Shown: piece by piece, positions 1 through 64,000 of the stretch
How the letters are laid out: each line of letters begins with the position of its first letter
Numbering within the stretch: position 1 is the stretch's first letter
Source of the DNA: Microvirga sp. TS319
GTDB lineage: Bacteria > Pseudomonadota > Alphaproteobacteria > Rhizobiales > Beijerinckiaceae
Direction: 5' to 3'
NCBI RefSeq assembly: GCF_041276405.1
Contig: NZ_JBGGGT010000001.1
Coordinates: 231,501-295,500 of the forward strand
DNA length: 64,000 nucleotides
Notes under the pieces: model-generated
Told to the model about the DNA's origin: nothing
Seen by the model: the letters and a program-made list of their open reading frames with translations, nothing else
Database searches by the model: none
Made by a program: the position numbers and the translations under genes

Positions 1-1
1 G

Positions 2-52
2 CCCGCGCTCATCGACGCACTGGCGGCGCAAATCCAGGCGAAGGTGCGCTGA
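2..52 (+). CDS. 3' end of an unidentified gene (partial)
   Basis: The first bases read in one open frame as PALIDALAAQIQAKVR and then stop at TGA (50-52). Only 16 codons are inside the window, so the product cannot be named. The next gene, cobU, faces it tail to tail with about a ten-base gap. A cobalamin-pathway gene would fit that neighbour, but this is only a guess from context. Confidence 0.45.
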   Translation, partial: PALIDALAAQIQAKVR

Positions 53-62
53 AAGGGCCGAC

Positions 63-608
63 TCAGCCGAGGCGCAGGTTCAGGGGAGGGGCCGGCTTGA
101 GCAGGACCGGGCACCCGGCGGCGACGAGGGCGACGGCATCGCATGCCGCTGCGATCCGCTGATTGAGCCGGCCCTGCTCGTCGCGAAATGCGCGGCCGAG
201 AGCGGTCGCGGGGACAATCCCCTGGCCGACCTCGTTCGAGACGAGGAGAAGGGGACCTTTCAGCGCCTTCAGCTCATCGAGCAGTGCGTCGATCTCATGC
301 TCGGTATTGCGTCCGTCCAGCATGATGTTGGAGAGCCATAGGGTCAGGCAGTCGACGAGCACGACACGATCGGGTGCGGCAGTCGCGCGAATGGCCGAAA
401 CGAGGTCGAGCGGTGCCTCCTCCACCTGCCAGGACGCATCGCGCTCGGATTGATGATGCGCGATGCGCTCCCGCATTTCGTCGTCGAAGGCTTGCGCCGT
501 CGCGACGAGAACGCGGGCGGTCGATGCCGCCTCGGCCCATTGCTGGGCGAGCCGGCTCTTGCCTGAGCGTGCGCCGCCCAGGACGAGGACACGGCGGTGA
601 AAGGTCAT
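63..608 (-). CDS. cobU: Adenosylcobinamide kinase / adenosylcobinamide-phosphate guanylyltransferase (CobU/CobP)
   Basis: Cytoplasmic bifunctional enzyme of the late cobalamin pathway. It phosphorylates adenosylcobinamide and then transfers GMP to make adenosyl-GDP-cobinamide. The protein of about 181 residues starts MTFHRRVLVLGGARSGKS, with the P-loop at residues 11-18. Family motifs LVDCLTLWLSN and VSNEVGQGIVP follow, and the length is normal for the family. An upstream TTG would add 17 residues, but these run into a repeat element and lack family character, so the internal ATG is preferred. No cobalamin riboswitch is visible: the upstream DNA is repeat sequence. Confidence 0.92.
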   Translation of the reverse strand: MTFHRRVLVLGGARSGKSRLAQQWAEAASTARVLVATAQAFDDEMRERIAHHQSERDASWQVEEAPLDLVSAIRATAAPDRVVLVDCLTLWLSNIMLDGRNTEHEIDALLDELKALKGPLLLVSNEVGQGIVPATALGRAFRDEQGRLNQRIAAACDAVALVAAGCPVLLKPAPPLNLRLG

Positions 609-655
609 GTGCGTTTCCGGAGGGTGCAGGTCGTGAGGGTCGTCAGCGCATCGTG

Positions 656-762
656 CCAAAAAGTGGACCCGGTTTTTCGCAAGAACGATGCGCTCTTCGA
701 GGAGAGAGCATCGGATTCAATCCCAAAAGTGCAAATCCACTTCCCGCGTCCGATGCTCTAGC
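656..762. repeat. CTAG-ended REP-like palindromic repeat, copy 1
   Basis: Two imperfect palindromes built from the modules AAAAGTGGA / TCCACTTT and GAGCATCG / CGATGCTC, ending in CTAG. It fills the gap between cobU and the sensor kinase. The terminal CTAG supplies the kinase's TAG stop codon (758-760 on the minus strand). Similar copies occur at eight other places in the window. Confidence 0.8.
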
Positions 763-2206
763 CCGTCAGGCGATTGAGAGGAAGGGTCATGTGGACGCGC
801 AGGCCTTCGCGCAGCCATTCCTGCTCCAGCGTGCCGCCGAGCTGCCCCGCGATGCTTCTCTGAGAGAGCTGCGTGCCGAAACCTTCGAAATCCGGTTTGC
901 TCTCGACCGTGGGGCCCCCGCCCTCGGTCCAGTGGAGATCGACCGTCTCGTTGTGAACGGTCCATCGGATCGCTAAACGGCCTTCCGGGTTCGAAAGGCA
1001 GCCGTATTTGGCGGCATTCGTGGCCAGTTCATGCAGCACCAGCGCAAGACTCGTCGTGGTGTTGGAGCCCACACGAACGCTCGGTCCTTGAATGTCGACC
1101 CGGTCAGAGCTGGATTGACGATAAGGCTCGAGCACGGCTTCGCACAGTCGGGCGAGATCGACATCCGTCCCCGATCCTTGTGCGATGGCGGAGGCGGGCT
1201 GTACAAGCTCGTGAGCCCGCGAGAGCGCGCTCAGGCGGCCGCGGAGCGCGGTCGCCATCTCCTTCGGATCTTTGGCCGTGCGCGCGGTCATCGAGACCAT
1301 GCCGTTGGCGATGGCGAACAGGTTCTTGACGCGATGGTTCAACTCACGCGTGAGGAGCTGCTGGGCCTCCTCGAAAGCGTGCCGCTCGGTGATGTCGCTG
1401 ACCACGCCGGAGAGAATCACGGCATGGGGCTTGTCCCCGTCGACCGCGAAGAAGGCCTGCCCGACCGAGCGGAACCAGCGGAGTTTCCCGTCGGGCAGGA
1501 TCGCCCGGTACTCGCTCTCGTAATGGCCGTCCCATTGCGGGTCGCAGGCTTTCGCGATGCGGGCCTGCACCTCATCCCGGTCATCGGGGTGAATCATGTC
1601 GATGACCTGGCTCAAGGGAAGGTTGAGTGATCCGTCATGCAGGATCCGATAGAGAGCGCAGGTGCCCTCGTCCCAGAGAACCTGCTTCTTCTCCAGATCG
1701 ATCTGCCATGTGCCGAGATCGGCCGCCTCGAGGGCCAGGCGATAGCGTGTTTCCAGCCTACGGACGGCTTCCTCCGCCCTCTTCTGGGCATCGATATTGG
1801 TGCTGGTGCCGAACCAGCGCATCGTGTCGCCGGAAAGGGCCTGGATCGGAACGGCGCGGCTGAGGACCCATTCGTAACGGCCCCCGGCGTTTCGGATCCG
1901 GTATTCCCATTCATAGGGTGCCCCGGTCTCGATCGATCGCAGCCATTGCACCCGAACCTCGGGCATGTCCTTGGGATGCACCGCATTGAGCCAGCCGTCT
2001 CCCTCGGATTGCTCGGGGGTCAGACCCGTGAATTCATGCCAGCGGCGGTTAAAATAATCGTGTGACCCGTCGGCACGGGCCGACCAGACGAGCTGGGGCA
2101 AGGATTCCGCCAGAACGGCAAACTGATTTTCCGCTGCATTGAAATCCACTCGGGTCTCCCTGGGGGCGCGACTTGCCGCCTGTTCTCCTGCCAAAGGGAA
2201 CTTCAT
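758..2206 (-). CDS. PAS-domain sensor histidine kinase, HWE family
   Basis: Cytoplasmic sensor kinase of about 482 residues. Two PAS domains fill roughly residues 20-265; the second ends in the usual PAC-type VSDITER. The phosphoacceptor box RELNHRVKNLFAI has its His near residue 291, and the N-box LHELATNAAKYG follows. The HxxxN-type acceptor and the Asn/Ala-rich ATP domain are hallmarks of HWE kinases, which in alphaproteobacteria often feed the PhyR general stress pathway or light/redox responses. No transmembrane segment or signal peptide is seen. No response regulator is adjacent, so partner and signal are unknown. An ATG nine codons upstream (2233) is an alternative start. The stop codon lies inside a REP-like repeat. 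Confidence 0.88.
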   Translation of the reverse strand: MKFPLAGEQAASRAPRETRVDFNAAENQFAVLAESLPQLVWSARADGSHDYFNRRWHEFTGLTPEQSEGDGWLNAVHPKDMPEVRVQWLRSIETGAPYEWEYRIRNAGGRYEWVLSRAVPIQALSGDTMRWFGTSTNIDAQKRAEEAVRRLETRYRLALEAADLGTWQIDLEKKQVLWDEGTCALYRILHDGSLNLPLSQVIDMIHPDDRDEVQARIAKACDPQWDGHYESEYRAILPDGKLRWFRSVGQAFFAVDGDKPHAVILSGVVSDITERHAFEEAQQLLTRELNHRVKNLFAIANGMVSMTARTAKDPKEMATALRGRLSALSRAHELVQPASAIAQGSGTDVDLARLCEAVLEPYRQSSSDRVDIQGPSVRVGSNTTTSLALVLHELATNAAKYGCLSNPEGRLAIRWTVHNETVDLHWTEGGGPTVESKPDFEGFGTQLSQRSIAGQLGGTLEQEWLREGLRVHMTLPLNRLTG

Positions 2207-2401
2207 TCTTGAAGGCCTTTTTGATGCTGACAACCTAAATCGTGCTCAATTTGTGATTTTAATGGCGAAAGAGTAGCCCCTGAGGGGAGAAAGGACTAAG
2301 AAGCCGCCCGTATCTGGCGCTCCGCAGCCGGAGCGCATAGATGCAGGACAGCCCTTGAACCCTGAAGCGGCATCGGACGCCGAGGCTGGTTGAACCCTTT
2401 C

Positions 2402-3460
2402 ATGAACGATATGAGCCCCAATCCGGTTGCCCCGCCGGACATCGCATCTGCCGACGCCCTGCATCCCAAGGAGCGCCGCTCGCGCCGCTTCGCCTGGATC
2501 GGCATGGGCGCCAGTGTAATCCTGTTCGGGGCATCCCTTGTCGTTCTTTGGCATATCGTCTCTGAAATCGACGTGAACGAACTGAAGGCCGCCTTCACGG
2601 CGGCGAGCTTGCGCCAGATCGGCCTGGCGATTCTTTTCACCACCATCAGCTACAGCCTTCTGACCTGCTATGATGCCATCGCGCTGAGACAGCTCAAGCT
2701 CAAGATCCCGTATCGCACCACCGCGATGGCCTCCTTCACGTCCTATGCGGTGAGCTTTACCCTGGGCTTTCCCCTGCTCACGGCCGGCACGGTCCGTTAC
2801 TGGCTCTATTCTCCCAAAGGAGTGAGTCCGGGACGGGTGGCAAGCCTTACGGTGATCACCGGCGTGACCTTCTGGCTCGGCATGGCCTTGGTCCTGGCCA
2901 CGAGCATGATCCGGCAGGCGGACGAGCTAGCGAGCCTTGTCTATACCCATATCTGGGTCAATCAGCTGATCGGCCTCGCCGCGGCCGTGTTCGTCCTGGG
3001 CTATCTGGTCTGGGTCTCGTTCAAACGCCGGATCGTCCGGATCCAGGGGTGGAAGCTCGAGCTTCCGGGCCTGCGCCTGTCTCTGGCCCAGATCCTGATC
3101 GGCGCCTGCGATGTCTGCGCCGGGGCCGGGGTGCTCTTCATCCTTCTGCCCGGAGGGCACGGCCTCGGCTTCGAGACTTTCCTCGCTGTCTATATCTTCG
3201 CCGTCATGCTGGGCGTGGCGAGCCATGCGCCCGGCGGCCTCGGCGTCTTCGAGGCCACGATCCTTCTGGCGCTATCGAGCTATCCCCGCGAGCCGGTCCT
3301 GGGTGCGCTCCTGCTCTATCGCCTGTGCTACTATCTCGTTCCATTCGTGGTGGCCCTGGCCCTGTTGGGCGCCTATGAAGTCCGCAACCGTCTGAGGTCC
3401 TCGCGAGGGGCGTTCAAGCCCGACGAGGAGCTTGCCGAGGAGGGATCGGCCGGGAGATGA
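2402..3460 (+). CDS. YbhN / LPG-synthase-TM-like integral membrane protein (UPF0104)
   Basis: Inner-membrane protein of about 352 residues with roughly eight hydrophobic segments, starting after a charged cytoplasmic N-terminus. The conserved patch FTLGFPLLTAGTVRYWLY and the late motif HAPGGLGVFEA match the lysylphosphatidylglycerol-synthase transmembrane region family. The C-terminal aminoacyl-transfer domain of MprF is absent, so this is the stand-alone membrane form (YbhN/AglD-like), often proposed to flip or transport lipids. A TTG at 2390 is in frame upstream; the ATG at 2402 is preferred and the ATG at 2411 is possible. It stands alone, with a REP-like repeat directly downstream. Confidence 0.8.
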   Translation: MNDMSPNPVAPPDIASADALHPKERRSRRFAWIGMGASVILFGASLVVLWHIVSEIDVNELKAAFTAASLRQIGLAILFTTISYSLLTCYDAIALRQLKLKIPYRTTAMASFTSYAVSFTLGFPLLTAGTVRYWLYSPKGVSPGRVASLTVITGVTFWLGMALVLATSMIRQADELASLVYTHIWVNQLIGLAAAVFVLGYLVWVSFKRRIVRIQGWKLELPGLRLSLAQILIGACDVCAGAGVLFILLPGGHGLGFETFLAVYIFAVMLGVASHAPGGLGVFEATILLALSSYPREPVLGALLLYRLCYYLVPFVVALALLGAYEVRNRLRSSRGAFKPDEELAEEGSAGR

Positions 3461-3478
3461 CTCTTCGGAGCGCGCGTC

Positions 3479-3582
3479 CTAGCGCGGCCCGCCGGATCCG
3501 CTCGCAACGATGCGCTCATCTCGGAAGGGAGCAGCGGATCGAACCCAAAAATGCAAGTCCACTTTTGGGTTCGATGCTGTAG
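3479..3582. repeat. CTAG-bounded REP-like repeat, copy 2
   Basis: It starts with CTAGCGCGGCCCGCCGG, carries a CGATGCGCTC module and then a paired CCCAAAAATGCAAG / CCACTTTTGGG hairpin, and ends at TGCTGTAG. It lies between the YbhN-like gene and phoR. The CGCGGCCCGCCGG segment recurs in the copy at 56124-56264. Confidence 0.78.
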
Positions 3583-3619
3583 TACCTGACGCGACATCCA
3601 GCCGGGGCTCTGCAACATC

Positions 3620-4927
3620 ATGACCGACACCAGTGAGATCAGGCCGGACGGCGGCCCGCCCCACGTGGCAGCGCTGCGCGTGGCGGCCTTCCGAGGAGCC
3701 GCCCTGACGAGCCTGGTCCTGAGTGCGGTCGCCCTGTGGCGTGGCTACGGCGACGGCTGGTTCGTCGCGGGCGTCCTCGGGGCCCTCATGCTCAGCGCTG
3801 CCGCGGGCGGGCTGCCGCGCAAGCGATTGGGACAAGCTCTGCAGCCGCGTCCAAGATCATCCGCCCACAGCACCATGGCCGAGGCCGTGCTGGCCCACAT
3901 TCCGGACCCCGTGATCCTGATCGACAGGCGTGCCGTGGTCCTCGAGGCCAACAAGGCAGCCTACAGGCTGCTGCCGGGCCTGAAGGTCGGTCATCCGCTG
4001 TCGTTTGCCCTCCGCAGCCCCGATGTGCTCGATGGGATCGAGGAGGTCCTCGAGACGGGGGCCCCGTTACGGGTCGAATATTCCGAACGGGTTCCGACGG
4101 AACGGACCTTCGAGGTCCATATCGGGCCCTTGCGTCCGGAGGCTACGGATGTAGGAGTTCGGCCGGGCGTCGTCCTGTTTTTCCGCGATCTCACCTCGGC
4201 GAGGCTCCTCGAGGTCATGCGGTCGGATTTCGTGGCCAATGCCAGCCATGAGCTCAGGACCCCTCTGGCATCCCTCCTGGGCTTTATCGAAACCCTCCAG
4301 GGACCGGCCCGGGAGGATACCAAGGCGAGGGAGCGCTTCCTCGAAATCATGCGTGTCCAGGCCCAGCGCATGAAACGGCTGATCGATGATCTCCTGTCCC
4401 TCTCGCGCATCGAGATGCGGGCCCATGTCTCGCCGACGCAAACCGTCGATCTCGGATCTCTCGTCGCCCCGATGGTCGAGACGTTTTCCCCGGCCGCGAA
4501 GGCAAAGGGTGTGGTGATCCGCACGACCCTGCCATCACGGCCGGTTCACGTATTCGGCGATCGGGACGAGCTTTTGCGCGTGATCGAGAACCTGATCGAG
4601 AACGCCGTGAAATACGGCGAAAGCGGCGGCGCCGTCGACATTGCCATCGAGAGCACCCAGGCGGATGCAGGCCGTCAGGGCCGCTGCGCGATCCTGTCGG
4701 TGCGGGATTACGGGCCCGGGATCCCTCCGGAGCATCTGCCGCGCCTGACGGAGCGTTTCTACCGGGTCGACGCGGCCCAGAGCCGGGACAAGGGCGGTAC
4801 GGGCTTGGGATTGGCCATCGTCAAGCATATCGTCAACCGCCATCGCGGCGAGCTCGACATTGCGAGCGAGCCGGGGCAGGGCGCCTGTTTCACGGTCAAG
4901 CTTCCCGAGGCCCCAACCTTCGATTGA
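3620..4927 (+). CDS. phoR: Phosphate regulon sensor histidine kinase PhoR
   Basis: Membrane-bound kinase of 435 residues that phosphorylates PhoB under phosphate limitation. Two short hydrophobic stretches near residues 15-60 anchor it. A PAS domain follows (about residues 85-190). The H-box FVANASHELRTPLASLLGFI has His210, then come the N-box ENLIENAVKYGE, the G1 box DYGPGIPPEHLPRL and the G2 box GGTGLGLAIVKHIV. Identification is firm from both sequence and position, because pstSCAB-phoU-phoB follow on the same strand. The ATG at 3620 directly follows a REP-like repeat. The pstS promoter region with its Pho box separates phoR from the transporter genes, so phoR may have its own promoter. Confidence 0.95.
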   Translation: MTDTSEIRPDGGPPHVAALRVAAFRGAALTSLVLSAVALWRGYGDGWFVAGVLGALMLSAAAGGLPRKRLGQALQPRPRSSAHSTMAEAVLAHIPDPVILIDRRAVVLEANKAAYRLLPGLKVGHPLSFALRSPDVLDGIEEVLETGAPLRVEYSERVPTERTFEVHIGPLRPEATDVGVRPGVVLFFRDLTSARLLEVMRSDFVANASHELRTPLASLLGFIETLQGPAREDTKARERFLEIMRVQAQRMKRLIDDLLSLSRIEMRAHVSPTQTVDLGSLVAPMVETFSPAAKAKGVVIRTTLPSRPVHVFGDRDELLRVIENLIENAVKYGESGGAVDIAIESTQADAGRQGRCAILSVRDYGPGIPPEHLPRLTERFYRVDAAQSRDKGGTGLGLAIVKHIVNRHRGELDIASEPGQGACFTVKLPEAPTFD

Positions 4928-4964
4928 TGTTGGATTCCGGGTCTTTGCCGGGGATCCTTTCGGG

Positions 4965-4983
4965 GTGTCATCTATTTGTCATC
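4965..4983 (+). promoter_or_regulatory. Pho box (PhoB operator) upstream of pstS
   Basis: The sequence GTGTCATCTATTTGTCATC holds two direct TGTCAT repeats whose starts are 11 bases apart (4966 and 4977). This is the classical PhoB half-site arrangement. It lies about 105 bases upstream of the pstS start, in the gap after phoR, and is expected to activate the pst operon when phosphate is scarce. Confidence 0.88.
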
Positions 4984-5087
4984 CAACCGTCGTAGAGCCG
5001 ACATGCGTCGGCCCTAGCTGTCCATTCGCGCGGCCCGGAAGCGGTCCTTGAACTGCCTGCCGCGCTTGTATGAACAGGAGATTTACC

Positions 5088-6131
5088 GTGAAGATCATGT
5101 CCTTCGCCATGGCAGCCGGCCTTGCCTTCGCGAGCCTTTCGACTGCAGCGTCCGCTGCCGACATCACCGGCGCAGGCGCGACTTTCCCCTTCCCGGTCTA
5201 TTCGAAATGGGCTGAAGCCTACAAGAAAGAGACCGGCAACGGCATGAACTATCAATCGATCGGCTCCGGCGGCGGGATCAAGCAGATCCAGGCGAAGACC
5301 GTCGATTTCGGCGCCACGGACGCCCCGATGAAGGGGGCCGATCTCGAGAAGAACGAGCTCGTTCAGTTCCCGACCGTGATGGGTGCCGTCGTTCCGGTGG
5401 TGAACATCCAGGGCATTCAGGCTGGTCAGATCAAGCTGACGGGACAGGTTCTGGCCGACATCTTCCAGGGCAAGATCGCCAAGTGGAACGATCCCAAGAT
5501 CGCCCAGCTGAATGCCGGCGTGAATCTCCCCAGCGCCAACATCACCCCGGTCTACCGTTCCGACTCTTCCGGCACGACCAGCGTGTTCAGCACCTACCTC
5601 TCCCAAGTGTCCGAGGGTTGGAAGTCGGAGCTCGGCGCCGGCACCACGATCAACTGGCCCGTCGGCCAGGGCGGCAAGGGCAATGAAGGCGTGGCCGCGA
5701 CCGTGAAGCAGGTTCCGAACTCGATCGGCTATGTGGAATTCGCCTACGCCAAGCAGAACAACATCCCCTACACCCTTCTGCAGAACCAGGCGGGCAAGTA
5801 TCCGCAGCCGGAGATCAAGTCCTTCCAGGCCGCTGCCGCGAGCGCCAACTGGTCGTCGGCTCCCGGCTTCGGCATCTCGCTGACCAACCAGGCTGGCGAC
5901 GATGCTTGGCCGATCACGAACCCCACCTTCATCCTGGTCCACAAGACTGCGGAGAAGCCCGAGCAGACCGCCGAGGTTCTGAAGTTCTTCGACTGGGCCT
6001 ACAAGAACGGCAGCAAGCTCGCTTCCGACCTTGACTACGTGCCGCTTCCCGACAACGTCGTCGAGCAGATCCGCACGTCCTGGGCGAACGACATCAAGGC
6101 CGCCTCGGGTCAGCCGGTCTATAAGAAGTAA
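5088..6131 (+). CDS. pstS: Phosphate ABC transporter substrate-binding protein PstS
   Basis: Periplasmic phosphate-binding protein of the high-affinity Pst importer, 347 residues. The GTG at 5088 is chosen because AGGAGA (5076-5081) sits six bases before it; the ATG at 5070 would include this ribosome-binding site in the coding region. The signal peptide VKIMSFAMAAGLAFA... ends at ASA before ADITGAGATFPFPVY, the conserved mature N-terminus. Phosphate-contact motifs GSGGGIKQI, DFGATDAP and RSDSSGTTSVF are intact. It is the first gene of pstSCAB-phoU-phoB and lies downstream of a clear Pho box. Confidence 0.97.
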   Translation: MKIMSFAMAAGLAFASLSTAASAADITGAGATFPFPVYSKWAEAYKKETGNGMNYQSIGSGGGIKQIQAKTVDFGATDAPMKGADLEKNELVQFPTVMGAVVPVVNIQGIQAGQIKLTGQVLADIFQGKIAKWNDPKIAQLNAGVNLPSANITPVYRSDSSGTTSVFSTYLSQVSEGWKSELGAGTTINWPVGQGGKGNEGVAATVKQVPNSIGYVEFAYAKQNNIPYTLLQNQAGKYPQPEIKSFQAAAASANWSSAPGFGISLTNQAGDDAWPITNPTFILVHKTAEKPEQTAEVLKFFDWAYKNGSKLASDLDYVPLPDNVVEQIRTSWANDIKAASGQPVYKK

Positions 6132-6167
6132 AGTTGACGGCAGCCTTTGGCTGGAGGAGTAAGACGG

Positions 6168-7136
6168 ATGGCTGTTGTGTCTGGTAAGATTGCCGTATCG
6201 AGCATGCCGACCGTCCGCCGCTCCTCATCGACCTTCGACCAGGGCTTCCGGTGGGCCAGTTACGGCTCCGCCCTGGTCGTCCTTGCCGTTCTCGCGGGGA
6301 TCATCGGCACGATGGTCTATGGCGGGTGGCCTGCCTTCCGGGAGTTCGGCTTCGGATTCATCACATCGAGCGCCTGGAATGTCGGCCAGGACCAGTATGG
6401 GGCATGGGTCGCCATCTCCGGCACACTCACGTCGGCCCTCATCGCCCTTGCCATCGGCGTGCCGGTTTCCATCGGCATCGCGGTCTTCCTGACTCAGCTG
6501 TGCCCACCCTGGCTTCGCCGTCCGGTCTCGACCGTGATCGAGCTCCTGGCCGCCGTGCCCAGCATCATCTACGGTATGTGGGGCCTCTTCGTCTTCGCTC
6601 CGCTGTTCGCGAAATATGTCCAGATTCCCTTGAACTCCATCGTCGAGGGCATGCCGATCCTGGGCACCGTCCTGTATGCCCGCGTTCCGTCCGGCGTCGG
6701 CATGCTGACGGCGGGAATCATCCTGGCGATCATGATCATTCCCTTCATCGCCTCGATCACGCGCGACATCCTCGATCAGATCCCGACCGTGCTGCGCGAA
6801 AGCGCCTACGGGATCGGCTGCACGACGTGGGAAGTGGTGCGCTACGTTCTGCTTCCGCAGGCGGGCGTCAGCATCATCGGCGCGGTCATGCTGGGCCTCG
6901 GCCGCGCTCTCGGCGAGACGATGGCGGTCACTTTCGTGATCGGCAACGCAAATCGCCTGTCGCTGTCGCTTTTTGATCCAAGCTCGACCATCGCGTCCCG
7001 CATCGCCAACGAGTTCAACGAGGCGGCGGGGATGCAGATGAACGCCCTGCTCGCGCTGGGATGCATTCTGTTCGTGGTCACGTTCATCGTTCTGGCACTC
7101 GCGCGTCTTCTGATCGCCCGTGTGAAGACACGCTAA
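6168..7136 (+). CDS. pstC: Phosphate ABC transporter permease PstC
   Basis: Inner-membrane permease subunit, 322 residues with six predicted helices. The permease-ATPase coupling loop is ESAYGIGCTTWEVVRYVLLP, and the family end GRALGETMAVTFVIGN is present. The ATG at 6168 follows a strong GGAGGAG ribosome-binding site. The in-frame TTG at 6147 lies upstream of that site and is rejected. It pairs with PstA to form the channel fed by PstS. Confidence 0.95.
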   Translation: MAVVSGKIAVSSMPTVRRSSSTFDQGFRWASYGSALVVLAVLAGIIGTMVYGGWPAFREFGFGFITSSAWNVGQDQYGAWVAISGTLTSALIALAIGVPVSIGIAVFLTQLCPPWLRRPVSTVIELLAAVPSIIYGMWGLFVFAPLFAKYVQIPLNSIVEGMPILGTVLYARVPSGVGMLTAGIILAIMIIPFIASITRDILDQIPTVLRESAYGIGCTTWEVVRYVLLPQAGVSIIGAVMLGLGRALGETMAVTFVIGNANRLSLSLFDPSSTIASRIANEFNEAAGMQMNALLALGCILFVVTFIVLALARLLIARVKTR

Positions 7137-7147
7137 GGGGATGTCCG

Positions 7148-8044
7148 ATGGATACCGCTCTCTACAAGAATGCCGAGACGGCTTCTCCTACTCCCTGGGG
7201 ACGCGTTCGGCGTGGCCGTTACATTGCCGACCGCGCGCTGAAGATCATCTGCACGCTCTTCACGCTTCTGGGAGCTTTCGTGCTCGGGTGGATCTTGCTG
7301 ATGCTGCTGGTGGAAGGCATCGGGGGGCTTTCTCCGGCGGTCTTCACGGAAACCACGCCGGGGCCCGGCACGCAGGGCGGCGGCATTGCCAATGCCATCG
7401 TCGGCAGCCTGATCCTGACGCTCCTGGGCATCGTGGTCGCAACGCCCATCGGCGTGCTCGCGGGAACATACCTTGCCGAATACGGCAAGGACTCGACGCT
7501 CGCCACCGTGATCCGCTTCGTCAACGACATCCTGCTGGCGGCTCCCAGCATCCTCATCGGCCTTTTCGTCTACATGCTGATGGTGCAGCCGATGGGAGGC
7601 TATTCCGGATGGGCCGGAGGAGTGGCGCTTGCAATCATCGCGGTTCCCGTGATCGTGCGCTCGACCGAGGACATGCTGCGGCTCGTGCCCGGCTCCCTTC
7701 GTGAGGCCGGAGCAGCGCTGGGCGCGCCCATGTCGACGGTGATCGTCAAGATCAGCTGGAAGGCCGCGCGGGCCGGCATGGTCACCGGCGTGATCCTGGC
7801 CACGGCGCGCATTGCGGGCGAAACCGCGCCGCTGCTGTTCACAGCGCTCAACAACACCTTCTGGTTCAGCCCGAGCCTGATGGGCGGCGTCTCCAACCTG
7901 CCCGTGACGATCTACCAGTTCGCGCTGGCGCCGTATCAGAACTGGCGCGAGCTCGCCTGGGCCGGCGCCCTCATCATCACCCTGTCCATCCTGGCGCTCT
8001 CCATCGTGGCGCGCCTGCTCTTCAAGAAGGATAAAGTCCGATGA
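7148..8044 (+). CDS. pstA: Phosphate ABC transporter permease PstA
   Basis: Second inner-membrane permease of the Pst importer, 298 residues starting [19 protein letters not shown]. The EAA-type coupling loop [20 protein letters not shown] and the [16 protein letters not shown] segment are typical. The start at 7148 has AAGGGG at 7135-7140. The open frame extends upstream into pstC, but that part has no family resemblance. The stop overlaps the pstB start by four bases (ATGA), suggesting translational coupling. Confidence 0.95.
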
Positions 8045-8859
8045 GCACGATTGCCGTCAACGCGAGCAGCGCCATCGGGAATGCGGCTGCAGCCGATGCC
8101 GATGCTTCGGTCCGCATCGCCGTCAGGAAACTCGACTTCTACTATGGCGATTTCCGTGGCCTGAAAGACATCTCGCTCGACTTCTACGACCGGCAGGTGA
8201 CGGCGCTCATCGGCCCTTCGGGATGCGGAAAGTCCACGTTGCTGCGGACCTTCAACCGCATCTACAGCCTCTATCCCGAGCAGCGCGCGGAAGGTCAGAT
8301 CCTGCTCGACGGGCAGAATGTCCTGTCTCCATCCATCGACGTCAACGAGTTGCGGGCCCGTGTCGGCATGGTGTTCCAGAAGCCGACCCCGTTCCCCATG
8401 TCGATCTACGACAACATCGCCTTCGGGATCCGCCTTTACGAGAAGCTGCCGAAGAGCGAGCTCGACGGCCGCGTGGAGGGAGCCCTGCGCAAGGCGGCCC
8501 TCTGGGACGAGGTGAAGGACAAGCTGCGCCAGTCCGGCATGGGACTCTCCGGCGGCCAGCAGCAGCGCCTTTGCATCGCGCGCGCAATCGCGCAGCGCCC
8601 CGAGGTGATCCTGCTCGATGAGCCGACATCCGCGCTGGACCCGATTTCCACGGGCAAGATCGAGGAGCTTATCGAGCAGCTCCGCTCGGAATTCACCATC
8701 GTCATCGTCACCCACAACATGCAGCAGGCGGCGCGCATCTCCCAGTTCACGGCCTTCATGTATCTGGGCGAACTCGTGGAGTTCGGTCCGACGACCAAGA
8801 TGTTCATGAACCCGTCGAAGAAACAGACTCAGGATTACATCACGGGCCGCTTCGGCTGA
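8041..8859 (+). CDS. pstB: Phosphate ABC transporter ATPase PstB
   Basis: ATP-hydrolysing subunit of the Pst importer, 272 residues. Walker A is [16 protein letters not shown], the signature is [15 protein letters not shown], Walker B is [13 protein letters not shown], and the switch His lies in [10 protein letters not shown] poorly conserved N-terminal extension of about 25 residues precedes the ABC core. With PhoU, PstB also relays phosphate status to PhoR. Confidence 0.97.
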
Positions 8860-8884
8860 CCGAAGCGCCTCAAGGAGGCATCCC

Positions 8885-9598
8885 ATGGCGGAGCATATCG
8901 TCAGCTCCTACGACAACGACCTGCAGGCTCTGCGTCGCCGCATCACCGAGATGGGCGGCATCGCCGAGAAAATGCTCGTGGATTCGATCAGCGCGCTCGT
9001 GCGTCACGACACCGCTCTGGCGCAGACCGTCATCGCCTCGGACAAGCGCCTCGATCTGCTCCAGCGCGAGATCGAGGAGAGCGCCATCCTCACCATTGCC
9101 CGCCGCCAGCCCCTGGCGGTCGATCTGCGCGAGACCATCTCGGCGATCCGGGTCTCCGGAGATGTGGAGCGCATCGGCGACCTGGCCAAGAACATCGCCA
9201 AGCGTGCGCTTGCCATCGGGGGCGACTTCCAGCCGCAGAAGATCGTTCTCGGCCTCCAGCACATGAGCGATCTCGTGCTGGGTCAGCTTAAGGACGTGCT
9301 CGACGCGTATGCACAGCAGGACACGGTGCGGGCCCTCGACGTCTGGAAGCGCGATGGCGCCATCGATGCGCTCTATACGTCGCTCTTCCGCGAGCTTCTG
9401 ACCTACATGATGGAAGATCCCCGCAACATCTCCTTCTGCACGCATCTCCTGTTCTGCGCCAAGAACATCGAGCGGATCGGCGACCACACCACCAACATCG
9501 CCGAAACGGTGCATTATCTCGTAACGGGCGAGACCCTCGCCATCGAACGTCCCAAGAACGACCGCTCGATCGATGCGAGCACCGAGGCGGGAGCCTGA
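8885..9598 (+). CDS. phoU: Phosphate signalling protein PhoU
   Basis: Cytoplasmic regulator of 237 residues made of two homologous three-helix PhoU bundles. Metal-binding-type motifs VERIGDLAKNIAKRA (about residues 97-111) and IERIGDHTTNIAETVHY (about residues 196-212) are both present. It represses PhoR autokinase activity when phosphate is plentiful and couples it to PstB. AAGGAGG just upstream gives a strong ribosome-binding site, and phoB follows two bases after the stop. Confidence 0.96.
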   Translation: MAEHIVSSYDNDLQALRRRITEMGGIAEKMLVDSISALVRHDTALAQTVIASDKRLDLLQREIEESAILTIARRQPLAVDLRETISAIRVSGDVERIGDLAKNIAKRALAIGGDFQPQKIVLGLQHMSDLVLGQLKDVLDAYAQQDTVRALDVWKRDGAIDALYTSLFRELLTYMMEDPRNISFCTHLLFCAKNIERIGDHTTNIAETVHYLVTGETLAIERPKNDRSIDASTEAGA

Positions 9599-9600
9599 CG

Positions 9601-10323
9601 ATGGGGCCTCGCGTTCTGATTGTGGAGGATGAGGAGCCGTTGACTCTGCTCCTGCGCTACAATCTCGAGGCCGAAGGCTACGAGGTCGACAGCGTATCGC
9701 GGGGGGATGAGGCCGAGATCCGACTTCGCGAGCAGGTGCCGGACATCGTGCTGCTCGACTGGATGCTGCCGGGATTGTCCGGGATCGAACTCTGCCGCCG
9801 CATCCGCGTGCGCCCCGAGACCGAGCGCCTGCCGGTCATCATGCTGACGGCGCGTGGTGAGGAGGGCGACCGTATCCGGGGACTGTCCACAGGTGCGGAT
9901 GATTATATCGTCAAGCCCTTCTCGGTGCCGGAACTGCTCGCACGCGTGCGGGCACTCCTGCGCCGCACGAAGCCGGCTCATATCGCAACGCTCCTACGGG
10001 CGGGTGACATGGAACTCGACCGCGAAACCCATCGGGTGCGCCGCTCCGGCAAGGATCTTCATCTGGGTCCCACCGAATTCCGGCTGCTCGAGTTTCTCAT
10101 GCAGAGCCCGGGGCGCGTCTTTTCCCGCGAGCACCTGCTCAATGCGGTCTGGGGACACGACGTCTATATCGACGAGCGGACAGTGGACGTGCATGTGGGC
10201 CGTCTGCGCAAGGCCATTAATCTTCCGCGGTTGCCGGATCCGATCCGGACCGTGCGTGGAGCGGGCTATTCCTTCGACGAGACGTTTGCCCGCGCCGATC
10301 AGGCCGCGAACGCGTCAGGCTGA
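9601..10323 (+). CDS. phoB: Phosphate regulon response regulator PhoB
   Basis: OmpR-type response regulator of 240 residues. The receiver domain has the acidic pair EDEE (residues 9-12), phosphoacceptor Asp53 in LLDWMLPG, and the conserved Lys in DDYIVKPF. The C-terminal winged-helix domain ends with RTVDVHVGRLRKAI and VRGAGYSF. It binds Pho boxes such as the one before pstS. It is the last gene of the pst operon and a strong terminator follows. Confidence 0.96.
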   Translation: MGPRVLIVEDEEPLTLLLRYNLEAEGYEVDSVSRGDEAEIRLREQVPDIVLLDWMLPGLSGIELCRRIRVRPETERLPVIMLTARGEEGDRIRGLSTGADDYIVKPFSVPELLARVRALLRRTKPAHIATLLRAGDMELDRETHRVRRSGKDLHLGPTEFRLLEFLMQSPGRVFSREHLLNAVWGHDVYIDERTVDVHVGRLRKAINLPRLPDPIRTVRGAGYSFDETFARADQAANASG

Positions 10324-10342
10324 TCCTTCACGGGAAAGACGG

Positions 10343-10380
10343 AAAAGGGCCGCGCTGAGAAGATCAGCGCGGCCCTTTTC
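10343..10380 (+). terminator. Rho-independent terminator after phoB
   Basis: A perfect 16-base inverted repeat (AAAAGGGCCGCGCTGA and its complement) surrounds a five-base loop and ends in TTTT. It begins 20 bases after the phoB stop and closes the pst operon. Confidence 0.9.
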
Positions 10381-10397
10381 TTGAAAACTCGGTTTTA

Positions 10398-10474
10398 TCC
10401 GATGCTCCGTTCTATAGTGGGAGCATCGCGTTGATCCCAAAAGCGCAAGTCCACTTTTGGGTCCGGTGCTCTAG
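10398..10474. repeat. CTAG-ended REP-like repeat, copy 3
   Basis: It begins TCCGATGCTCC, passes through a GGGAGCATCG module and an AAAAGCGCAAGTCCACTTTTGGG hairpin region, and ends TGCTCTAG. The final CTAG provides the TAG stop codon of gcrA on the opposite strand (10471-10473). Confidence 0.8.
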
Positions 10475-11004
10475 GCGCGGGCGAGCTTACGCTCACGCTT
10501 GCGATCGGCCACGGGCTGATAGGCGATGCGGGCGTGGTGGGTGCAATAGGGCAGTCCCGTAATGGAACGGGCGCCGCAGAAACGGAACTCCGGCTTCGTC
10601 GGATCGCCCATCGGCCAGCGGCACATGGACTCGCGCAGATCCATGATGGTGACGCGCTCGGACATCGGGATCGCCACGTCGTCCTCTTCGATCATCTCCA
10701 CCGGGGCCTGCGGGGCAGGCTGGAGCGAGATAGGCGCCAGGACCACGTTGCTGTGGGCCGGAGGCGCAATTGGGGCCGGCGCGCTGGGAGCGCGCGTCAC
10801 CTTCCGGGCGCGAGGCGCGGCCGAGACGGGCTTCACGTCCTTGGCGCGGCCGGAGAGGCCGAGGCGATGAACCTTGCCGATCACCGCGTTGCGGGTCACG
10901 TTTCCGAGTTCGGCGGCGATCTGGCTCGCGCTCAAGCCGTCGGTCCAGAGCTTCTTGAGAAGCTCGACCCGCTCATCCGTCCAAGTTGCGCCCGCATCTG
11001 TCAT
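10471..11004 (-). CDS. gcrA: Cell-cycle regulator GcrA
   Basis: DNA-binding transcriptional regulator of alphaproteobacteria, 177 residues. It works with sigma70 and prefers promoters carrying methylated GANTC, the CcrM mark. The N-terminus MTDAGATWTDERVELLKKLW, followed by a helix-turn-helix-like segment ending TRNAVIGKVHRLGLSGR, is diagnostic. A Pro/Ala-rich linker spans about residues 65-115. The conserved C-terminal part contains MDLRESMCRWPMGDP and CGARSITGLPYCTHHARIAY, with Cys and His residues. The final codons and stop fall at the edge of a REP-like repeat. Confidence 0.94.
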   Translation of the reverse strand: MTDAGATWTDERVELLKKLWTDGLSASQIAAELGNVTRNAVIGKVHRLGLSGRAKDVKPVSAAPRARKVTRAPSAPAPIAPPAHSNVVLAPISLQPAPQAPVEMIEEDDVAIPMSERVTIMDLRESMCRWPMGDPTKPEFRFCGARSITGLPYCTHHARIAYQPVADRKRERKLARA

Positions 11005-11376
11005 TTTTAAAACCTGCCTCCTCGTGGCTGCTTCTTTGAACCCGGAATCCCCTGTACCTCGCGGACAGAAAATTGATGTCCGACCGCGTTGGCAGGGTCG
11101 CTCCTGAGGGTGAAAGCCGCCGCACGAATGCTGTACTCGACTGACCCGAAGTTACAGGATGGGCGGACTCGGGCGCAAGAGTCCCCGTCCACCCCCCGCC
11201 GTTTTCCCCAAGGAACTCTCCCGACGCATGGTATGGACTGTCGCATTTCGCCGGTTCCCCAGGGAGGAACCGCCTCGAAACGGACCACGGAGTTACTTCA
11301 AGCGGTGGATCTAAGCTTGTCGCCCGATATCCAACCGGAAAATTTCCCTGTGATGGGTCACTTCATTTCTCTTGAA
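11005..11376. other. Intergenic region between gcrA and the argD promoter
   Basis: No convincing gene is seen here; the short open frames have no recognisable product. It must contain the gcrA promoter, reading left. A notable site is the inverted repeat GGACTC-N8-GAGTCC (11165-11184), each arm of which holds a GANTC methylation site. This could matter for GcrA/CcrM control, but that is inference. Confidence 0.5.
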
Positions 11377-11404
11377 TTGACAGGGTCTCGCGCCTCGTTA
11401 GAAT
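11377..11404 (+). promoter_or_regulatory. Sigma70-like promoter for the argD operon
   Basis: A perfect -35 TTGACA (11377-11382), a 16-base spacer and the -10 TAGAAT (11399-11404) lie 100 bases upstream of the argD start. The -10 box overlaps GAATC, a possible CcrM site. The predicted transcription start is near 11411. Confidence 0.65.
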
Positions 11405-11411
11405 CTCCGCT

Positions 11412-11443
11412 GTGCCGCCCCGCTTGGGCGGCGCTTTCTTTTT
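11412..11443 (+). terminator. Terminator-like hairpin in the argD leader
   Basis: A stem GTGCCGCCC / GGGCGGCGC (nine pairs, one of them a G-T wobble) with loop CGCTT is followed at once by TTTCTTTTT. It looks like an intrinsic terminator, yet it sits between the argD promoter and gene. A second hairpin (11446-11481, stem core GCCCAAGG / CCTTGGGC) follows before the ribosome-binding site. It may act as an attenuator, or end an unannotated small transcript from upstream. Confidence 0.6.
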
Positions 11444-11503
11444 AAAGGCCCAAGGCCGACCTTCAGGGTGTCCTTGGGCTTCCACCAGAGGCGGAGATAT
11501 CCC

Positions 11504-12709
11504 GTGACATCGCCATTGCTGCCGACCTATGCACGCGCCGAACTGTCCTTCGAGAAGGGAGAGGGGGCTTGGCTCTACGGCCGAGACGGGCAGCGATATC
11601 TCGATTTCGGCGCGGGCATCGCCGTGAACGCTCTGGGGCATGCCCACCCGCACCTTGTCGAGGCACTGACCCAGCAGGCCTCCAAGCTCTGGCATACCTC
11701 CAACCTGTTCCAGATTCCGGAAGGTGAGCGCCTGGCCGCGCGGCTGGTGGAGAATACCTTCGCCGACGTCGTCTTCTTCTCGAATTCAGGCGCCGAGGCC
11801 AACGAGGCGGCCGTGAAGATGGCTCGCAAGTATCATCATGCCAACGGCCATCCGGAACGCTTTCGCATCGTCACGTTCGAGGGCGCCTTCCACGGCCGGA
11901 CCCTTGCAACCATCGCGGCCGGCGGCCAGGCCAAGTACCTGGAAGGCTTCGGCCCGAAAGTCGAGGGTTTCGACCAGGTTCCCCTCAACGATCTCGATGC
12001 GCTCAAGGCCGCAATCGGCCCCGAAACGGCCGCTCTCCTGATCGAACCGATCCAGGGCGAGGGCGGCGTCCGCTCGGTCGACGCGGCCTTCATGAAGGAA
12101 TTGCGGGCGCTCTGCGACCGGGACGGCCTTCTCCTGATCTTCGACGAAATTCAGACCGGGGTCGGCCGCACGGGCAAGCTCTTCGCCTATGAATGGACGG
12201 GCGTGACGCCCGACATCATGTCCGTGGCCAAGGGGATCGGCGGCGGTTTCCCTCTCGGCGCCTGCCTTGCCACGCGCGAGGCGGCCAAGGGCATGACCGT
12301 GGGCACGCACGGCACCACGTTCGGCGGCAATCCGCTCGCAATGGCGGTCGGCAATGCGGTGCTCGACGTGATCCTGGCGCCCGGCTTCCTCAAGGAAGTG
12401 GAGCGCAAGGGCCTTCTGCTGAAGCAGCGGTTGGCCGAGCTGAAGGATCGCCATCCTGCCGTTATCGCGGAGGTGCGCGGCTTCGGGCTCATGATGGGCC
12501 TGCGCACTGTCGTGCCCAATACCGGTTTCGTCGCCGCTGCCCGGAAGCAGAAGATCATTCTGATCGGGGCCGGCGACAATGTGGTTCGGCTTCTGCCGCC
12601 GCTCATTATTTCCGATGCGGATATTTCGGAAGCCTTCGATCGTCTGGATGCCGCCTGCGCGGCGATGGAAGCTGAGCTGAAGACCCAGGCTCGGCCGGGA
12701 GCAGTTTAA
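11504..12709 (+). CDS. argD: Acetylornithine / succinyldiaminopimelate aminotransferase
   Basis: PLP-dependent class III aminotransferase of arginine biosynthesis, 401 residues. It converts N-acetylglutamate semialdehyde to N-acetylornithine. The PLP lysine is K243 in [25 protein letters not shown] (D214, E215) and [16 protein letters not shown] are the other cofactor motifs. The GTG at 11504 is chosen because GGCGGAGA lies just before it. An upstream in-frame GTG (11468) falls inside a leader hairpin. It overlaps argF by one base and starts the argD-argF-hslO operon. Confidence 0.94.
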
Positions 12710-13635
12710 TGAAACCCCGTCACTTTCTCGATCTCAGCGACTTTTCGGGCGCCCAGATTCGCCACATCCTGGCTATCGGCTCCGGCATCAAGGCCAAGCG
12801 CCGCCGGGGTGAGCGCTCCGGCGACCGACCGCTCGAGGGCAAGACGCTCGCCATGGTGTTCGACAAGCCCTCCACCCGCACCCGTGTCTCCTTCGACGTG
12901 GGCATGCGCGAGCTTGGCGGCGAGACGTTGATGCTCACGGGCAAGGAGATGCAGCTTGGCCGCGGCGAGAGCATCGCGGACACGGCGCGGGTTCTCTCGC
13001 GCTACGTGGACGCGATCATGATCCGCACTCTCGACCACGCCATGGTGACGGAACTGGCGCAATACGCTTCGATCCCGGTGATCAATGGGCTGACCAAGAC
13101 GACGCATCCATGCCAGATCATGGCGGACGTCATGACATTCGAGGAGCATAACGGTCCGATCGAGGGCCGCACGGTCGCCTGGGTCGGCGATGCCAACAAC
13201 GTGCTCGCCTCGTGGGTCCATGCCTCCGCGCGCCTGAATTTTACGCTGAAGATCGCGTCTCCGCCGGAACTTGCTCCGCGCCCGGAGCTTTTGTCCTGGG
13301 CCAAACAGGAGGGAGCGCGGATCAGCGTGACGACCGACGCATTCGAGGCAGCCGAGGGGGCTGATGCCATCGTCACCGATTGCTGGGTCTCCATGGGCGA
13401 TGACGACGAGTTCCGCCGCCATAACCTGCTCAAGCCGTATCAGGTGAACAGCAGGCTGATGGGCGTGGCCGCCAATGACGCCGTGTTCATGCATTGTCTC
13501 CCGGCCCATCGCGGCGAGGAGGTGACGGATGAGGTCATGGACGGGTCGCAATCCGTGGTTTTCGATGAGGCCGAGAACCGGCTTCATGCACAAAAGGGCA
13601 TCCTGGCCTGGTGCCTTGGAGCAGAAAGCGCATGA
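12709..13635 (+). CDS. argF: Ornithine carbamoyltransferase
   Basis: Cytoplasmic enzyme of arginine biosynthesis that joins carbamoyl phosphate and ornithine to give citrulline; 308 residues. The carbamoyl-phosphate motif STRTR is at residues 55-59, HPCQIMAD lies in the middle, and the ornithine/active-site Cys motif HCLPAHRG is near residue 265. The start overlaps the argD stop, and the stop overlaps the hslO start, so the three genes are tightly coupled. Confidence 0.96.
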
Positions 13636-14621
13636 GTTCAGCTTCGTTCGAGGGACATGATGACATCGTCCTGCCGTTCGCGGTCGAGCCCCTCGACGTG
13701 CGCGGGCGGGTGGTCCGTCTCGGTCCTTCCATCGACACCATCCTGGCCCGTCACGGTTATCCCGACGTGGTCGCCCGCGTCATCGGCGAGGCGGCCGCGC
13801 TCACCGTCATGCTCGGTTCATCGCTGAAGCTCGAAGGGCGCTTCCAGCTTCAGACGAAGACCGACGGCATCATCGACATGGTGGTGGTGGACTTCAACGC
13901 GCCCGACAGGTTGCGCGCTACGGCCCGTTTCGACAAGGAGAAGCTGGAAGTTCTCGGGTCGGTGACACCGGGAACCGGCGAACTCCTTGGCTCCGGCTAC
14001 CTCGCCATGACCATCGATCAGGGGTCGGAGCGCAGCCGCTATCAGGGGGTTGTCGCTCTCGATGGACAGGGCTTCGAAGAGGCCGCGCACCAATATTTCC
14101 GTCAATCGGAACAGATCCCGACGCAGGTGCGCCTCGCGGTGGCCGAGCAGTTCGAGAACGGACGCCACACCTATCGTGCGGGCGGCCTGATGATCCAGTT
14201 CCTGCCGTCCTCGTCCGAGCGGCTGCGCCAGGCGGATCTCGATCCTGGCGATATACCGGAAGGCCATCCGCCGCACGATCTGGGCATGCCCTCGGAGGAC
14301 GATGCCTGGGTGGAGGCTAAGTCGCTGCTGGCAACGGTCGAAGATCATGAGCTCATCGATCCTGCCGTATCGAGCGAACGGCTGCTCTACCGCCTGTTCC
14401 ACGAGCGTGGCGTGCGCGTGTTCGAAGGCCAGCGCGTGCACGAGGAATGCACCTGCTCGCATGAGCGTATCATGGGAATGATGCGCCGCTTCTCTCCGGA
14501 GGATCGCCGCGACATGGTCGGCGACAACGGACGCATCGGCATCACCTGCGAATTCTGCTCGCGTTTCTACGATCTCGACCCGGCCAACGTGGAGGCCGCG
14601 ATCGGCAAGACGGAAGCGTGA
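13632..14621 (+). CDS. hslO: Redox-regulated chaperone Hsp33
   Basis: Cytosolic holdase chaperone switched on by oxidative unfolding, 329 residues. The C-terminal zinc site is intact: CTC (in [11 protein letters not shown]) and CEFC (in [10 protein letters not shown]) form the C-X-C...C-X2-C set. The start ATG at 13632 overlaps the argF stop (ATGA). An in-frame GTG- or TTG-type extension to 13611 lies inside argF and is rejected. Linkage to argF is common in alphaproteobacteria. Confidence 0.95.
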
Positions 14622-14650
14622 GGCATCGGTCGAAGCGCTGAACGCGACCC

Positions 14651-14790
14651 GTCGGCCCCGCGCAAGCGGGGATCCAGCGCCACTGACGGTTCAGGTGGGA
14701 GCATAGCCACACCCCGCTCGCCTTATTCGGCCTGGCCAGCGATCATGGGTCCCGGGCGCCGCTGCGCGGCCCCGGGATGACGGTCGACGA
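14651..14790. repeat. GC-rich hairpin-rich intergenic repeat region
   Basis: The gap between the convergent hslO and argE genes holds a small hairpin (CCCCGC-GCAA-GCGGGG, 14656-14671) and a larger palindromic block around ATGGGTCCCGGGCGC / GCGGCCCCGGGAT (about 14745-14778). It looks like a different repeat family from the CTAG-bounded ones and may help terminate transcription from both sides. No gene is seen. Confidence 0.45.
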
Positions 14791-14800
14791 CCGAAAGCGT

Positions 14801-15973
14801 TCAGGGCTTCGCGCAGGTCGCCGCCAAGCGGCGCATGAAGGCCGCGCCTGCCTCCAGTTGATCCAGCGTGATGTACTCGTCCGCCTGATGCGCCTGGTTG
14901 ATGGAGCCGGGGCCGCAGATGACGGTCGGGACGCCTGCGGCCTGGAAATGGCCCGCCTCCGTCCCGAAGGGAACCGTCTGTGTGCGGTTTTTGCCGGCAA
15001 GCCTCAGGGCGAGGGTCTCCGCGAACGATCCCGGTTCCGGCGCAAGGCCGGGCACGTGAGCATGGATTTTCGTTTCGATATGCCCGAAATCGCCGAAGCG
15101 GGTTAGCCGCTTGAGCGCAACGTTCTGCACGAATGCCTCGAGCCTGTCGGGGATCTCGTGGGGATCCTGGCTCGGGAGCCCACGGAACTCCCAGTGGAAG
15201 GTGCAGGATTTCGAGATGATATTGCGCGCCGTGCCGCCCGAAACGACGCCCACATGCACGGTGGTGTAGGGCGGATCGAAGCGTCCGCTGATGTCTCCAC
15301 GCTCCATCATCTCGTCGCCGATCCGATTGAGTTCCGCGATCAATTCGGCCGCCGTCATCACGGCGCTGGCGCCGAGATAGGGCTTGGACGAATGGGCCTC
15401 CAATCCGTGCACCGTCGTCGTGAAGGTCACCACGCTCTTATGCGCATCGACAACCTCCAGCATCGTCGGCTCGCCGACGATCACGGCCTTTGGCATGGGT
15501 AGATCCTGGCCGAAACGGCGAATGGTGTCGACGACGCCCAGGCATGTCGTCTCCTCGTCGTAGGAGAGCATGATGTGGATCGGCGTCTTGAGATCGGCGG
15601 CCTGAAATTCCGGAATCAATGCGAGCGCCAGCGCGTCGAAGGCCTTCATGTCCACGGCGCCGCGCCCGTAGGCGCGCCCGTTCTCGATGCGCAGCGTAAA
15701 CGGATCCGACGTCCAGGGCTGTCCGGCGACGGGCACCACGTCCGTATGGCCGGACAGCACGACGCCGCCCTTGTCCTGCGGGCCGATGGTGGCATAGAGG
15801 GCGGCCTTGTCGCCGGTCCCGTTCGGAACACGCACAAACGGCACGTTCCAGCTCCGGAGATAGGCCTCTACGAAGTCGATGAGCGCAAGGTTCGACTTGT
15901 CGCTTTCGGTATCGAAAGCGACAAGCTTCGCGAGCATTTCAAGCGGCGTGAACCGCTGACCGTTGGGAGACAT
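14801..15973 (-). CDS. argE: Acetylornithine deacetylase (M20 family)
   Basis: Zinc-dependent hydrolase that converts N-acetylornithine to ornithine, 390 residues. Metal-binding motifs are GHTDVVPV (His, Asp), the Gly-rich GRGAVDMKAFDALAL, DEETTCLG (catalytic Glu-Glu), the VGEPT segment and the late GPGSINQAHQADEYI (His). The dimerisation domain occupies about residues 180-290. Length and motif order fit ArgE rather than DapE. It is transcribed leftward after apaG with a gap of only seven bases. Confidence 0.9.
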   Translation of the reverse strand: MSPNGQRFTPLEMLAKLVAFDTESDKSNLALIDFVEAYLRSWNVPFVRVPNGTGDKAALYATIGPQDKGGVVLSGHTDVVPVAGQPWTSDPFTLRIENGRAYGRGAVDMKAFDALALALIPEFQAADLKTPIHIMLSYDEETTCLGVVDTIRRFGQDLPMPKAVIVGEPTMLEVVDAHKSVVTFTTTVHGLEAHSSKPYLGASAVMTAAELIAELNRIGDEMMERGDISGRFDPPYTTVHVGVVSGGTARNIISKSCTFHWEFRGLPSQDPHEIPDRLEAFVQNVALKRLTRFGDFGHIETKIHAHVPGLAPEPGSFAETLALRLAGKNRTQTVPFGTEAGHFQAAGVPTVICGPGSINQAHQADEYITLDQLEAGAAFMRRLAATCAKP

Positions 15974-15980
15974 GAAAACC

Positions 15981-16373
15981 TCAGTGCAGCACGCGCTTGC
16001 CGCGCGGCATGTCGAGTGAAAAGGCGGGAATGGCGGCGTCGAAGGTCTCGCCGGTTGCGGTTTCCATCACGTAGCTGCCCTGCATCGTGCCGCTCGGCGT
16101 CGTCAGCGGACAGCCGCTGGTATAGCTGTAGCTCTCACCCGGGCCGAGCACCGGCTCCTCGCCGACCACACCGACCCCGCGCACTTCCTGCATGCGGCCC
16201 TGCTCGTCGGTGATGCGCCAGTAACGGGCGCGCAGCTGCACGCGTTCCAGGCCCAGGTTGATGATCTCCACCGTGTAGGCGAAGAAGTAGCGGTTCTCGT
16301 CGGGCGAGGATTCTTCCGGCATGTAGCGGGGTGTCACGGTCACGCTGATGCCGCGGGTGACGGCCTTGTACAT
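15981..16373 (-). CDS. apaG: ApaG domain protein
   Basis: Small cytoplasmic protein with a fibronectin-III-like ApaG fold, 130 residues. The family motifs RYFFAYTVEIINLG, VQLRARYWRITDE and the Gly-rich LGPGESYSYTSGCPLTTPSGTMQGSY are present. The family is linked to cobalt/magnesium resistance and nucleotide metabolism in enterobacteria; the biochemical role is unsettled. It is the first gene of a two-gene unit with argE. Confidence 0.93.
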   Translation of the reverse strand: MYKAVTRGISVTVTPRYMPEESSPDENRYFFAYTVEIINLGLERVQLRARYWRITDEQGRMQEVRGVGVVGEEPVLGPGESYSYTSGCPLTTPSGTMQGSYVMETATGETFDAAIPAFSLDMPRGKRVLH

Positions 16374-16659
16374 GAGTGGTCCCTCGGCCAGTGATGGAAT
16401 GTTAGGCCCTCGTCGTAAGGCCGCCTTCAGGCGCCGTCAATTGAGGCTGAAGGGGCATCCTCGCGAAGGCGTCCGGTGCAGGATCGATCCCGGCCCGGTG
16501 CCGGATTAACCTTCATGCGCTCGGTCGACCCGGCAGGGCTGGCCTTGCGCCCTTTTCCCAACGACAATGGTGAAACGGATCGGGAATTCCGTTACACGGC
16601 TCCGACAGCTAAGCTAAGAACACTCGAAGAGGGGCTCAGAGCCCTTGGAATGTAAGGTC

Positions 16660-17751
16660 ATGGTCGCGTTGAAGGACGGAATCCAATCGGCTGATGCCAT
16701 CAGGCGCCTCGCGGAAGCGGGCGTGATCAAACCGGAGACGCCCTTCGCCTCCGATCAGGTCCAACCTGCGAGCCTCGATCTGAGGCTGGGCCGTCGGGCC
16801 TACCGGGTCCGCGCCAGCTTCCTGCCGGGCCGCAACCATACGGTCCGGGACCGCTTGGCGCAGCTGAGCTTCCACGAGATCGATCTGTCCGCGGGCGCCA
16901 TCCTGGAGACGGGCAGCGTCTACATCGCCGAGCTTCAGGAAAGCCTCTCCCTGCCCGACGGTCTGTCGGCGGCCGCGAACCCCAAGAGCTCGACGGGCCG
17001 TATCGACGTGTTTACCCGGGTGATCACCGACCGCAGCCAGGAATTCGACACGATCGGCATGGGCTATTCGGGTCCGCTCTATGCGGAGATCTCGCCCCGC
17101 ACCTTCCCGGTCCTGGTCAGGACGGGCACGCGTCTCTCGCAATTGCGCCTGCGCAAGGGCGAGGTCCGGTTGAACGACGCGGATCTTCATGCCCTTCACC
17201 GGCGAGAACGGATCGTCACCTCCACCGAGCCGTCGATCCAGGACGGCGTTGCCGTGAGCGTCGATCTGGCCGGCTTCGGCTCGGACAGGCTCATCGGCTA
17301 CCGCGCCAAACGCCATACAGGCCTCGTGGACGTGGACAAGCCAGCTTCCTGCCGGATCGCCGATTTCTGGGAGCCGCTCTATGCGGATGCCTCCCGGACG
17401 CTGATCCTCGATCCGGGTCAGTTCTATATCCTGGCTTCGAAGGAGGCGGTGCACGTGCCGCCGGATTATGCCGCCGAAATGGTGCCCTTCGACCCGCTTG
17501 TCGGCGAATTCCGTGTTCACTATGCCGGCTTCTTCGATCCGGGCTTCGGCCATGCCGGCGCAGGAGGAGAGGGGGCTCGCGCCGTCCTTGAGGTCCGCTC
17601 CCGCGATGTGCCCTTTATCCTGGAGGATGGCCAGATCGTCGGACGGCTCGTCTACGAGCGCATGGCCGAACGCCCTCAGGTGCTCTATGGGTCGGGGGCA
17701 GGCTCCAATTATCAGGCACAAGGGCTGAAGCTGTCGAAGCACTTCCGCTAA
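16660..17751 (+). CDS. 2'-deoxycytidine 5'-triphosphate deaminase (Dcd-type, long form)
   Basis: Predicted dCTP deaminase that supplies dUTP for thymidylate synthesis, about 363 residues. This is roughly twice the length of E. coli Dcd and fits the alphaproteobacterial long form with two Dcd-like halves. The first half has QPASLDLRLGRRAYRV and ANPKSSTGRIDVFTRVI, with the characteristic SSTGR segment. The second half has LDPGQFYILASKEAVHVPPDYAAEM. The upstream in-frame codon at 16645 is TTG, so the ATG at 16660 is preferred. It is a single-gene unit upstream of tRNA-Gly. Confidence 0.82.
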   Translation: MVALKDGIQSADAIRRLAEAGVIKPETPFASDQVQPASLDLRLGRRAYRVRASFLPGRNHTVRDRLAQLSFHEIDLSAGAILETGSVYIAELQESLSLPDGLSAAANPKSSTGRIDVFTRVITDRSQEFDTIGMGYSGPLYAEISPRTFPVLVRTGTRLSQLRLRKGEVRLNDADLHALHRRERIVTSTEPSIQDGVAVSVDLAGFGSDRLIGYRAKRHTGLVDVDKPASCRIADFWEPLYADASRTLILDPGQFYILASKEAVHVPPDYAAEMVPFDPLVGEFRVHYAGFFDPGFGHAGAGGEGARAVLEVRSRDVPFILEDGQIVGRLVYERMAERPQVLYGSGAGSNYQAQGLKLSKHFR

Positions 17752-17973
17752 ACCGGTCCCCAGACGAGGGCCCGGATGGGGCGAGCGGCCGCTGGCCCCG
17801 AAGCGGTGGCGAGACGGTGCCGGGATGCGCCTTTCGAGGGGGATCAACGGCTTCGAGGCCGAATGCCGGTGCCGCTCGGTCAAGCCGGCCCGAAATGGAG
17901 CGCCACGCTCTTGGGATGTGTGAATCTTCAACCACCACGGCAGCATGGGCCTGACACAGAGTACCGTTTGGAC

Positions 17974-18002
17974 TTGACGAACCACCCCCGAAGCATTGTA
18001 AA
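17974..18002 (+). promoter_or_regulatory. Promoter of tRNA-Gly
   Basis: TTGACG (17974-17979) and TGTAAA (17997-18002) are separated by 17 bases and lie 11 bases upstream of the tRNA 5' end. Confidence 0.6.
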
Positions 18003-18013
18003 CAAAGCTTCAG

Positions 18014-18088
18014 GCGGGCGTAGTTCAGAGGTAGAACGTCAGCTTCCCAAGCTGAATGTCGTGGGTTCGATTCCCATCGCCCGCTCCA
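18014..18088 (+). tRNA. tRNA-Gly (anticodon CCC)
   Basis: A complete cloverleaf can be drawn. The acceptor stem is GCGGGCG / CGCCCGC and the D-arm is GTTC-AGAGGTA-GAAC. The anticodon arm TCAGC-TTCCCAA-GCTGA has CCC as anticodon, and the T-arm GTGGG-TTCGATT-CCCAT carries the TTCGA loop. The discriminator is T and CCA is encoded. It reads the GGG codon. Confidence 0.96.
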
Positions 18089-18393
18089 AATTTCCTTTAG
18101 GAATTGCCAAGGGGTGCAACGATTAGGTCACTCGGACCGCGCCCTGCAGGATCCGAGTGATACAACGCTGATACAACAATCTCTTCCAACGGCACTCGAA
18201 TCGCTGCGTCAATCCGTCCTTGACGATCGTGGTCTGAGAAGGCCTGATGGGGACTCTCCTAACTGTTTGGTAGCGGAACGTTGTTGGGACCAGGTGCGTT
18301 GCGCGATTGAGGAGTATGCTTGGCGCTTTGACGGCCTGCGACGCCGAGCTCCTCGCCGCAGGTCAAGGGTTGGGAGGAGCCGGATCCCGTCGA
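18089..18393. other. Gene-poor stretch after tRNA-Gly, possible integration scar
   Basis: No convincing gene is found. The stretch has a hairpin CACTCGGA...TCCGAGTG (from about 18131) and a short direct repeat TGATACAAC-G-CTGATACAAC near 18158. A tRNA 3' end is a common target for integrating elements, but no integrase or repeated tRNA end is visible, so this is only a possibility. Confidence 0.35.
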
Positions 18394-19011
18394 TCACAGA
18401 TCCGGTTCGACATCGTCACGGAGCTCCTCGCGCTCCCGGCGAGACCGGATCTGCTGCGTGCCGACTGTATGCCCCCTCAGAAGCAGCCGGTCCTCTCGCC
18501 GGATCAGGTCGAACCGGCGTTTTGCCCCGGCAAGCAGATCCTCGGAGCCATGCACCGCGATCACCTTAATCTCGAGGGCGACGAGGTTCTCCAGGCAATA
18601 TGAAGGATCGGCGCCCTGCGGTTCTGCACCGCTTTGGAGCGCTGGCTCGGCGAGGCTTCGAAACGATCCGACGTCAATGAGCCGTCCCGCCTGCAACGGG
18701 CCTTGCCGTGTCTTCAGATCCAGGTCCGAGCGGCCTTCCAGCACCTCGGTCACCGGGCAACTCCACCGTCCCTTGGCGGTCTCGACGGTCGCGATGAGGC
18801 TCTCGATGTAGATCACCTCCGCGCTCATGTTGCTGATCAGGCACCGGGCCTCCAGCCCGGACCCAGCGCCACGGTTGATCAGAATGTTCGACCGCTTCTG
18901 CCGACGATAGCTGCTGACGAACACCTGCAGATAGGCGATCCAAACAAGCAGCATCGCGATATTCGCCAGCGCGCTGATGACTTGATGGTTGCCAGCAATC
19001 CAGTTCCACAT
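18394..19011 (-). CDS. Small membrane-anchored protein linked to the BCCT transporter
   Basis: About 205 residues, starting MWNWIAGNHQVISALANIAM. One hydrophobic helix covers about residues 10-32 and is followed by a basic stretch (SYRRQKRSN) and a soluble domain with no motif I recognise. The upstream open frame overlaps the BCCT gene and is Ser/Ala-rich antisense-type sequence, so the ATG at 19011 is chosen. It lies 64 bases downstream of the BCCT gene on the same strand, so co-transcription is likely. A role in regulating or stabilising the transporter is only inferred from position. Confidence 0.65.
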   Translation of the reverse strand: MWNWIAGNHQVISALANIAMLLVWIAYLQVFVSSYRRQKRSNILINRGAGSGLEARCLISNMSAEVIYIESLIATVETAKGRWSCPVTEVLEGRSDLDLKTRQGPLQAGRLIDVGSFRSLAEPALQSGAEPQGADPSYCLENLVALEIKVIAVHGSEDLLAGAKRRFDLIRREDRLLLRGHTVGTQQIRSRREREELRDDVEPDL

Positions 19012-19075
19012 GATCGTCCGCTTGCAGTTAGATCGATGACCCTCTCGCTCTCCAGGGACCCCAGCAAGGGCTCCT

Positions 19076-21076
19076 TCACCTTGAGGGTGGATCAGGCTCA
19101 TGTTCCGGAGCGCCGTGGACAAGTTGCGTCGCTGGCGAGCGGACGAGCAGGAGATAGCGTTCAAACTGGACGAGAACGTCCGTGATGATCTGGTCACGAT
19201 CCATGCCCATAATGTCGTAGCCGCGGCTGCCGCTGGAAAAATAGGTGCGGGCCTCGTAACGGTATTCCGGCTTGCCGGCATCGAGCAGGAAGGTGGGCAC
19301 GGGCTGGGCGCTGCGGCTGACGCCGTAGATGAAGTCGCGGACGCCCTCGGCTGGCGTTCGCAGGGCGATGGCGCCGCTTTCCTCCTCGACCACATGGGAG
19401 GTGCGGCCGCGCCCGCTCAGCTCTCTCGCGACCTGCTCGAGCGCCGGACGCACCTGGGCGGCAATGAACCTGTCGACCTCGGCCTCGGTCGGAGCATGGA
19501 GGATGAGCGCGAGACGGCGCTGCCAAGGGAGGCCCGTGGCGGGCTGGGCGGCGGGAGTGTACGTCCTATCAGCCTGAGCCTCCTGCTGAGCGAGGTCGGC
19601 GCGCATGCCGGCCAGGAGCGACCAGACGAGGGCCAGCATGACAAAGGTGAAGGGCAGGGCACTGGCCACCGTCGCCGATTGCAGGGCGCCGAGACCGCCG
19701 GCAAGGAGCAGGCTGGCCGCGACGACGCCCTGGAGAATGCACCAGAAGACACGCTGGCCGGTGGTGGTCCGGGTTTCACCGCCGGCCGCGATGGAGTCGA
19801 CGACCAGCGAGCCGGAATCCGCAGAGGTGATGAAGAAGATCGCGACCAGGAGCACGGCCAGGGTGGAGGTGACGCCCGTGAACGGCAGGTACTCGAAGAA
19901 CTTGAACAGGCCGACTGACACGTCATCGGCGATGGCAGCACCGAGCGCACCGTGGGCCACACCGGTGTCCACGAACATCGCGGTGTTGCCGAACACGGTC
20001 ATCCAGAAAAAAGTAAAGCCGGCCGGGATGAACAGCACGGCGGCGACGAACTCGCGCACGGTGCGGCCGCGGGAGATGCGGGCGATGAACATGCCGACAA
20101 ATGGCGACCAGGAAATCCACCAGGCCCAGTAGAAGAGCGTCCAGGCGTCGATCCAGGGCGTCGGCTCATAGGCATAGATGTTGAAGGTGCGCAGCAGCAG
20201 CGTGTCGAGATAGAGACCCAGGTTCTGGACGAAGTCGCGGAAGAGCTGCGCCGTTGGTCCGACCACCAGGACGAAGAGCATCAGCAGGACCGCCACGATC
20301 AGATTGGTTTCGGAGAGGATGCGGACCCCCTTGTCGACGCCGCTGACCACCGAAACCGTGGCCAGGGCCGTAATGACTGCGATCAGGGGAAGTTGAATTT
20401 CGGGGCCGATGGGGACGCCCAGGAGATAGTTGAGGCCGGCATTGATCTGGGAGACGCCCACGCCGAGCGAGGTGGCGATGCCGAACATGGTGCCGACAAT
20501 AGCGAAGATGTCGACGGCATGGCCGATGGGACCGTTGATGCGCTCCTTGAGAAGCGGATAGAGGCCGGAGCGGATCGTGAGCGGCAGGTTGTAGCGGTAG
20601 CCGAAATACGCCAGAGACAGGCCGACCACCGCATAGATGGCCCAGGCATGGATGCCCCAGTGGAAGAAGGTGACGGTCATGGCCTCGCGCATCGCCGCGA
20701 CCGAACGCGGCTGAGCCGTTGGCGGCGCCATGAAGTGGGTCATCGGCTCGCCCACGGCATAGAACATGAGGCCGATCCCCATGCCGGCTGCGAACAGCAT
20801 GGCGATCCAGGAGGTGAACCTGAAGTCGGGAGTGGATTCGTCCGGTCCGAGCTTCAGCCGGCCGTAGCGGCCCATGCAGAGAAGCAGAACCGTGGCGAGG
20901 AAGATTGCGACTGCGAGGAGATAGAGCCAGCCGAAGGCTTTGAGAATGGCGGCCTGCAAGTCCTTGAAGACCTCGCCAGCGCGATCCGGGAGAATGACTC
21001 CGATGGCGAGGAAAAGGCCGATGAGGGTGACGGCGCCGAAAAACACTGGCGGGTTGATGATGAAGCGTTTGAACAT
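19076..21076 (-). CDS. betT: BCCT-family choline / betaine transporter (BetT-like)
   Basis: Sodium- or proton-coupled osmolyte importer of the inner membrane, 666 residues. Twelve hydrophobic helices end near residue 500. The Trp-rich signature [20 protein letters not shown] marks the substrate helix, followed by the conserved amphipathic GRTVREF loop. The early [14 protein letters not shown] and the [14 protein letters not shown] segment are also typical. The long cytoplasmic C-terminal domain (about 150 residues) is characteristic of BetT, in which it senses osmotic change. AGGAG lies just before the ATG. Choline specificity is inferred, not shown. Confidence 0.88.
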
Positions 21077-21104
21077 GCGGCTCCTTTGGGTGCTCCGACG
21101 TCAG

Positions 21105-21264
21105 CCTCGGCGGCGCGGCCTCGCGTGTTGCCGTCGTCTACCAGGAAACCAGAGACGAATTCGATCGGTTTGCCGGCAGGCGGGCTATCGCGGTACGGCA
21201 TGAAGATCACCCTGGAGACGACCGGTACGCTGGGGTTCCAACTGCCATGCTCGCCGACCAACAC
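21105..21264 (-). pseudogene. Fragment of a PQQ-dependent sugar (sorbosone-type) dehydrogenase
   Basis: Read on the minus strand, the segment gives VGEHGSWN...RVIFMPYRD...PAGKPIEFVSGFL. This resembles the late part of soluble glucose/sorbosone dehydrogenases (GEHGSWNR...VIFVPF.DG.P.G.P..F..GF). There is no start, no upstream beta-propeller and no proper C-terminus. It lies just upstream of the BCCT gene. Confidence 0.5.
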
Positions 21265-21891
21265 TCCGTTGGCGAAATCTGCGCCCTGACCAGGGCGAAA
21301 CCACCGTCAAGCAGTCCGCCCACAGCACGTGGACGCTCAATCGGTAGGTGAGATCGCTGAGCAGCGCGCCAAGGAACAGGGGGGAATGGAAAGGCGAGAA
21401 AGACCGCGTGAACGGGATAAAGCGGCCTCAGGTGGCCTGGGATGGATACGACAACCACATCGCTTCCTCTCATTCCTGGGCTGACCACGGACCTACGCCC
21501 GACATGGACGTTGGGAGGTCAATGCACCAGTAGTCCGTAGGTTGCGGAAGCAATCTCAAACCTTGGCAGCCCACCGTGCCCCACCTCTCAGAGCGAGCAG
21601 AGGTTTAGGGTAGCACTGCATCGGGTCCGATGCCGATCGAGCCGCCGCTCGTCCTTTCCCTCCGCCGCCCGTTCGAAAAAAGGAGCGTAGTTGATGATGT
21701 TGAGCATCTTGAGGTCGGCCTCCGGTCATCTGCCGCAGGATGATGCGGGACGGGTGGTCCCGGGACCGGACCTGAGAGGCCAGCCATGCCCCCCTGAGTG
21801 GTGTAGCTCGAGTGGAGATTGCACATGGGCGGGATCCTCCGGCGCGCCATGGTACTTCATGTGGCTGTGGCGGCTCGCAAACGGTAAACTT
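21265..21891. other. Gene-poor stretch upstream of the dehydrogenase fragment
   Basis: Short open frames on both strands show no intact product. A minus-strand frame starting near 21823 begins MCNLHSSYTTQ, which recalls the N-terminus of SRAP/YedK peptidases, but the resemblance stops after about ten residues. It is probably degraded accessory DNA. No RNA gene or repeat is evident. Confidence 0.35.
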
Positions 21892-22989
21892 TCAGACTGT
21901 GACCTGAGGATCCAGTGGACATGAAAGGGGCTGATCCGCCGCGATCTCGATACGGTTGCGGCCACGCGCCTTGGCCCTGTAAAGTGCGCTATCCGCCAAC
22001 CGGAGGGCCTCCTGTAAAGGCAAGTCGCTCGTCCAGGCGGCAACCCCCGCGCTGATGGTGACCGCTCCAACGATCGGATGACCCTTGGCACTGATGGCAT
22101 GGCACATCCGCTCCGCCAGCTGAGCGCCATCGCTCAGAGAGGTCCCCGGAGCTGCAATCACGAACTCCTCTCCACCCCAGCGGCCGGCCAGATCGCCGAG
22201 GCGAAGCTGGCTCGTGATGGATGACGCGACCCATCGGAGAACCTCATCGCCTGCGAAATGTCCGAACCGGTCGTTTACGCGCTTGAAGTGGTCGACGTCC
22301 AATAGGATCAGGACTGCCGAGACGGATGAATCTGTCTGAAGCCGCTGGAATGCGGCCTCCATGCCCCTCCTGTTAGCAATACCCGTAAGGGCATCCGTAT
22401 GGGCAGAGTTCTCCATTGCCGCCGCCGCGACTCGCGCTTGCTCGAACTGGGCATGGAGCACTGTGAAGAAGGATAGCGACAGGATCACGAGAAGGTGTAC
22501 CGCACCAGCATTGATCAGGAGCACTCCAAGCTCAAGCGACCAGAAGCCCGGTCCTCGGATAAGCAAGATCAAGCAAGATGGAGCAATCGATGCGACGAAG
22601 ACGCCGCCGCTCAGTACGATTGCATGACGCTGCTGGAACAGCACGAAGGCCGTAACATGGATCAAGGGCATCCACTGCAGCGTGTTGGCAACGATATAGA
22701 GGTTGTTCTGCGCCTGCAGCAGCGTGAATGTCGTGATCGCAGCGACAAAATACAGAGAAACCCCAAAATAGCACCCTAGAAGCGCCAAGGTGAACTTATT
22801 CGGAAACAGGCGCAGAACCGTCAGACTGCAGCCGAAGACGAGTGCGAGCATCGGATATGCGTAGCGATCATAGTCCGCGATGATGCCCGTTGTGTGCTCG
22901 AACCACCAAAGGGCCACGACACACAGCAATCCTCCCAAAGCTAGCAGGCTGAGAACCGAGCGTCGTCTCTCGTGAAGGGGATTATCCAT
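21892..22989 (-). CDS. Membrane diguanylate cyclase (GGDEF protein)
   Basis: Inner-membrane enzyme that makes cyclic di-GMP from two GTP, 365 residues. Six hydrophobic segments occupy about residues 12-180 and no known sensor domain is recognised. The GGDEF domain begins near residue 197 (TDALTGIANRRGME). The active-site loop RWGGEEF has GGEEF at residues 272-276. The product-inhibition I-site R263-x-x-D266 lies exactly five residues before it, so the enzyme is probably active and feedback-regulated. No EAL domain is present. It is monocistronic, with long non-coding DNA upstream. Confidence 0.92.
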   Translation of the reverse strand: MDNPLHERRRSVLSLLALGGLLCVVALWWFEHTTGIIADYDRYAYPMLALVFGCSLTVLRLFPNKFTLALLGCYFGVSLYFVAAITTFTLLQAQNNLYIVANTLQWMPLIHVTAFVLFQQRHAIVLSGGVFVASIAPSCLILLIRGPGFWSLELGVLLINAGAVHLLVILSLSFFTVLHAQFEQARVAAAAMENSAHTDALTGIANRRGMEAAFQRLQTDSSVSAVLILLDVDHFKRVNDRFGHFAGDEVLRWVASSITSQLRLGDLAGRWGGEEFVIAAPGTSLSDGAQLAERMCHAISAKGHPIVGAVTISAGVAAWTSDLPLQEALRLADSALYRAKARGRNRIEIAADQPLSCPLDPQVTV

Positions 22990-23434
22990 TCGGCGCTTGC
23001 TTCAGGTCTTACTTGCATGCGGCCATGAGGTCATGGTGAGGACGGTGAGGTTGCCGACCAGAGACCGTATCGCCGGAATCGCATGACCACTGCGTGCCAA
23101 TCGCCGAGTCATCGGCTCCGACGGACACAACGGCGAGCGGGCGCAGCTTGCCTTCAAGGCGAAGGGGTAGCCGCTCTTGCAGCAAGTCGATCATCGATGC
23201 GGTGTTCCCATCGACCGGAGGCGTGTTGATGGATAGAGCTTGGGCGCCAAACGAGGTTTATTAGCTTGCTGATCGCTCATGGTCCCCCGACAGCTCCTAG
23301 GCTCTTGCGAGCTTCTGGACAAGGATGCGCACTAGACATGAACCAAGTGTCAATACCAGTCCAGTAGAACAAAACACTGAAGGTGACGTATTTCCACAAC
23401 GGTACGTAGTAAGCTCGACCCCTGCCACCGGCAG
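22990..23434. other. Intergenic region upstream of the GGDEF gene
   Basis: It is expected to carry the GGDEF promoter. A minus-strand frame (23009-23194, about 61 residues) contains LLQERLPLRLEGKLRPLAVVSVGADDS. It has some protein-like character but no family I can name and no clear ribosome-binding site. Nothing else stands out. Confidence 0.35.
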
Positions 23435-23544
23435 CTAGAGAATCGGCCCCAAAAGTGGACCTGCACTTTTGGGACCCATCCGATGCTTTCTCCTTGGATT
23501 AGAGCATCGTTCGGGCGGCCCCGAAGGTCCGCACGATGCTCTAG
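23435..23544. repeat. CTAG-bounded REP-like repeat, copy 4
   Basis: It begins CTAGAGAATCGG and ends GATGCTCTAG. It contains the perfect arm pair CCCAAAAGTG / CACTTTTGGG and a second palindrome GAGCATCG...CGATGCTC separated by the GGCGGCCCCGAAGG module. Confidence 0.82.
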
Positions 23545-23845
23545 GCCCTGCAGGCTTCTTCACCGCCATGTCGGACGCAGCACGCGATGATCGCTGAGTT
23601 CCAAAAGCGGTTAGACCCCCCTTCAAAGGATCTACCAGGTTCTGCAGTGACGCGAGTAGCCGGGGCATTCTTACTATGTGAAGTCAGGTCCCAAGCCGTG
23701 CCTCGTGCGGCATGTCTTTTGAGCCAGATGACGATGCTACGAGACATGATGAAGGACGCGATCTGAGCTCTGCTCCTGCCCGTCGGAGGAGGACGCGCTC
23801 ACGCTGCCCGAGAGAGCTGACTTGTAGGTCGAGAGAGATCCTCGC

Positions 23846-24193
23846 TCACCTTTGCGACAGTTCGTCCATCCCCCGGTCGAGCTTGGCGGCCATGATGAAG
23901 TCGTTCTCATGCAGCCCCTTGATCTTCTTGGTCTGCAGCGACACCGTTACATATCCCCATCCGAACGAGATATCGGGATGGTGGCCTTCGGACTCGGCAA
24001 GCTCCGCCGCCTGTTGCACGAAGACAAACGCATCAGCAAAGTTCTTGAACTTATAGGTTCGCTCGATCCGGTGCGCGTCGTCGCGAATGGCCCATTCCGG
24101 GGTCTGGAGGCGAAACGCTTCGGCCTCGACCGGCGTGAGAGGCGGGATCCCGCCTTGGCAGGGAGTACAGGTCTTCCTGGTCAGCTCCGTCAT
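23846..24193 (-). CDS. phhB: Pterin-4a-carbinolamine dehydratase
   Basis: Small cytoplasmic enzyme of 115 residues that dehydrates 4a-hydroxytetrahydrobiopterin, the product of aromatic amino-acid hydroxylases. The family motif EGHHPDISFGWGYVTV contains the active-site His pair, and the preceding FKNFADAFVFVQQAAELAE helix is typical. The N-terminal CTPCQGG motif is common in proteobacterial members. No phenylalanine hydroxylase gene is adjacent. Confidence 0.93.
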   Translation of the reverse strand: MTELTRKTCTPCQGGIPPLTPVEAEAFRLQTPEWAIRDDAHRIERTYKFKNFADAFVFVQQAAELAESEGHHPDISFGWGYVTVSLQTKKIKGLHENDFIMAAKLDRGMDELSQR

Positions 24194-24982
24194 CGTCCTG
24201 GCCCTCTCTTCAATGCATCAGGGTGGGAGTATATTTGCCAACGAGCTGTTGGAAAACTCATACCATGACCTGCGGGACGATTTCGCCAGAGTGACCTGAC
24301 CAGGACGCTTGACGCGGGTGAGTGCCGAACAACAGAATGTGTCTAACAGAAAGGCGAGACGGTTCGAACGCTATGATCGATGGCCAAAGCCCTCCCGACC
24401 CTTCCAGGAAGGCAGATCTCCAGGTTCGCAAGGAGTTGCTGGTCGCCCTCGGCTTGCCGTTGGGGCCGCGACCATTGCCCGCCGTCGAGCCCCAGAGGGC
24501 GATTCCTTGTGGTCCGCATGGCCGCCCTGCGTTCTGCCAACCGACCGCCGACCTGTCTCGTTTCGAGGGCTCTCCGATGTGCATGAGGCCATGAGGCCCT
24601 GAAGGTCGGACGGTCATCGCATCTGGAGTTCCGTGATCGAGACGCTCTCCCAGCAAGGCAGGCTCCCGAACCTTCATATCATCAACGGAACTCCTCTCCG
24701 CAAGCATCCACCCTGCGCACCTCCGTCAGGCAGTTTGTGACCAGGAACGTGATCACCCAATCTGCCAAGCGGCCACCCTCGCCCGAGCCTCTGGCTGGCC
24801 GGCCAAATGCGTCGGATGGGTCTTGCTGCTAAGGACCGTCATGGCGTGGTCTCCGGCGAGACCGGAGCGCTCCAACGCCCGAATCCGAGCGGGTGGGTTG
24901 CAACACCCGAAGACTACGCCGCCCTTTCAAAAGTCCATCACATCTCCGACGGCACCGGCATCCGTTCGTTAAGCCGGTGCTC
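24194..24982. other. Gene-poor stretch between phhB and tctA
   Basis: About 790 bases lie without a supportable gene. Overlapping open frames on both strands (for example 24258-24707 minus) have Arg/Ser/Pro-rich compositions typical of GC-rich non-coding DNA and no motif. No REP-like copy is seen here. It may be decayed accessory DNA. Confidence 0.4.
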
Positions 24983-26485
24983 TCAACTCTCTTGAAATGC
25001 CTCCTCGCGCCTGTTGCGGATGGCTGGCAGGGCTACGGCGAGGATGAGGACAGCGGTTGCTGCCAGGAGAATCGCCGAAATAGGACGATGAATGAAGATT
25101 GAGAAATCCCCCTTGGAGATCACCATGGCTCGCCGGAAATTCTCCTCGATCATCGGGCCAAGCACGAAGCCGAGCAGCAACGGTGCCGGTTCACATTCGA
25201 GCTTCTTGAGAGCGTAGCCGAAGAATCCGAAACCAACCGCAAGGAACAGGTCGAAGACTGAATTCTGCACCGAATAGACGCCGACGCAGCAAAACAGCAG
25301 AATAGCCGGATAAAGCACTTTGTAGGGAACTGTGAGGAGCTTCACCCAGATGCCGACGAGTGGTAGGTTCAGGATCACCAGCATCAGGTTGCCAATCCAC
25401 ATGGAGGCGATCAAACCCCAGAACAGGGAAGGGTTGCTGGTCATGACCTGGGGACCAGGCTGAATGTTGTGAACGATCATCGCTCCCAGCATCAGCGCCA
25501 TCGTCGCGCTTCCGGGAATGCCCAAGGTGAGCGTCGGAATGAATGCCGTTTGCGCTGCGGCATTGTTGGCCGCTTCAGGGCCGGCAACGCCTTCGATCGC
25601 GCCTTTCCCGAACCTCTCGGGCGTCTTTGAAACTTTCTTTTCCAGGCTGTAGGCAAAGAAGGAGGACAGCGATAGGCCTGCTCCGGGGAGTACGCCAACA
25701 GCCGCGCCGATGGCGCTACCGCGCATCACAGCCGGCATCATCTGCTTGAAGTCGGAAAGTGACGGCCACAGGTTAGTGATCTTGCCCGTGTAAGCCTCTC
25801 GGACTTCTTTGTGCTCCAAGCTGGCGATGATCTCGCCAAAGGCGAAGATACCGACCGCGATCACAATGAAGTCAACCCCCTCCCAGAGTTGCGGCAGTCC
25901 GAAGGTGAAGCGCATCACACCCGAGGCAACGTCAGTTCCTACGAGGCCGAGCAGCAACCCGAGCACGATCATTCCGATTGCCTTGAGGAGCGGTCCCGAT
26001 GCGAGGGAGACCGCACCAACCAGACCCATGGTCATGAGCGAGAAATACTCCGCCGGACCGAATGCGAATGCGAACTCCGTGAGAGGCTTCGCGAAGGCTG
26101 CCAGGATCAGTGTTCCAGCACAGCCGGCGAAGAATGAACCGAGAGCAGCGGTCGACAGCGCAACGCCCGCGCGCCCCTGTCGTGCCATCTGGTATCCATC
26201 CAGCACCGTGACCACTGAAGAGGTTTCACCCGGCAGATTGACCAGGATAGCCGTTGTCGATCCGCCATATGCTGCGCCGTAGTAAATGCCGGATAGCATG
26301 ATCAATGCGGACAGAGGTTCCAGTCCGAATGTGAAGGGGAGGAGCATCGAGATCGTGGCCAGCGGACCCAACCCGGGCAGCACCCCGATCAGGGTTCCCA
26401 GAAAACAACCGACGAACGCATAAAAAAGGTTTTGAAGTGTGAGAGCGCTCGCAAATCCGAGCATCAGGTTGTCGAACAATTCCAC
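24983..26485 (-). CDS. tctA: Tripartite tricarboxylate transporter, large permease TctA
   Basis: Inner-membrane permease of a TTT importer, 500 residues with about eleven hydrophobic helices. The two hallmark Gly-rich motifs are [17 protein letters not shown] (about residues 34-50) and [42 protein letters not shown] and [20 protein letters not shown] are also typical. The start is a GTG preceded by a strong GAGGAGG. It ends the tctCBA operon, 10 bases after tctB. TTT systems import carboxylic acids; the substrate here is unknown. Confidence 0.93.
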
Positions 26486-26495
26486 TGTAACCTCC

Positions 26496-26957
26496 TCAGC
26501 CTGCGATGAATGTTGGCCAAACTGGGAACTGGAGGTTCAGCGCGTAAACGAAAACGACCAGAGAGAAGACGATCAGGACGACTGTATTGATGAGTGTCGC
26601 TCGCCACGTAAATTCATGACTTGCAAGGCTTGATCCGATGATCAGGGCAATCGTGGAGAGCACGAGACCAAAGGTGCCAAGCAACAGACCGAACACGAGG
26701 ACCGAAGCAAGAATGATGAACAGAGGTCTGAGCGCCCAGTGCTCCATTTTCTGAGGCTCTGCATCGAGCCGAATGGCACCGAGGGCGACCACTATACCGA
26801 TGACAGCCATGAGGACGCCGAGCCAGAATGGAAAGTAGCCGGGCCCCATCCGGGACGCAGTTCCCATCCGATATCCATAGGAAGCGACGGCAAATGCGAC
26901 CCCGAGTATGATGTACAGAAGGCCCGAGGAGAAGTCTTTCTGACGCACGATTTTCAT
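26496..26957 (-). CDS. tctB: Tripartite tricarboxylate transporter, small permease TctB
   Basis: Small four-helix inner-membrane subunit of about 153 residues, starting MKIVRQKDFSSGLLYIILG. The family signature GTASRMGPGYFPFWLGVLM is at about residues 30-48. The open frame continues upstream, but those residues look non-coding, so the internal ATG at 26957 is chosen. It lies between tctC and tctA. Confidence 0.85.
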   Translation of the reverse strand: MKIVRQKDFSSGLLYIILGVAFAVASYGYRMGTASRMGPGYFPFWLGVLMAVIGIVVALGAIRLDAEPQKMEHWALRPLFIILASVLVFGLLLGTFGLVLSTIALIIGSSLASHEFTWRATLINTVVLIVFSLVVFVYALNLQFPVWPTFIAG

Positions 26958-27082
26958 TGCATTACCCAAAGACGCATAGTCGTCCTCTCCGCTCTTGAAG
27001 AAAAAGCAGGCGAGCGCCGCGTGCAGCACAGCCTTGGCGTGCCGCACACTTACATGTGCGCAGGCTGGATTTGCGTGGCATT

Positions 27083-28039
27083 TTATTGAGCCTGGATGTT
27101 GGCCTTCTCGGCGATCGTGCGCCACTTCTGGAGCTCGTCCTGAATGAGCTTGCCGAAGGCTTCCGCGGACATCGGTGTCGGCCGGGCAGCATCGCGAGCA
27201 AGGAATTCCTTGGTCGCTTCTGTTTCCAGGACCTTGTTGATGTCGGCATTGATCTTGTTGATGATCCCATCAGGGGTGCCGGCTGGCGCGAGAATTCCCC
27301 ACCATTGCTCGACATCGACGCCCTTGACCCCTGCCTCCGCGGCTGTTGGGATTTCGGGAGCGACGCTGGCGCGCTGCTCACTGGTGACAACCAGCCCTCG
27401 CAGTTGACCGCCACGGATGAGCGGCAGGGCTTGAGTCATGCTGCTCATGAAAAGGTCCGAATGCCCGCCGATCACATCTGTCATGGCTTCCGAACCGCCC
27501 TTGTAATGGACTGGCACCATCTGGATCCCGGCGCTCTGCGCGAAGAGTTCTGCTCCGAATTGGTTGACAGTGCCGACGCCCGACGTGGCATAGGTCAATT
27601 CTTTGGCCTTCGCCGTTTTCAGGAACTCCTGAACGTTCTTGGCCGGTACGGATTTTCCAACCACCAAAACCAGCGGGACCTTGCCGATCATGGCAACCGG
27701 CCTGAAGCCCTTGACCGGATCGAACGGCAGATTCTGTTGCACGGCCGGGTTCATCGTGAAGGTCACAGACGCGATCAACAACGTATGGCCGTCCGGAGAC
27801 GCCTTGGACACATGGGCGGATCCGATAGCGGCCCCTGCGCCGGGCATATTCGATACAACAACCGGCTGCCCCCACATCTTGCCGAGATTATCTCCCAGAT
27901 GGCGCGCCAGGATGTCATTCGATCCCCCCGCAGCGAATGGAACGACCAGAGTAACGGGCTTTGTCGGGAATTGCTGTGCGAAAGCCGCAGTCGCGAACGT
28001 CATTGCCGCTGCTGTAAGAGTGTATCTGGCGAACTTCAT
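27083..28039 (-). CDS. tctC: Tripartite tricarboxylate transporter substrate-binding protein (Bug/TctC)
   Basis: Periplasmic binding protein of 318 residues with a clear signal peptide ending AFAQQFPTKP. Bug-family motifs VTLVVPFAAGGSNDILAR, GAGAAIGSAHVSKASPDGHT and the NQFGAELFAQSAGI region form the ligand pocket that clasps a carboxylate. A GGAGG ribosome-binding site precedes the ATG. It is the first gene of tctCBA. A LysR gene lies 200 bases upstream on the same strand and is the probable regulator. Confidence 0.93.
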   Translation of the reverse strand: MKFARYTLTAAAMTFATAAFAQQFPTKPVTLVVPFAAGGSNDILARHLGDNLGKMWGQPVVVSNMPGAGAAIGSAHVSKASPDGHTLLIASVTFTMNPAVQQNLPFDPVKGFRPVAMIGKVPLVLVVGKSVPAKNVQEFLKTAKAKELTYATSGVGTVNQFGAELFAQSAGIQMVPVHYKGGSEAMTDVIGGHSDLFMSSMTQALPLIRGGQLRGLVVTSEQRASVAPEIPTAAEAGVKGVDVEQWWGILAPAGTPDGIINKINADINKVLETEATKEFLARDAARPTPMSAEAFGKLIQDELQKWRTIAEKANIQAQ

Positions 28040-28242
28040 GATCTTCCTCCGTAACGACTTTATGATATGTTATTGCGAACGCTGCTCTTGCATTGCGCAG
28101 GGTTCGCCGATGTCTTTGCATCGATTCTGAGGCTTTGTGGGACGGAGGTTTAGCGCCCCCCTCCTATGCCAATGGTGGTATGAGAAGCTGACGGAGACAG
28201 CCTGTCGAATAAAAAATCCACCGTCAGCCATAAAGCCGGCTT

Positions 28243-29136
28243 CTACAGATGCTCCTCCCGGACCGTCTGTCTGAGATGATCGATGAAGTCATTCACGACT
28301 ACTGATTGAGGAGCGGCCTTGGGTCGGATGAGCAGGGTCTTGGCTTCGATGCGTGGGTTCAGGTTTCGGACGACAAGTCCCGGAATGCCCATCGCGCTCA
28401 CAAGGAGGGGATCGACGAGCGCAATGCCTGCGCCGAAACGCGCGAGCATGATGCCGGTCAGGGAGACGCTCACCTGGACAACGATAGTAGGCGCGATCCC
28501 TGCCTCGCTGAGCGCGCGGTCCACATAGGGGCGGAAGACGATCTGGGGCAGGTATGTGATGATGGGATAAGGAGCGAGGTCCTTGATGTTGACCTCTTCG
28601 AGGTTGGCTAAAGGATGATCTTCCGGCATGACGCAGGCGATGCTCCAGCTCATGAGCACCTCCGTGTCCACCGCCGAACTGACGATCGGTTCGTGCGCGA
28701 TTCCGATCTCGACCTCGCGATTGATCACCCGGTCGAGAACCTGCGGGGACGTGAGCGACTGAAGGGTGCATTGCACCTGAGGTCTCTTTGCCACGAAGGT
28801 CGCGACAGCCTTTGCGAGGTAGCCGTTGGCAATGGGAAAAGCCGCAGCGACGGGAAGAGTGCCGAGCCGGCCGCCGACCAAGTCCTGGGTAAGCCGTCCC
28901 ACGGCTTCGATCCGGCCGAAAATCTCGGCGACATCCGGGAAGATGGCATGAGCCTCGTTGGTCGGCTGCAGCCGACCGCCGACCCTCTGGAAGAGCTTCA
29001 TCTTCAACCGGCTCTCACAGTGCTTCAGCACGGTGCTAATGGCAGGTTGCGTCACATTGAGCAGTTGCGCGGCTCCGGTGACTGAACCGGTCACCATGAT
29101 GGCGTTGAAGACCTCCATCTGTCGAAGGTTCATCAT
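28243..29136 (-). CDS. LysR-family transcriptional regulator
   Basis: Regulator of 297 residues. The N-terminal winged helix-turn-helix (MNLRQMEVFNAIMVTGSVTGAAQLLNVTQ..., about residues 2-60) is typical, followed by a two-lobed LysR substrate-binding domain. It is upstream of tctCBA on the same strand and divergent from the chromate transporter pair. Control of tctCBA by the transported acid is the natural inference. No characterised orthologue is recognised. Confidence 0.9.
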   Translation of the reverse strand: MMNLRQMEVFNAIMVTGSVTGAAQLLNVTQPAISTVLKHCESRLKMKLFQRVGGRLQPTNEAHAIFPDVAEIFGRIEAVGRLTQDLVGGRLGTLPVAAAFPIANGYLAKAVATFVAKRPQVQCTLQSLTSPQVLDRVINREVEIGIAHEPIVSSAVDTEVLMSWSIACVMPEDHPLANLEEVNIKDLAPYPIITYLPQIVFRPYVDRALSEAGIAPTIVVQVSVSLTGIMLARFGAGIALVDPLLVSAMGIPGLVVRNLNPRIEAKTLLIRPKAAPQSVVVNDFIDHLRQTVREEHL

Positions 29137-29178
29137 TCTCGCTGCTTCCTCTCCTCAAATTCTCCCGGGCCGTACATT

Positions 29179-29193
29179 ATCAGGATTTATGAT
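29179..29193. promoter_or_regulatory. Possible LysR-type binding site (T-N11-A)
   Basis: ATCAGGATTTATGAT is an ATCA-N7-TGAT dyad that fits the T-N11-A rule. It lies in the divergent gap between the LysR gene and chrA, about 43 bases upstream of the LysR start, so autoregulation is possible. Confidence 0.4.
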
Positions 29194-29344
29194 CGTGCTC
29201 GGATAAGTAATTAGACATTGATATGGATCGTGCGAATGATCAACCGTCCGGAACTCCGGCGTGGATGCGCTGCGCCCATGCCGGATGCATTGTCTTTTGT
29301 CGGTGCTGCAAGATAGCCGGTGCGGTGGAGGGAAGCCGTACAGA

Positions 29345-29938
29345 ATGGACACGAAGAGCAGCAAGCTGAGGCTCGGTGGCGAGGCAACGATGCAGGAGGC
29401 ATCGGGACCACGGGTCAGTGTGCGTGACCTGTTCTGGGCGTTTCTGCTGGTCGGACTCTCGGGTTTCGGTGGCGTTCTCCCCTTTGTCCGCCACATGCTG
29501 GTCGACAAGCGCCGCTGGCTCTCTCCCGCCGAATTCACGGAGGTGCTGGGACTCTCTCAGCTGCTTCCAGGTCCGAACGTGGTCAACATCAGCATTTATG
29601 TCGGGGCGCGCTTTGCGGGTGCGATCGGCGCCACGGCCGCGTTCCTGGGGATGATGGTGGCTCCCATCGCGATCGTCCTCTGCCTGGGGGCGGCCTACAC
29701 CCGCTACGGCGATCTTCCTGCCATTGCGAACGCTTTCCGAGGAGTTGCTTCCGCAGCCGCCGGGCTCGTCGTCGCAATGGCGATCAAGATAGCCTGGCCG
29801 GTGCTCCGCTCAGGGCGCACCATCGCCATTTCCGCTCTTGTCTTTGGTGCGATCGTGATCATAAAGCTACCGCTCGTCTGGACACTCGCCATCATGGCCC
29901 CTGTCAGCGTCCTCTGGATCTGGTGGAAGGCATCGTGA
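29345..29938 (+). CDS. Chromate transporter, N-terminal-type half (short-chain ChrA)
   Basis: Inner-membrane protein of about 197 residues with five to six helices. The CHR-family motif GLSGFGGVLPFVRHMLVDKR, then ADD-like SPAEFTEVLGLSQLLPGPN and the Gly-rich GARFAGAIGA, mark it as one half of a chromate ion transporter. Short-chain CHR proteins work as pairs, and the partner overlaps its stop. ATG codons at 29345 and 29390 are both possible starts. The real substrate may not be chromate. Confidence 0.85.
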   Translation: MDTKSSKLRLGGEATMQEASGPRVSVRDLFWAFLLVGLSGFGGVLPFVRHMLVDKRRWLSPAEFTEVLGLSQLLPGPNVVNISIYVGARFAGAIGATAAFLGMMVAPIAIVLCLGAAYTRYGDLPAIANAFRGVASAAAGLVVAMAIKIAWPVLRSGRTIAISALVFGAIVIIKLPLVWTLAIMAPVSVLWIWWKAS

Positions 29939-30465
29939 GCGGCAATGACAGCCTGTGGGGGTTCGTCCTCCACCTCTCGCTCCTGTCTCTTCTAGCGATA
30001 GGCGGGGTGAATACCATTCTCCCTGAGCTTCATCGCTTCGTGGTCCTTGACCATTCATGGATGACGAACGAACAGTTCACCGCTCTTTTCGCGCTCGCCC
30101 AAGCGGCTCCGGGGCCGAACGTGATCTTCGTAACCCTGATCGGCTGGCAGGTCGCCGGGGTGGTCGGCGCTCTCCTGGCTACGATCGCAATCTGCGGTCC
30201 GGCAACTGTCATCGCGTATGTGGTGACGCGCCTGTCGACCCAGTGGCAGCATCTGAAATGGTTCAGAGTGCTGCGAAGCGGGCTTGTCCCGTTGACGACG
30301 GGCCTGATGATCGCCAGCGCGTGGCTTCTCACAGCCGCATCCGCTCAGAGCGTTTTCAGCTACATCATTACAATCACGACAGCCCTCGTGATGCTGACGA
30401 CACGGGTCAACCCTTTGTGGCTCCTCGCACTTGCGGGAGGAGTTGGCGCCGGAGGTATCCTCTGA
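29935..30465 (+). CDS. Chromate transporter, C-terminal-type half (short-chain ChrA)
   Basis: Second CHR-domain protein of about 176 residues, with hydrophobic helices and the motif GGVNTILPELHRFVV, followed by TNEQFTALFALAQAAPGPN. The GTG start at 29935 overlaps the stop of the first half (GTGA), indicating translational coupling and a heterodimeric transporter. An in-frame GTG four codons upstream is an alternative start. Confidence 0.84.
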   Translation: MSGNDSLWGFVLHLSLLSLLAIGGVNTILPELHRFVVLDHSWMTNEQFTALFALAQAAPGPNVIFVTLIGWQVAGVVGALLATIAICGPATVIAYVVTRLSTQWQHLKWFRVLRSGLVPLTTGLMIASAWLLTAASAQSVFSYIITITTALVMLTTRVNPLWLLALAGGVGAGGIL

Positions 30466-30581
30466 GGCCTTCGCTCGTCATAAATCGAATTAATAATCAG
30501 CTGCGACTTAATGATTGGACGTTGATCCCCTTCGATTGAATGCTCCAGGCCAGTCATCAACCTGATGCAAGGGCCTGAATA

Positions 30582-31568
30582 ATGGCGACGCTGACAATCG
30601 GCATCATCGACCCGTTCCACCCAAAGAGCATTGAGACAATCGAGGCTGCAATCCCCGCTGAATGGCGGCTCAGCATCGCCAAGGGACAGAACATCGACGA
30701 GAAGGCGCAAGCACTTCGCGATTCGGATGTCGTCTTCGTCATGGCTGCGCCAATGCCTGCTTCGCTCATCGATGCGGCACCGCGCCTGCGGTTCATTCAG
30801 AAGCTCGGGGCCGGTATCGACCGGATCGATCTCGACCACTGTGCTGCACGCGGAATCGGCTTGGCGCGTCTTCAGGCCGGGAATTCGATTCCCGTGGCGG
30901 AGCATACGCTTCTCCTGATGCTTGCAGCGTGCCGGCGTCTTCCGCTCCTCGATCGACAGACCCGCGCGGGCGGCTGGGACAAGGAGACTGCGCGCGGAGT
31001 GAGCCGGCAGATCAACGGCAAAACTGTCGGAATTGTAGGCTTCGGCGCGATTGGGCAGGCCGTCTCCAAGCTGCTCACAGGATTCGGCGCGAACGTCCTC
31101 TACTTCGATCCAAGGCGAGCCAGCCCTGAACTCGAGCGGGAACTGCATGTGACTTACGCATCCCTCGACGAGTTGACCGCGCAGTCGGACATCGTGTCCC
31201 TCCATCTCCCCCTCATGAAGGAGACGGCCAGGATCTTCGACGCGGCGCGCATTGCGAGAATGAAACCTGGATCGACCCTGATCAACTGCGCTCGCGGCGG
31301 CCTCATCGACGAGACCGCTCTGCACGATGCGCTCGTCAGTGGGCACGTCTTTTCGGCCGGTATCGATGCCTTCGAGCAGGAGCCACCGGTCGGGAGTCCT
31401 TTGCTCCGTCTCGATCAGACCGTCGTCACTCCGCATACTGCCGGTGGCACGATCGACAACTTCAAGCCCGTCGTGGAGCGGGCCGTGCGCAACACGCAGC
31501 TCTTTCTTTCCGGAGAGGATATCCCCGCACAGGACTTGGTGCAGGCGCCGCGCAGGTCGGCAGCGTGA
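30582..31568 (+). CDS. D-isomer-specific 2-hydroxyacid dehydrogenase
   Basis: NAD(P)-dependent oxidoreductase of 328 residues that interconverts a 2-hydroxyacid and a 2-oxoacid. The Rossmann motif is GIVGFGAIGQAVSKLL. The active-site set is complete: Arg in NCARGGLIDETAL, Glu in DAFEQEPP, His in VVTPHTAGGT. It begins a rightward cluster of six catabolic genes that are closely spaced or overlapping, and its product could be the substrate of the ThDP enzyme two genes downstream. Exact substrate unknown. Confidence 0.9.
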   Translation: MATLTIGIIDPFHPKSIETIEAAIPAEWRLSIAKGQNIDEKAQALRDSDVVFVMAAPMPASLIDAAPRLRFIQKLGAGIDRIDLDHCAARGIGLARLQAGNSIPVAEHTLLLMLAACRRLPLLDRQTRAGGWDKETARGVSRQINGKTVGIVGFGAIGQAVSKLLTGFGANVLYFDPRRASPELERELHVTYASLDELTAQSDIVSLHLPLMKETARIFDAARIARMKPGSTLINCARGGLIDETALHDALVSGHVFSAGIDAFEQEPPVGSPLLRLDQTVVTPHTAGGTIDNFKPVVERAVRNTQLFLSGEDIPAQDLVQAPRRSAA

Positions 31569-31614
31569 CGTCACGACGATGGAAAGCTCCACGCTGCCGA
31601 ACAGGAGAAACGAT

Positions 31615-33054
31615 ATGGATCTGCATCCCTTTATGATCGGCAATCAATGGCGGGAAGGGCAGGGAACGCCCTTCGTCTCGGTGAATCCTAGCGACGGAAC
31701 TGAGGTCGCCTGGATCGCCGGTGCGGGATCTGCAGATATTGATGACGCCGTAAAGGCTGCACGGGCGGCATTGGGCAACCCGGCTTGGGCCGGGCTGAAG
31801 CACCATGAGCGTGCTGCTCTTCTTTACCGCATGGCGGATCTTGTGGGCGCGAACGTCGAGCGTCTTGCCCGTGTGCAGATGGAAGATAACGGTAAGACTT
31901 TTGCGGAATGCCTGTCTCAGGCGAAGAGCGCAGCAGCCACTTTTCGCTATTATGGCGCCGCCTGCGAGACTTTCGAAAGCGAGCTTACGACCCAGCGCGG
32001 CCCCAGTGTCACCATGACCGTATACGAGCCTGTTGGAGTGATTGCTGCAATCACGCCCTGGAACTCGCCGCTGACGCTTGAAGCGCAGAAGCTTGCCCCT
32101 ATTCTTGCCGCCGGAAACACCGTCGTGCTCAAGCCGTCGGAGGTGACGCCTCGCATTGCTCTCGAATATGCGCGGTTAGCCATCGAAGCGGGATTCCCGG
32201 CCGGGGTCGTGAACGTCGTGACCGGCGCGGCCGATGTGGGGCGAACCCTGGTCGAGCACGCCGGCGTTGACATGGTGAGCTTCACTGGCGGGACGTCCGC
32301 CGGACGGGCCATCGCGGCGACGGCTGGACGGCGCCTTAAGCCGGTTGTGCTCGAACTCGGCGGAAAGTCGCCTCACATCGTCTTTGCGGATGCTGACCTC
32401 AGGAAGGCGCCGAAGAGCGTCGCCGATGGGATCTTCTCGGGTGGAGGCCAATCCTGCATCGCTGGCTCCCGTGTTTTCGTGGAAGCATCGATCTTCCAGC
32501 CCTTCATGGAAGCCTTCCAGGCTGCCGCGCAGGGCTACACGCTCGGGACTCCCGATCATCCTTCGACGCGAATGGGGCCGATGGTAAGCTTCAACCATCG
32601 TGATCACGTCGCCCGGGCCGTCGAACTGGCACGTGAGGAGGGCGGCCAAGTCCTCGTCGGCGGAGATCTGCCGACCGGGGAGGCATTCAGGAATGGCGCT
32701 TACTATCCAGCGACCGTCATCAGTGGCGTTACGAACCAGTCACGGGTTTGCCAGCAGGAAATCTTCGGGCCCGTTGCCGTCGTCCTGCCGTTCGACAACG
32801 AGAGTGATCTGATCGAGCAGGCCAACGACACGGAATTTGGTCTCGCGGCTGGCCTCTGGACGAGCGACTTCGCGAAAGCCTGGCGCGTGGCGCGCGCGAT
32901 TCAGGCCGGAACGGTCTGGATCAATACCTACAAGGAAACATCGATTTCGACTTCCTTTGGTGGGTTCAAGCAGAGCGGGCTGGGTCGCGAGAAGGGGCTC
33001 AACGGGATGCGGACCTACATGGAGCCGAAGGGTCTCTACTGGCACGTGGGCTGA
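31615..33054 (+). CDS. Aldehyde dehydrogenase family protein
   Basis: NAD(P)-dependent aldehyde dehydrogenase of 479 residues, starting MDLHPFMIGNQWREGQGTPF after an AGGAG ribosome-binding site. The open frame continues upstream through the previous gene and is rejected there. The catalytic Cys is in GGGQSCIAGSRVFV and the general-base Glu is in LELGGKSPHIVF. The NAD motif FTGGTSAGRAIA and the NPWNSP-like TPWNSPLTLEAQKLAP are present. It probably oxidises an aldehyde made by the ThDP decarboxylase-like enzyme next door. Confidence 0.92.
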   Translation: MDLHPFMIGNQWREGQGTPFVSVNPSDGTEVAWIAGAGSADIDDAVKAARAALGNPAWAGLKHHERAALLYRMADLVGANVERLARVQMEDNGKTFAECLSQAKSAAATFRYYGAACETFESELTTQRGPSVTMTVYEPVGVIAAITPWNSPLTLEAQKLAPILAAGNTVVLKPSEVTPRIALEYARLAIEAGFPAGVVNVVTGAADVGRTLVEHAGVDMVSFTGGTSAGRAIAATAGRRLKPVVLELGGKSPHIVFADADLRKAPKSVADGIFSGGGQSCIAGSRVFVEASIFQPFMEAFQAAAQGYTLGTPDHPSTRMGPMVSFNHRDHVARAVELAREEGGQVLVGGDLPTGEAFRNGAYYPATVISGVTNQSRVCQQEIFGPVAVVLPFDNESDLIEQANDTEFGLAAGLWTSDFAKAWRVARAIQAGTVWINTYKETSISTSFGGFKQSGLGREKGLNGMRTYMEPKGLYWHVG

Positions 33055-33137
33055 TGCAGCCTGCCTGCCAAACACAACGAACCTTACACACCTGCCCGCT
33101 TGAGAAAGCGGCACGCTAAAATTCGGGAGGATTATGA

Positions 33138-34748
33138 ATGTCGACGACCGTTGAAGTGATGGCCGATGCTTTCAAGGAAGCCGGTACCCCGTTTCTCGTG
33201 GGGCACCCTGGCGGCGAGTCCGTCGAGCTGATGGAGGCTGCGCGCCAGCGTGACATGCGCTTCATCCTGATGAAACAGGAAACGGCCGGCGCTATGCTCG
33301 CGGCGACTTGGGGCGAGATCACGGGATCTCCGGGCGTCTGCCTGTCGACGCGCGGCCCCGGCGCTGCCAATATGGTGAACGGTGCGGCGCACGCGTTTCT
33401 TGACCGCGCTCCTCTCATCCTTCTCACGGACCGCTATTCGCAGCCGGCTCACGAAGTCGGGTTGCGCCAGCGCATCGACCAGCTCGCAGTCTATGCGCCC
33501 CTCGTTAAATGGGGAACGACGGTCGACGCGCGGACGATCCGCCAGCAGCTTCGCCGCGCAATGCGCACGGCGACGGCGCCCGCTCCCGGGCCCGTCCAGT
33601 TCGACATTCCTCAGAGCGAGACGACGAAGGAGGCCGCACCTCTGCTGGCGGAGCCGCCATTGATGCCGAATCTTGTGTATCCGGAGCCGGATGCAGCTGC
33701 CCTGAAGCCGATCGTTGATCGGGTACGGGCTTCCCGCAAGCCGATCATCCTCGCAGGTCTCGGGGTGCTGTGGGCCAGAGCGTCGGGCGAACTCGTCGCG
33801 CTCGCCGAGCAGCTCGGTGCGCCGGTTCTCGTCACGTCCAAGTGCAAGGGCGCTATCCCGGAGGATCATCCTCTGCGCGCCGGCTGCATCATCGGCGGCC
33901 TGATCGAGCGCAAGCTCGTGAGCGAAGCGGACCTGATCATCACGGTGGGTCTGGACGGGGTAGAGTTGCAGCCCAAGGCCTGGCCCTACACGACACCTCT
34001 CGTGGCTCTTTCCAGCACTCCCTCTCTTGACGCACTCGTGCCGGCCGAGATCGAGGTGATCGGTGATCTGAAGCTCCTCATGAACAAATTCACCGACCTT
34101 TGCGCGGGCGGAGGCAGCTGGGGCGAGAGGGCCGCGGCCGTTTTCCGTCAGGATGTCACCGATGCCCTCAACACCCCAAGCACGGGACTTTCGCCACAGC
34201 GGGCGATGGAGGTTGCGCGCGCCATCCTGCCGCGTGACACCATCGCGACCTGTGACGCCGGAGCAAGCCGTCTCCTGGTCGTGCAGAAATGGCAATCCTA
34301 CGGACCTCGCGAGTTCCTGACCTCCAACGGTCTCGGCTCGATGGGATATGCGGTTCCCGGCGCATTGGCCGCGCGCCTTGCTCACCCCGATCGCCCGGTC
34401 GTCGCCTTCACCGGTGACGGTGGTTTCCTGATGGCCGTCGCCGAGCTCCAGACGGCGGTTCGCGAGAACCTGCCCATCATTGTCGTCGTTCTCGACGACC
34501 AGCAGATTGGGCTGATCCGCGTGAAGCAGGAAATCAAGGGCCTTCCGCTGCACGGTGTCGGAGTCGGTGGCTGCGATTGGGAGAAGCTGGCCCAGGGCTT
34601 CGGAGCGGACGGTGTCACGGTCGATACGGATAACGGCTTGCAGGACGCGCTCGGCGCCGCCCTGAAAACCGGCCGGACGACGGTGATCGGCGTCAGGATC
34701 GACGGATCCGGCTATGTCGATCAGTTCAACGCCCTGCGTGAGCTCTGA
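33138..34748 (+). CDS. Thiamine-diphosphate-dependent enzyme (acetolactate synthase / 2-oxoacid decarboxylase-like)
   Basis: Enzyme of 536 residues with the three-domain ThDP fold. The catalytic Glu is in LMKQETAGAM (near residue 52). The ThDP/Mg motif begins GDGGFLMAVAELQTAV and ends LDDQQIG, with Asp-Asp where acetolactate synthases usually have Asn-Asn. An FAD-type region is not obvious. Neighbouring hydroxyacid and aldehyde dehydrogenases favour a 2-oxoacid decarboxylase or lyase over branched-chain amino-acid synthesis. GGGAGG lies just before the start. Substrate unknown. Confidence 0.87.
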   Translation: MSTTVEVMADAFKEAGTPFLVGHPGGESVELMEAARQRDMRFILMKQETAGAMLAATWGEITGSPGVCLSTRGPGAANMVNGAAHAFLDRAPLILLTDRYSQPAHEVGLRQRIDQLAVYAPLVKWGTTVDARTIRQQLRRAMRTATAPAPGPVQFDIPQSETTKEAAPLLAEPPLMPNLVYPEPDAAALKPIVDRVRASRKPIILAGLGVLWARASGELVALAEQLGAPVLVTSKCKGAIPEDHPLRAGCIIGGLIERKLVSEADLIITVGLDGVELQPKAWPYTTPLVALSSTPSLDALVPAEIEVIGDLKLLMNKFTDLCAGGGSWGERAAAVFRQDVTDALNTPSTGLSPQRAMEVARAILPRDTIATCDAGASRLLVVQKWQSYGPREFLTSNGLGSMGYAVPGALAARLAHPDRPVVAFTGDGGFLMAVAELQTAVRENLPIIVVVLDDQQIGLIRVKQEIKGLPLHGVGVGGCDWEKLAQGFGADGVTVDTDNGLQDALGAALKTGRTTVIGVRIDGSGYVDQFNALREL

Positions 34749-34754
34749 TCGGCG

Positions 34755-35537
34755 ATGCTGATCGATCTCACCGGCAGAACCGCAATCGTCACCGGAGGCA
34801 GCGAGGGCCTCGGAAAGGCGATTGCGGCCCGCCTCGCAAGGTCGGGCGCACATGTGGCTGTCCTGGCCCGGCGCGAGGAGGTTCTGGACGTCGCCGTGCA
34901 GGACATTCGTCGGGATGCCGTCGGCCAAGTCGCGGGGCTTGCCTGCGACGTGACCGACAACTGCCGTGTGGAGGAGGTTGTCGCCGCAATCGTCGCCGAG
35001 TTCGGTGCGGTCGACATCCTCGTCAACAACGCGGGCAGCTCAAGTCGCAGCCGTTTCGAGGAGCTCAGCCGGGACGGCATGATCGCCGACATGGACCTGA
35101 AGCTCTTCGCCGCCGTCAACCTCGCCCAGAAGGTCGTGCCGGGCATGAAGGAGAGGCGCTGGGGGCGGATCATCAACGTGGTCAGCGCTAATGGGAAAGC
35201 TCCGAAGGCTGCCAGTGCTCCGACCACCCTGAGCCGTTCCGCTGGAATCACCCTGACGAAGGTCATGTCCCAGGAGCTCGCGCCGTGGAACATCCTCGTC
35301 AACGCTCTCTGCGTCGGTGTCATCAAGAGCGGGCAATGGGCGGGTCGGCACAGGCGCGATGCACCGGACATGCCTTTCGAAAAGTACCTTGAGCCGCATG
35401 CGCGTCCCGTGCCGCTTGGACGGTTCGGGGAGCCCGAGGAATTTGCCAATGTGGCCTGCTTCCTCGCATCGGATTCCGCATCATACGTGACCGGTACGGC
35501 CATCAATGTCGATGGCGGCTTGTGTCCGGTCACATGA
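34755..35537 (+). CDS. SDR-family protein lacking the usual Tyr-x3-Lys pair
   Basis: Short-chain dehydrogenase/reductase fold of 260 residues. The cofactor motif TGGSEGLGKAIA and NNAGSS are intact. The active-site region reads NVVSANGKAPKAASAPTTLS then RSAG. By position the catalytic Tyr is Thr and the Lys is Arg, so classical hydride-transfer chemistry is doubtful. It may bind NAD(P) in a different reaction or belong to a divergent SDR subfamily. It starts six bases after the ThDP gene. Confidence 0.85.
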   Translation: MLIDLTGRTAIVTGGSEGLGKAIAARLARSGAHVAVLARREEVLDVAVQDIRRDAVGQVAGLACDVTDNCRVEEVVAAIVAEFGAVDILVNNAGSSSRSRFEELSRDGMIADMDLKLFAAVNLAQKVVPGMKERRWGRIINVVSANGKAPKAASAPTTLSRSAGITLTKVMSQELAPWNILVNALCVGVIKSGQWAGRHRRDAPDMPFEKYLEPHARPVPLGRFGEPEEFANVACFLASDSASYVTGTAINVDGGLCPVT

Positions 35538-35566
35538 ACATTCAAACAAAGGGGGATCATGTCGTC

Positions 35567-36733
35567 ATGAATTTCGAACTCACCAGCGAGCAGCGCAGCA
35601 TCGTCGGCACCATTCGTGAGGTCACGCAGGGCGAGTTCAAGGGACGAGCCCAGCGCCACATGGACGGCAGCTTCCCGTGGGAGAATATCCGCCGGCTCGC
35701 GGAAATCGGGGTTCTCGGCATGGCGGTGCCCGAGGAATACGGCGGCTCGGGGATGAACGTCTTCGACACGGCGCTGGTGCTCGAGGAGATCGCCAAAGGG
35801 TGCTATGTCACCGCCATGGCGGTCCTTGGCGAAGTGGGGTCGCAGACCCGCATCATCTCGACCTATGCTCCCGAATCCTTCAGGCGGCGCATCCTTCCGG
35901 CCGTTTGCAGCGGCGATGCGATCCTGGCGATCTGCATGACCGAGCCGCATGCCGGTACGGATGTCGCCAACTATCGCACGAACACCACCATCAAAGGCGA
36001 CAAGGCCATCGTGAAGGGCGTGAAGACGCTCATCAGCCGCGTGGACGAGGCCGCCGCTTTCGTCATCTTCAGCCGTATCGACAATCAGCCGGGGCGTGAG
36101 GGCATCGGCTGCGTTCTCATCGAGAAGGGTACGCCGGGTCTTGAGGTCACGGCCCGTTACCACACGATGGGCGGCGAGAACCTGGCGGAGGTGCAGTTCA
36201 ACGATTGCGAGATCCCCCTCGAGAACGTGGTGATACGGGAGGACGGCTTCCGCAAGCTTCTCTCCGCCTTCAACACGCAGCGTTGCCTCAATCCCAGCAT
36301 CTCGCTCGGACTCGCGGAAGGCGCGTTCGAGGAATCGGTGCGCTATGTCCGAGGACGCACGGCCTTCGGTCGGCGAATAGGCGATTTCCAGGGAATGCGC
36401 TGGAAGCTTGCCGAGATGTATCGTGACATCGAGGTCGGGCGCAGCATCCTCTACCGGGCCTGTGCGAGCGCGAATCCGTTCCCGGATCCGCATCAGGCCG
36501 CTCTTGCCAAGATGTACTGCAATGAGATGTCGATCCGCGTGACCAGCGAGGCGATTCAGGTCCACGGTGGATACGGCTTCACGGACGAGTACGCCGTGTC
36601 GAGACTCTACCGCGGGGCCCGCTACGGTACCCTCGGCGGGGGCACGACGGAAACGCTCAAGGATCTCGTCGGCAAGAGGATCGTGGCGGATTTCGATGAG
36701 GTAGACGGTTTTCTGGGAATGGGAACGTTCTGA
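35567..36733 (+). CDS. Acyl-CoA dehydrogenase
   Basis: FAD-dependent alpha,beta-dehydrogenase of acyl-CoA thioesters, 388 residues starting MNFELTSEQRSIV. Family motifs include AVPEEYGGSGM, ICMTEPHAGTDVANYRT and RTAFGRRIGDFQGMRWKLAEMY. The C-terminal segment where most members carry the catalytic Glu (IYEGT-E) reads LGGGTTETL, so the base is missing or elsewhere, as in isovaleryl-type enzymes. GGGGGA lies ten bases before the ATG; in-frame starts at 35522 and 35534 overlap the SDR stop. Its stop overlaps the next start. Confidence 0.88.
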   Translation: MNFELTSEQRSIVGTIREVTQGEFKGRAQRHMDGSFPWENIRRLAEIGVLGMAVPEEYGGSGMNVFDTALVLEEIAKGCYVTAMAVLGEVGSQTRIISTYAPESFRRRILPAVCSGDAILAICMTEPHAGTDVANYRTNTTIKGDKAIVKGVKTLISRVDEAAAFVIFSRIDNQPGREGIGCVLIEKGTPGLEVTARYHTMGGENLAEVQFNDCEIPLENVVIREDGFRKLLSAFNTQRCLNPSISLGLAEGAFEESVRYVRGRTAFGRRIGDFQGMRWKLAEMYRDIEVGRSILYRACASANPFPDPHQAALAKMYCNEMSIRVTSEAIQVHGGYGFTDEYAVSRLYRGARYGTLGGGTTETLKDLVGKRIVADFDEVDGFLGMGTF

Positions 36734-37983
36734 TGAGCATGGCATATGGGAATGCTGGAGGTGGGGTGCAGGCATCGGCAGCACCGGCTCATCAGGCTTA
36801 TCCCTTCTCTGGTCTGGTGGTCCTCGACCTGTCCCATATCTACAATGGTCCCTACGCCACCTTCCTCATGGCGATGGCCGGAGCCGAGGTCATCAAGATC
36901 GAGCCGCATGGCGGCGAGCATCTCCGGGTGCGCGCTGCTCTCGGCGGGGCCGCTCTGCCGTTCGCCATGCTGAACGGCAACAAGAAATCGGTGACGCTCG
37001 ACCTGAAGGCCGAGCGCGGACGCGATCTTTTCCTGCAGATGGTCCGCTCAGCGGATGTGCTGGTGGAGAATTTCGCTCCGGGCGTGACAGAGCGGCTCGG
37101 CATCGGGCCTGAGGTGCTGCAGGCCGAAAACCCGCGCCTGATCTACGCCTCCAGCACCGGCTATGGCCGCTCGGGGCCTTATCGCGATTATCCGGCGATG
37201 GACATCACCGTTCAGGCGATGTCCGGTATCATGAGCATCACCGGCTTTCCTGACAACCCTCCGGTGAAGTCCGGTCCTGCACTCTGCGACTTCTTCGCCG
37301 GCATCCATCTCTATGCCGGCATTGCCACGGCATTGTATGAGCGGGAAAAGACAGGGAAAGGGCGCCTGGTCGAGGTTTCCATGCAGGAGGCCGTCTATGC
37401 GTCGTTGAGCTCCAATCTTGCGCTCTATCACGGTAACGGCGGCAACGTGCCGGTGCGGACCGGCAACCGGCATGGAGGGTTGGCGGAAGCGCCGTACAAC
37501 GTCTACGCGACCAATGACGGGCATGTGGCCATCATCTGCAACAACAACCGTCACTTTCATGCCTTGCTGAAGGCGATGGATCGCGAGGACCTGAAGGGCG
37601 ATCCCCGTTTCCAGGATCTCAAGTCGCGCGTGGCGCATATCGACGATATCGATGCGCTCGTCACCGATTGGACCCGGCAGTACACGAAGGCTGAGCTTGT
37701 CGAACGGCTTCTCGCCCATCGTGTTCCTCACGCGCCGGTTCGCGACCTGAGCGAGGTCATCAACGATCCGCACATGCATGCCCGCGGCAGTTTGCGATGG
37801 ATCAATCATCCGCAATATGGCCGCATCGTCGTGCAGAACAGCCCGATCCGGTACGAGGGGGTGCCACCCATGCACCTTGAGCCGAGCAGTCCGCTCGGAG
37901 CCCAGAACCGAGAGGTTTTTTGCGAGAGGCTGGGTCTGTCGGAACAGGAGTTCGAACAACTTCGCCGTGAAGGCGTAGTCTGA
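36733..37983 (+). CDS. Type III CoA-transferase (CaiB/BaiF family)
   Basis: Transfers CoA between carboxylic acids by way of an enzyme aspartyl thioester, 416 residues. Motifs include VVLDLSHIYNGPYATFLMA, IKIEPHGGEHLR, LNGNKKSVTLDLK, ENFAPGVTERLGIG and the catalytic Asp in YPAMDITVQAMSG. The ATG overlaps the stop of the acyl-CoA dehydrogenase gene. It would activate the acid before dehydrogenation. It ends the rightward operon, and a REP-like cluster follows. Confidence 0.92.
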   Translation: MSMAYGNAGGGVQASAAPAHQAYPFSGLVVLDLSHIYNGPYATFLMAMAGAEVIKIEPHGGEHLRVRAALGGAALPFAMLNGNKKSVTLDLKAERGRDLFLQMVRSADVLVENFAPGVTERLGIGPEVLQAENPRLIYASSTGYGRSGPYRDYPAMDITVQAMSGIMSITGFPDNPPVKSGPALCDFFAGIHLYAGIATALYEREKTGKGRLVEVSMQEAVYASLSSNLALYHGNGGNVPVRTGNRHGGLAEAPYNVYATNDGHVAIICNNNRHFHALLKAMDREDLKGDPRFQDLKSRVAHIDDIDALVTDWTRQYTKAELVERLLAHRVPHAPVRDLSEVINDPHMHARGSLRWINHPQYGRIVVQNSPIRYEGVPPMHLEPSSPLGAQNREVFCERLGLSEQEFEQLRREGVV

Positions 37984-37993
37984 TCCAGGAAAT

Positions 37994-38147
37994 CTACAGC
38001 GTCGGACGTGAAATCGAACTCACCCCCGACGCTGTCAGTCTATGGTCTTGAGCATCGTTTCACGCAAAACCGGGTCCCACTTTTGCGTCCGATGCTCTAG
38101 CGCACCGTGCGAAAAGTGGATTCCACTTTTCGGGTCCGATGCCCTAG
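37994..38147. repeat. REP-like repeat cluster, copy 5 (three palindromes)
   Basis: Three stem-loops in tandem. The first is built on CAGCGTCGG...CCGACGCTG; the second runs from GAGCATCGTTTCACGCAAAACC to GATGCTCTAG; the third holds AAAAGTGGATTCCACTTTT and ends GCCCTAG. The cluster fills the gap between two convergent catabolic operons and could help end both transcripts. Confidence 0.82.
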
Positions 38148-38204
38148 AAAAGTTTCCCAAGGAAAAGGCGGTGACACATGGTCGCCGCCCCTTCCTCGTC
38201 ATCC

Positions 38205-39317
38205 TCAATGGTCAACAGGGGCATCAACGACCAAGAGGGGAGGCTGCCCAGCCTCGGCGGCCTCCTTCTGGAGCGCTGCGACGTCGATGTCATTATACGG
38301 AATCCCCGTGCGCTTGCGCATGGCTTCGAGGCGGGACTCCATTTCGCCCGGCATCAGGATCTCCTCGAAACCTTCAGCCTTGGGGCAATCATGCACGCGC
38401 TGCACGAGCGTATCCATCCGCTGGCGGAACTCCTCACCGGTGACGAACAGGTCCGGCTTGATCGCGAGGAAGAAGTGACCGACATCCTGAGGACGGTCGA
38501 ACACTTCGAACTGGTTGGCGACGTCTCCCGCATAGGCGGCTCCGGACAGGACACCGCCGAGAATATCCATCAGCATGGATAGGGCCGAGCCTTTCGGGCC
38601 TCCGATCGGCAGCACGACGCCACCGTTGAGGGCTGCGCTCGGATCGGTCGTTGCGCGGCCGCCGGCATCGAGTGCGTAGCCGAGGGGGATTTCCTGACCG
38701 AGCTTCGCCGCGCGCCGAATCTTGCCGCGGGCGGCGACAGCCGGCGACATGTCGAGCACATACGGCACCTCAGAGCCGCTCGGCACGCCGGCGGCAACAG
38801 GGCTTGTGCCGAGCAGGGCCTGACGGCCACCCCAGGGTGGCATTGCCGGCGAAGCATTCGTAAAGACGAGCGAAATGAAACCTGCCTCGACCGCCTGAAG
38901 CACATAGCACGCGGCCATCCCGAAATGCGTGCTGCGCCGGGCTGAAACGAGGCCGATGCCAAACTCCCGCGCCATCCCGATCGCTTCGGCCATGGCGCGC
39001 GAGGCGACCACGAACCCGAAGGCATTCTGACCGTCGAGAAGCCCCGCAACAGGGGTCACCTTCCGCAAGGAAAGCGATGGCTTCGCATTGATCAGCCCAC
39101 TGCGCACGCGCTTCAGGTAATGGGGGAGATACTGCAAGCCATGAGTATCGACGCCGCGTAGATCGGCTCTGACGAGGCAGTCCGCGACAGTTCTCGCATC
39201 GTCCTCAGGCAGGCCATTGGCCACCAGAATGCGCGCAGCGAATGCTCTTGCCTCGTCGGCTTTCGCATAGAGCCTTTTGGGTTGCGGATTGGGTTGTGTC
39301 GCAGCGGCGATCGTCAT
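38205..39317 (-). CDS. Ldh-family NAD(P)-dependent oxidoreductase (malate / lactate / ureidoglycolate dehydrogenase-like)
   Basis: Oxidoreductase of 370 residues from the YlbC/MDH2-type family, which is unrelated to classical malate dehydrogenase. Motifs are RADLRGVDTHGLQYLPHYLKR (substrate Arg and His), RRSTHFGMAACY (catalytic His), GTSPVAAGVPSG and GGPKGSALSMLMDILGG. It would oxidise a 2-hydroxyacid or reduce a 2-oxoacid. It is the last gene of a leftward operon with the amidohydrolase and the aldolase. Confidence 0.9.
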   Translation of the reverse strand: MTIAAATQPNPQPKRLYAKADEARAFAARILVANGLPEDDARTVADCLVRADLRGVDTHGLQYLPHYLKRVRSGLINAKPSLSLRKVTPVAGLLDGQNAFGFVVASRAMAEAIGMAREFGIGLVSARRSTHFGMAACYVLQAVEAGFISLVFTNASPAMPPWGGRQALLGTSPVAAGVPSGSEVPYVLDMSPAVAARGKIRRAAKLGQEIPLGYALDAGGRATTDPSAALNGGVVLPIGGPKGSALSMLMDILGGVLSGAAYAGDVANQFEVFDRPQDVGHFFLAIKPDLFVTGEEFRQRMDTLVQRVHDCPKAEGFEEILMPGEMESRLEAMRKRTGIPYNDIDVAALQKEAAEAGQPPLLVVDAPVDH

Positions 39318-39350
39318 GGCATGTCTCCCTTGCTGGCTTAAGTGCGGGGG

Positions 39351-40271
39351 CTAGAACCCATAGAGGCGGGCAGGGTTCTCGACGAGAACCTGCCTCATCA
39401 GATCGACGCTGCCCATCCAGGCGTTGAGCCTGTTCAGGGCGAAGCCATCGTCATCGGGATGAAAGGGCTCCATGCGGTTCGGATCCCGTGCGATGCCCGG
39501 CCTTGTGCCGGGATGAGGCCAGTCGCTCCCCCACAGGAGACGCTCGGGATTTACCCTCGCCAGGATATTCGCGATCTCGCCGGCATCCGCATGGCCCGGC
39601 AGATCCGAGATGCGGCGCGGTGCCGAGAGTTTCACATAGGCTTTCCCTGAATGCATCAGAGACAGCAAGGCTGCGAGGTTCGGCTGGTCCGGCCCTTTCA
39701 CGCCCTTGATCCGTGCGAAGTGATCGAACACGATCGGCACGGGAAGACCGGAGATGACGTCGTGCAAGGCAGCGACGATACCCAGATCGGCATAGATCTG
39801 AATATGCCAGCCGAAGGGCGCCGCCCGCGCGGCGGTCTCCTCGAGATGCCTGCGCGCTGCAAGAGGGTCGGTCACGCCTGCCGTCTCGAGGTTGATCCGA
39901 AGACCCCGGATGCCCGCCTCGTGCAAGCCGCGCAATGTTTCCTTTGAAGCCCCTGCATCGATGACCGCCACACCTCGGGCCTTGCTGCCCAGATGGTGCA
40001 GAGCGTCGAGCATGCAGGAATTGTCGGTCCCATAAGGGCTCGGCTGCACGATCACGATACGATCAAGCCCTAGCGCCTGCTGATGGGCAATCAATTCCGT
40101 GAGAAGGGCGGGGCCCGGCATGTAGAGCCGGTCAGGAGACAGGGGAAAGCGGTCATAGGGACCGAAAACATGGACATGGCAGTCGCAAGCGCCTGCCGGA
40201 ACCTCGAAGTCAGGTCTGGTATGCTCCACCCCGAGCACGGGACCGGTTGCACCATCAGGCAATACACTCAC
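39351..40271 (-). CDS. Amidohydrolase-related TIM-barrel hydrolase (2-pyrone-4,6-dicarboxylate hydrolase-like)
   Basis: Metal-dependent hydrolase of 306 residues in the amidohydrolase-2 family. The HxH motif is in CDCHVHVFGPYDRFPLS; later ligands appear in IVFDHFARIKG and LLWGSDWPHPGTRP. The Asp in GSDWPHP is the catalytic base. The sequence style fits LigI-type lactonases that open 2-pyrone-4,6-dicarboxylate and related dicarboxylate lactones. It overlaps the aldolase gene by four bases. A ring-opening step before aldol cleavage is a reasonable inference. Confidence 0.85.
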   Translation of the reverse strand: MSVLPDGATGPVLGVEHTRPDFEVPAGACDCHVHVFGPYDRFPLSPDRLYMPGPALLTELIAHQQALGLDRIVIVQPSPYGTDNSCMLDALHHLGSKARGVAVIDAGASKETLRGLHEAGIRGLRINLETAGVTDPLAARRHLEETAARAAPFGWHIQIYADLGIVAALHDVISGLPVPIVFDHFARIKGVKGPDQPNLAALLSLMHSGKAYVKLSAPRRISDLPGHADAGEIANILARVNPERLLWGSDWPHPGTRPGIARDPNRMEPFHPDDDGFALNRLNAWMGSVDLMRQVLVENPARLYGF

Positions 40272-41071
40272 GGCTGAAGTTCCGCGACTTGGCGCGCACG
40301 CTGCGTCGCCGCTCCGAGCAGGAACGCGAGGTCCGTGCCGGTCGACACGTATCTGGCGCCCATCTGCACGAACTCGGCAACAAGATCCTGGCGCGAAGAG
40401 AGGCCTCCCACTCCCGCATGCTTGCCATGCTTGCGACAGGCGGCGAGGGTCCGCTCGTATGCCTCGCGGACCCTCGGGTGATCGAACTGGCCCGCCACAT
40501 CCATGTCGGCCGTCAGGTCGTTGGTCCCGATCAGGGCAAGATCCACCCCCTCGACCGCCATGATCTCCTCTGCATTCAGCACTGCCTCAGCGGACTCGAA
40601 TTGCACGATGACCATGGTAGCCTCGTTCATGGCCGCGGAGGCCTGAGCCGCCGGGAAAGAGCGGAACTGCAGATGCGGCAGTCCTCCCGAAACGCCGCGC
40701 TGACCCAGCGGAGGGAACTTTGCGGCATTGACAATGGCCCGGGCCTCTTCAGCGGTCCTAACGTCCGGCGCGATCACGCCCATTGCACCACCGTCCAGAG
40801 CACGGGCGATGTATTCGGGCCTGTTGGCGGGAACTCGCACGAAGGGAGCAATCCCCGCTTCGAGCGCCATCATGCAGATCTGGCCGGTGGTGTCGAAGCT
40901 GAAGCTCGAATGTTCGAGATCGACGTAGATCGAGTCGAAGCCTGCGGTCTTCGCGATTCGGACGATCTCGACCCCCCGAACCAGACGGGCGGTCATCGAC
41001 GAGACCACCTCGCCACGGGCCAGTTTGCTTCTAAAGTTATTGTGCAGGATGCTTGCAAGATCCGCCGCCAT
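40268..41071 (-). CDS. HpcH/HpaI-family aldolase
   Basis: Class II metal-dependent aldolase of about 267 residues that splits 2-oxo-4-hydroxy acids to pyruvate (or oxaloacetate) and an aldehyde. Motifs are DSIYVDLEHSSFSFD, FVRVPANRPEYIARALDGGA, GVIAPDVRTAEEA, the metal-ligand Glu in VIVQFESAEAV and LIGTNDLTADM. The ATG at 41071 is chosen because GGGGA precedes it; an ATG 23 codons upstream is less likely. It is the first gene of the leftward operon. Confidence 0.88.
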   Translation of the reverse strand: MAADLASILHNNFRSKLARGEVVSSMTARLVRGVEIVRIAKTAGFDSIYVDLEHSSFSFDTTGQICMMALEAGIAPFVRVPANRPEYIARALDGGAMGVIAPDVRTAEEARAIVNAAKFPPLGQRGVSGGLPHLQFRSFPAAQASAAMNEATMVIVQFESAEAVLNAEEIMAVEGVDLALIGTNDLTADMDVAGQFDHPRVREAYERTLAACRKHGKHAGVGGLSSRQDLVAEFVQMGARYVSTGTDLAFLLGAATQRARQVAELQP

Positions 41072-41297
41072 GACATTTTCCCCGAGGCAGGTTTCATTAT
41101 CGCAAGAAGTGAACCTCAATCCCGAAACAGGTCCAATCATATCCTCGGGTGAAACTATAAACGGCTTTTATGTGGGTTGTGCCAGGGAATCTTCGCTGTC
41201 TTATTGGGACTCCATGCCGCCTCGCCGGGGCTTTCCCGCAAACGGTCGGTCTCAGAGTTTCAGATAATGCGACGTCAGTCGACGACGGGGGCGCGCG

Positions 41298-41735
41298 CGT
41301 TCAAGGGCAGGCATTGTGATCGCTTCGTGATCCTGCTCCGCATCCGGGGATCAGCGAGGGACGGGACCTCATCGCAGCCAAACGATTTTTGCAAGGCGAT
41401 CAAGCGAAACGGCCGGCCCGAGACGATCGTCATCGACGGCGGCCAGACCAATCGAGAACGCATCCTTCCGTGTGATGCGGAGGGCCGGCAGCAAGACTGT
41501 CCAAGACGCTGGTTCAATCCGATCAGGATCCGACAGGGTCAATACTTCGATAGCCGCATCGAGCACGATCACCGCACCGTCAAACGCCTTTTGCGATCGA
41601 TGTTCGGCTCCAAGTCCGCTGTCAGTGCACACGTGGTTCTGAGCGGGGTTGAGATGGTTCACATGAAGAGCAAAGGACAGGCGAAATACGCCGGTGCGTC
41701 ATAACCGTCCCTCGCCGAGCAGCTCAATATCCTAG
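41298..41735 (+). pseudogene. IS6-family transposase remnant with internal deletion
   Basis: The plus-strand frame first reads FKGRHCDRFVILLRIRG, matching the start of IS6-type transposases. It then jumps to FCKAIKRNGRPETIVIDGG, IRIRQGQYFDSRIEHDHRT and VLSGVEMVHMKSKGQAKYA, the second half of the same protein. The stretch that should carry the first catalytic Asp and much of the DDE core is missing. A TAA at 41702 precedes PSLAEQLNIL, which continues the ancestral C-terminus. A REP-like repeat abuts the end. The copy is not functional. Confidence 0.85.
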
Positions 41736-41845
41736 AGCATCGGACCCAAAAGTGGAATCCACTTTTGGGATCAATCCAATGCTCCACTCCTTAGATGAGC
41801 GCATCGTGCGAAAAACCGGGTCCACTTTTTCGCACCATGCGCTAG
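41732..41845. repeat. CTAG-bounded REP-like repeat, copy 6
   Basis: From CTAGAGCATCGG to GCGCTAG. It contains the perfect palindrome CCCAAAAGTGG-AAT-CCACTTTTGGG and a second arm pair GTGCGAAAAA / TTTTTCGCAC. It abuts the IS6 remnant. Confidence 0.85.
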
Positions 41846-41996
41846 CTGCGTGAGGCGTGCAGATAGAATAACCCTCTTTCCATGCCCATTCAAAATTCGG
41901 GACAGAGCCCTCCTTATTCGCGCTGTGAAATGCCGCGTCGGACGCAAAAGTAGGGGCCGGTTCTGCATGAAAAGATGCTCGCGATCACAATGTCAA

Positions 41997-42034
41997 AGCA
42001 TCGGACGTGAGTTCGATTTCACGTCCGATGCTGT
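41997..42034. repeat. Perfect 14-base stem-loop downstream of the CoA-ligase operon
   Basis: AGCATCGGACGTGA and its exact complement flank the eight-base loop GTTCGATT. It shares the GCATCGGACGTGA module with the repeats at 37994 and 56628. It lies about 30 bases past the end of the leftward operon ending at 42066, so it could stabilise or terminate that transcript, but no T-run follows. Confidence 0.7.
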
Positions 42035-42065
42035 CGTCGCGCGCGGCGGATGGTTGGGCTTAACC

Positions 42066-43145
42066 TTATTGCTGTAGCTTCGTGCGCAGCTCCTGCATCG
42101 AGCGGTGGACCTCCTCAAGGTCTGCCACGTCGAAGCCCTCTGCCAATGCGGGGGAATGCTGAGCCAGGCGCTCGCGCAGGACGCCCGTGTAGCGCGCGCG
42201 GCGATCTGTGCCGATGACGAGGCCATTCTTTTCCTCGAAGTGCCGGTTCCACGCGACTGCCTCCTCCTGCGATACGGACGATGGCAGGTTCAAAGATAGA
42301 ACACCGTCGGCAAGCTGCACTGGATAGCCTCCGGGCAGGCCGTAAGGCCCCGGAACATGGCCTGTCCATGAACGCCCTTCCGCGAGGGCGAGGATCATCG
42401 GAACGCCGCTGGCTCCCGAGATGTCGATCACCGGTTCCGGCGTCAGCTTCACATCCCGGAAGGTTCCGAACACATCGCTGATCTCCCGATCATCGATCCA
42501 GACCCGCGGCGCCGACCCGGTGCGCGCTTCGGGCGGCCGGCGCCATGCAGCGAGATGCTGGTAATGGGCGAGGACCTTGATGCGGTTCCTGTCGGTCAAA
42601 TTGTAGTCGGCCGCGAAGACATTGGACAGGATCGCGACATTGCCCATGCCGCAGATGACCTGATGTCCGAGCGCGTTAATCAACCCGTTCACGACATCCG
42701 GAAAGCTGCAATTGATCAGGGGAGCGGTGATTCCCAAGCGCGTCATGGCCTCTGCTACGCGGGAGCTGAGGAGCGCCTGAAAGACGGCGGTCGCGCTTAG
42801 CCCCCCCTCTTGGACGAGCTTGCTCCAGGCATCGTGTGATCCGGCAATCACGGATGAAGTCTGCACGGAAGCAGCCTGCACAACGACTGCTGGCTTCGTT
42901 TCTTCCAGCAGTTCGGCGGCGGCACCCTCGCCGAGAAGATCGGCTTCACGCGCGACGACAGTCACAGGTGTGTTGAAGATCGCGGCCCGTGCGCCAGCTG
43001 CGACTTTCAACCATTGCAGGCGCTCGCGGTTGCGGCCCGCAAGAACCACGCGGGTGGGGGCGCTCGCCGTGGCTGCGATGTCGAACAGGATACGGGCAGC
43101 AAATGCGCCGGTTCCTGTCAGGAGGATAGTCGGTTCCGTCGTCAT
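42066..43145 (-). CDS. Rossmann-fold protein of unknown function
   Basis: About 359 residues starting MTTEPTILLTGTGAFAARI, with an N-terminal NAD(P)-binding-like GTGAFAARI motif (G-x-G-x2-A) and AGRNRERL after the second strand. The mid-region INCSFPDVVNGLINALG and CGMGNVAIL recalls malate/saccharopine-dehydrogenase-type folds, but no known active site is recognised. The chosen ATG follows AGGAACC; an upstream ATG adds 13 residues. It begins right after the CoA-ligase stop and is the last gene of the operon, so it may act on the acid or CoA ester handled there. Confidence 0.75.
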   Translation of the reverse strand: MTTEPTILLTGTGAFAARILFDIAATASAPTRVVLAGRNRERLQWLKVAAGARAAIFNTPVTVVAREADLLGEGAAAELLEETKPAVVVQAASVQTSSVIAGSHDAWSKLVQEGGLSATAVFQALLSSRVAEAMTRLGITAPLINCSFPDVVNGLINALGHQVICGMGNVAILSNVFAADYNLTDRNRIKVLAHYQHLAAWRRPPEARTGSAPRVWIDDREISDVFGTFRDVKLTPEPVIDISGASGVPMILALAEGRSWTGHVPGPYGLPGGYPVQLADGVLSLNLPSSVSQEEAVAWNRHFEEKNGLVIGTDRRARYTGVLRERLAQHSPALAEGFDVADLEEVHRSMQELRTKLQQ

Positions 43146-43146
43146 C

Positions 43147-44682
43147 TCAGGTTCCTTTCGCGAGCCTGTCCCAACAATCGTCAAGGCTCCTGGAGAGTTT
43201 GTGCTTCATGATGCGCTGGCTCGGGGTACGCTCGAACTCGTCGACGACGGCAATGTAGCGCGGGTTCTGGTAGCTCGCGAGGCGAGTGGACAGCCATGTG
43301 GAGATCTCCGCAGGACGAACGCTTGCGCCGACCTTCGGCTTGATGAAAAGCTTGATATCCTGCTCGCCGATCTCTGCCGCAACGCCGATCATGGCACAAT
43401 CCTCTACGGACGGGTGGTCGGAGGCAATGCGCTCGACCTCCCAGGCGGAGACATTCTCCCCGCGAGAGCGGACGCTGTCGGTCATGCGGCCGTGGAAGAT
43501 CAGATTGCCTTCCGGATCGTACGTGCCGAGATCGCCCGTGTACAAGGCGCCGTTCCGAAGCGTCTTCTCGGTCGCGGATGGATTGTCGAAATACCCTGAC
43601 GAGATTGCGCCCGGCAGCGAAGTGCTAACCACGATTTCTCCGCGCTCGCCCTGAGGTACGGGCCTTCCATCGGCATCGAGAAGTTCCACCGTGAACCATG
43701 GCACGGGATCTCCGACCGAGCCTACGATACCCTTGTCGTTGAACGTCGTGATGCTGGAGGCTTCCGTCATGCCGTAGCATTCACGGATCTGAACGCCGAA
43801 GCGGCTTTGGAATGCCTCCCAGATATCGCCGGGACAGCCTCCGCCCCAGGCGATCCTCACGGCATGGTCACGGTCCATCGGAGATTCAGGCTGCTTGAGA
43901 AGGATCTGCAGGATGCCGCCGAGATAGTGAATGTGCGTTGCATTGTAGTCGCGCACCTGGCTCCAGAAGCGGCTCGCGCTGAAGCGATCCACCATCGCAA
44001 GCACCACGCCGTGGGTCATGGGCAGGCTCAGAAGCTGGGCGCCGCCGATATGGTAGAGCGGCTCCCACACGAACATCACGTCGCCTGGACGAGAGGCTGC
44101 GACGAGGCTGACGCCTTCTCCTGCCAGCCGGATCATCCGGTTGGAGACGATCACGCCCTTTGGCTGTCCGGTCGTGCCGGAGGTGTACATGATGGCGAAG
44201 GGCGCGTCCAAGGCAGGCGCCGGTTCCGTGAAGGGGGCTCCCGTGCTCAGAGCCTGAGCCAGGCGCGGGTGATCCTCCGCTTCCCCGTGAATGAGGAAGC
44301 CCTCGCGGGGACGCTCCGCTTCGCATTCGACGATCGTCGGCAGGAGATCGGCATCGGCAACCACGAGAGCCGGCTTCGAGTGATTGATGATGTATTGCAA
44401 GCCCTGGCCGCGCTGCTGGGCGTTGAGCGGAACCCACACGAGGCCGGCCTTGGCGAGGCCGAAGACCACAGCAAGAGTTTGCACGCTGTTGCGCATCATC
44501 ACGGCAACATGGTCCCCGGACTGCAAGCCGCGGGAGCGCAGCCAGGCGGCCAGGGCGGATGACTGGGAATCCAGCATGGCAAAGGTGACGGGGTCTCCAT
44601 TGAACCGAGCGAAGATTCCATCGGGGTTCTTGTCGGCATGCTGCCGCAGGAGATCGGCGAGACAGATATTATCGAGTGACAT
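43147..44682 (-). CDS. AMP-binding acyl-CoA synthetase (CaiC-like)
   Basis: ATP-dependent acid-CoA ligase of about 511 residues. The P-loop-like MYTSGTTGQPKGV, ECYGMTEASS, YTGDLGTYDPEGNLIFHGR and the hinge/A8 region SRGENVSAWEVERI are intact. The C-terminal ERTPSQRIMKHKLS holds candidate catalytic lysines. The style resembles crotonobetaine/carnitine-CoA ligases. The ATG at 44682 is chosen because upstream residues look non-coding. It lies in an operon with an ABC importer and an enoyl-CoA hydratase, so it probably activates the imported acid or a product of it. Confidence 0.9.
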   Translation of the reverse strand: MSLDNICLADLLRQHADKNPDGIFARFNGDPVTFAMLDSQSSALAAWLRSRGLQSGDHVAVMMRNSVQTLAVVFGLAKAGLVWVPLNAQQRGQGLQYIINHSKPALVVADADLLPTIVECEAERPREGFLIHGEAEDHPRLAQALSTGAPFTEPAPALDAPFAIMYTSGTTGQPKGVIVSNRMIRLAGEGVSLVAASRPGDVMFVWEPLYHIGGAQLLSLPMTHGVVLAMVDRFSASRFWSQVRDYNATHIHYLGGILQILLKQPESPMDRDHAVRIAWGGGCPGDIWEAFQSRFGVQIRECYGMTEASSITTFNDKGIVGSVGDPVPWFTVELLDADGRPVPQGERGEIVVSTSLPGAISSGYFDNPSATEKTLRNGALYTGDLGTYDPEGNLIFHGRMTDSVRSRGENVSAWEVERIASDHPSVEDCAMIGVAAEIGEQDIKLFIKPKVGASVRPAEISTWLSTRLASYQNPRYIAVVDEFERTPSQRIMKHKLSRSLDDCWDRLAKGT

Positions 44683-44705
44683 CGCAAGTACTCGGCTTGT
44701 GAGTT

Positions 44706-46466
44706 TTAAGTCGTACGGCGGAAACGTTCCGCAAGGAGGAGGAGAACGGTGACGATCACGAAGACCACGACGGACACCGCAGCGAGCGTCGGATTGAGCT
44801 GTAGGATCATGTCGTCCCACATCTGCTTGGGAAGCGTCGTCTTAATGCCGCCGCTGACGAAGATCGCAATCGTGAGCTCGTCGAAGGAGGTGATGAAGGC
44901 AAACAGGAAGGCCGCGACCAATCCCCCTTTCACGAGAGGCACCGTGACGAGAAGCAGGGTTTTGAGCCGGTTGGCTCCAAGGACTGCCGCCGCCTGATCG
45001 AGACGCCAGTCGTAGTTCTTCAGGATCGCCGTGATGGTCACGAAGGCGAAGGGAAGGGCCAGGACGGTGTGACCGATCACGAGGCCGAGGTCCGTCGCGA
45101 CGAGACCGATCTGGGCGAAGAGATAGAACAGGCCGACCGCTATGATGATGCGCGGGACGATCAAGGGAGCAAGGAACGTCGCGAAGACGAGCCCACCCCA
45201 ACGGGTGTTGGCGCGGGCCAGCGCCAGTGCCGCAAGGCCACCGATGAAGGTCGCGCAGATCGCTGTCGCGGCAGCCACGCCGAAGGAGCGCAAGGTGGCG
45301 GAGAGCCAGACGGGCGACGAGAAATAGGTCTCGAACCACTGCAGGCTGTAACCCGGAGGCGGGAATTCCAGGAACTGCGAACTCGTGAAGCCGATAGGGA
45401 TCACAAGGAGAGTCGGCAACACCAGAAACACCAGGGCCAGCGTGCAGTAAATCGGCAGCAGCCGGCTCGTTCCGCGCACTCCGATCACCCGTCGGACCGC
45501 ATCCGCCAACATGGCGCTTACCTTGGCGACGGCCCTGAGGATGCTGAGACCGAGCAGGCGCAGGCGCCCGGCTCCGCCGTTCTGTGCCGAGGTGTCGCCC
45601 GAGAGCGACGAGAGGCCGAACAGACGGTCATAGATCCAGACGGTGACGAGTGCTGCCACCAGCATCATGGCCGCAAGCGCGCCTGCGAACGCCCAGTTGA
45701 GGAGCTCCTGCACCTGCGTGATGATGAGCTGCGCCAGCATCGTCTCACGTCGTCCGCCCAGGAGGGCTGGCACGATGAAGAAGCCGAGAGAAGAGATGAA
45801 GACGAGCAGGCCACCGGCGGTCACACCGGGCAGGGAGAGCTTGAAATATACGAGCCAGAAGGATTGAGCCGGTGCTGCGCCCAGCGCCTGCGCCGCCTGG
45901 ATCAAACGCCGGTCGATGCCGATCATGACAGGCAGCATGGTGAGCACAGCGAGCGGAACCATGGCATGGACCATGCCGACCATGACGCCGAACTCGTTGT
46001 AAGCAAGGGGGAGCGGATGGGAGAGAATGCCGCTTCCGGTGAGCATGCTGTTGATCACGCCGGTGCGTCCGAGCACGACCATCCAGGCGAAGGTCTTCAC
46101 AAGATAGCTCGTCCAGAACGGTACCATCACGAGAAGTACCATGCGCTCCCGCAATCCCTCCTTTAGCCCAGCTAGCCAATAGGCGAGGGGATATCCGAGC
46201 AGCACGGAGAACAGCGCCGTATTGGCGGCGATCTTGAACGTAATCCCTAGTACCTGAAGATAGACGTCCGTGTTCGCAATGCGGGCATAGGTTGCAACGC
46301 TGAGAGCGCCACTCGCCGGGTCCTGCACGCTCAGGGCCAGAAGGCGCAGGACCGGGTACAGGAAGAAGATGGCCAGGAACGCGAGTCCCGGCGCGGCAAG
46401 CCAAAGTGCATTGGGACGAAGAAGTCGCTGTCGGAGAGGGATGGCGGGAGCGGTGATTGCTGTCAT
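44706..46466 (-). CDS. ABC transporter permease, two permease units fused in one chain
   Basis: Inner-membrane protein of about 586 residues. It contains two complete binding-protein-dependent permease domains: residues about 20-285 resemble PotB and residues about 325-580 resemble PotC. The first EAA-type loop is around LIQAAQALGAAPAQSFWLVYFKLS without its last residues; the second is around LDQAAAVLGANRLKTLLLVTVP. A linker of about 40 residues joins them. Most spermidine/putrescine-type importers use two separate permeases. An ATG eight codons upstream (46490) overlaps the ATPase stop and is also possible. Confidence 0.9.
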   Translation of the reverse strand: MTAITAPAIPLRQRLLRPNALWLAAPGLAFLAIFFLYPVLRLLALSVQDPASGALSVATYARIANTDVYLQVLGITFKIAANTALFSVLLGYPLAYWLAGLKEGLRERMVLLVMVPFWTSYLVKTFAWMVVLGRTGVINSMLTGSGILSHPLPLAYNEFGVMVGMVHAMVPLAVLTMLPVMIGIDRRLIQAAQALGAAPAQSFWLVYFKLSLPGVTAGGLLVFISSLGFFIVPALLGGRRETMLAQLIITQVQELLNWAFAGALAAMMLVAALVTVWIYDRLFGLSSLSGDTSAQNGGAGRLRLLGLSILRAVAKVSAMLADAVRRVIGVRGTSRLLPIYCTLALVFLVLPTLLVIPIGFTSSQFLEFPPPGYSLQWFETYFSSPVWLSATLRSFGVAAATAICATFIGGLAALALARANTRWGGLVFATFLAPLIVPRIIIAVGLFYLFAQIGLVATDLGLVIGHTVLALPFAFVTITAILKNYDWRLDQAAAVLGANRLKTLLLVTVPLVKGGLVAAFLFAFITSFDELTIAIFVSGGIKTTLPKQMWDDMILQLNPTLAAVSVVVFVIVTVLLLLAERFRRTT

Positions 46467-46486
46467 GCTTGCGGTTCCCTTACCGT

Positions 46487-47563
<1,077 letters not shown>

Positions 47564-47820
47564 CGTAGCGCTTTCCTTCCCTAATCTCGAAATCGTGCGC
47601 GGGTACGGTGTTGAATGGACCCACGACGTCCGCCAATTCAAAAATGCAACAGATACCGGCTTGTGCAGAGCCCACGTGCGCCGTTGGCACCGGCTCGCAA
47701 CGGAGCCGTCGGGCGTCAGCAAAGGCTCACGCGCGTCCGGTTCTCAAATTCCAATCCGGTCCTGCCGAAGGTGCCGCCGCCTCTCATGTTCTCCACGGAT
47801 TGAAGCGACGGCACTTGCCA
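47564..47820. other. Gap inside the ABC operon
   Basis: About 257 bases separate the binding-protein gene from the ATPase gene, the largest gap in the leftward operon. No gene, terminator or repeat is evident. A secondary promoter or mRNA-processing site is possible. Confidence 0.3.
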
Positions 47821-48888
47821 TTAGGTCAGGAGCCAGCTGTTGAAACGCTCGGTCACAGCAGCGCGGTTCTCACTCCACCAACTCTCGTTGGCGACCCGCA
47901 TCTTCTTGAGGTTCTCGGGCGATGTCGGCAGAATCTTCGCCCGATCCGCCGAGATGCTCTTATAGGCATCGAGATTGGTCGGGCCATAGGCCAGGACTTC
48001 CGTGTAGGCGGCCTGCCGATCAGGCGCGGAGCAGAACTTGATGAACTGCTTCGCGGCATCCGCCCGCGGGCAGCCCTTCGGAATCGCCCAGCCTTCAATC
48101 GAGTAGAGCCCCTGATCCCAGACGATCGTCGCCGGTGCGCCACCGTCGATCGCCGATTGCAGGCGTGCGTTCCACCCGCTGATGATATCAACCTCCCCGC
48201 TCTGCAGGAGCTGTGTCGATTGCGCGCCTCCGGTCCACCAAACAGCGATGTTCTGCTTGATCTTGTCCAGGCTCTTGAACGCTCGGTCGACATCGAGAGG
48301 GTAAAGCTGATCAATGCTCACGCCGTCAGCCATCAGAGCCTGCTCAAGCGAGTCGATGGGATTCTTGCGCAGGGAGCGGCGGCCAGGGAACTTCTCCACG
48401 TTCCAAAAATCGGCCCAGCTCTTCGGTCCATTGCCCTTGAACTGATCGTTCCGGTAGGCGAAGACGGTGGAATATACGTCCGTACCCATCCAGTAATCGG
48501 TGATGGCTTCAGGCATCAGGCCGGGAGCGGCATCGCGGGTGAAGCCGATAGGCTCGAGAAGGTTCTGCTTCACCAGGATGTCCCGCGCCGAGAGCGTCAG
48601 CGTGCAAACGTCCCAGGTGTAGGACTTCGTCTCGACGATGGCCTTGAACTGGGCGGTAGGCTCAGCCTCGCGGGCCACGTTGACGACCTTGATCCCGGTC
48701 GCCTTCTCGAACGGATCGTAGAAGGCCTTGCGAAAGGCCGGGCCGAAGGGGCCACCGGGATCGGCGACGGTGATCGTCGTTGCCGCAAGGGCCCGGCCGG
48801 TGAGGCCCGGCATTCCGAGGGCCAGGGCCGCGCCACCTGCGGTCTTGAGCAGGTGTCTCCGATTGATGATCAGATTGGTATTGCTCAT
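47821..48888 (-). CDS. ABC transporter substrate-binding protein (PotD/AfuA-like)
   Basis: Periplasmic binding protein of about 355 residues. The N-terminus MSNTNLIINRRHLLKTAGGA is Tat-like (RRHLLK) with cleavage near RALAATTI. Class motifs such as ITVADPGGPFGPAFRKAFYDPFEKATGIKV fit the extracellular solute-binding family used for polyamines, opines and related compounds. GGAGG precedes the ATG at 48888. It is the second gene of the leftward operon and should define what that operon degrades. Confidence 0.9.
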   Translation of the reverse strand: MSNTNLIINRRHLLKTAGGAALALGMPGLTGRALAATTITVADPGGPFGPAFRKAFYDPFEKATGIKVVNVAREAEPTAQFKAIVETKSYTWDVCTLTLSARDILVKQNLLEPIGFTRDAAPGLMPEAITDYWMGTDVYSTVFAYRNDQFKGNGPKSWADFWNVEKFPGRRSLRKNPIDSLEQALMADGVSIDQLYPLDVDRAFKSLDKIKQNIAVWWTGGAQSTQLLQSGEVDIISGWNARLQSAIDGGAPATIVWDQGLYSIEGWAIPKGCPRADAAKQFIKFCSAPDRQAAYTEVLAYGPTNLDAYKSISADRAKILPTSPENLKKMRVANESWWSENRAAVTERFNSWLLT

Positions 48889-48946
48889 GTGCATCCTCCA
48901 GTTTCGCAGGTCCTTGACCTGCATTCCCTCGTGGTGTGGCGGGGCT

Positions 48947-49720
48947 TTAGCCCTTCTTTGCCGCTGCCTTGCGAGCCAAGAATTGTTCCATCATCCGTGC
49001 CGGTTCGCCGGATGCGTATGCCTCGCGCTGGATGCGAATGCCGGCTGAAAGGCAGTCGAGGAAACCTTCCTCCGTCATTTCGCGGAAACGCTGTCGGTCC
49101 AAGCGCATCGCGACCGGTGGCTTGCTCGCGAGGTGTTCTGCAAGGGCGAGCGATTCACTCATCACCTTTTCCTGCGGCACCAAGCGGTTGATGACGCCGA
49201 TGCGGTAGCACTCGTCCGCATCCATCATGCGCCCGGTCAGCGTGAGATCAATGGTTCTTGCGAGACCGATGTGCTCCCGCATGATCCAGGGACCGGTGGT
49301 GCTGGCGATTCCGGAATTGATCTCCGGCTGACCCATGGTTACGCCGGGATGGCCGACGCGGAGGTCGCAGAGGAGGGCCACCTGGAAGGCCGAGCCCGCG
49401 GCGACGCCGTTCAGCGCCGCGACAATTGGTTTCGAGAGCGAACGGATGCGGTCATAGAGGCGTCTCCACTCGCCCATCCATTGCTCAGCACGGTCGGGGT
49501 TGAAGGTCTTCGTTTCGTTGAGGTCCTGACCGGCGCCGAAGGCACGGTCGCCTGCACCGGTGAGAATGATCGCGCGAACCTCCGCATCCTCCTCCATGGT
49601 CGTCAGGGTGGCGGTCAACTCCTCCCGCATGGCCGAATTCCAGGCGTTCAAAATCTGGGGGCGATTCAAGGTGATGATTCCGACGGCACCCCGCCGCTCC
49701 CTCAAGATAAACTCAGCCAT
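48947..49720 (-). CDS. Enoyl-CoA hydratase / isomerase family protein
   Basis: Crotonase-fold enzyme of 257 residues. The oxyanion-hole segments GAGDRAFGAGQDL and NGVAAGSAFQVAL are intact, and an acidic residue is present in MGQPEINSGIAS where the family carries its catalytic Glu. It is the first gene of the leftward operon, with AGGAGG upstream. A 15-base palindrome lies just before that ribosome-binding site, suggesting repression by the divergent IclR protein. Confidence 0.9.
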   Translation of the reverse strand: MAEFILRERRGAVGIITLNRPQILNAWNSAMREELTATLTTMEEDAEVRAIILTGAGDRAFGAGQDLNETKTFNPDRAEQWMGEWRRLYDRIRSLSKPIVAALNGVAAGSAFQVALLCDLRVGHPGVTMGQPEINSGIASTTGPWIMREHIGLARTIDLTLTGRMMDADECYRIGVINRLVPQEKVMSESLALAEHLASKPPVAMRLDRQRFREMTEEGFLDCLSAGIRIQREAYASGEPARMMEQFLARKAAAKKG

Positions 49721-49742
49721 AGCCCGGAACCTCCTGAAGTTT

Positions 49743-49757
49743 TATTGCAATGCAATA
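49743..49757. promoter_or_regulatory. Palindromic operator 1, probable IclR site
   Basis: TATTGCAATGCAATA is a perfect 7-1-7 inverted repeat in the divergent gap between the enoyl-CoA hydratase gene and the IclR gene. It matches operator 2 (50762-50776) at 13 of 15 bases. Confidence 0.75.
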
Positions 49758-49848
49758 GTTGTTATTGTATGTTCCGCTCAACTTAGTGCTATTGTCAACT
49801 CCTATTGAGATTTTTATCGAGACCGTTCAGATGAGAGGGAGTTCGAGG

Positions 49849-50661
49849 ATGGCGATCAGCAAAACGAAGGCGGCCGACGAAGAAGAGCCGGCAAAGCGCG
49901 GCCGTGCCACGGATCCCCTGATGGTGATGTCTGTGGAAAAGGCTTTTCGTGTACTGTCCGTCTTCGATCACCACAGCACGAACCTGAGCCTTTCTCAGAT
50001 TGCCGCGGCAACCGAGATGGATGTGAGCGCGGCGCAACGCTTCACGCACACGCTGACCAAGCTGGGCTATCTGCGCAAGGACCTCGATACGAAGCGGTTC
50101 GAGCTGACAGCCAAGACACTGCAACTTGGTTACTATTACCTGCGCAGCAATCGCCTCGTAGAGCGGGCAATGCCCTATCTGTTGCATCTGTCCAAGGAGA
50201 CGGAGGAGACGGTCAACATGACCGTGCTCGATGATACGGAGATCATCTTCATCTCCCGATTCATGAGTCGGCACATGCTGAATACGAACGTGATCATTGG
50301 CTCTCGCATGCCGGCCTATTGCACCGCTCCAGGCATGGCGATCCTGTCGCGCCTGCCGGAGGATGAGGCCGTTGCGATTCTCGAACGCTCCGACCGAAAG
50401 GCATACACGCCGTCAACGACGTGGAAGCTCGACGATCTCGTGAAGAAGCTGCGCGTTTCGCGGGAGCAGGGATACGCCACCGCTTTCGATGAGTTTTATC
50501 GGGGCGACGCGTCCATCGCCGCAGCGGTTGTCGCAGCAAACAATCGCCCGGAAGGCGCAATCAACATCGCTGTTCCGCTCTCGCGCTTCTCGCCCGAGGC
50601 AGTCGTGGAGCGCTTCGCCATGCATATCATCTCGGGAGCGCATTCCATCTCATCCACATGA
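49849..50661 (+). CDS. IclR-family transcriptional regulator
   Basis: Regulator of about 270 residues starting MAISKTKAADEEEPAKRGR. The N-terminal winged HTH spans about residues 28-90 (MSVEKAFRVLSVFDHH...LSLSQIAAATEMDVSAAQRFTHTL). The C-terminal effector domain has IFISRFMSRHMLN and the late GYATAFDEFYRGDASIAAAV. An ATG six codons upstream (49831) lacks a ribosome-binding site; GAGGGAG supports 49849. It stands between two divergent catabolic operons and probably controls both by a shared palindrome. Confidence 0.9.
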   Translation: MAISKTKAADEEEPAKRGRATDPLMVMSVEKAFRVLSVFDHHSTNLSLSQIAAATEMDVSAAQRFTHTLTKLGYLRKDLDTKRFELTAKTLQLGYYYLRSNRLVERAMPYLLHLSKETEETVNMTVLDDTEIIFISRFMSRHMLNTNVIIGSRMPAYCTAPGMAILSRLPEDEAVAILERSDRKAYTPSTTWKLDDLVKKLRVSREQGYATAFDEFYRGDASIAAAVVAANNRPEGAINIAVPLSRFSPEAVVERFAMHIISGAHSISST

Positions 50662-50761
50662 GGTGAACTCCGTCTGGCTGATTTTCGAGCCGACTTGCCG
50701 ACAAACCAACCGCCTTTTCCTTGACAGCCCTTTTCCGACAATCTTACCATTCCACAAAACT

Positions 50762-50776
50762 TATTGCATTGCGATA
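50762..50776. promoter_or_regulatory. Palindromic operator 2, probable IclR site
   Basis: TATTGCATTGCGATA is a near-perfect 7-1-7 inverted repeat, 19 bases upstream of the first gene of the oxidase operon. It is a close copy of operator 1, so one regulator probably acts at both. Confidence 0.75.
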
Positions 50777-50794
50777 AATTCGTGGTGGGACGGA

Positions 50795-51124
50795 ATGCCA
50801 AACGAGCCAAAGCAGAAGGTGCATCAAGGCCAGTTCGTAAGGGCTGTCTCCCGCCAAGGCGCAACGCTGCGTCTGACAATCGACGGAGAAATGGTCGAGG
50901 CGGTCGAAGGCGACAGCTTGCTTGCGGTTCTTCTGCTGAACGGAAGAGCTGTCCGACATCTCGAATTCGGTGGCGCACCGCGTGCCGGCTTCTGTCTCAT
51001 GGGAGCCTGTCAGGATTGCTGGATCGCACTCGGAGACGGCGAGCGCGTGAGGGCCTGCACGACTCCCGCAGCCCACGGCATGGTCATATGGACCGATCTC
51101 CAGAAGGCCCAAGCCCATGCGTAA
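50795..51124 (+). CDS. Small [2Fe-2S] subunit of an HcnA/opine-oxidase-like complex
   Basis: Ferredoxin-like protein of 109 residues. Cys67, Cys72, Cys75 and Cys88 (GFCLMGACQDCWI...RACT) form a plant-type [2Fe-2S] set. It corresponds to HcnA of hydrogen-cyanide synthase and to the N-terminal ferredoxin part of sarcosine/opine oxidase alpha subunits. A longer upstream frame overlaps the IclR gene and is not used. It overlaps the next gene by eight bases, so the subunits are likely made in fixed ratio. Confidence 0.88.
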   Translation: MPNEPKQKVHQGQFVRAVSRQGATLRLTIDGEMVEAVEGDSLLAVLLLNGRAVRHLEFGGAPRAGFCLMGACQDCWIALGDGERVRACTTPAAHGMVIWTDLQKAQAHA

Positions 51125-52484
51125 TGTGGTGATCGTCGGCGGCGGTCCGGCAGGCATACGAGCGGCATCCGTTCTGGTCGGGGCAGGCCTGAAGCCCATT
51201 CTCGTGAACGAGACGAGGCAGGCAGGAGGCCAAGGCTATCGAGCGCCGGCGAAAAGCCTTGCTCTCGATATCAAGTCTCTGATGGGCTCCGAAGCGGGAA
51301 AGTACCAGCGCCTCCATTCGCTCTTCGCGTCTCTCCAAGAGCAGATAGATTATCGGCCTGGCACTCTCGTCTGGGGCGTGCATGATAAAGTGTTGCACAC
51401 CTCGTGCGACGGAGTGGCGGGTACGATCCCCTATGACGCCCTGATCCTCGCAACCGGTGCCACGGATCGGACCATGCCTCTGCCGGGATGGACACTCCCC
51501 GGAGTCTTCACCTTGGGCGGCGCGCAAGTGATCCTGAAGGATCAGGGATGCCTGATCGGAAGCCGCATCGTTTTTCTCGGAAGTTCGCCGCTGCTGTTTC
51601 TGGCGGCGCTGCAATACCACAAGTCCGGCGCGTCGATTGCGGCGGTCGTGGACACGACACCGCTTTCCGCCAAACGAGCTGCCTTGCGCGATCTGGCAGC
51701 AAGTCCGCGCACGCTGGCGCGGGGCGTGATGTACCGTGCGGCGCTCCACATGGCCGGCATTGCCGTCATCGACGGTGCGACGCCGCGCGGAATCGACGGT
51801 AAGACCCATGTCGAGGGTGTGCGGATCACGGACGGCCGGGGCCGCGAAAGGCGCATCTCCTGCAATGCCGTCGCATATGGCTACGGCCTTAAGCCGGAGA
51901 CCCAACTGGCTGAACTCGCCGGCGCCCGCTTCCAGTTCGATCCGGACTTCCGGCTCTGGCTGCCGGAAATGGACGCCGATGGTCGGGCCGGGGACAATCT
52001 CTATCTAGCCGGCGATGGAAGTAGGATCGGAGGAGCGGACGCCGCGGAGGCGAGCGGTGCGCTTGCGGCTCATGCGCTGCTTGCAGACATGGGCCTGCCA
52101 CATCCGGCGTCCGAGTTGGAACCCCTCCGACGGGAAGTCGAGCGCCTGCGGAGATTTCAGCGAGGGCTCGCGAAGGCTTTCGCATGGCCGGTTGCCCAGG
52201 CCGCGGCCCTTCCCGACGAAACCATCGCTTGCCGATGCGAGGCGGTGACCGTGGGAGAAATCCGCGCCGCCTTGCATGCGCCCTTGGGTCCGCGGGAGGT
52301 CAACCGCGTCAAGGCGATCACACGTTGCGGCATGGGCCGGTGCCAGGGGCGCTTCTGCGGTCCGGCACTGCAGGAGATCGTGGCCGAAGCGTGCGGCACG
52401 CCAATTGCGGATGCCGGTCGGTTGCGTATGCAGGCGCCGGTAAAACCCATTCCCCTTCACGCAGCTGCGGAGATGGAGCCATGA
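51117..52484 (+). CDS. FAD/NAD-binding subunit of an HcnB / OoxA-like oxidase
   Basis: Flavoprotein of 455 residues. The N-terminal FAD motif VVIVGGGPAGIRAASVL and the ILATGATDRTMPLPGW segment are typical of the alpha subunit of octopine/nopaline oxidase and HcnB. The C-terminal BFD-like [2Fe-2S] domain has CRCEAVTVGEI followed by ITRCGMGRCQGRFCGPAL. The gene couples to its neighbours on both sides (eight-base overlap before, ATGA after). Such subunits pass electrons from the amine-oxidising flavin to the membrane chain. Confidence 0.9.
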   Translation: MRNVVIVGGGPAGIRAASVLVGAGLKPILVNETRQAGGQGYRAPAKSLALDIKSLMGSEAGKYQRLHSLFASLQEQIDYRPGTLVWGVHDKVLHTSCDGVAGTIPYDALILATGATDRTMPLPGWTLPGVFTLGGAQVILKDQGCLIGSRIVFLGSSPLLFLAALQYHKSGASIAAVVDTTPLSAKRAALRDLAASPRTLARGVMYRAALHMAGIAVIDGATPRGIDGKTHVEGVRITDGRGRERRISCNAVAYGYGLKPETQLAELAGARFQFDPDFRLWLPEMDADGRAGDNLYLAGDGSRIGGADAAEASGALAAHALLADMGLPHPASELEPLRREVERLRRFQRGLAKAFAWPVAQAAALPDETIACRCEAVTVGEIRAALHAPLGPREVNRVKAITRCGMGRCQGRFCGPALQEIVAEACGTPIADAGRLRMQAPVKPIPLHAAAEMEP

Positions 52485-53662
52485 CGACAAAGGCGCGGGT
52501 TGTTGTTGTCGGTGGCGGACTTATCGGTACATGGACGACGCTTTTCCTCGCCAAGCGCGGATTGGATGCGATCCTGATCGAGAAAGGCATCGTCGGCGCC
52601 CAGTCCAGTGGCGTGAACTTCGGCAACTTGCGTTTGCAAGGACGCTATCCAGGGCAGTATCCGCTGTCCCTCAGGTCGCAGGCGCTCTGGGAGGACATCG
52701 AAGAACTCATCGGCGACAGGTGCGAATTCGAGAGAACCGGTCACCTCTATGTCGCGATGAACGAGGCCGAGCAGGAGAAGTTGGAGCAGCACGCACGCGT
52801 CGCCGAGAGCCATGGGCTCTCAATCGAGCGGATCGGACGCGATGAGCTTCGCCGCCGTTGGCCATGGTTGGGGGAGGGGCCTCAGGCAGCCACCTATTCG
52901 GCGCGCGATGCGACGGCCAATCCTCGTCTCGTATCAGTCGCTGTCGCCCGAGCCGCACAGCGCTTCGGCGCTGAAATCGTCGAGAATACGCGCGTGAAGG
53001 AGGTGCGCCGGAGAGGAGCCGGTTTCTCCGTGGAAGCCGATAGCGGACGCGTGGTGGATTGCGACGCGGTGGTGAACTCCGCAGGCGCCTGGGCTCTGAA
53101 TATTGCGGAAGCCTTTGGCGAGACCGCACCTATGTTCGCAGCCGGGCCTCCGCAATTCGTGACCGAGCCTGTTCCTTATCAGGTCACGCCTTCCGTGCAG
53201 GCCGTCGACGGCTCCGTGATCTTTCGCCAAATTCCGCGTGGCAATGTGATTTTTGCGGGCTACCCGCGCACGGCGGCCGATCCGGTACTCAACCGCGCTC
53301 CCGTGCCGCCTGAGAAGACTCTCAATGGTATGCGCAACCTCATGAAGATCGCGCCGTTCCTGAAATCGGCGCAGGTCATTCGTGTTTGGTCCGGCATCGA
53401 AGGTTATTTACCCGACATGCTTCCGGTTATCGGCGAGAGCGAGACGACGCCTGGCTTGTTTCACGCCTTCGGATTCTGCGGTCATGGCTTTCAGGTAGGT
53501 CCCGGGGTGGCTGCGGTGCTGGTCGATCTCATCGTGAGTGGCAGGACTGCCACGCCGATCGATCTTTTCTCCATCAATCGCTTCAAGAATGCGGTTCAGG
53601 TCTCAGACAAGCTGGCGCGTGAGTTCGACGGGCCGATTGCTGCAGGCAGCCGGGCAAGGTAA
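52481..53662 (+). CDS. FAD-dependent amine-oxidising subunit (HcnC / OoxB / DAO-like)
   Basis: D-amino-acid-oxidase-fold protein of 393 residues, starting MTTKARVVVVGGGLIGTWTT. The FAD signature and the late motif AFGFCGHGFQVGPGVAAVL are intact, and IEGYLPDMLPVIGES is the usual C-terminal patch. It is the predicted catalytic subunit of the trimer with the two preceding gene products, oxidising a C-N bond of an amino or imino acid. The ATG overlaps the previous stop. Candidate substrates are opines, D-hydroxyproline-like imino acids or N-methyl amino acids. Confidence 0.88.
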   Translation: MTTKARVVVVGGGLIGTWTTLFLAKRGLDAILIEKGIVGAQSSGVNFGNLRLQGRYPGQYPLSLRSQALWEDIEELIGDRCEFERTGHLYVAMNEAEQEKLEQHARVAESHGLSIERIGRDELRRRWPWLGEGPQAATYSARDATANPRLVSVAVARAAQRFGAEIVENTRVKEVRRRGAGFSVEADSGRVVDCDAVVNSAGAWALNIAEAFGETAPMFAAGPPQFVTEPVPYQVTPSVQAVDGSVIFRQIPRGNVIFAGYPRTAADPVLNRAPVPPEKTLNGMRNLMKIAPFLKSAQVIRVWSGIEGYLPDMLPVIGESETTPGLFHAFGFCGHGFQVGPGVAAVLVDLIVSGRTATPIDLFSINRFKNAVQVSDKLAREFDGPIAAGSRAR

Positions 53663-53667
53663 AGGCA

Positions 53668-54633
53668 ATGGGTACGCTGCTTTATCTCTCAAGCGAAGAC
53701 ATTGCCGGACTCGACCTAAAGCCCCGGGCCGCACGTGAAGCAATTGCACGTGCCTTTCGCCTGCATGCTGAGGGTAGGGCCCACGTTCAACCGAAGCTCA
53801 CCGTGCAGGTCGGCCCGGGGCACTTCTTTCAATCACTCTGCGCCGCCATGCCCGACCCTCCCTTCGCGGCGACGAAATGGGTGGGCGTTGCCGCCGCCAA
53901 CAGTGCGCGCGGTCTGCCGAACGTCAATGGCCTGATCGTGGTGAGCGATTTCACGACGGGAGTTCCGGTAGCGGTTCTCGACGGAACGAGTCTCACGGTG
54001 CTGCGCACGGCTGCCATGTCGGCGCTGGCTGCTTCCTATCTCGCACGCCCAGACAGTTCCACCATCGGCTTCATCGGATGCGGCGCCCAAGCCTATGGGC
54101 ATCTCGCCAGCCTTCGGGATGTACTGCCTGGACTTCGCACGGTTGTGTGCAACTCGCGTGGACGCTCATCCGCTGAAAAGCTCGCGGTCTATGCTCGTGA
54201 AAGCGGCCTCGGCGCCAAGGTCGTGGATTCGTCGGACGAAGTTCTTGCCTGTGACGTGGTCGTCTCGACGGTTCCCGCGCAGCCCGGTCTCGAGCCGTTC
54301 CTCGACGCCTCGCTCCTGAGGCCCGGCTGTTTCGTCGCTGCGGTCGATCTGGGCCGTCCCTGGCACGGCGAGGGGCTGCGCTCTCTCGATATTCTCGCCA
54401 CAGACGATCATGGTCAGGCAGCGGACCCGTCGAACCGTGCCAAGCTCCGCTACCCGGGTCCTTTCGATGCTGACCTAGCATCCCTCGTGGCTAGGACTGC
54501 TCCCGGCCGCACGGATGAGAAGCAACGCGCCATGTTCCTATTCCCCGGCTTCGCTCTCGGCGACCTCGCCATCGCGGCCGAGGTGATCGCCGAAGCCGGC
54601 CGGACCGGTTGCGGACTACGTCTTCCACTGTGA
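53668..54633 (+). CDS. Ornithine cyclodeaminase / mu-crystallin family protein
   Basis: NAD(P)-dependent enzyme of 321 residues. The Rossmann motif GFIGCGAQAYGHLASL and the substrate-side KWVGVAAANSARGLPNVNG are typical. Family members are ornithine cyclodeaminase, alanine dehydrogenase, or ketimine/pyrroline-carboxylate reductases. Ornithine cyclodeaminase lies next to opine oxidase genes on Ti plasmids, so this pairing hints at opine-like metabolism. It starts six bases after the oxidase gene. The exact reaction cannot be decided from sequence alone. Confidence 0.87.
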   Translation: MGTLLYLSSEDIAGLDLKPRAAREAIARAFRLHAEGRAHVQPKLTVQVGPGHFFQSLCAAMPDPPFAATKWVGVAAANSARGLPNVNGLIVVSDFTTGVPVAVLDGTSLTVLRTAAMSALAASYLARPDSSTIGFIGCGAQAYGHLASLRDVLPGLRTVVCNSRGRSSAEKLAVYARESGLGAKVVDSSDEVLACDVVVSTVPAQPGLEPFLDASLLRPGCFVAAVDLGRPWHGEGLRSLDILATDDHGQAADPSNRAKLRYPGPFDADLASLVARTAPGRTDEKQRAMFLFPGFALGDLAIAAEVIAEAGRTGCGLRLPL

Positions 54634-54645
54634 GGGAGAAGAGCC

Positions 54646-55878
54646 TTGGCTAACATCGCCATCGTCGGAGCAGGCGTCATCGGAGTTTCATGCGCAGCCT
54701 TTCTCCAGCGGGACGGACACTCCGTTACGATCTACGATCCTTTGCCACCCGGAGAAGGATGCTCTTTCGGCAATGCAGGAAGCATTGGCCCGGGCTCCGT
54801 GGTGCCGCTGTCCACACCGGGCATCGTGCGGCAGGCCGCCTCATGGATTGCCGATCCCGATAGTCCCTTGTGGATCGACTGGCGCTATCTACCGCGTGCC
54901 ATGCCTTGGCTCGCCAGGTTCATCGCGGCGGGAGCCAGCCCGCGCATCAACGGCATTGCAAAGGCGCTTCGCGCGCTCCATGCCGATAGCTTCACACACT
55001 ACCGAACGCTTTTAGGTGACGATGCCGGAAGCCTGCTCAATGTGTCCGGTCAGCTCTACCTCTATGAGAGTGATGCAGCTTTCGCCAAGGATGCTCTCGG
55101 TCGAGAGCTCAGGGCTTCGCTAGGAATTCGGTCGGAGACTTTGAATCCCGACGAAATCCGCCAGTTGGAGCCTTCGCTGAAACCTCGGTTTGCGAAGGCG
55201 GTCTACCTTCCCGATTCCAGCCACTGCAGCAATCCACATCGCCTCGTAGCAACCATTGCCGAAGATATCTCTCGGAACGGAGGACGCTTCGTTCGAGCGT
55301 CGGTCAAGGACTTCGAGCAGGATGCCGGACAGGTCCGCGCTATCGTAACGGATGCCGGACGCATGGCGTGCGATATGGTGGTCATCGCGGCCGGCGCGTG
55401 GTCTCGGCGGTTGACAGGCCGGCTCGGTCTCAGGATCCCGCTTGAAAGCCTGCGCGGCTACCATGTGATGCTGCCCATGCCGGAGACGGCTCCAAAGCGC
55501 CCACTCTATCCACTGGCCGCAAAGATCATGATGACGCCGATGGAGCATGGTCTTCGGATTGCGGGGACGGCGGAGATCGCTGGTCTCGACGCACCGATGA
55601 ACGAGCGGCGTGCCGCCGCCCTCGCAAAGCTTGCGAAACGCTATTTCCCAGATATGACCAGCGACCCCATCTCCGTTTGGATGGGACACCGCCCCGCGAC
55701 ACCTGACTCCCTGCCGGTTATCGGTCCGTCATCTCAGTACAGGAACGTCATGCTTGCTTTCGGCCATGGTCAGACAGGATTGATTGGCGGCGCAACAACA
55801 GGCCTTCTGGTCTCTGACTTAGTTGCAAGCAGGAAACCAACAATCGATCCTTACCCTTACCGGGCAAGCCGCTTCTAA
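54646..55878 (+). CDS. FAD-dependent oxidoreductase, DadA (D-amino-acid dehydrogenase)-like
   Basis: Flavoenzyme of 410 residues, starting at a TTG (MANIAIVGAGVIGVSCAAFL) after GAGGGAGAAG. The N-terminal FAD fold, the GCSFGNAGSIGPGSVVPLSTPG segment and the late LPVIGPSSQYRNVMLAFGHGQTGL match D-amino-acid dehydrogenase small subunits. It is a second, distinct DAO-fold enzyme in the same operon as the trimeric oxidase, so the pathway may have two oxidation steps or process two stereoisomers. Confidence 0.9.
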   Translation: MANIAIVGAGVIGVSCAAFLQRDGHSVTIYDPLPPGEGCSFGNAGSIGPGSVVPLSTPGIVRQAASWIADPDSPLWIDWRYLPRAMPWLARFIAAGASPRINGIAKALRALHADSFTHYRTLLGDDAGSLLNVSGQLYLYESDAAFAKDALGRELRASLGIRSETLNPDEIRQLEPSLKPRFAKAVYLPDSSHCSNPHRLVATIAEDISRNGGRFVRASVKDFEQDAGQVRAIVTDAGRMACDMVVIAAGAWSRRLTGRLGLRIPLESLRGYHVMLPMPETAPKRPLYPLAAKIMMTPMEHGLRIAGTAEIAGLDAPMNERRAAALAKLAKRYFPDMTSDPISVWMGHRPATPDSLPVIGPSSQYRNVMLAFGHGQTGLIGGATTGLLVSDLVASRKPTIDPYPYRASRF

Positions 55879-55919
55879 GGACGTCTGATCTGAGCGTAGA
55901 CCTAATCGGTAACCCGGTC

Positions 55920-55944
55920 GCCTGTGTGGACGGGCCGCACAGGC
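55920..55944 (+). terminator. Hairpin after the oxidase operon
   Basis: GCCTGTGTGG and CCGCACAGGC pair over ten positions (one G-T) with a five-base loop, about 42 bases after the last stop codon. No T-run follows, so it may be only a processing or stabilising hairpin. Confidence 0.4.
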
Positions 55945-56123
55945 CGATGCGCGCTCGGGGCCTTATACCAAGTCCTGCTGATCATCATTGGTGCGCCCAC
56001 TTGTGCAAGCCGATGGACATGATGGTCCGGCTGAACGATCAGTTTGTTCCAAGCCCCACAGCGGTGGGCGATCTTGTTCTTCTGGCCGATGCGCGCCTCG
56101 TCAGCAGACCGGATCTCTACGGG
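55945..56123. other. Non-coding stretch before repeat copy 8
   Basis: No gene is supported between the hairpin after the oxidase operon and the next REP-like repeat. Short open frames have no recognisable features. Confidence 0.35.
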
Positions 56124-56264
56124 CTAGAGCATCGGACGTGAAAAGTGGAATCCACTTTTGGGATCGAATCCGATGCTCCCTTCTTGGAGCGAGCGCATCG
56201 TTCTTGCGAAAAACCGGATCCACTTTTCGCTAGCGCGGCCCGCCGGGTCCGCACGATGCGCTAG
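56124..56264. repeat. CTAG-bounded REP-like repeat, copy 8
   Basis: It runs from CTAGAGCATCGGACGTG to GATGCGCTAG, with an internal CTAG at about 56230. Arms AAAAGTGGA / TCCACTTTT, GATGCTC / GAGCGCATC and the CGCGGCCCGCCGG module seen in copy 2 are present. Its last CTAG closes the reading frame of the IS630 remnant on the minus strand. Confidence 0.82.
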
Positions 56265-56626
56265 CCATCGGCCTCGTTGGTCGCGACCTCCTCCAGACGC
56301 GTGGGGAAATCCTTAAAGCAGCCACGACCGCTTCGCCCTTGGCATGCACGACCGCTTCGCTCTTGGCATGATGGCGTGGCCGGGCTGAGGGCTTGCGGAA
56401 GCTCAGAGCCCACAGCTCACGGCTGAGCGGCTGCTTGGAGATCCGGATACAGTGCTCCGCCCAGAGCCCCTGCATTAGGTCGGCGTGACACCAGCGCACC
56501 ACCCCGTGGTCGGCTCGCGATCCAGCCTGTCTCCATCATCTCGCTCAGGCGATGACGATGCTCGCCGTTCAGGATCGAAAGCTGTCCCGGCGCTTTGCCG
56601 TCCAGTGGCCCATCAGGGCTGATGTG
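56261..56626 (-). pseudogene. IS630-family transposase remnant, frameshifted and truncated
   Basis: On the minus strand one frame gives DGKAPGQLSILNGEHRHRL. A second frame gives VVRWCHADLMQGLW, RISKQPLSRELWALSFRK and ARPRHHAKSE. A third ends FKDFPTRLEEVATNEADG. In order, these match the N-terminal DNA-binding half of IS630-type transposases. The DDE catalytic half is missing and a REP-like repeat sits at the break. The gene is dead. Confidence 0.8.
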
Positions 56627-56627
56627 G

Positions 56628-56731
56628 CTACAGCATCGGACGTGAAATCGAACGCACATCCGATGCTGTAAGTCACCGTTTTCGAGCACCGGACGCAAAA
56701 CCGGTTCCCGCTTTTGCGTCCGGTGCTCTAG
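56628..56731. repeat. REP-like repeat, copy 9
   Basis: A first stem uses CAGCATCGGACGTG...CATCCGATGCTG. A second uses GAGCACCGGACGCAAAA...TTTTGCGTCCGGTGCTC and ends in CTAG. It lies upstream of the IS630 remnant. Confidence 0.8.
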
Positions 56732-57189
56732 CGTCGGATCAGGAGCGGAATCCGAAGGGCACCAATCACCGGACCTTCAAAGACAACGCTCGTCCCTGTT
56801 TGACCCCGAGGAGAGACTCCATGACCTGAGAAGCTGGCGCGCCACTCGGCAGGTGAGGTACTGTACCCCTGGTACGACCTGACGACCTTTGTACTGCTAC
56901 GCGCCGTGCCGGGTGTTGGCTGCCTGCTGTCTACCGTTACCCCGTCGAGCCTCGCAGATCCTTCAATGCATGCCGCCCTGTCATTGAGGACGGGAGCACC
57001 ATAGCGCGCGCAAAAATAGCGCGGGGGATCTGAGCGACAAGATTCGATCGCTCGATGCCTGCCCTGCCGGGAATGCAATTGTCCGATGCCCGGAATCTCG
57101 CCGAGCATCGGGTTCGTTCGATTCCCGAACGCCACTCCAATCCTGGAGAATAATGGGAACGATCGCTTTCGCTCAGGGAAGGAAACTCA
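56732..57189. other. Region upstream of the acylase gene
   Basis: About 450 bases must hold the promoter of the secreted acylase gene. A minus-strand open frame (56728-57135) has no protein-like features and no ribosome-binding site, and is not called. No further repeat or operator is evident. Confidence 0.4.
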
Positions 57190-59619
57190 ATGAGAGCTCT
57201 GATCAGAACCGCACACTTGGTGCCTTACGTGAGTGCTCTGCTCGCCAGCACGACGCTCTCTGCTTTTGCAGACATGTCGAGCGCCGTTCGAACGACTTCG
57301 CAGCAAGTGAAGGGGCTGCAGGCTCCTGCGGAAGTGATCGTCGATCATTGGGGCATTCCGCACATCTACACAGCCAGCCAGCATGACGCCTTTTTCATGC
57401 AGGGATATAACGCCGCGCGCGACCGGCTTTGGCAGATCGACCTCTGGCGCAAGCGCGGCCTCGGTCTGCTCGCAAAGGACTTCGGTCCCGATTACGCGGA
57501 TCAGGACCGCGCTGCGCGCATGTTTCTCTACCGCGGCGACATGGACAAGGAATGGGCCTCCTACGGACCCAATGCCAAGACCTACACCGAGGCTTTCGTC
57601 GAAGGCGTCAATGCTTTCGTGCAGGAGGTCCGCGACGGCACCCGGTCTGCGCCTGCGGAGTTCAAGATCGCCGGAACGCAACCCGACCTGTGGAAGCCGG
57701 AGGATGTGGTTCGCATCCGCAGCCATGGCCTGACGCGCAACGTGGTCTCGGAGGTCAGGCGTGCGCAGGTTGCGTGCGCGGCCGGTCTCGATGCCGACCG
57801 CCTGCGCACCAAGTTCGAGCCCGACTGGCAAACCTCGATTCCCGCCGGCCTCGACCCGTGCTCGATCCCGAAGGACGTCCTGAAGGATTACGAGCTCGGT
57901 ACCCAGGATGTCACGTTCTCGGCGTCGCGGAAGAAGGCATCCTTGGACACGCATGAGGAATTCCTCAATGAGGCCATGGCCAATGTCGACCGGATCGGTT
58001 CGAATAACTGGGTTGTCTCGGGCTCGCGGACGGCTACGGGACGGCCGATCCTGGCGAACGATCCCCACCGTGCCCATGGCGTGCCGTCCCTGCGCTACAT
58101 CGTGCACCTGAATGCGCCCGGCATGTCGGTGATCGGCGCGGGCGAGCCGGCCCTGCCGGGCATCTCCATCGGGCATAACGGCAAGATCGCCTTCGGCCTG
58201 ACGATCTTCGCGATCGACCAGGAAGATCTCTACGCCTACGAGCTCAACCCGAACAATGTCAACCAGTACAAGTTTCGCGACGGCTGGGAGGACATGAAGG
58301 TCGTGCGCGAGACGATCGATGTCAAAGGTGAGCAGCCCCGCATTGTCGATCTGCTCTTCACCCGCCACGGGCCCGTCTTGGCAAAGGACGATGCGAAGCA
58401 GCGGGCCTTCGCCATGCGCTCGGTCTGGTTCGACCCCGGCACATCGGCCTATTTCGGCTCGTCGGACTACATGACAGCCCAGAACTGGAACGACTTTCTG
58501 GAGGCAATGAACCGCTGGGGCGCTCCGTCGGAGAACCAGGTCTATGCGGATACGGATGGAAACATCGGCTGGATTCCCGGCGGTCTAACCCCGAAGCGCG
58601 TGAGCTATGATGGCCTGATGCCCGTGCCCGGCGACGGGCGCTATGAATGGGATGGATTCATCCCCATGTCCGACCTGCCGAAGGAATACAATCCTTCCAA
58701 TGGCTTCTTCGCAACCGCCAATCAGAATAACCTTCCGCCCGACTACCCTGTGAACGAGCGCAGGATCGGCTTCGATCAATGGGCCGATCCGGCTCGCTTC
58801 CAGCGCATCACGGAAGTACTGCGGGCAAAGCCGAAGTTCACCCTGGCTGACGCCATGGACCTGCAGAACGACGATGTCAGCATGCTGGGCCGCAGGCTGA
58901 TCGCCCTGCTCAAGCCCGTGCGATCGGAGGACCCGAAAGAGAGGTCCGCCCTCGAGTTGATGCAGAACTGGAATGCGATGGAAACGGCCGACAGTGCCGG
59001 GGCCGCGCTCTTTGAAGTCTGGACCAGCAAGCATCTCGGCCGGGCGACGATTGCCGCAACGACGCCTGAACCGGCCCGCGCCATCATCGGCAATGGTAGC
59101 CTCTCGGCCATTGTCGCTTATCTGGAGAAGCCCGACCAAGCTCTCGGCGCCGATCAGGCTGCCGCACGGGACAAGGTCCTGCTCCAGAGCCTCTCGGCCG
59201 CAGCCGAGGAGGTCGGCAAGTTGCTGGGCGAGGACATGGCGCAGTGGAAATGGGGCAACCTGCATCAGGCCGAGTTCAACCACGCCTTGAAGCCGCTTGC
59301 GGATAAAGCCACCCAAGCCCAGATGACCGTCGGGCCACTCGCAATGGGGGGCGGCAATAACGTGCCGCATGCAGCGGGCTACAGCACGTCGACCTTCAAG
59401 GTGACATCTGGAGCATCGTTCCGGATGGTTCTGGACGTCGGCAACTGGGACAACAGCCGTGCGATCAACACGCCAGGCCAATCGGGCAATCCGTATAGCC
59501 CGCACTATCGTGATCTCGCGCCCCTCTGGGCGACGGGCGACTACGTCCCGCTTCTTTACTCCCGGGAGGCCGTGGAAAAGGCTGCAAGCGAGCACCTTCA
59601 GCTCTCGCCGAAGGATTGA
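57190..59619 (+). CDS. Penicillin acylase family protein (secreted Ntn hydrolase)
   Basis: Periplasmic N-terminal-nucleophile amidase of 809 residues. A signal peptide ends near residue 28 (LSAFADM). The small alpha chain starts around VIVDHWGIPHIYTASQHDAFF. The autocleavage site is RIG-SNNWVVSG, which gives Ser271 as the new N-terminal nucleophile of the large beta chain. Downstream GNIGWIPGG and the NGFFATANQNN segment (oxyanion/Asn region) are conserved. The family contains penicillin, cephalosporin and acyl-homoserine-lactone acylases. GGGAAGGAAA lies before the ATG, and a secreted hydrolase gene follows. Confidence 0.93.
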   Translation: MRALIRTAHLVPYVSALLASTTLSAFADMSSAVRTTSQQVKGLQAPAEVIVDHWGIPHIYTASQHDAFFMQGYNAARDRLWQIDLWRKRGLGLLAKDFGPDYADQDRAARMFLYRGDMDKEWASYGPNAKTYTEAFVEGVNAFVQEVRDGTRSAPAEFKIAGTQPDLWKPEDVVRIRSHGLTRNVVSEVRRAQVACAAGLDADRLRTKFEPDWQTSIPAGLDPCSIPKDVLKDYELGTQDVTFSASRKKASLDTHEEFLNEAMANVDRIGSNNWVVSGSRTATGRPILANDPHRAHGVPSLRYIVHLNAPGMSVIGAGEPALPGISIGHNGKIAFGLTIFAIDQEDLYAYELNPNNVNQYKFRDGWEDMKVVRETIDVKGEQPRIVDLLFTRHGPVLAKDDAKQRAFAMRSVWFDPGTSAYFGSSDYMTAQNWNDFLEAMNRWGAPSENQVYADTDGNIGWIPGGLTPKRVSYDGLMPVPGDGRYEWDGFIPMSDLPKEYNPSNGFFATANQNNLPPDYPVNERRIGFDQWADPARFQRITEVLRAKPKFTLADAMDLQNDDVSMLGRRLIALLKPVRSEDPKERSALELMQNWNAMETADSAGAALFEVWTSKHLGRATIAATTPEPARAIIGNGSLSAIVAYLEKPDQALGADQAAARDKVLLQSLSAAAEEVGKLLGEDMAQWKWGNLHQAEFNHALKPLADKATQAQMTVGPLAMGGGNNVPHAAGYSTSTFKVTSGASFRMVLDVGNWDNSRAINTPGQSGNPYSPHYRDLAPLWATGDYVPLLYSREAVEKAASEHLQLSPKD

Positions 59620-59650
59620 TGAGGCTGGTCAGATTGTCTGATGCAAGGAC

Positions 59651-59674
59651 GGACCGGCTTCGGAGCCGGTCCTT
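59651..59674 (+). terminator. Hairpin between the acylase and hydrolase genes
   Basis: GGACCGGCT-TCGG-AGCCGGTCC forms a nine-pair stem with a UUCG-like tetraloop, followed by TTT. It lies 31 bases after the acylase stop and may end or attenuate that transcript before the hydrolase gene. Confidence 0.6.
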
Positions 59675-59728
59675 TCACACGTGCAACCTACGAGCCTAAT
59701 GCTACGACTTTTCAGAGGAATTCATCAC

Positions 59729-61096
59729 ATGATTGCGAAAAATTGCTGCAAGTTGGTCGCAATAGGCTTCACCGGCCTGCTGACGGCTTCCGTGGTGTAC
59801 GGCGCTGAGATTCAGCGTGAAGAGGGGACGCTTCCATCCCATTTCCCGTATCTGATCAACGTCCCCGAGAACTGGAATGGCATCGTGATCAACGATCTCG
59901 ATGCCGTCGCCAACAAGGATGGAAAGCTGGCTGCCTATCTGCTGGACCATGGCTATGCATATACCGGAACGGGACGCCATCCCGAGCGCATGACGCGCCA
60001 TGATCCCCTGACCGAACTTGAGGCCCAGGTGGCCGTAATCAAGAGGTTCAAGGAGAAGTTCGGGCAACCCAAATACACGATCCAGTACGGCTGCTCCGGT
60101 GGGGGATACGTGACCCTCGCCATGGCCGAAAAACATCCCGACGTGATCAACGGCGCCATTTCGTTCAATGCTCGCGGCACGGGCGGTATGGCGGTCGCGA
60201 ATACTTGGCTCGATCTGCCTTACACGCTGAAGGCTCTGTTGGCTCCCGGATCCGACCTCATGGTGGCTCCGATTCCCAACTCCGCCCTGCCTGCGGCGAT
60301 GGACGCCTGGAAGCCGGTGATGGAAAAGGCGCAACAGACGCCCGAAGGACGTGCCCGGATTGCGCTCGCAGTGGCCGTCTCGCAGTGGCCAACGTGGGGC
60401 GCTATCGGCAACCCGCCTAAGGAGAAGCCAAAGGATGACCTGGCTTCGCTGCAAGCCGCCATGTTCAGGTCGGCCAGCGATGGGCTGGCTAATTCCATCA
60501 ACCGGCGGCAGCTCTACGACAATCCGGCAGGTCTCGCCTCCTGGAACACGGGCATCGACTATGCCAAGTTCTACGAGGCCGGCGCGGACCCGGAGCAGAA
60601 GGAGATCGTGTCCAGGCTCTACAAGGAAGTCGGTCTCGGTGAGGAGGCCATCGCCGCAGACCTCGCGAAGATCAATGATCAGCCGCGTATCAAGGGCTCG
60701 CCGGAAGGCGTAAAATACTGGCTTGAACCCGGCCGATTCATCGAAGGCAAGATCGGCGTGCCGCTGCTTCATGCCCACGGGCTGGGAGACGCGCTGCTGC
60801 CGCCCCATCTGTTGGCCGGCTACGCAGTCGCCGTCGAGAAGCAGGGCAAGGGCGACCTCTACCGGACAGCCTTCGTCGATGCTGCCGGCCATTGCGAAAC
60901 GTCGACCTCCGAGGCCATGGCGGCAATCGACGCGATGGTCAACCGCCTCGACACGGGCAAATGGGGTGATACGAGCTCCGAAGCGCTGAACGCGGCGGCG
61001 AGAAAGCTGAATCTCGAACAACCGCGCTACGTGACTTACACCTTCAAGACGCCCTTCAATCGTGCCTTCTATTCGGATAGCCAGCGTCCCTTCTGA
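59729..61096 (+). CDS. Secreted alpha/beta-hydrolase
   Basis: Exported hydrolase of about 455 residues, starting MIAKNCCKLVAIGFTG with a signal peptide ending near residue 26 (VVYGAEI). The nucleophile elbow GCSGGG contains Ser123. Late VDAAGHCETST carries the probable catalytic His and HAHGLGDALLPP the region of the acid. The size and large lid region recall secreted esterases of the tannase / feruloyl-esterase style, but I cannot name the family. AGAGGAA supports the start; an upstream frame to 59681 lacks such support. Confidence 0.82.
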   Translation: MIAKNCCKLVAIGFTGLLTASVVYGAEIQREEGTLPSHFPYLINVPENWNGIVINDLDAVANKDGKLAAYLLDHGYAYTGTGRHPERMTRHDPLTELEAQVAVIKRFKEKFGQPKYTIQYGCSGGGYVTLAMAEKHPDVINGAISFNARGTGGMAVANTWLDLPYTLKALLAPGSDLMVAPIPNSALPAAMDAWKPVMEKAQQTPEGRARIALAVAVSQWPTWGAIGNPPKEKPKDDLASLQAAMFRSASDGLANSINRRQLYDNPAGLASWNTGIDYAKFYEAGADPEQKEIVSRLYKEVGLGEEAIAADLAKINDQPRIKGSPEGVKYWLEPGRFIEGKIGVPLLHAHGLGDALLPPHLLAGYAVAVEKQGKGDLYRTAFVDAAGHCETSTSEAMAAIDAMVNRLDTGKWGDTSSEALNAAARKLNLEQPRYVTYTFKTPFNRAFYSDSQRPF

Positions 61097-61690
61097 GGAC
61101 CTCGACGCCATTCGAAATCCTGTCGAAATCTTGCGCCGCCGGTACGCCGCCGGCAGAGCTTTCGTTCTGGCACGTGGCCCGCACGATGGGTCGCCAATGC
61201 CGAACGCCGCGGCAGTCCAATCATCGGAACAGACGGCCATGGGGTCTAAGTGGTCTCACTTTCGTTAAGCAACATATCGGGCGCTAGGCAGGGAACGGCC
61301 GCTTTTGGCACTTCTCGGACCTTATGCTTCAGTCCGCTTTTAGGCTCTTTCCGGACCATAGAGAAAGGTAAGTGCACCTTAGGCGCGCTCTGCACTAGTC
61401 ATAATAATCGTCGGTGAACCAAGCCCTGTTTAGAAGGATGAGGGTCTCTTCGCGTGCTGAGCAGGGTGTGATGAACGGTCTCCTAGCGCACACTGCTGAA
61501 CCTTGGAGTGCCGGCGCTACGAATCATGGAATTTCCTATTAGGCGGGTTGCCTTCGTTACTGGGTGTCAAAGAGTGCAGATAGTGAGGCAGCGTGTGCGC
61601 CAGCGCACATCGGTGTCGCTGCGGCAGGACCTTCAGCGCTCTTTTGCATACCAATCGATATAAAAATATCCAGGTCGTCTCTTTCAAAGT
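61097..61690. other. Long gap before the RND efflux operon
   Basis: About 600 bases without a supportable gene. Local AT content is higher than in the rest of the window (for example around 61370-61440 and 61650-61690), as expected of promoter DNA. No tRNA, repeat copy or transposase trace is seen. No tetR-like gene is present although an operator follows. Confidence 0.4.
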
Positions 61691-61719
61691 GTACCAGTCG
61701 GTATTATACCGATCAGTAC
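61691..61719. promoter_or_regulatory. Palindromic operator upstream of the RND operon
   Basis: The core TCGGTAT-T-ATACCGA (61698-61712) is a perfect 7-1-7 inverted repeat, and the symmetry extends outward to GTAC...GTAC (11 of 14 positions on each arm). It lies about 40 bases upstream of the adaptor gene. Size and place fit a TetR-family repressor of an efflux pump. Confidence 0.75.
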
Positions 61720-61756
61720 GAATCCCGCATGCTTCGGATGCTGGATGAACCTCTGA

Positions 61757-62989
61757 GTGAGCGACTTCACCATGATAAGTGTTTCCACAACCCGACTCCT
61801 GACCTCCCTCGGCACGGTAAGCGTGATCCTGGGCGGCGTCGCACTCTGGTCTATGCTCGGCAGCACGGCTACCCAGGGCAGTGACACAGGGCCGACGCCG
61901 CCCGCCACGCCCGCGACCGTCGCCGCCATCGACAGTCGCGATGTTTCGTTGTGGGAGGAGTTCTCGGGCCGCCTTGAGGCAATCGAGCGGGTCGACCTGC
62001 GTCCCCGGATTCCCGGCGCCATTGAGTCGATCCATTTTCGCGAGGGATCGCTGGTCAGGAAAGGCGACCTGCTCTTCACCATCGATCCTGCGCCTTACCT
62101 TGCAGAGGTCGAGAAAGCAGAGGCCCAGCTCAGCGCGGCCGAGGCCAATCTTGTCTTCGCCCGCGCTGAGCTGGAGCGTGGCCAGAGAATGACCGCCAAC
62201 CAGACCATCGCCCAACGGGACCTCGACACACGATTGAACAATGTCCGTGAGGCTGAGGCCAACGTGAGTGCCGCCAATGCCGTCGCCAAGGCTGTACGCC
62301 TCAACCTGTCCTACACCGAGGTGCGCGCACCGATCTCGGGGCGGGTGGGGAAGATCGAGGTGACCGCAGGCAACCTCGTCAATGGCGGATCCAGCGCGCC
62401 GGTTCTGACGACAATCGTTTCGACCAACCCGATCTACGTCAACTTCGATGCGGATGAGCGGGCTGTACAGCGGGCTCTCGAGACGCTGCCGACCGGAGGC
62501 GACCGGCGCGATCATCTCGCCCGTATCCCTGTCGAGATGCGCGTAGGCCCAGACACCGAGATCGTACGTGGCAAGCTGCAGCTCATCGATCATACGGTTA
62601 ATAGCGCCAGCGGTACGGTTCGCGTGCGTGCGGTGTTCGAAAACAACAGCGACCGCCTGATGCCGGGCCAGTTCGCGCGCATCCGACTGGGCCAGGCCAA
62701 GACGACGCCCGCGCTGGTCGTGCCCGAAAAGGCCATTGGAGTCGACCAAGACAAGAAGTACGTGCTTGTCGTCGATCCGGCCTCCAAGGCGAATTACCGC
62801 GAGATCAAACTCGGAGCTGCAGTGGACGGGGGGCGGATTGTCACCAGCGGCCTCAACCCAGGCGAACGGATCGTCATCGAAGGCCTTCAAAAGGTCCGCC
62901 CGGGCACCCTGATCGCTCCGCAAACCGAAGGGCCCGAGACATCGGCCGCACTCCAGACGCGGAGCTCCCCCGCTTCCGCGGCGAATTGA
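61757..62989 (+). CDS. RND efflux periplasmic adaptor (HlyD/AcrA family)
   Basis: Membrane-fusion protein of 410 residues. An N-terminal membrane anchor (about residues 12-35) is followed by the lipoyl half-motif RPRIPGAIESIHFREGSLVRKGD, an alpha-helical hairpin of about residues 110-175 (AEAQLSAAEANLVFARAELE...) and the second lipoyl half SYTEVRAPISGRVGKIEVT. No lipobox Cys is present. The MexE/AcrA-like adaptor links the inner-membrane pump to an outer-membrane channel. An ATG at 61772 is an alternative start. The pump gene follows after 30 bases. Confidence 0.93.
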   Translation: MSDFTMISVSTTRLLTSLGTVSVILGGVALWSMLGSTATQGSDTGPTPPATPATVAAIDSRDVSLWEEFSGRLEAIERVDLRPRIPGAIESIHFREGSLVRKGDLLFTIDPAPYLAEVEKAEAQLSAAEANLVFARAELERGQRMTANQTIAQRDLDTRLNNVREAEANVSAANAVAKAVRLNLSYTEVRAPISGRVGKIEVTAGNLVNGGSSAPVLTTIVSTNPIYVNFDADERAVQRALETLPTGGDRRDHLARIPVEMRVGPDTEIVRGKLQLIDHTVNSASGTVRVRAVFENNSDRLMPGQFARIRLGQAKTTPALVVPEKAIGVDQDKKYVLVVDPASKANYREIKLGAAVDGGRIVTSGLNPGERIVIEGLQKVRPGTLIAPQTEGPETSAALQTRSSPASAAN

Positions 62990-63019
62990 TCGCAATCCAA
63001 GGGCTCAAGGGCCAGTGCC

Positions 63020-64000
63020 ATGAACATCTCCCGTTTCTTTATCAACCGCCCGATCTTTGCCGGGGTTCTATCCGTGCTCATCTTCGTGGTCGGGCTGCTC
63101 GCATTGCGGGTTCTGCCGGTCTCGGAATATCCCGAGGTTGTGCCGCCCCAGGTGGTCGTCCGCGCGCAATATCCGGGCGCGAATCCGAAGGTCATCTCCG
63201 AGACCGTGGCGGCCCCGATCGAGGAGGCCGTCAACGGGGTCGAGGACATGCTCTACATGAGCAGCCAAGCGACCACCGACGGCGTGCTGACGCTTACCGT
63301 GACCTTCGCCCTCGGTACCGATCCCGACAAGGCGCAGCAGCTCGTGCAGAACCGGGTCTCGCAGGCTGAGCCTCGATTGCCCGAGGAAGTGCGGCGTCTG
63401 GGCGTGACGACCGTCAAGAGTTCGCCAGACCTGATGATGGTGGTTCACCTGCTCTCGCCCGACAGCCGCTACGACGTCACTTATCTGCGCAACTACGCGG
63501 CACTCAACGTCAAGGACCGGCTTGCCCGGATCCAGGGCGTAGGTCAGGTCCAGTTGTTCGGATCGGGCGAATATTCGATGCGCGTCTGGCTCGACCCTCA
63601 GAAGATCGCCGAGCACGGCCTCTCCGCAAGCGATGTGGTCAACGAGATCCGCGCCCAGAACGTACAGGCGGCCGCAGGCGTCGTCGGCGCTTCGCCTGGC
63701 CTGCCGGGAGTCGATCATCAATTGTCGATCAACGCGCAGGGGCGTCTCCAGGATGAGGAGCAGTTCGGCGAGATCATCGTCAAGACCGGGAAGAACGGGG
63801 AGATCACCCGCCTGCGCGACGTCGCCCGCCTTGAACTGGGCGCGGCCGACTACGCCCTGAGGTCTCTTCTGAACAACAAGCCGGCAGTCGCCATTCCGAT
63901 CCTCCAGGCACCGGGGTCGAACGCCATCGAGATCGCCGACAAGGTTCGCGCCGAGATGGCAGACATCAAGGCTAACATGCCCGAAGGCATCGACTTCCAG
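63020..64000 (+). CDS. RND efflux pump inner-membrane transporter (HAE1 family), 5' part
   Basis: The open frame starts MNISRFFINRPIFAGVLSVL and runs to the window end (327 codons), so about a third of the usual 1,040-residue pump is present. The first helix, the porter-domain opening EYPEVVPPQVVVRAQYPGA and family patches VEDMLYMSSQATTDG and LARIQGVGQVQLFGSGEYSMR identify an AcrB/MexF-type multidrug exporter driven by protons. It pairs with the adaptor gene just upstream. Substrates cannot be predicted. Confidence 0.94.
   Translation, partial: MNISRFFINRPIFAGVLSVLIFVVGLLALRVLPVSEYPEVVPPQVVVRAQYPGANPKVISETVAAPIEEAVNGVEDMLYMSSQATTDGVLTLTVTFALGTDPDKAQQLVQNRVSQAEPRLPEEVRRLGVTTVKSSPDLMMVVHLLSPDSRYDVTYLRNYAALNVKDRLARIQGVGQVQLFGSGEYSMRVWLDPQKIAEHGLSASDVVNEIRAQNVQAAAGVVGASPGLPGVDHQLSINAQGRLQDEEQFGEIIVKTGKNGEITRLRDVARLELGAADYALRSLLNNKPAVAIPILQAPGSNAIEIADKVRAEMADIKANMPEGIDFQ

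Follow-up and report, generated by a model that had tools for sequence, protein, structure and literature searches.

Gene content of the locus

The locus at positions 42066–55878 of the window (the whole 64 kb stretch of DNA that was analysed) raises the question of what is degraded by two divergent operons that combine a flavin dehydrogenase with a CoA ligase and a crotonase. The reading put forward here, which we consider somewhat better than even, is that an IclR protein controls both operons as a single catabolic regulon, the compound degraded being a small amino-carboxylate with an N-substituent. The genes named in the original prediction are all real open reading frames with the families given, as determined by Pfam and NCBIfam scans, but the IclR regulator gene between the operons had been overlooked. 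The features are:

42066..43145, minus strand, g1, LDH/MDH-fold Rossmann protein by predicted model, 359 aa
43147..44682, minus strand, AMP-forming acyl-CoA ligase, 511 aa (PF00501, E 7.3e-74; PF13193)
44706..46490, minus strand, fused PotB/PotC-type ABC permease (PF00528; NCBIfam PotB matches the first half, PotC the second half)
46487..47563, minus strand, PotA-like ABC ATPase with TOBE domain (PF00005, PF08402)
47821..48924, minus strand, PotD/GABA-type periplasmic binding protein (PF13416)
48947..49720, minus strand, non-canonical crotonase, W81/Q113/E133 (PF00378)
49743..49757, no strand, palindrome copy 1, TATTGCAATGCAATA, ahead of the crotonase operon
49759..50661, plus strand, IclR-family regulator, likely ATG start at 49849 (PF09339, PF01614)
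50762..50776, no strand, palindrome copy 2, TATTGCATTGCGATA, ahead of the trimer operon
~50795..51124, plus strand, small [2Fe-2S] subunit C (PF13510 Fer2_4, E 4e-24, found in the longer ORF 50489–51124; likely start from the translation)
51117..52484, plus strand, A subunit, Pyr_redox_2 plus BFD-like [2Fe-2S] (PF07992, PF04324, PF17806)
52481..53662, plus strand, B subunit, DAO-family catalytic flavoprotein (PF01266; tree)
53668..54633, plus strand, OCD/mu-crystallin-family protein (PF02423)
54646..55878, plus strand, DadA-like D-amino/imino-acid dehydrogenase (PF01266)

None of the 25 NCBIfam models listed for the ligase is matched above its cut-off; the CaiC-type model NF005947 gives 266 bits of 651. 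The HpcH, amidohydrolase and Ldh_2 genes at 38205–41140 were considered as members of the system and rejected, as they accompany the cluster (at least 50% identity) at only one of 80 loci (L002).

Conservation of the two operons

Co-occurrence of both operons in other genomes had been set beforehand as a test, and it is found. Genes for the ligase, crotonase, A, B and IclR are present together at 60 of 80 loci with g1, and the importer is also present at 57, these loci being related by descent and not independent trials. The full gene set is missing at 20 loci, and short contigs do not explain all of these. A survey of 48 genomes of the genus shows g1 in 11. Ten of the 11 have a linked B gene (67–100% identity) and a DadA-family gene, both 9.8–12.7 kb from g1. 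The DadA-family identities are 80–100% in nine genomes and 40% in one (G458), and the latter is weak evidence because paralogues of 36–42% identity are common in the genus. None of the 37 genomes without g1 has a B above 47% or a DadA above 41%. Comparison of these sequences indicates that the two operons are inherited together as a single unit. The gene arrangement recurs across many genera, and this recurrence, together with the palindrome common to both operons, places the arrangement beyond chance.

The palindrome and the IclR regulator

The palindrome is present at two places in the 64 kb, one ahead of each operon, where 0.01 would be expected. It is found upstream of the crotonase gene in 51 of 65 relatives and upstream of the subunit C gene (fer2) in 42 of 64, with 0.03 expected per 400 bp in each case, and upstream of both in 35 of 61. 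It precedes neither operon in three of 14 loci inspected, all three from Bosea, and is not found ahead of fer2 in the Microvirga locus L001. As an operator-like palindrome stands before each operon and recurs in relatives, the two operons probably constitute one regulon.

A search of the whole genome, allowing up to one mismatch, shows three further places. One separates an Opp-type operon from a different IclR gene, 33% identical; of the remaining two, one is flanked by the 3' ends of two ORFs and one is within an ORF. A wider regulon was considered and rejected, judged on these three places.

The flavin dehydrogenase and the importer

The genes for subunits C, A and B stand together and encode the family domains of flavin-containing opine dehydrogenases (OpnDH). 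The nearest solved structure to B is 1y56_B. In a tree built from a chosen subset of 30 rows, B falls in a wider group (91/64) with B2 subunits, themselves uncharacterised, that are encoded in B1-C-A-B2 operons of Azospirillum and of a Ti plasmid. NoxB of the noc regions is about 25% identical to B and is in a separate group (100/99), with long branches meeting near NoxB. B is accordingly not placed in the type-1 clade with NoxB and was rejected as a NoxB orthologue; by this tree it groups with the opine-dehydrogenase type-2-like subunits.

These results bear on whether the locus is a true opine system, in which the trimer would be an opine dehydrogenase that releases an L-amino acid and a keto acid. 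The grouping with B2 subunits is in its favour, as OdhB1-C-A-B2 of Bradyrhizobium is described as an opine dehydrogenase and that of B. thailandensis has the gene order C-A-B (PMC4575208). The separation from NoxB is against it, and so is the binding protein. Its nearest solved structures include 4i1d, the agropine-binding 6hly and the GABA sensor 6dgv, and the sequence motifs WW..GAQS and WN(A/G)R are common to the binding protein, GABA sensors and 4i1d, whereas AgtB differs. The published opine routes, as far as the sources consulted describe them, also need neither a CoA ligase nor a crotonase. We rate a true opine system as quite improbable. Of the opine-like system first proposed, an N-substituted amino acid still fits, but the identity of the substrate as an opine is unproven and the importer motifs are of the GABA type.

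The OCD-family, DadA-like and g1 proteins

The OCD-family protein is a probable imine reductase; its nearest solved structures are the archaeal alanine dehydrogenase 1omo and then the Delta1-pyrroline-2-carboxylate reductase 6t3e. A search of 48 genomes, drawn from 50 of the 80 loci with L050 and L064 left out, gives an OCD match anywhere in 35 genomes. In 25 of the 35 it is within 3 kb of the locus by coordinates, and once L012, L016 and L035, where the locus itself shows no OCD, are dropped, 22 of the 48 genomes have OCD at the cluster. At L013, L014, L037, L046 and L068 the OCD gene is just outside the locus, contig identity there being by matching numbers only, and the L064 locus itself shows OCD at 46.5%. 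Among the 12 named Bosea, OCD is at the cluster in one and not in the other 11.

The DadA-like protein scores 231 bits against NF001933, below the cut-off of 383. The protein g1, originally an unassigned Rossmann protein, matches nothing in Pfam or NCBIfam at E ≤ 0.001, in agreement with that description, and its predicted model now places the fold as LDH/MDH, among the top 50 matches listed in a fold search. Profile alignment with MDH by hhalign reveals no significant similarity, with a probability of 0.4% and an E value of 0.17. A relationship to saccharopine dehydrogenase, the name used in some sources, was rejected in view of the LDH/MDH folds among those 50 matches.

The crotonase active site

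Rat enoyl-CoA hydratase has two catalytic glutamates, 144 and 164. In 72 of 72 relatives of the crotonase the first is replaced by Gln and the second is kept. The initial label of enoyl-CoA hydratase is therefore withdrawn in favour of a non-canonical crotonase. Residues W81, Q113 and E133 align with W79, Q111 and E131 of the carboxymethylproline synthase CarB, and changes at W79 and Q111 altered the selectivity of that enzyme (PMC6542682). The Trp/Gln/Glu set is present in all 72 relatives and in 16 of 16 further relatives, whereas the 14 other crotonases that could be read in the genome all lack it. Crotonases L115 and L116 from the same genome have Glu/Glu at the catalytic columns, and the column of the Gln holds Glu, Val or Leu in sister paralogues. 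The CarB H229 is not conserved, Gln being found there in the crotonase.

The tree places the crotonase as sister to CarB at 94/71, on a long branch. In the ranking of solved structures CarB is the 56th best relative (85 bits; 24% identical, 59 of 249) and is no nearer than hydroxycinnamoyl-CoA hydratase-lyase; the best-scoring named structures are enoyl-CoA hydratases. The crotonase subgroup includes the solved structure 4kd6, which has no assigned function.

The ligase and crotonase might instead carry out ordinary chemistry on the released acid, either a beta-oxidation-like hydration or a retro-aldol cleavage like that of hydroxycinnamoyl-CoA hydratase-lyase. The ranking of solved relatives and the retained second Glu are consistent with this, and the first Glu is likewise missing in hydroxycinnamoyl-CoA hydratase-lyase. 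However, the Gln in 72 of 72 argues against hydration, and the cluster encodes neither an acyl-CoA dehydrogenase nor a thiolase. We regard ordinary chemistry as a minority prospect.

Distant relatives and alternative modules

The crotonase is found at E ≤ 1e-75 in 12 of 385 genomes sampled from the class, the genome itself included, so the core is scattered and not common. Of ten stretches from distant genomes, four (L150, L153–L155) keep the crotonase, the importer and DadA (46–49%), three of the four with OCD (38–48%), and none of the four has a ligase relative within the stretch. A linked ligase is therefore not a universal source of CoA activation. Neither DadA nor OCD is present in the stretches L151, L152 and L157–L159. 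In Azospirillum and Caballeronia the crotonase, importer and ligase form a core, and the 12 kb shown include no trimer, OCD or DadA.

In several relatives other modules, such as a Rieske oxygenase or ProC/AstE, take the place of the trimer, while the crotonase is kept, often with OCD or DadA. Rieske oxygenases are present at L153, L155 and L156, and AstE- and ProC-like genes at some relatives' loci; L155 additionally carries Sox-like A/B and a DHDPS-family gene, and L154 a formaldehyde-activating GFA domain. The Rieske oxygenases and the AstE- and ProC-like genes have C-N bonds as their targets, which fits an N-substituted amino acid.

The same modules could indicate a betaine or N-methyl amino acid system (proline-betaine-like), in which the trimer would be an N-demethylase and DadA and OCD would process the demethylated cyclic amino acid. 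The Rieske, Sox-like, DHDPS-family and GFA genes favour this, and the glycine betaine monooxygenase GbcA is the best NCBIfam match of the two Rieske genes scanned. Yet those matches (152 and 149 bits) are far below the curated cut-off of 670, the Rieske genes are in other genomes only, and the window ORFs scanned show no Rieske or GFA match. Moreover, we are aware of no step in the proline-betaine or sarcosine routes that would use a ligase and a crotonase. This interpretation is considered unlikely.

Proposed pathway

In the proposed IclR-controlled regulon the compound would be imported by the PotD-type ABC importer, and the C-A-B trimer would dehydrogenate its C-N bond, so that the N-substituent is removed or opened. 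DadA and OCD would convert the amine and the (cyclic) imine so formed into each other, the one by oxidation and the other by reduction. The ligase would activate the carboxylate as a CoA thioester for cleavage by the crotonase, most attractively by a retro-Mannich reaction to an acyl-CoA enolate (acetyl-CoA) and an imine. As judged from its predicted model, g1 is probably an oxidoreductase for a keto or hydroxy acid set free along the pathway.

The retro-Mannich step is itself doubtful, and is judged less likely because of the four distant loci without a linked ligase. Its broader form is a reversal of carboxymethylproline-synthase chemistry, with a CoA-activated (cyclic or N-substituted) beta-amino acid giving an acyl-CoA and an imine that passes to OCD, ProC or DadA. 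It would be a new catabolic reaction type in a modular operon family, in which exchangeable front ends would remove methyl, acyl or carboxyalkyl substituents from nitrogen; this too has a low likelihood. If true, a retro-Mannich step would add a C-C cleavage to amino-acid catabolism and provide a degradative counterpart of a carbapenem-biosynthesis reaction.

A literature search for the gene combination, by titles and the beginnings of abstracts, found no paper that describes it. The homarine, trigonelline and proline-betaine pathways were rejected as a described version, with no matching cluster in the titles and abstract openings listed, and the main text of the Variovorax iad auxin paper (PMC10374108) contains no enoyl-CoA, CoA ligase, crotonase or ornithine. 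The locus probably represents a catabolic regulon for which these searches found no description, scattered over soil, root-associated and marine Alphaproteobacteria. The palindrome makes this regulon findable and testable, and the analysis draws attention to the crotonase subgroup of 4kd6.

Comparison with known systems

The flavin opine dehydrogenases (OdhABC of Pseudomonas putida and Bradyrhizobium; NoxAB/OoxAB of Ti plasmids) have the same three-subunit make-up, with a small [2Fe-2S] subunit, a Pyr_redox/BFD A subunit and a DAO B subunit. The C-A-B order is that of B. thailandensis, and OCD is nearby in noc regions as it is here. The differences are that B is in its own clade near the type-2-like subunits, that the nopaline system imports via NocPTQM, another importer type than the GABA-type importer found here, and that the CoA ligase, crotonase, LDH-fold protein and IclR are additional here.

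D-hydroxyproline and proline-betaine catabolism (lhp, stc) have in common with the cluster a DAO-type heteromeric dehydrogenase and DadA-like enzymes, and lhp also an OCD-family reductase. The D-hydroxyproline operon has a DHDPS-family deaminase and an epimerase beside the dehydrogenase. The ORFs scanned in 38205–55878 include no DHDPS-family deaminase, proline-racemase-type epimerase or Rieske gene, and the cluster carries a ligase and crotonase in contrast to lhp and stc.

The CaiC/CaiD carnitine CoA pathway also has an AMP ligase and a crotonase, but the ligase here is far below the CaiC cut-off, CaiD has the Glu pair that this crotonase lacks, and flavin dehydrogenases are added. With carboxymethylproline synthase CarB/ThnE of carbapenem biosynthesis the crotonase has in common the equivalents of CarB Trp79/Gln111/Glu131, but it is 24% identical, has Gln in place of CarB H229 and stands in a catabolic context with an AMP ligase.

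Gene organization and conservation

The window (G000:C1:231501-295500) is part of a 6.26 Mb genome in two contigs, and its nearest named relatives are Microvirga. All genes named in the original prediction, which proposed catabolism of an opine-like N-substituted amino acid by two divergent operons, are present, but an IclR regulator on the plus strand had been overlooked.

Features of the two operons, each side read outward from the middle
Minus-strand operon (-): crotonase (48947–49720), binding protein, ATPase, fused permease, AMP-forming ligase, g1
g1, 42066–43145 (-): LDH/MDH-fold Rossmann protein of 359 residues, without a Pfam or NCBIfam match
Plus-strand side (+): IclR regulator, [2Fe-2S] subunit (fer2), A, B, ornithine-cyclodeaminase (OCD) family protein, DadA-like flavoprotein
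A subunit (+): Pyr_redox_2 and BFD-like [2Fe-2S] domains
B subunit (+): DAO-type

These genes represent a real, conserved two-operon catabolic regulon, of which the searches made in an open-access library turned up no description. A g1 profile built from 21 sequences and searched against named genomes gave 80 loci, which span species of Microvirga, Bosea, Chelatococcus, Brucella (formerly Ochrobactrum), Salipiger, Roseovarius, Paracoccus, Nitratireductor, Afifella and others. Of the 80, 68 contain the ligase, 66 A, 66 B, 65 the crotonase, 65 IclR, 64 fer2, 63 the permease, 62 the ATPase and 61 the binding protein. Ligase, crotonase, A, B and IclR occur together in 60/80 loci, and 57 of those 60 also have the importer. 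The 20 incomplete loci are partly short contigs (e.g., L010, L015, L047, L049, L065) and partly long divergent stretches (e.g., L056, L070, L075). In the Microvirga tunisiensis stretch only ligase, crotonase and g1 were seen, with no importer, regulator or trimer.

Within the genus of the window, g1 is present in 11 of 48 genomes. In ten of the 11, the contig of g1 also holds B (67–100% identical) together with a DadA-family gene, at 9.8–12.7 kb from g1; nine of these DadA-family genes are 80–100% identical, and that of G458 is 40% identical. At the thresholds applied, the remaining genome, G485, gives no match to B or DadA; the coordinates of its g1 match those of the M. tunisiensis locus. 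Paralogues of B and DadA are common among the 37 genus genomes without g1, but none exceeds 47% (B) or 41% (DadA) identity. The difference in linked B and DadA (10/11 vs 0/37) gives p = 1.7e-9 by Fisher test, a value that overstates independence given shared ancestry.

Several neighboring genes were observed in the window. HpcH/HpaI aldolase, Amidohydro_2 and Ldh_2 genes (38205–41140, -) adjoin the cluster; they are also next to it in Microvirga sp. ACRRW, the only one of the 80 loci in which they were found. Downstream of DadA (57190–59619, +) lie a Penicillin-amidase-family acylase gene and then a 471-aa ORF whose tannase-like (DUF6351) match is weak. Consecutive genes at 31327–37983 (+) encode an aldehyde dehydrogenase, a TPP-dependent enzyme, an SDR, an acyl-CoA dehydrogenase and a class III CoA-transferase, and may form a second CoA-dependent catabolic operon. 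A BCCT-family betaine/carnitine/choline transporter is encoded at 19076–21076 (-).

A palindrome shared by the two operons

The spacers ahead of the crotonase and ahead of fer2 share a palindrome, TATTGCAnTGCnATA. With at most one mismatch it is found at two places in the 64-kb window, 49743 and 50762, on both strands at each, i.e., four strand matches vs 0.01 expected. Across the g1 loci (at most two mismatches) it is ahead of the crotonase in 51/65, ahead of fer2 in 42/64 and ahead of both in 35/61, against a background of 0.03 per 400 bp. Among the 14 loci listed, it is absent ahead of either operon in three from Bosea (L011, L013, L016) and ahead of fer2 in one from Microvirga (L001). The IclR protein is the likely reader of the palindrome. 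Three further places with at most one mismatch are present elsewhere in the genome. One of them, with one mismatch (L166, G000:C1:1171072), is between another IclR gene and an Opp-type operon, possibly a sister regulon.

Recurrent partners and exchangeable modules

An OCD search (cut-off E ≤ 1e-45) was submitted for 50 g1 loci and covered 48 genomes. A match is present in 35/48, and at the cluster in 22/48: the eight Microvirga searched (L005, M. tunisiensis, left out), M. brassicacearum, Bosea BK604, two Chelatococcus, Alsobacter, two Salipiger, Pseudolabrys, Limoniibacter, Paracoccus, Nitratireductor, Afifella, an Elioraea MAG and a Hyphomicrobiales MAG. The match in the 12 named Bosea is at the cluster in one, elsewhere in ten and absent in one. 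In Nitratireductor (L063) g1 is followed directly by DadA and OCD.

The crotonase (E ≤ 1e-75) was found in 12 of 385 genomes of the class surveyed, this genome included, and ten stretches from survey genomes were compared for gene content. Four of the ten (L150, L153, L154, L155) have crotonase, importer and DadA (46–49% identical to that of the window), three of these four also with an OCD protein (38–48% identical). DadA and OCD thus recur alongside the crotonase and importer. The same four stretches have no ligase relative, which counts against a universal need for the ligase; L156 has one (44%).

The trimer and g1 are one module among several exchangeable front ends. Rieske oxygenases are present in L153, L155 and L156; for the two scanned, glycine betaine monooxygenase GbcA is nearest, at 152 and 149 bits vs a cut-off of 670. 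L155 has a DHDPS-family gene, L154 a GFA domain and L150 a PhyH gene. Alternative modules consist of ProC, OCD (49% identical) and AstE-like genes on Rhizobium and Mesorhizobium plasmids, and of Zn-alcohol and succinate-semialdehyde dehydrogenases in Shinella. In Chelativorans an SBP_bac_5 importer adjoins the same enzymes, and in Azospirillum and Caballeronia no front-end module was found within 12 kb. Several alternative modules act on C-N bonds, which is consistent with an N-substituted amino acid; the PhyH and alcohol dehydrogenase modules have no bearing on this reading.

The dehydrogenase trimer

The nearest solved relative of B is 1y56_B, a structure deposited as sarcosine oxidase that represents the beta subunit of a Pyrococcus L-proline dehydrogenase. 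A tree of 30 B-subunit rows places those linked to g1 in a single clade of 16 (100/99). It adjoins other operons with fer2, A and B genes and then (91/64) B2 subunits encoded in B1-C-A-B2 operons of Azospirillum and a Ti plasmid. The NoxB subunits of noc regions fall with the B1 subunits into a separate group (100/99), for which the tree tool warns that long branches meet. Passages of PMC4575208 give the order B1-C-A-B2 for Bradyrhizobium opine dehydrogenases and C-A-B for B. thailandensis, and place type-2 subunits near archaeal L-proline dehydrogenase. The trimer probably works like the wider flavin opine-dehydrogenase class, with opine use itself putative. The general reading of the original prediction stands, but its emphasis on opines is unsupported.

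The crotonase

Within the regulon, the crotonase is of greatest interest. Alignment of 65 crotonase sequences shows that the first catalytic Glu is replaced by Gln and the second is retained. W81, Q113 and E133 align with W79, Q111 and E131 of carboxymethylproline synthase (CarB). This triad is present in 72/72 locus crotonases at least 55% identical, absent from two distant ones, and present in 16/16 aligned class-survey relatives. The genome has 18 crotonase-like ORFs, 15 of them readable at the Gln and Glu positions; the triad is in the cluster enzyme and in 0/14 others. Seven tandem sister paralogues keep W and E, with Gln replaced by Glu, Val or Leu. Such tandem pairs, in which one member has Trp/Gln/Glu and the other carries this replacement, were seen in other Alphaproteobacteria (L138, L139, L142, L145–L148). 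A close relative (358 bits) has a solved structure, 4kd6, without assigned function.

According to passages of PMC6542682, CarB couples an acyl-CoA enolate to the imine of pyrroline-5-carboxylate, and W79 and Q111 were altered to steer stereoselectivity with methylated pyrroline-5-carboxylates. Overall, CarB is not close to the window enzyme: it ranks 56th, its score of 85 bits roughly equals those of hydroxycinnamoyl-CoA hydratase-lyases, identity covers 59 of 249 aligned residues, CarB H229 is replaced, and a sister position of CarB in the tree is weakly supported. Because a CarB-like site occurs here with an adjoining CoA ligase and imine-handling enzymes, the analogy suggests that the crotonase may catalyze the reverse of the CarB joining reaction, i.e., a cleavage.
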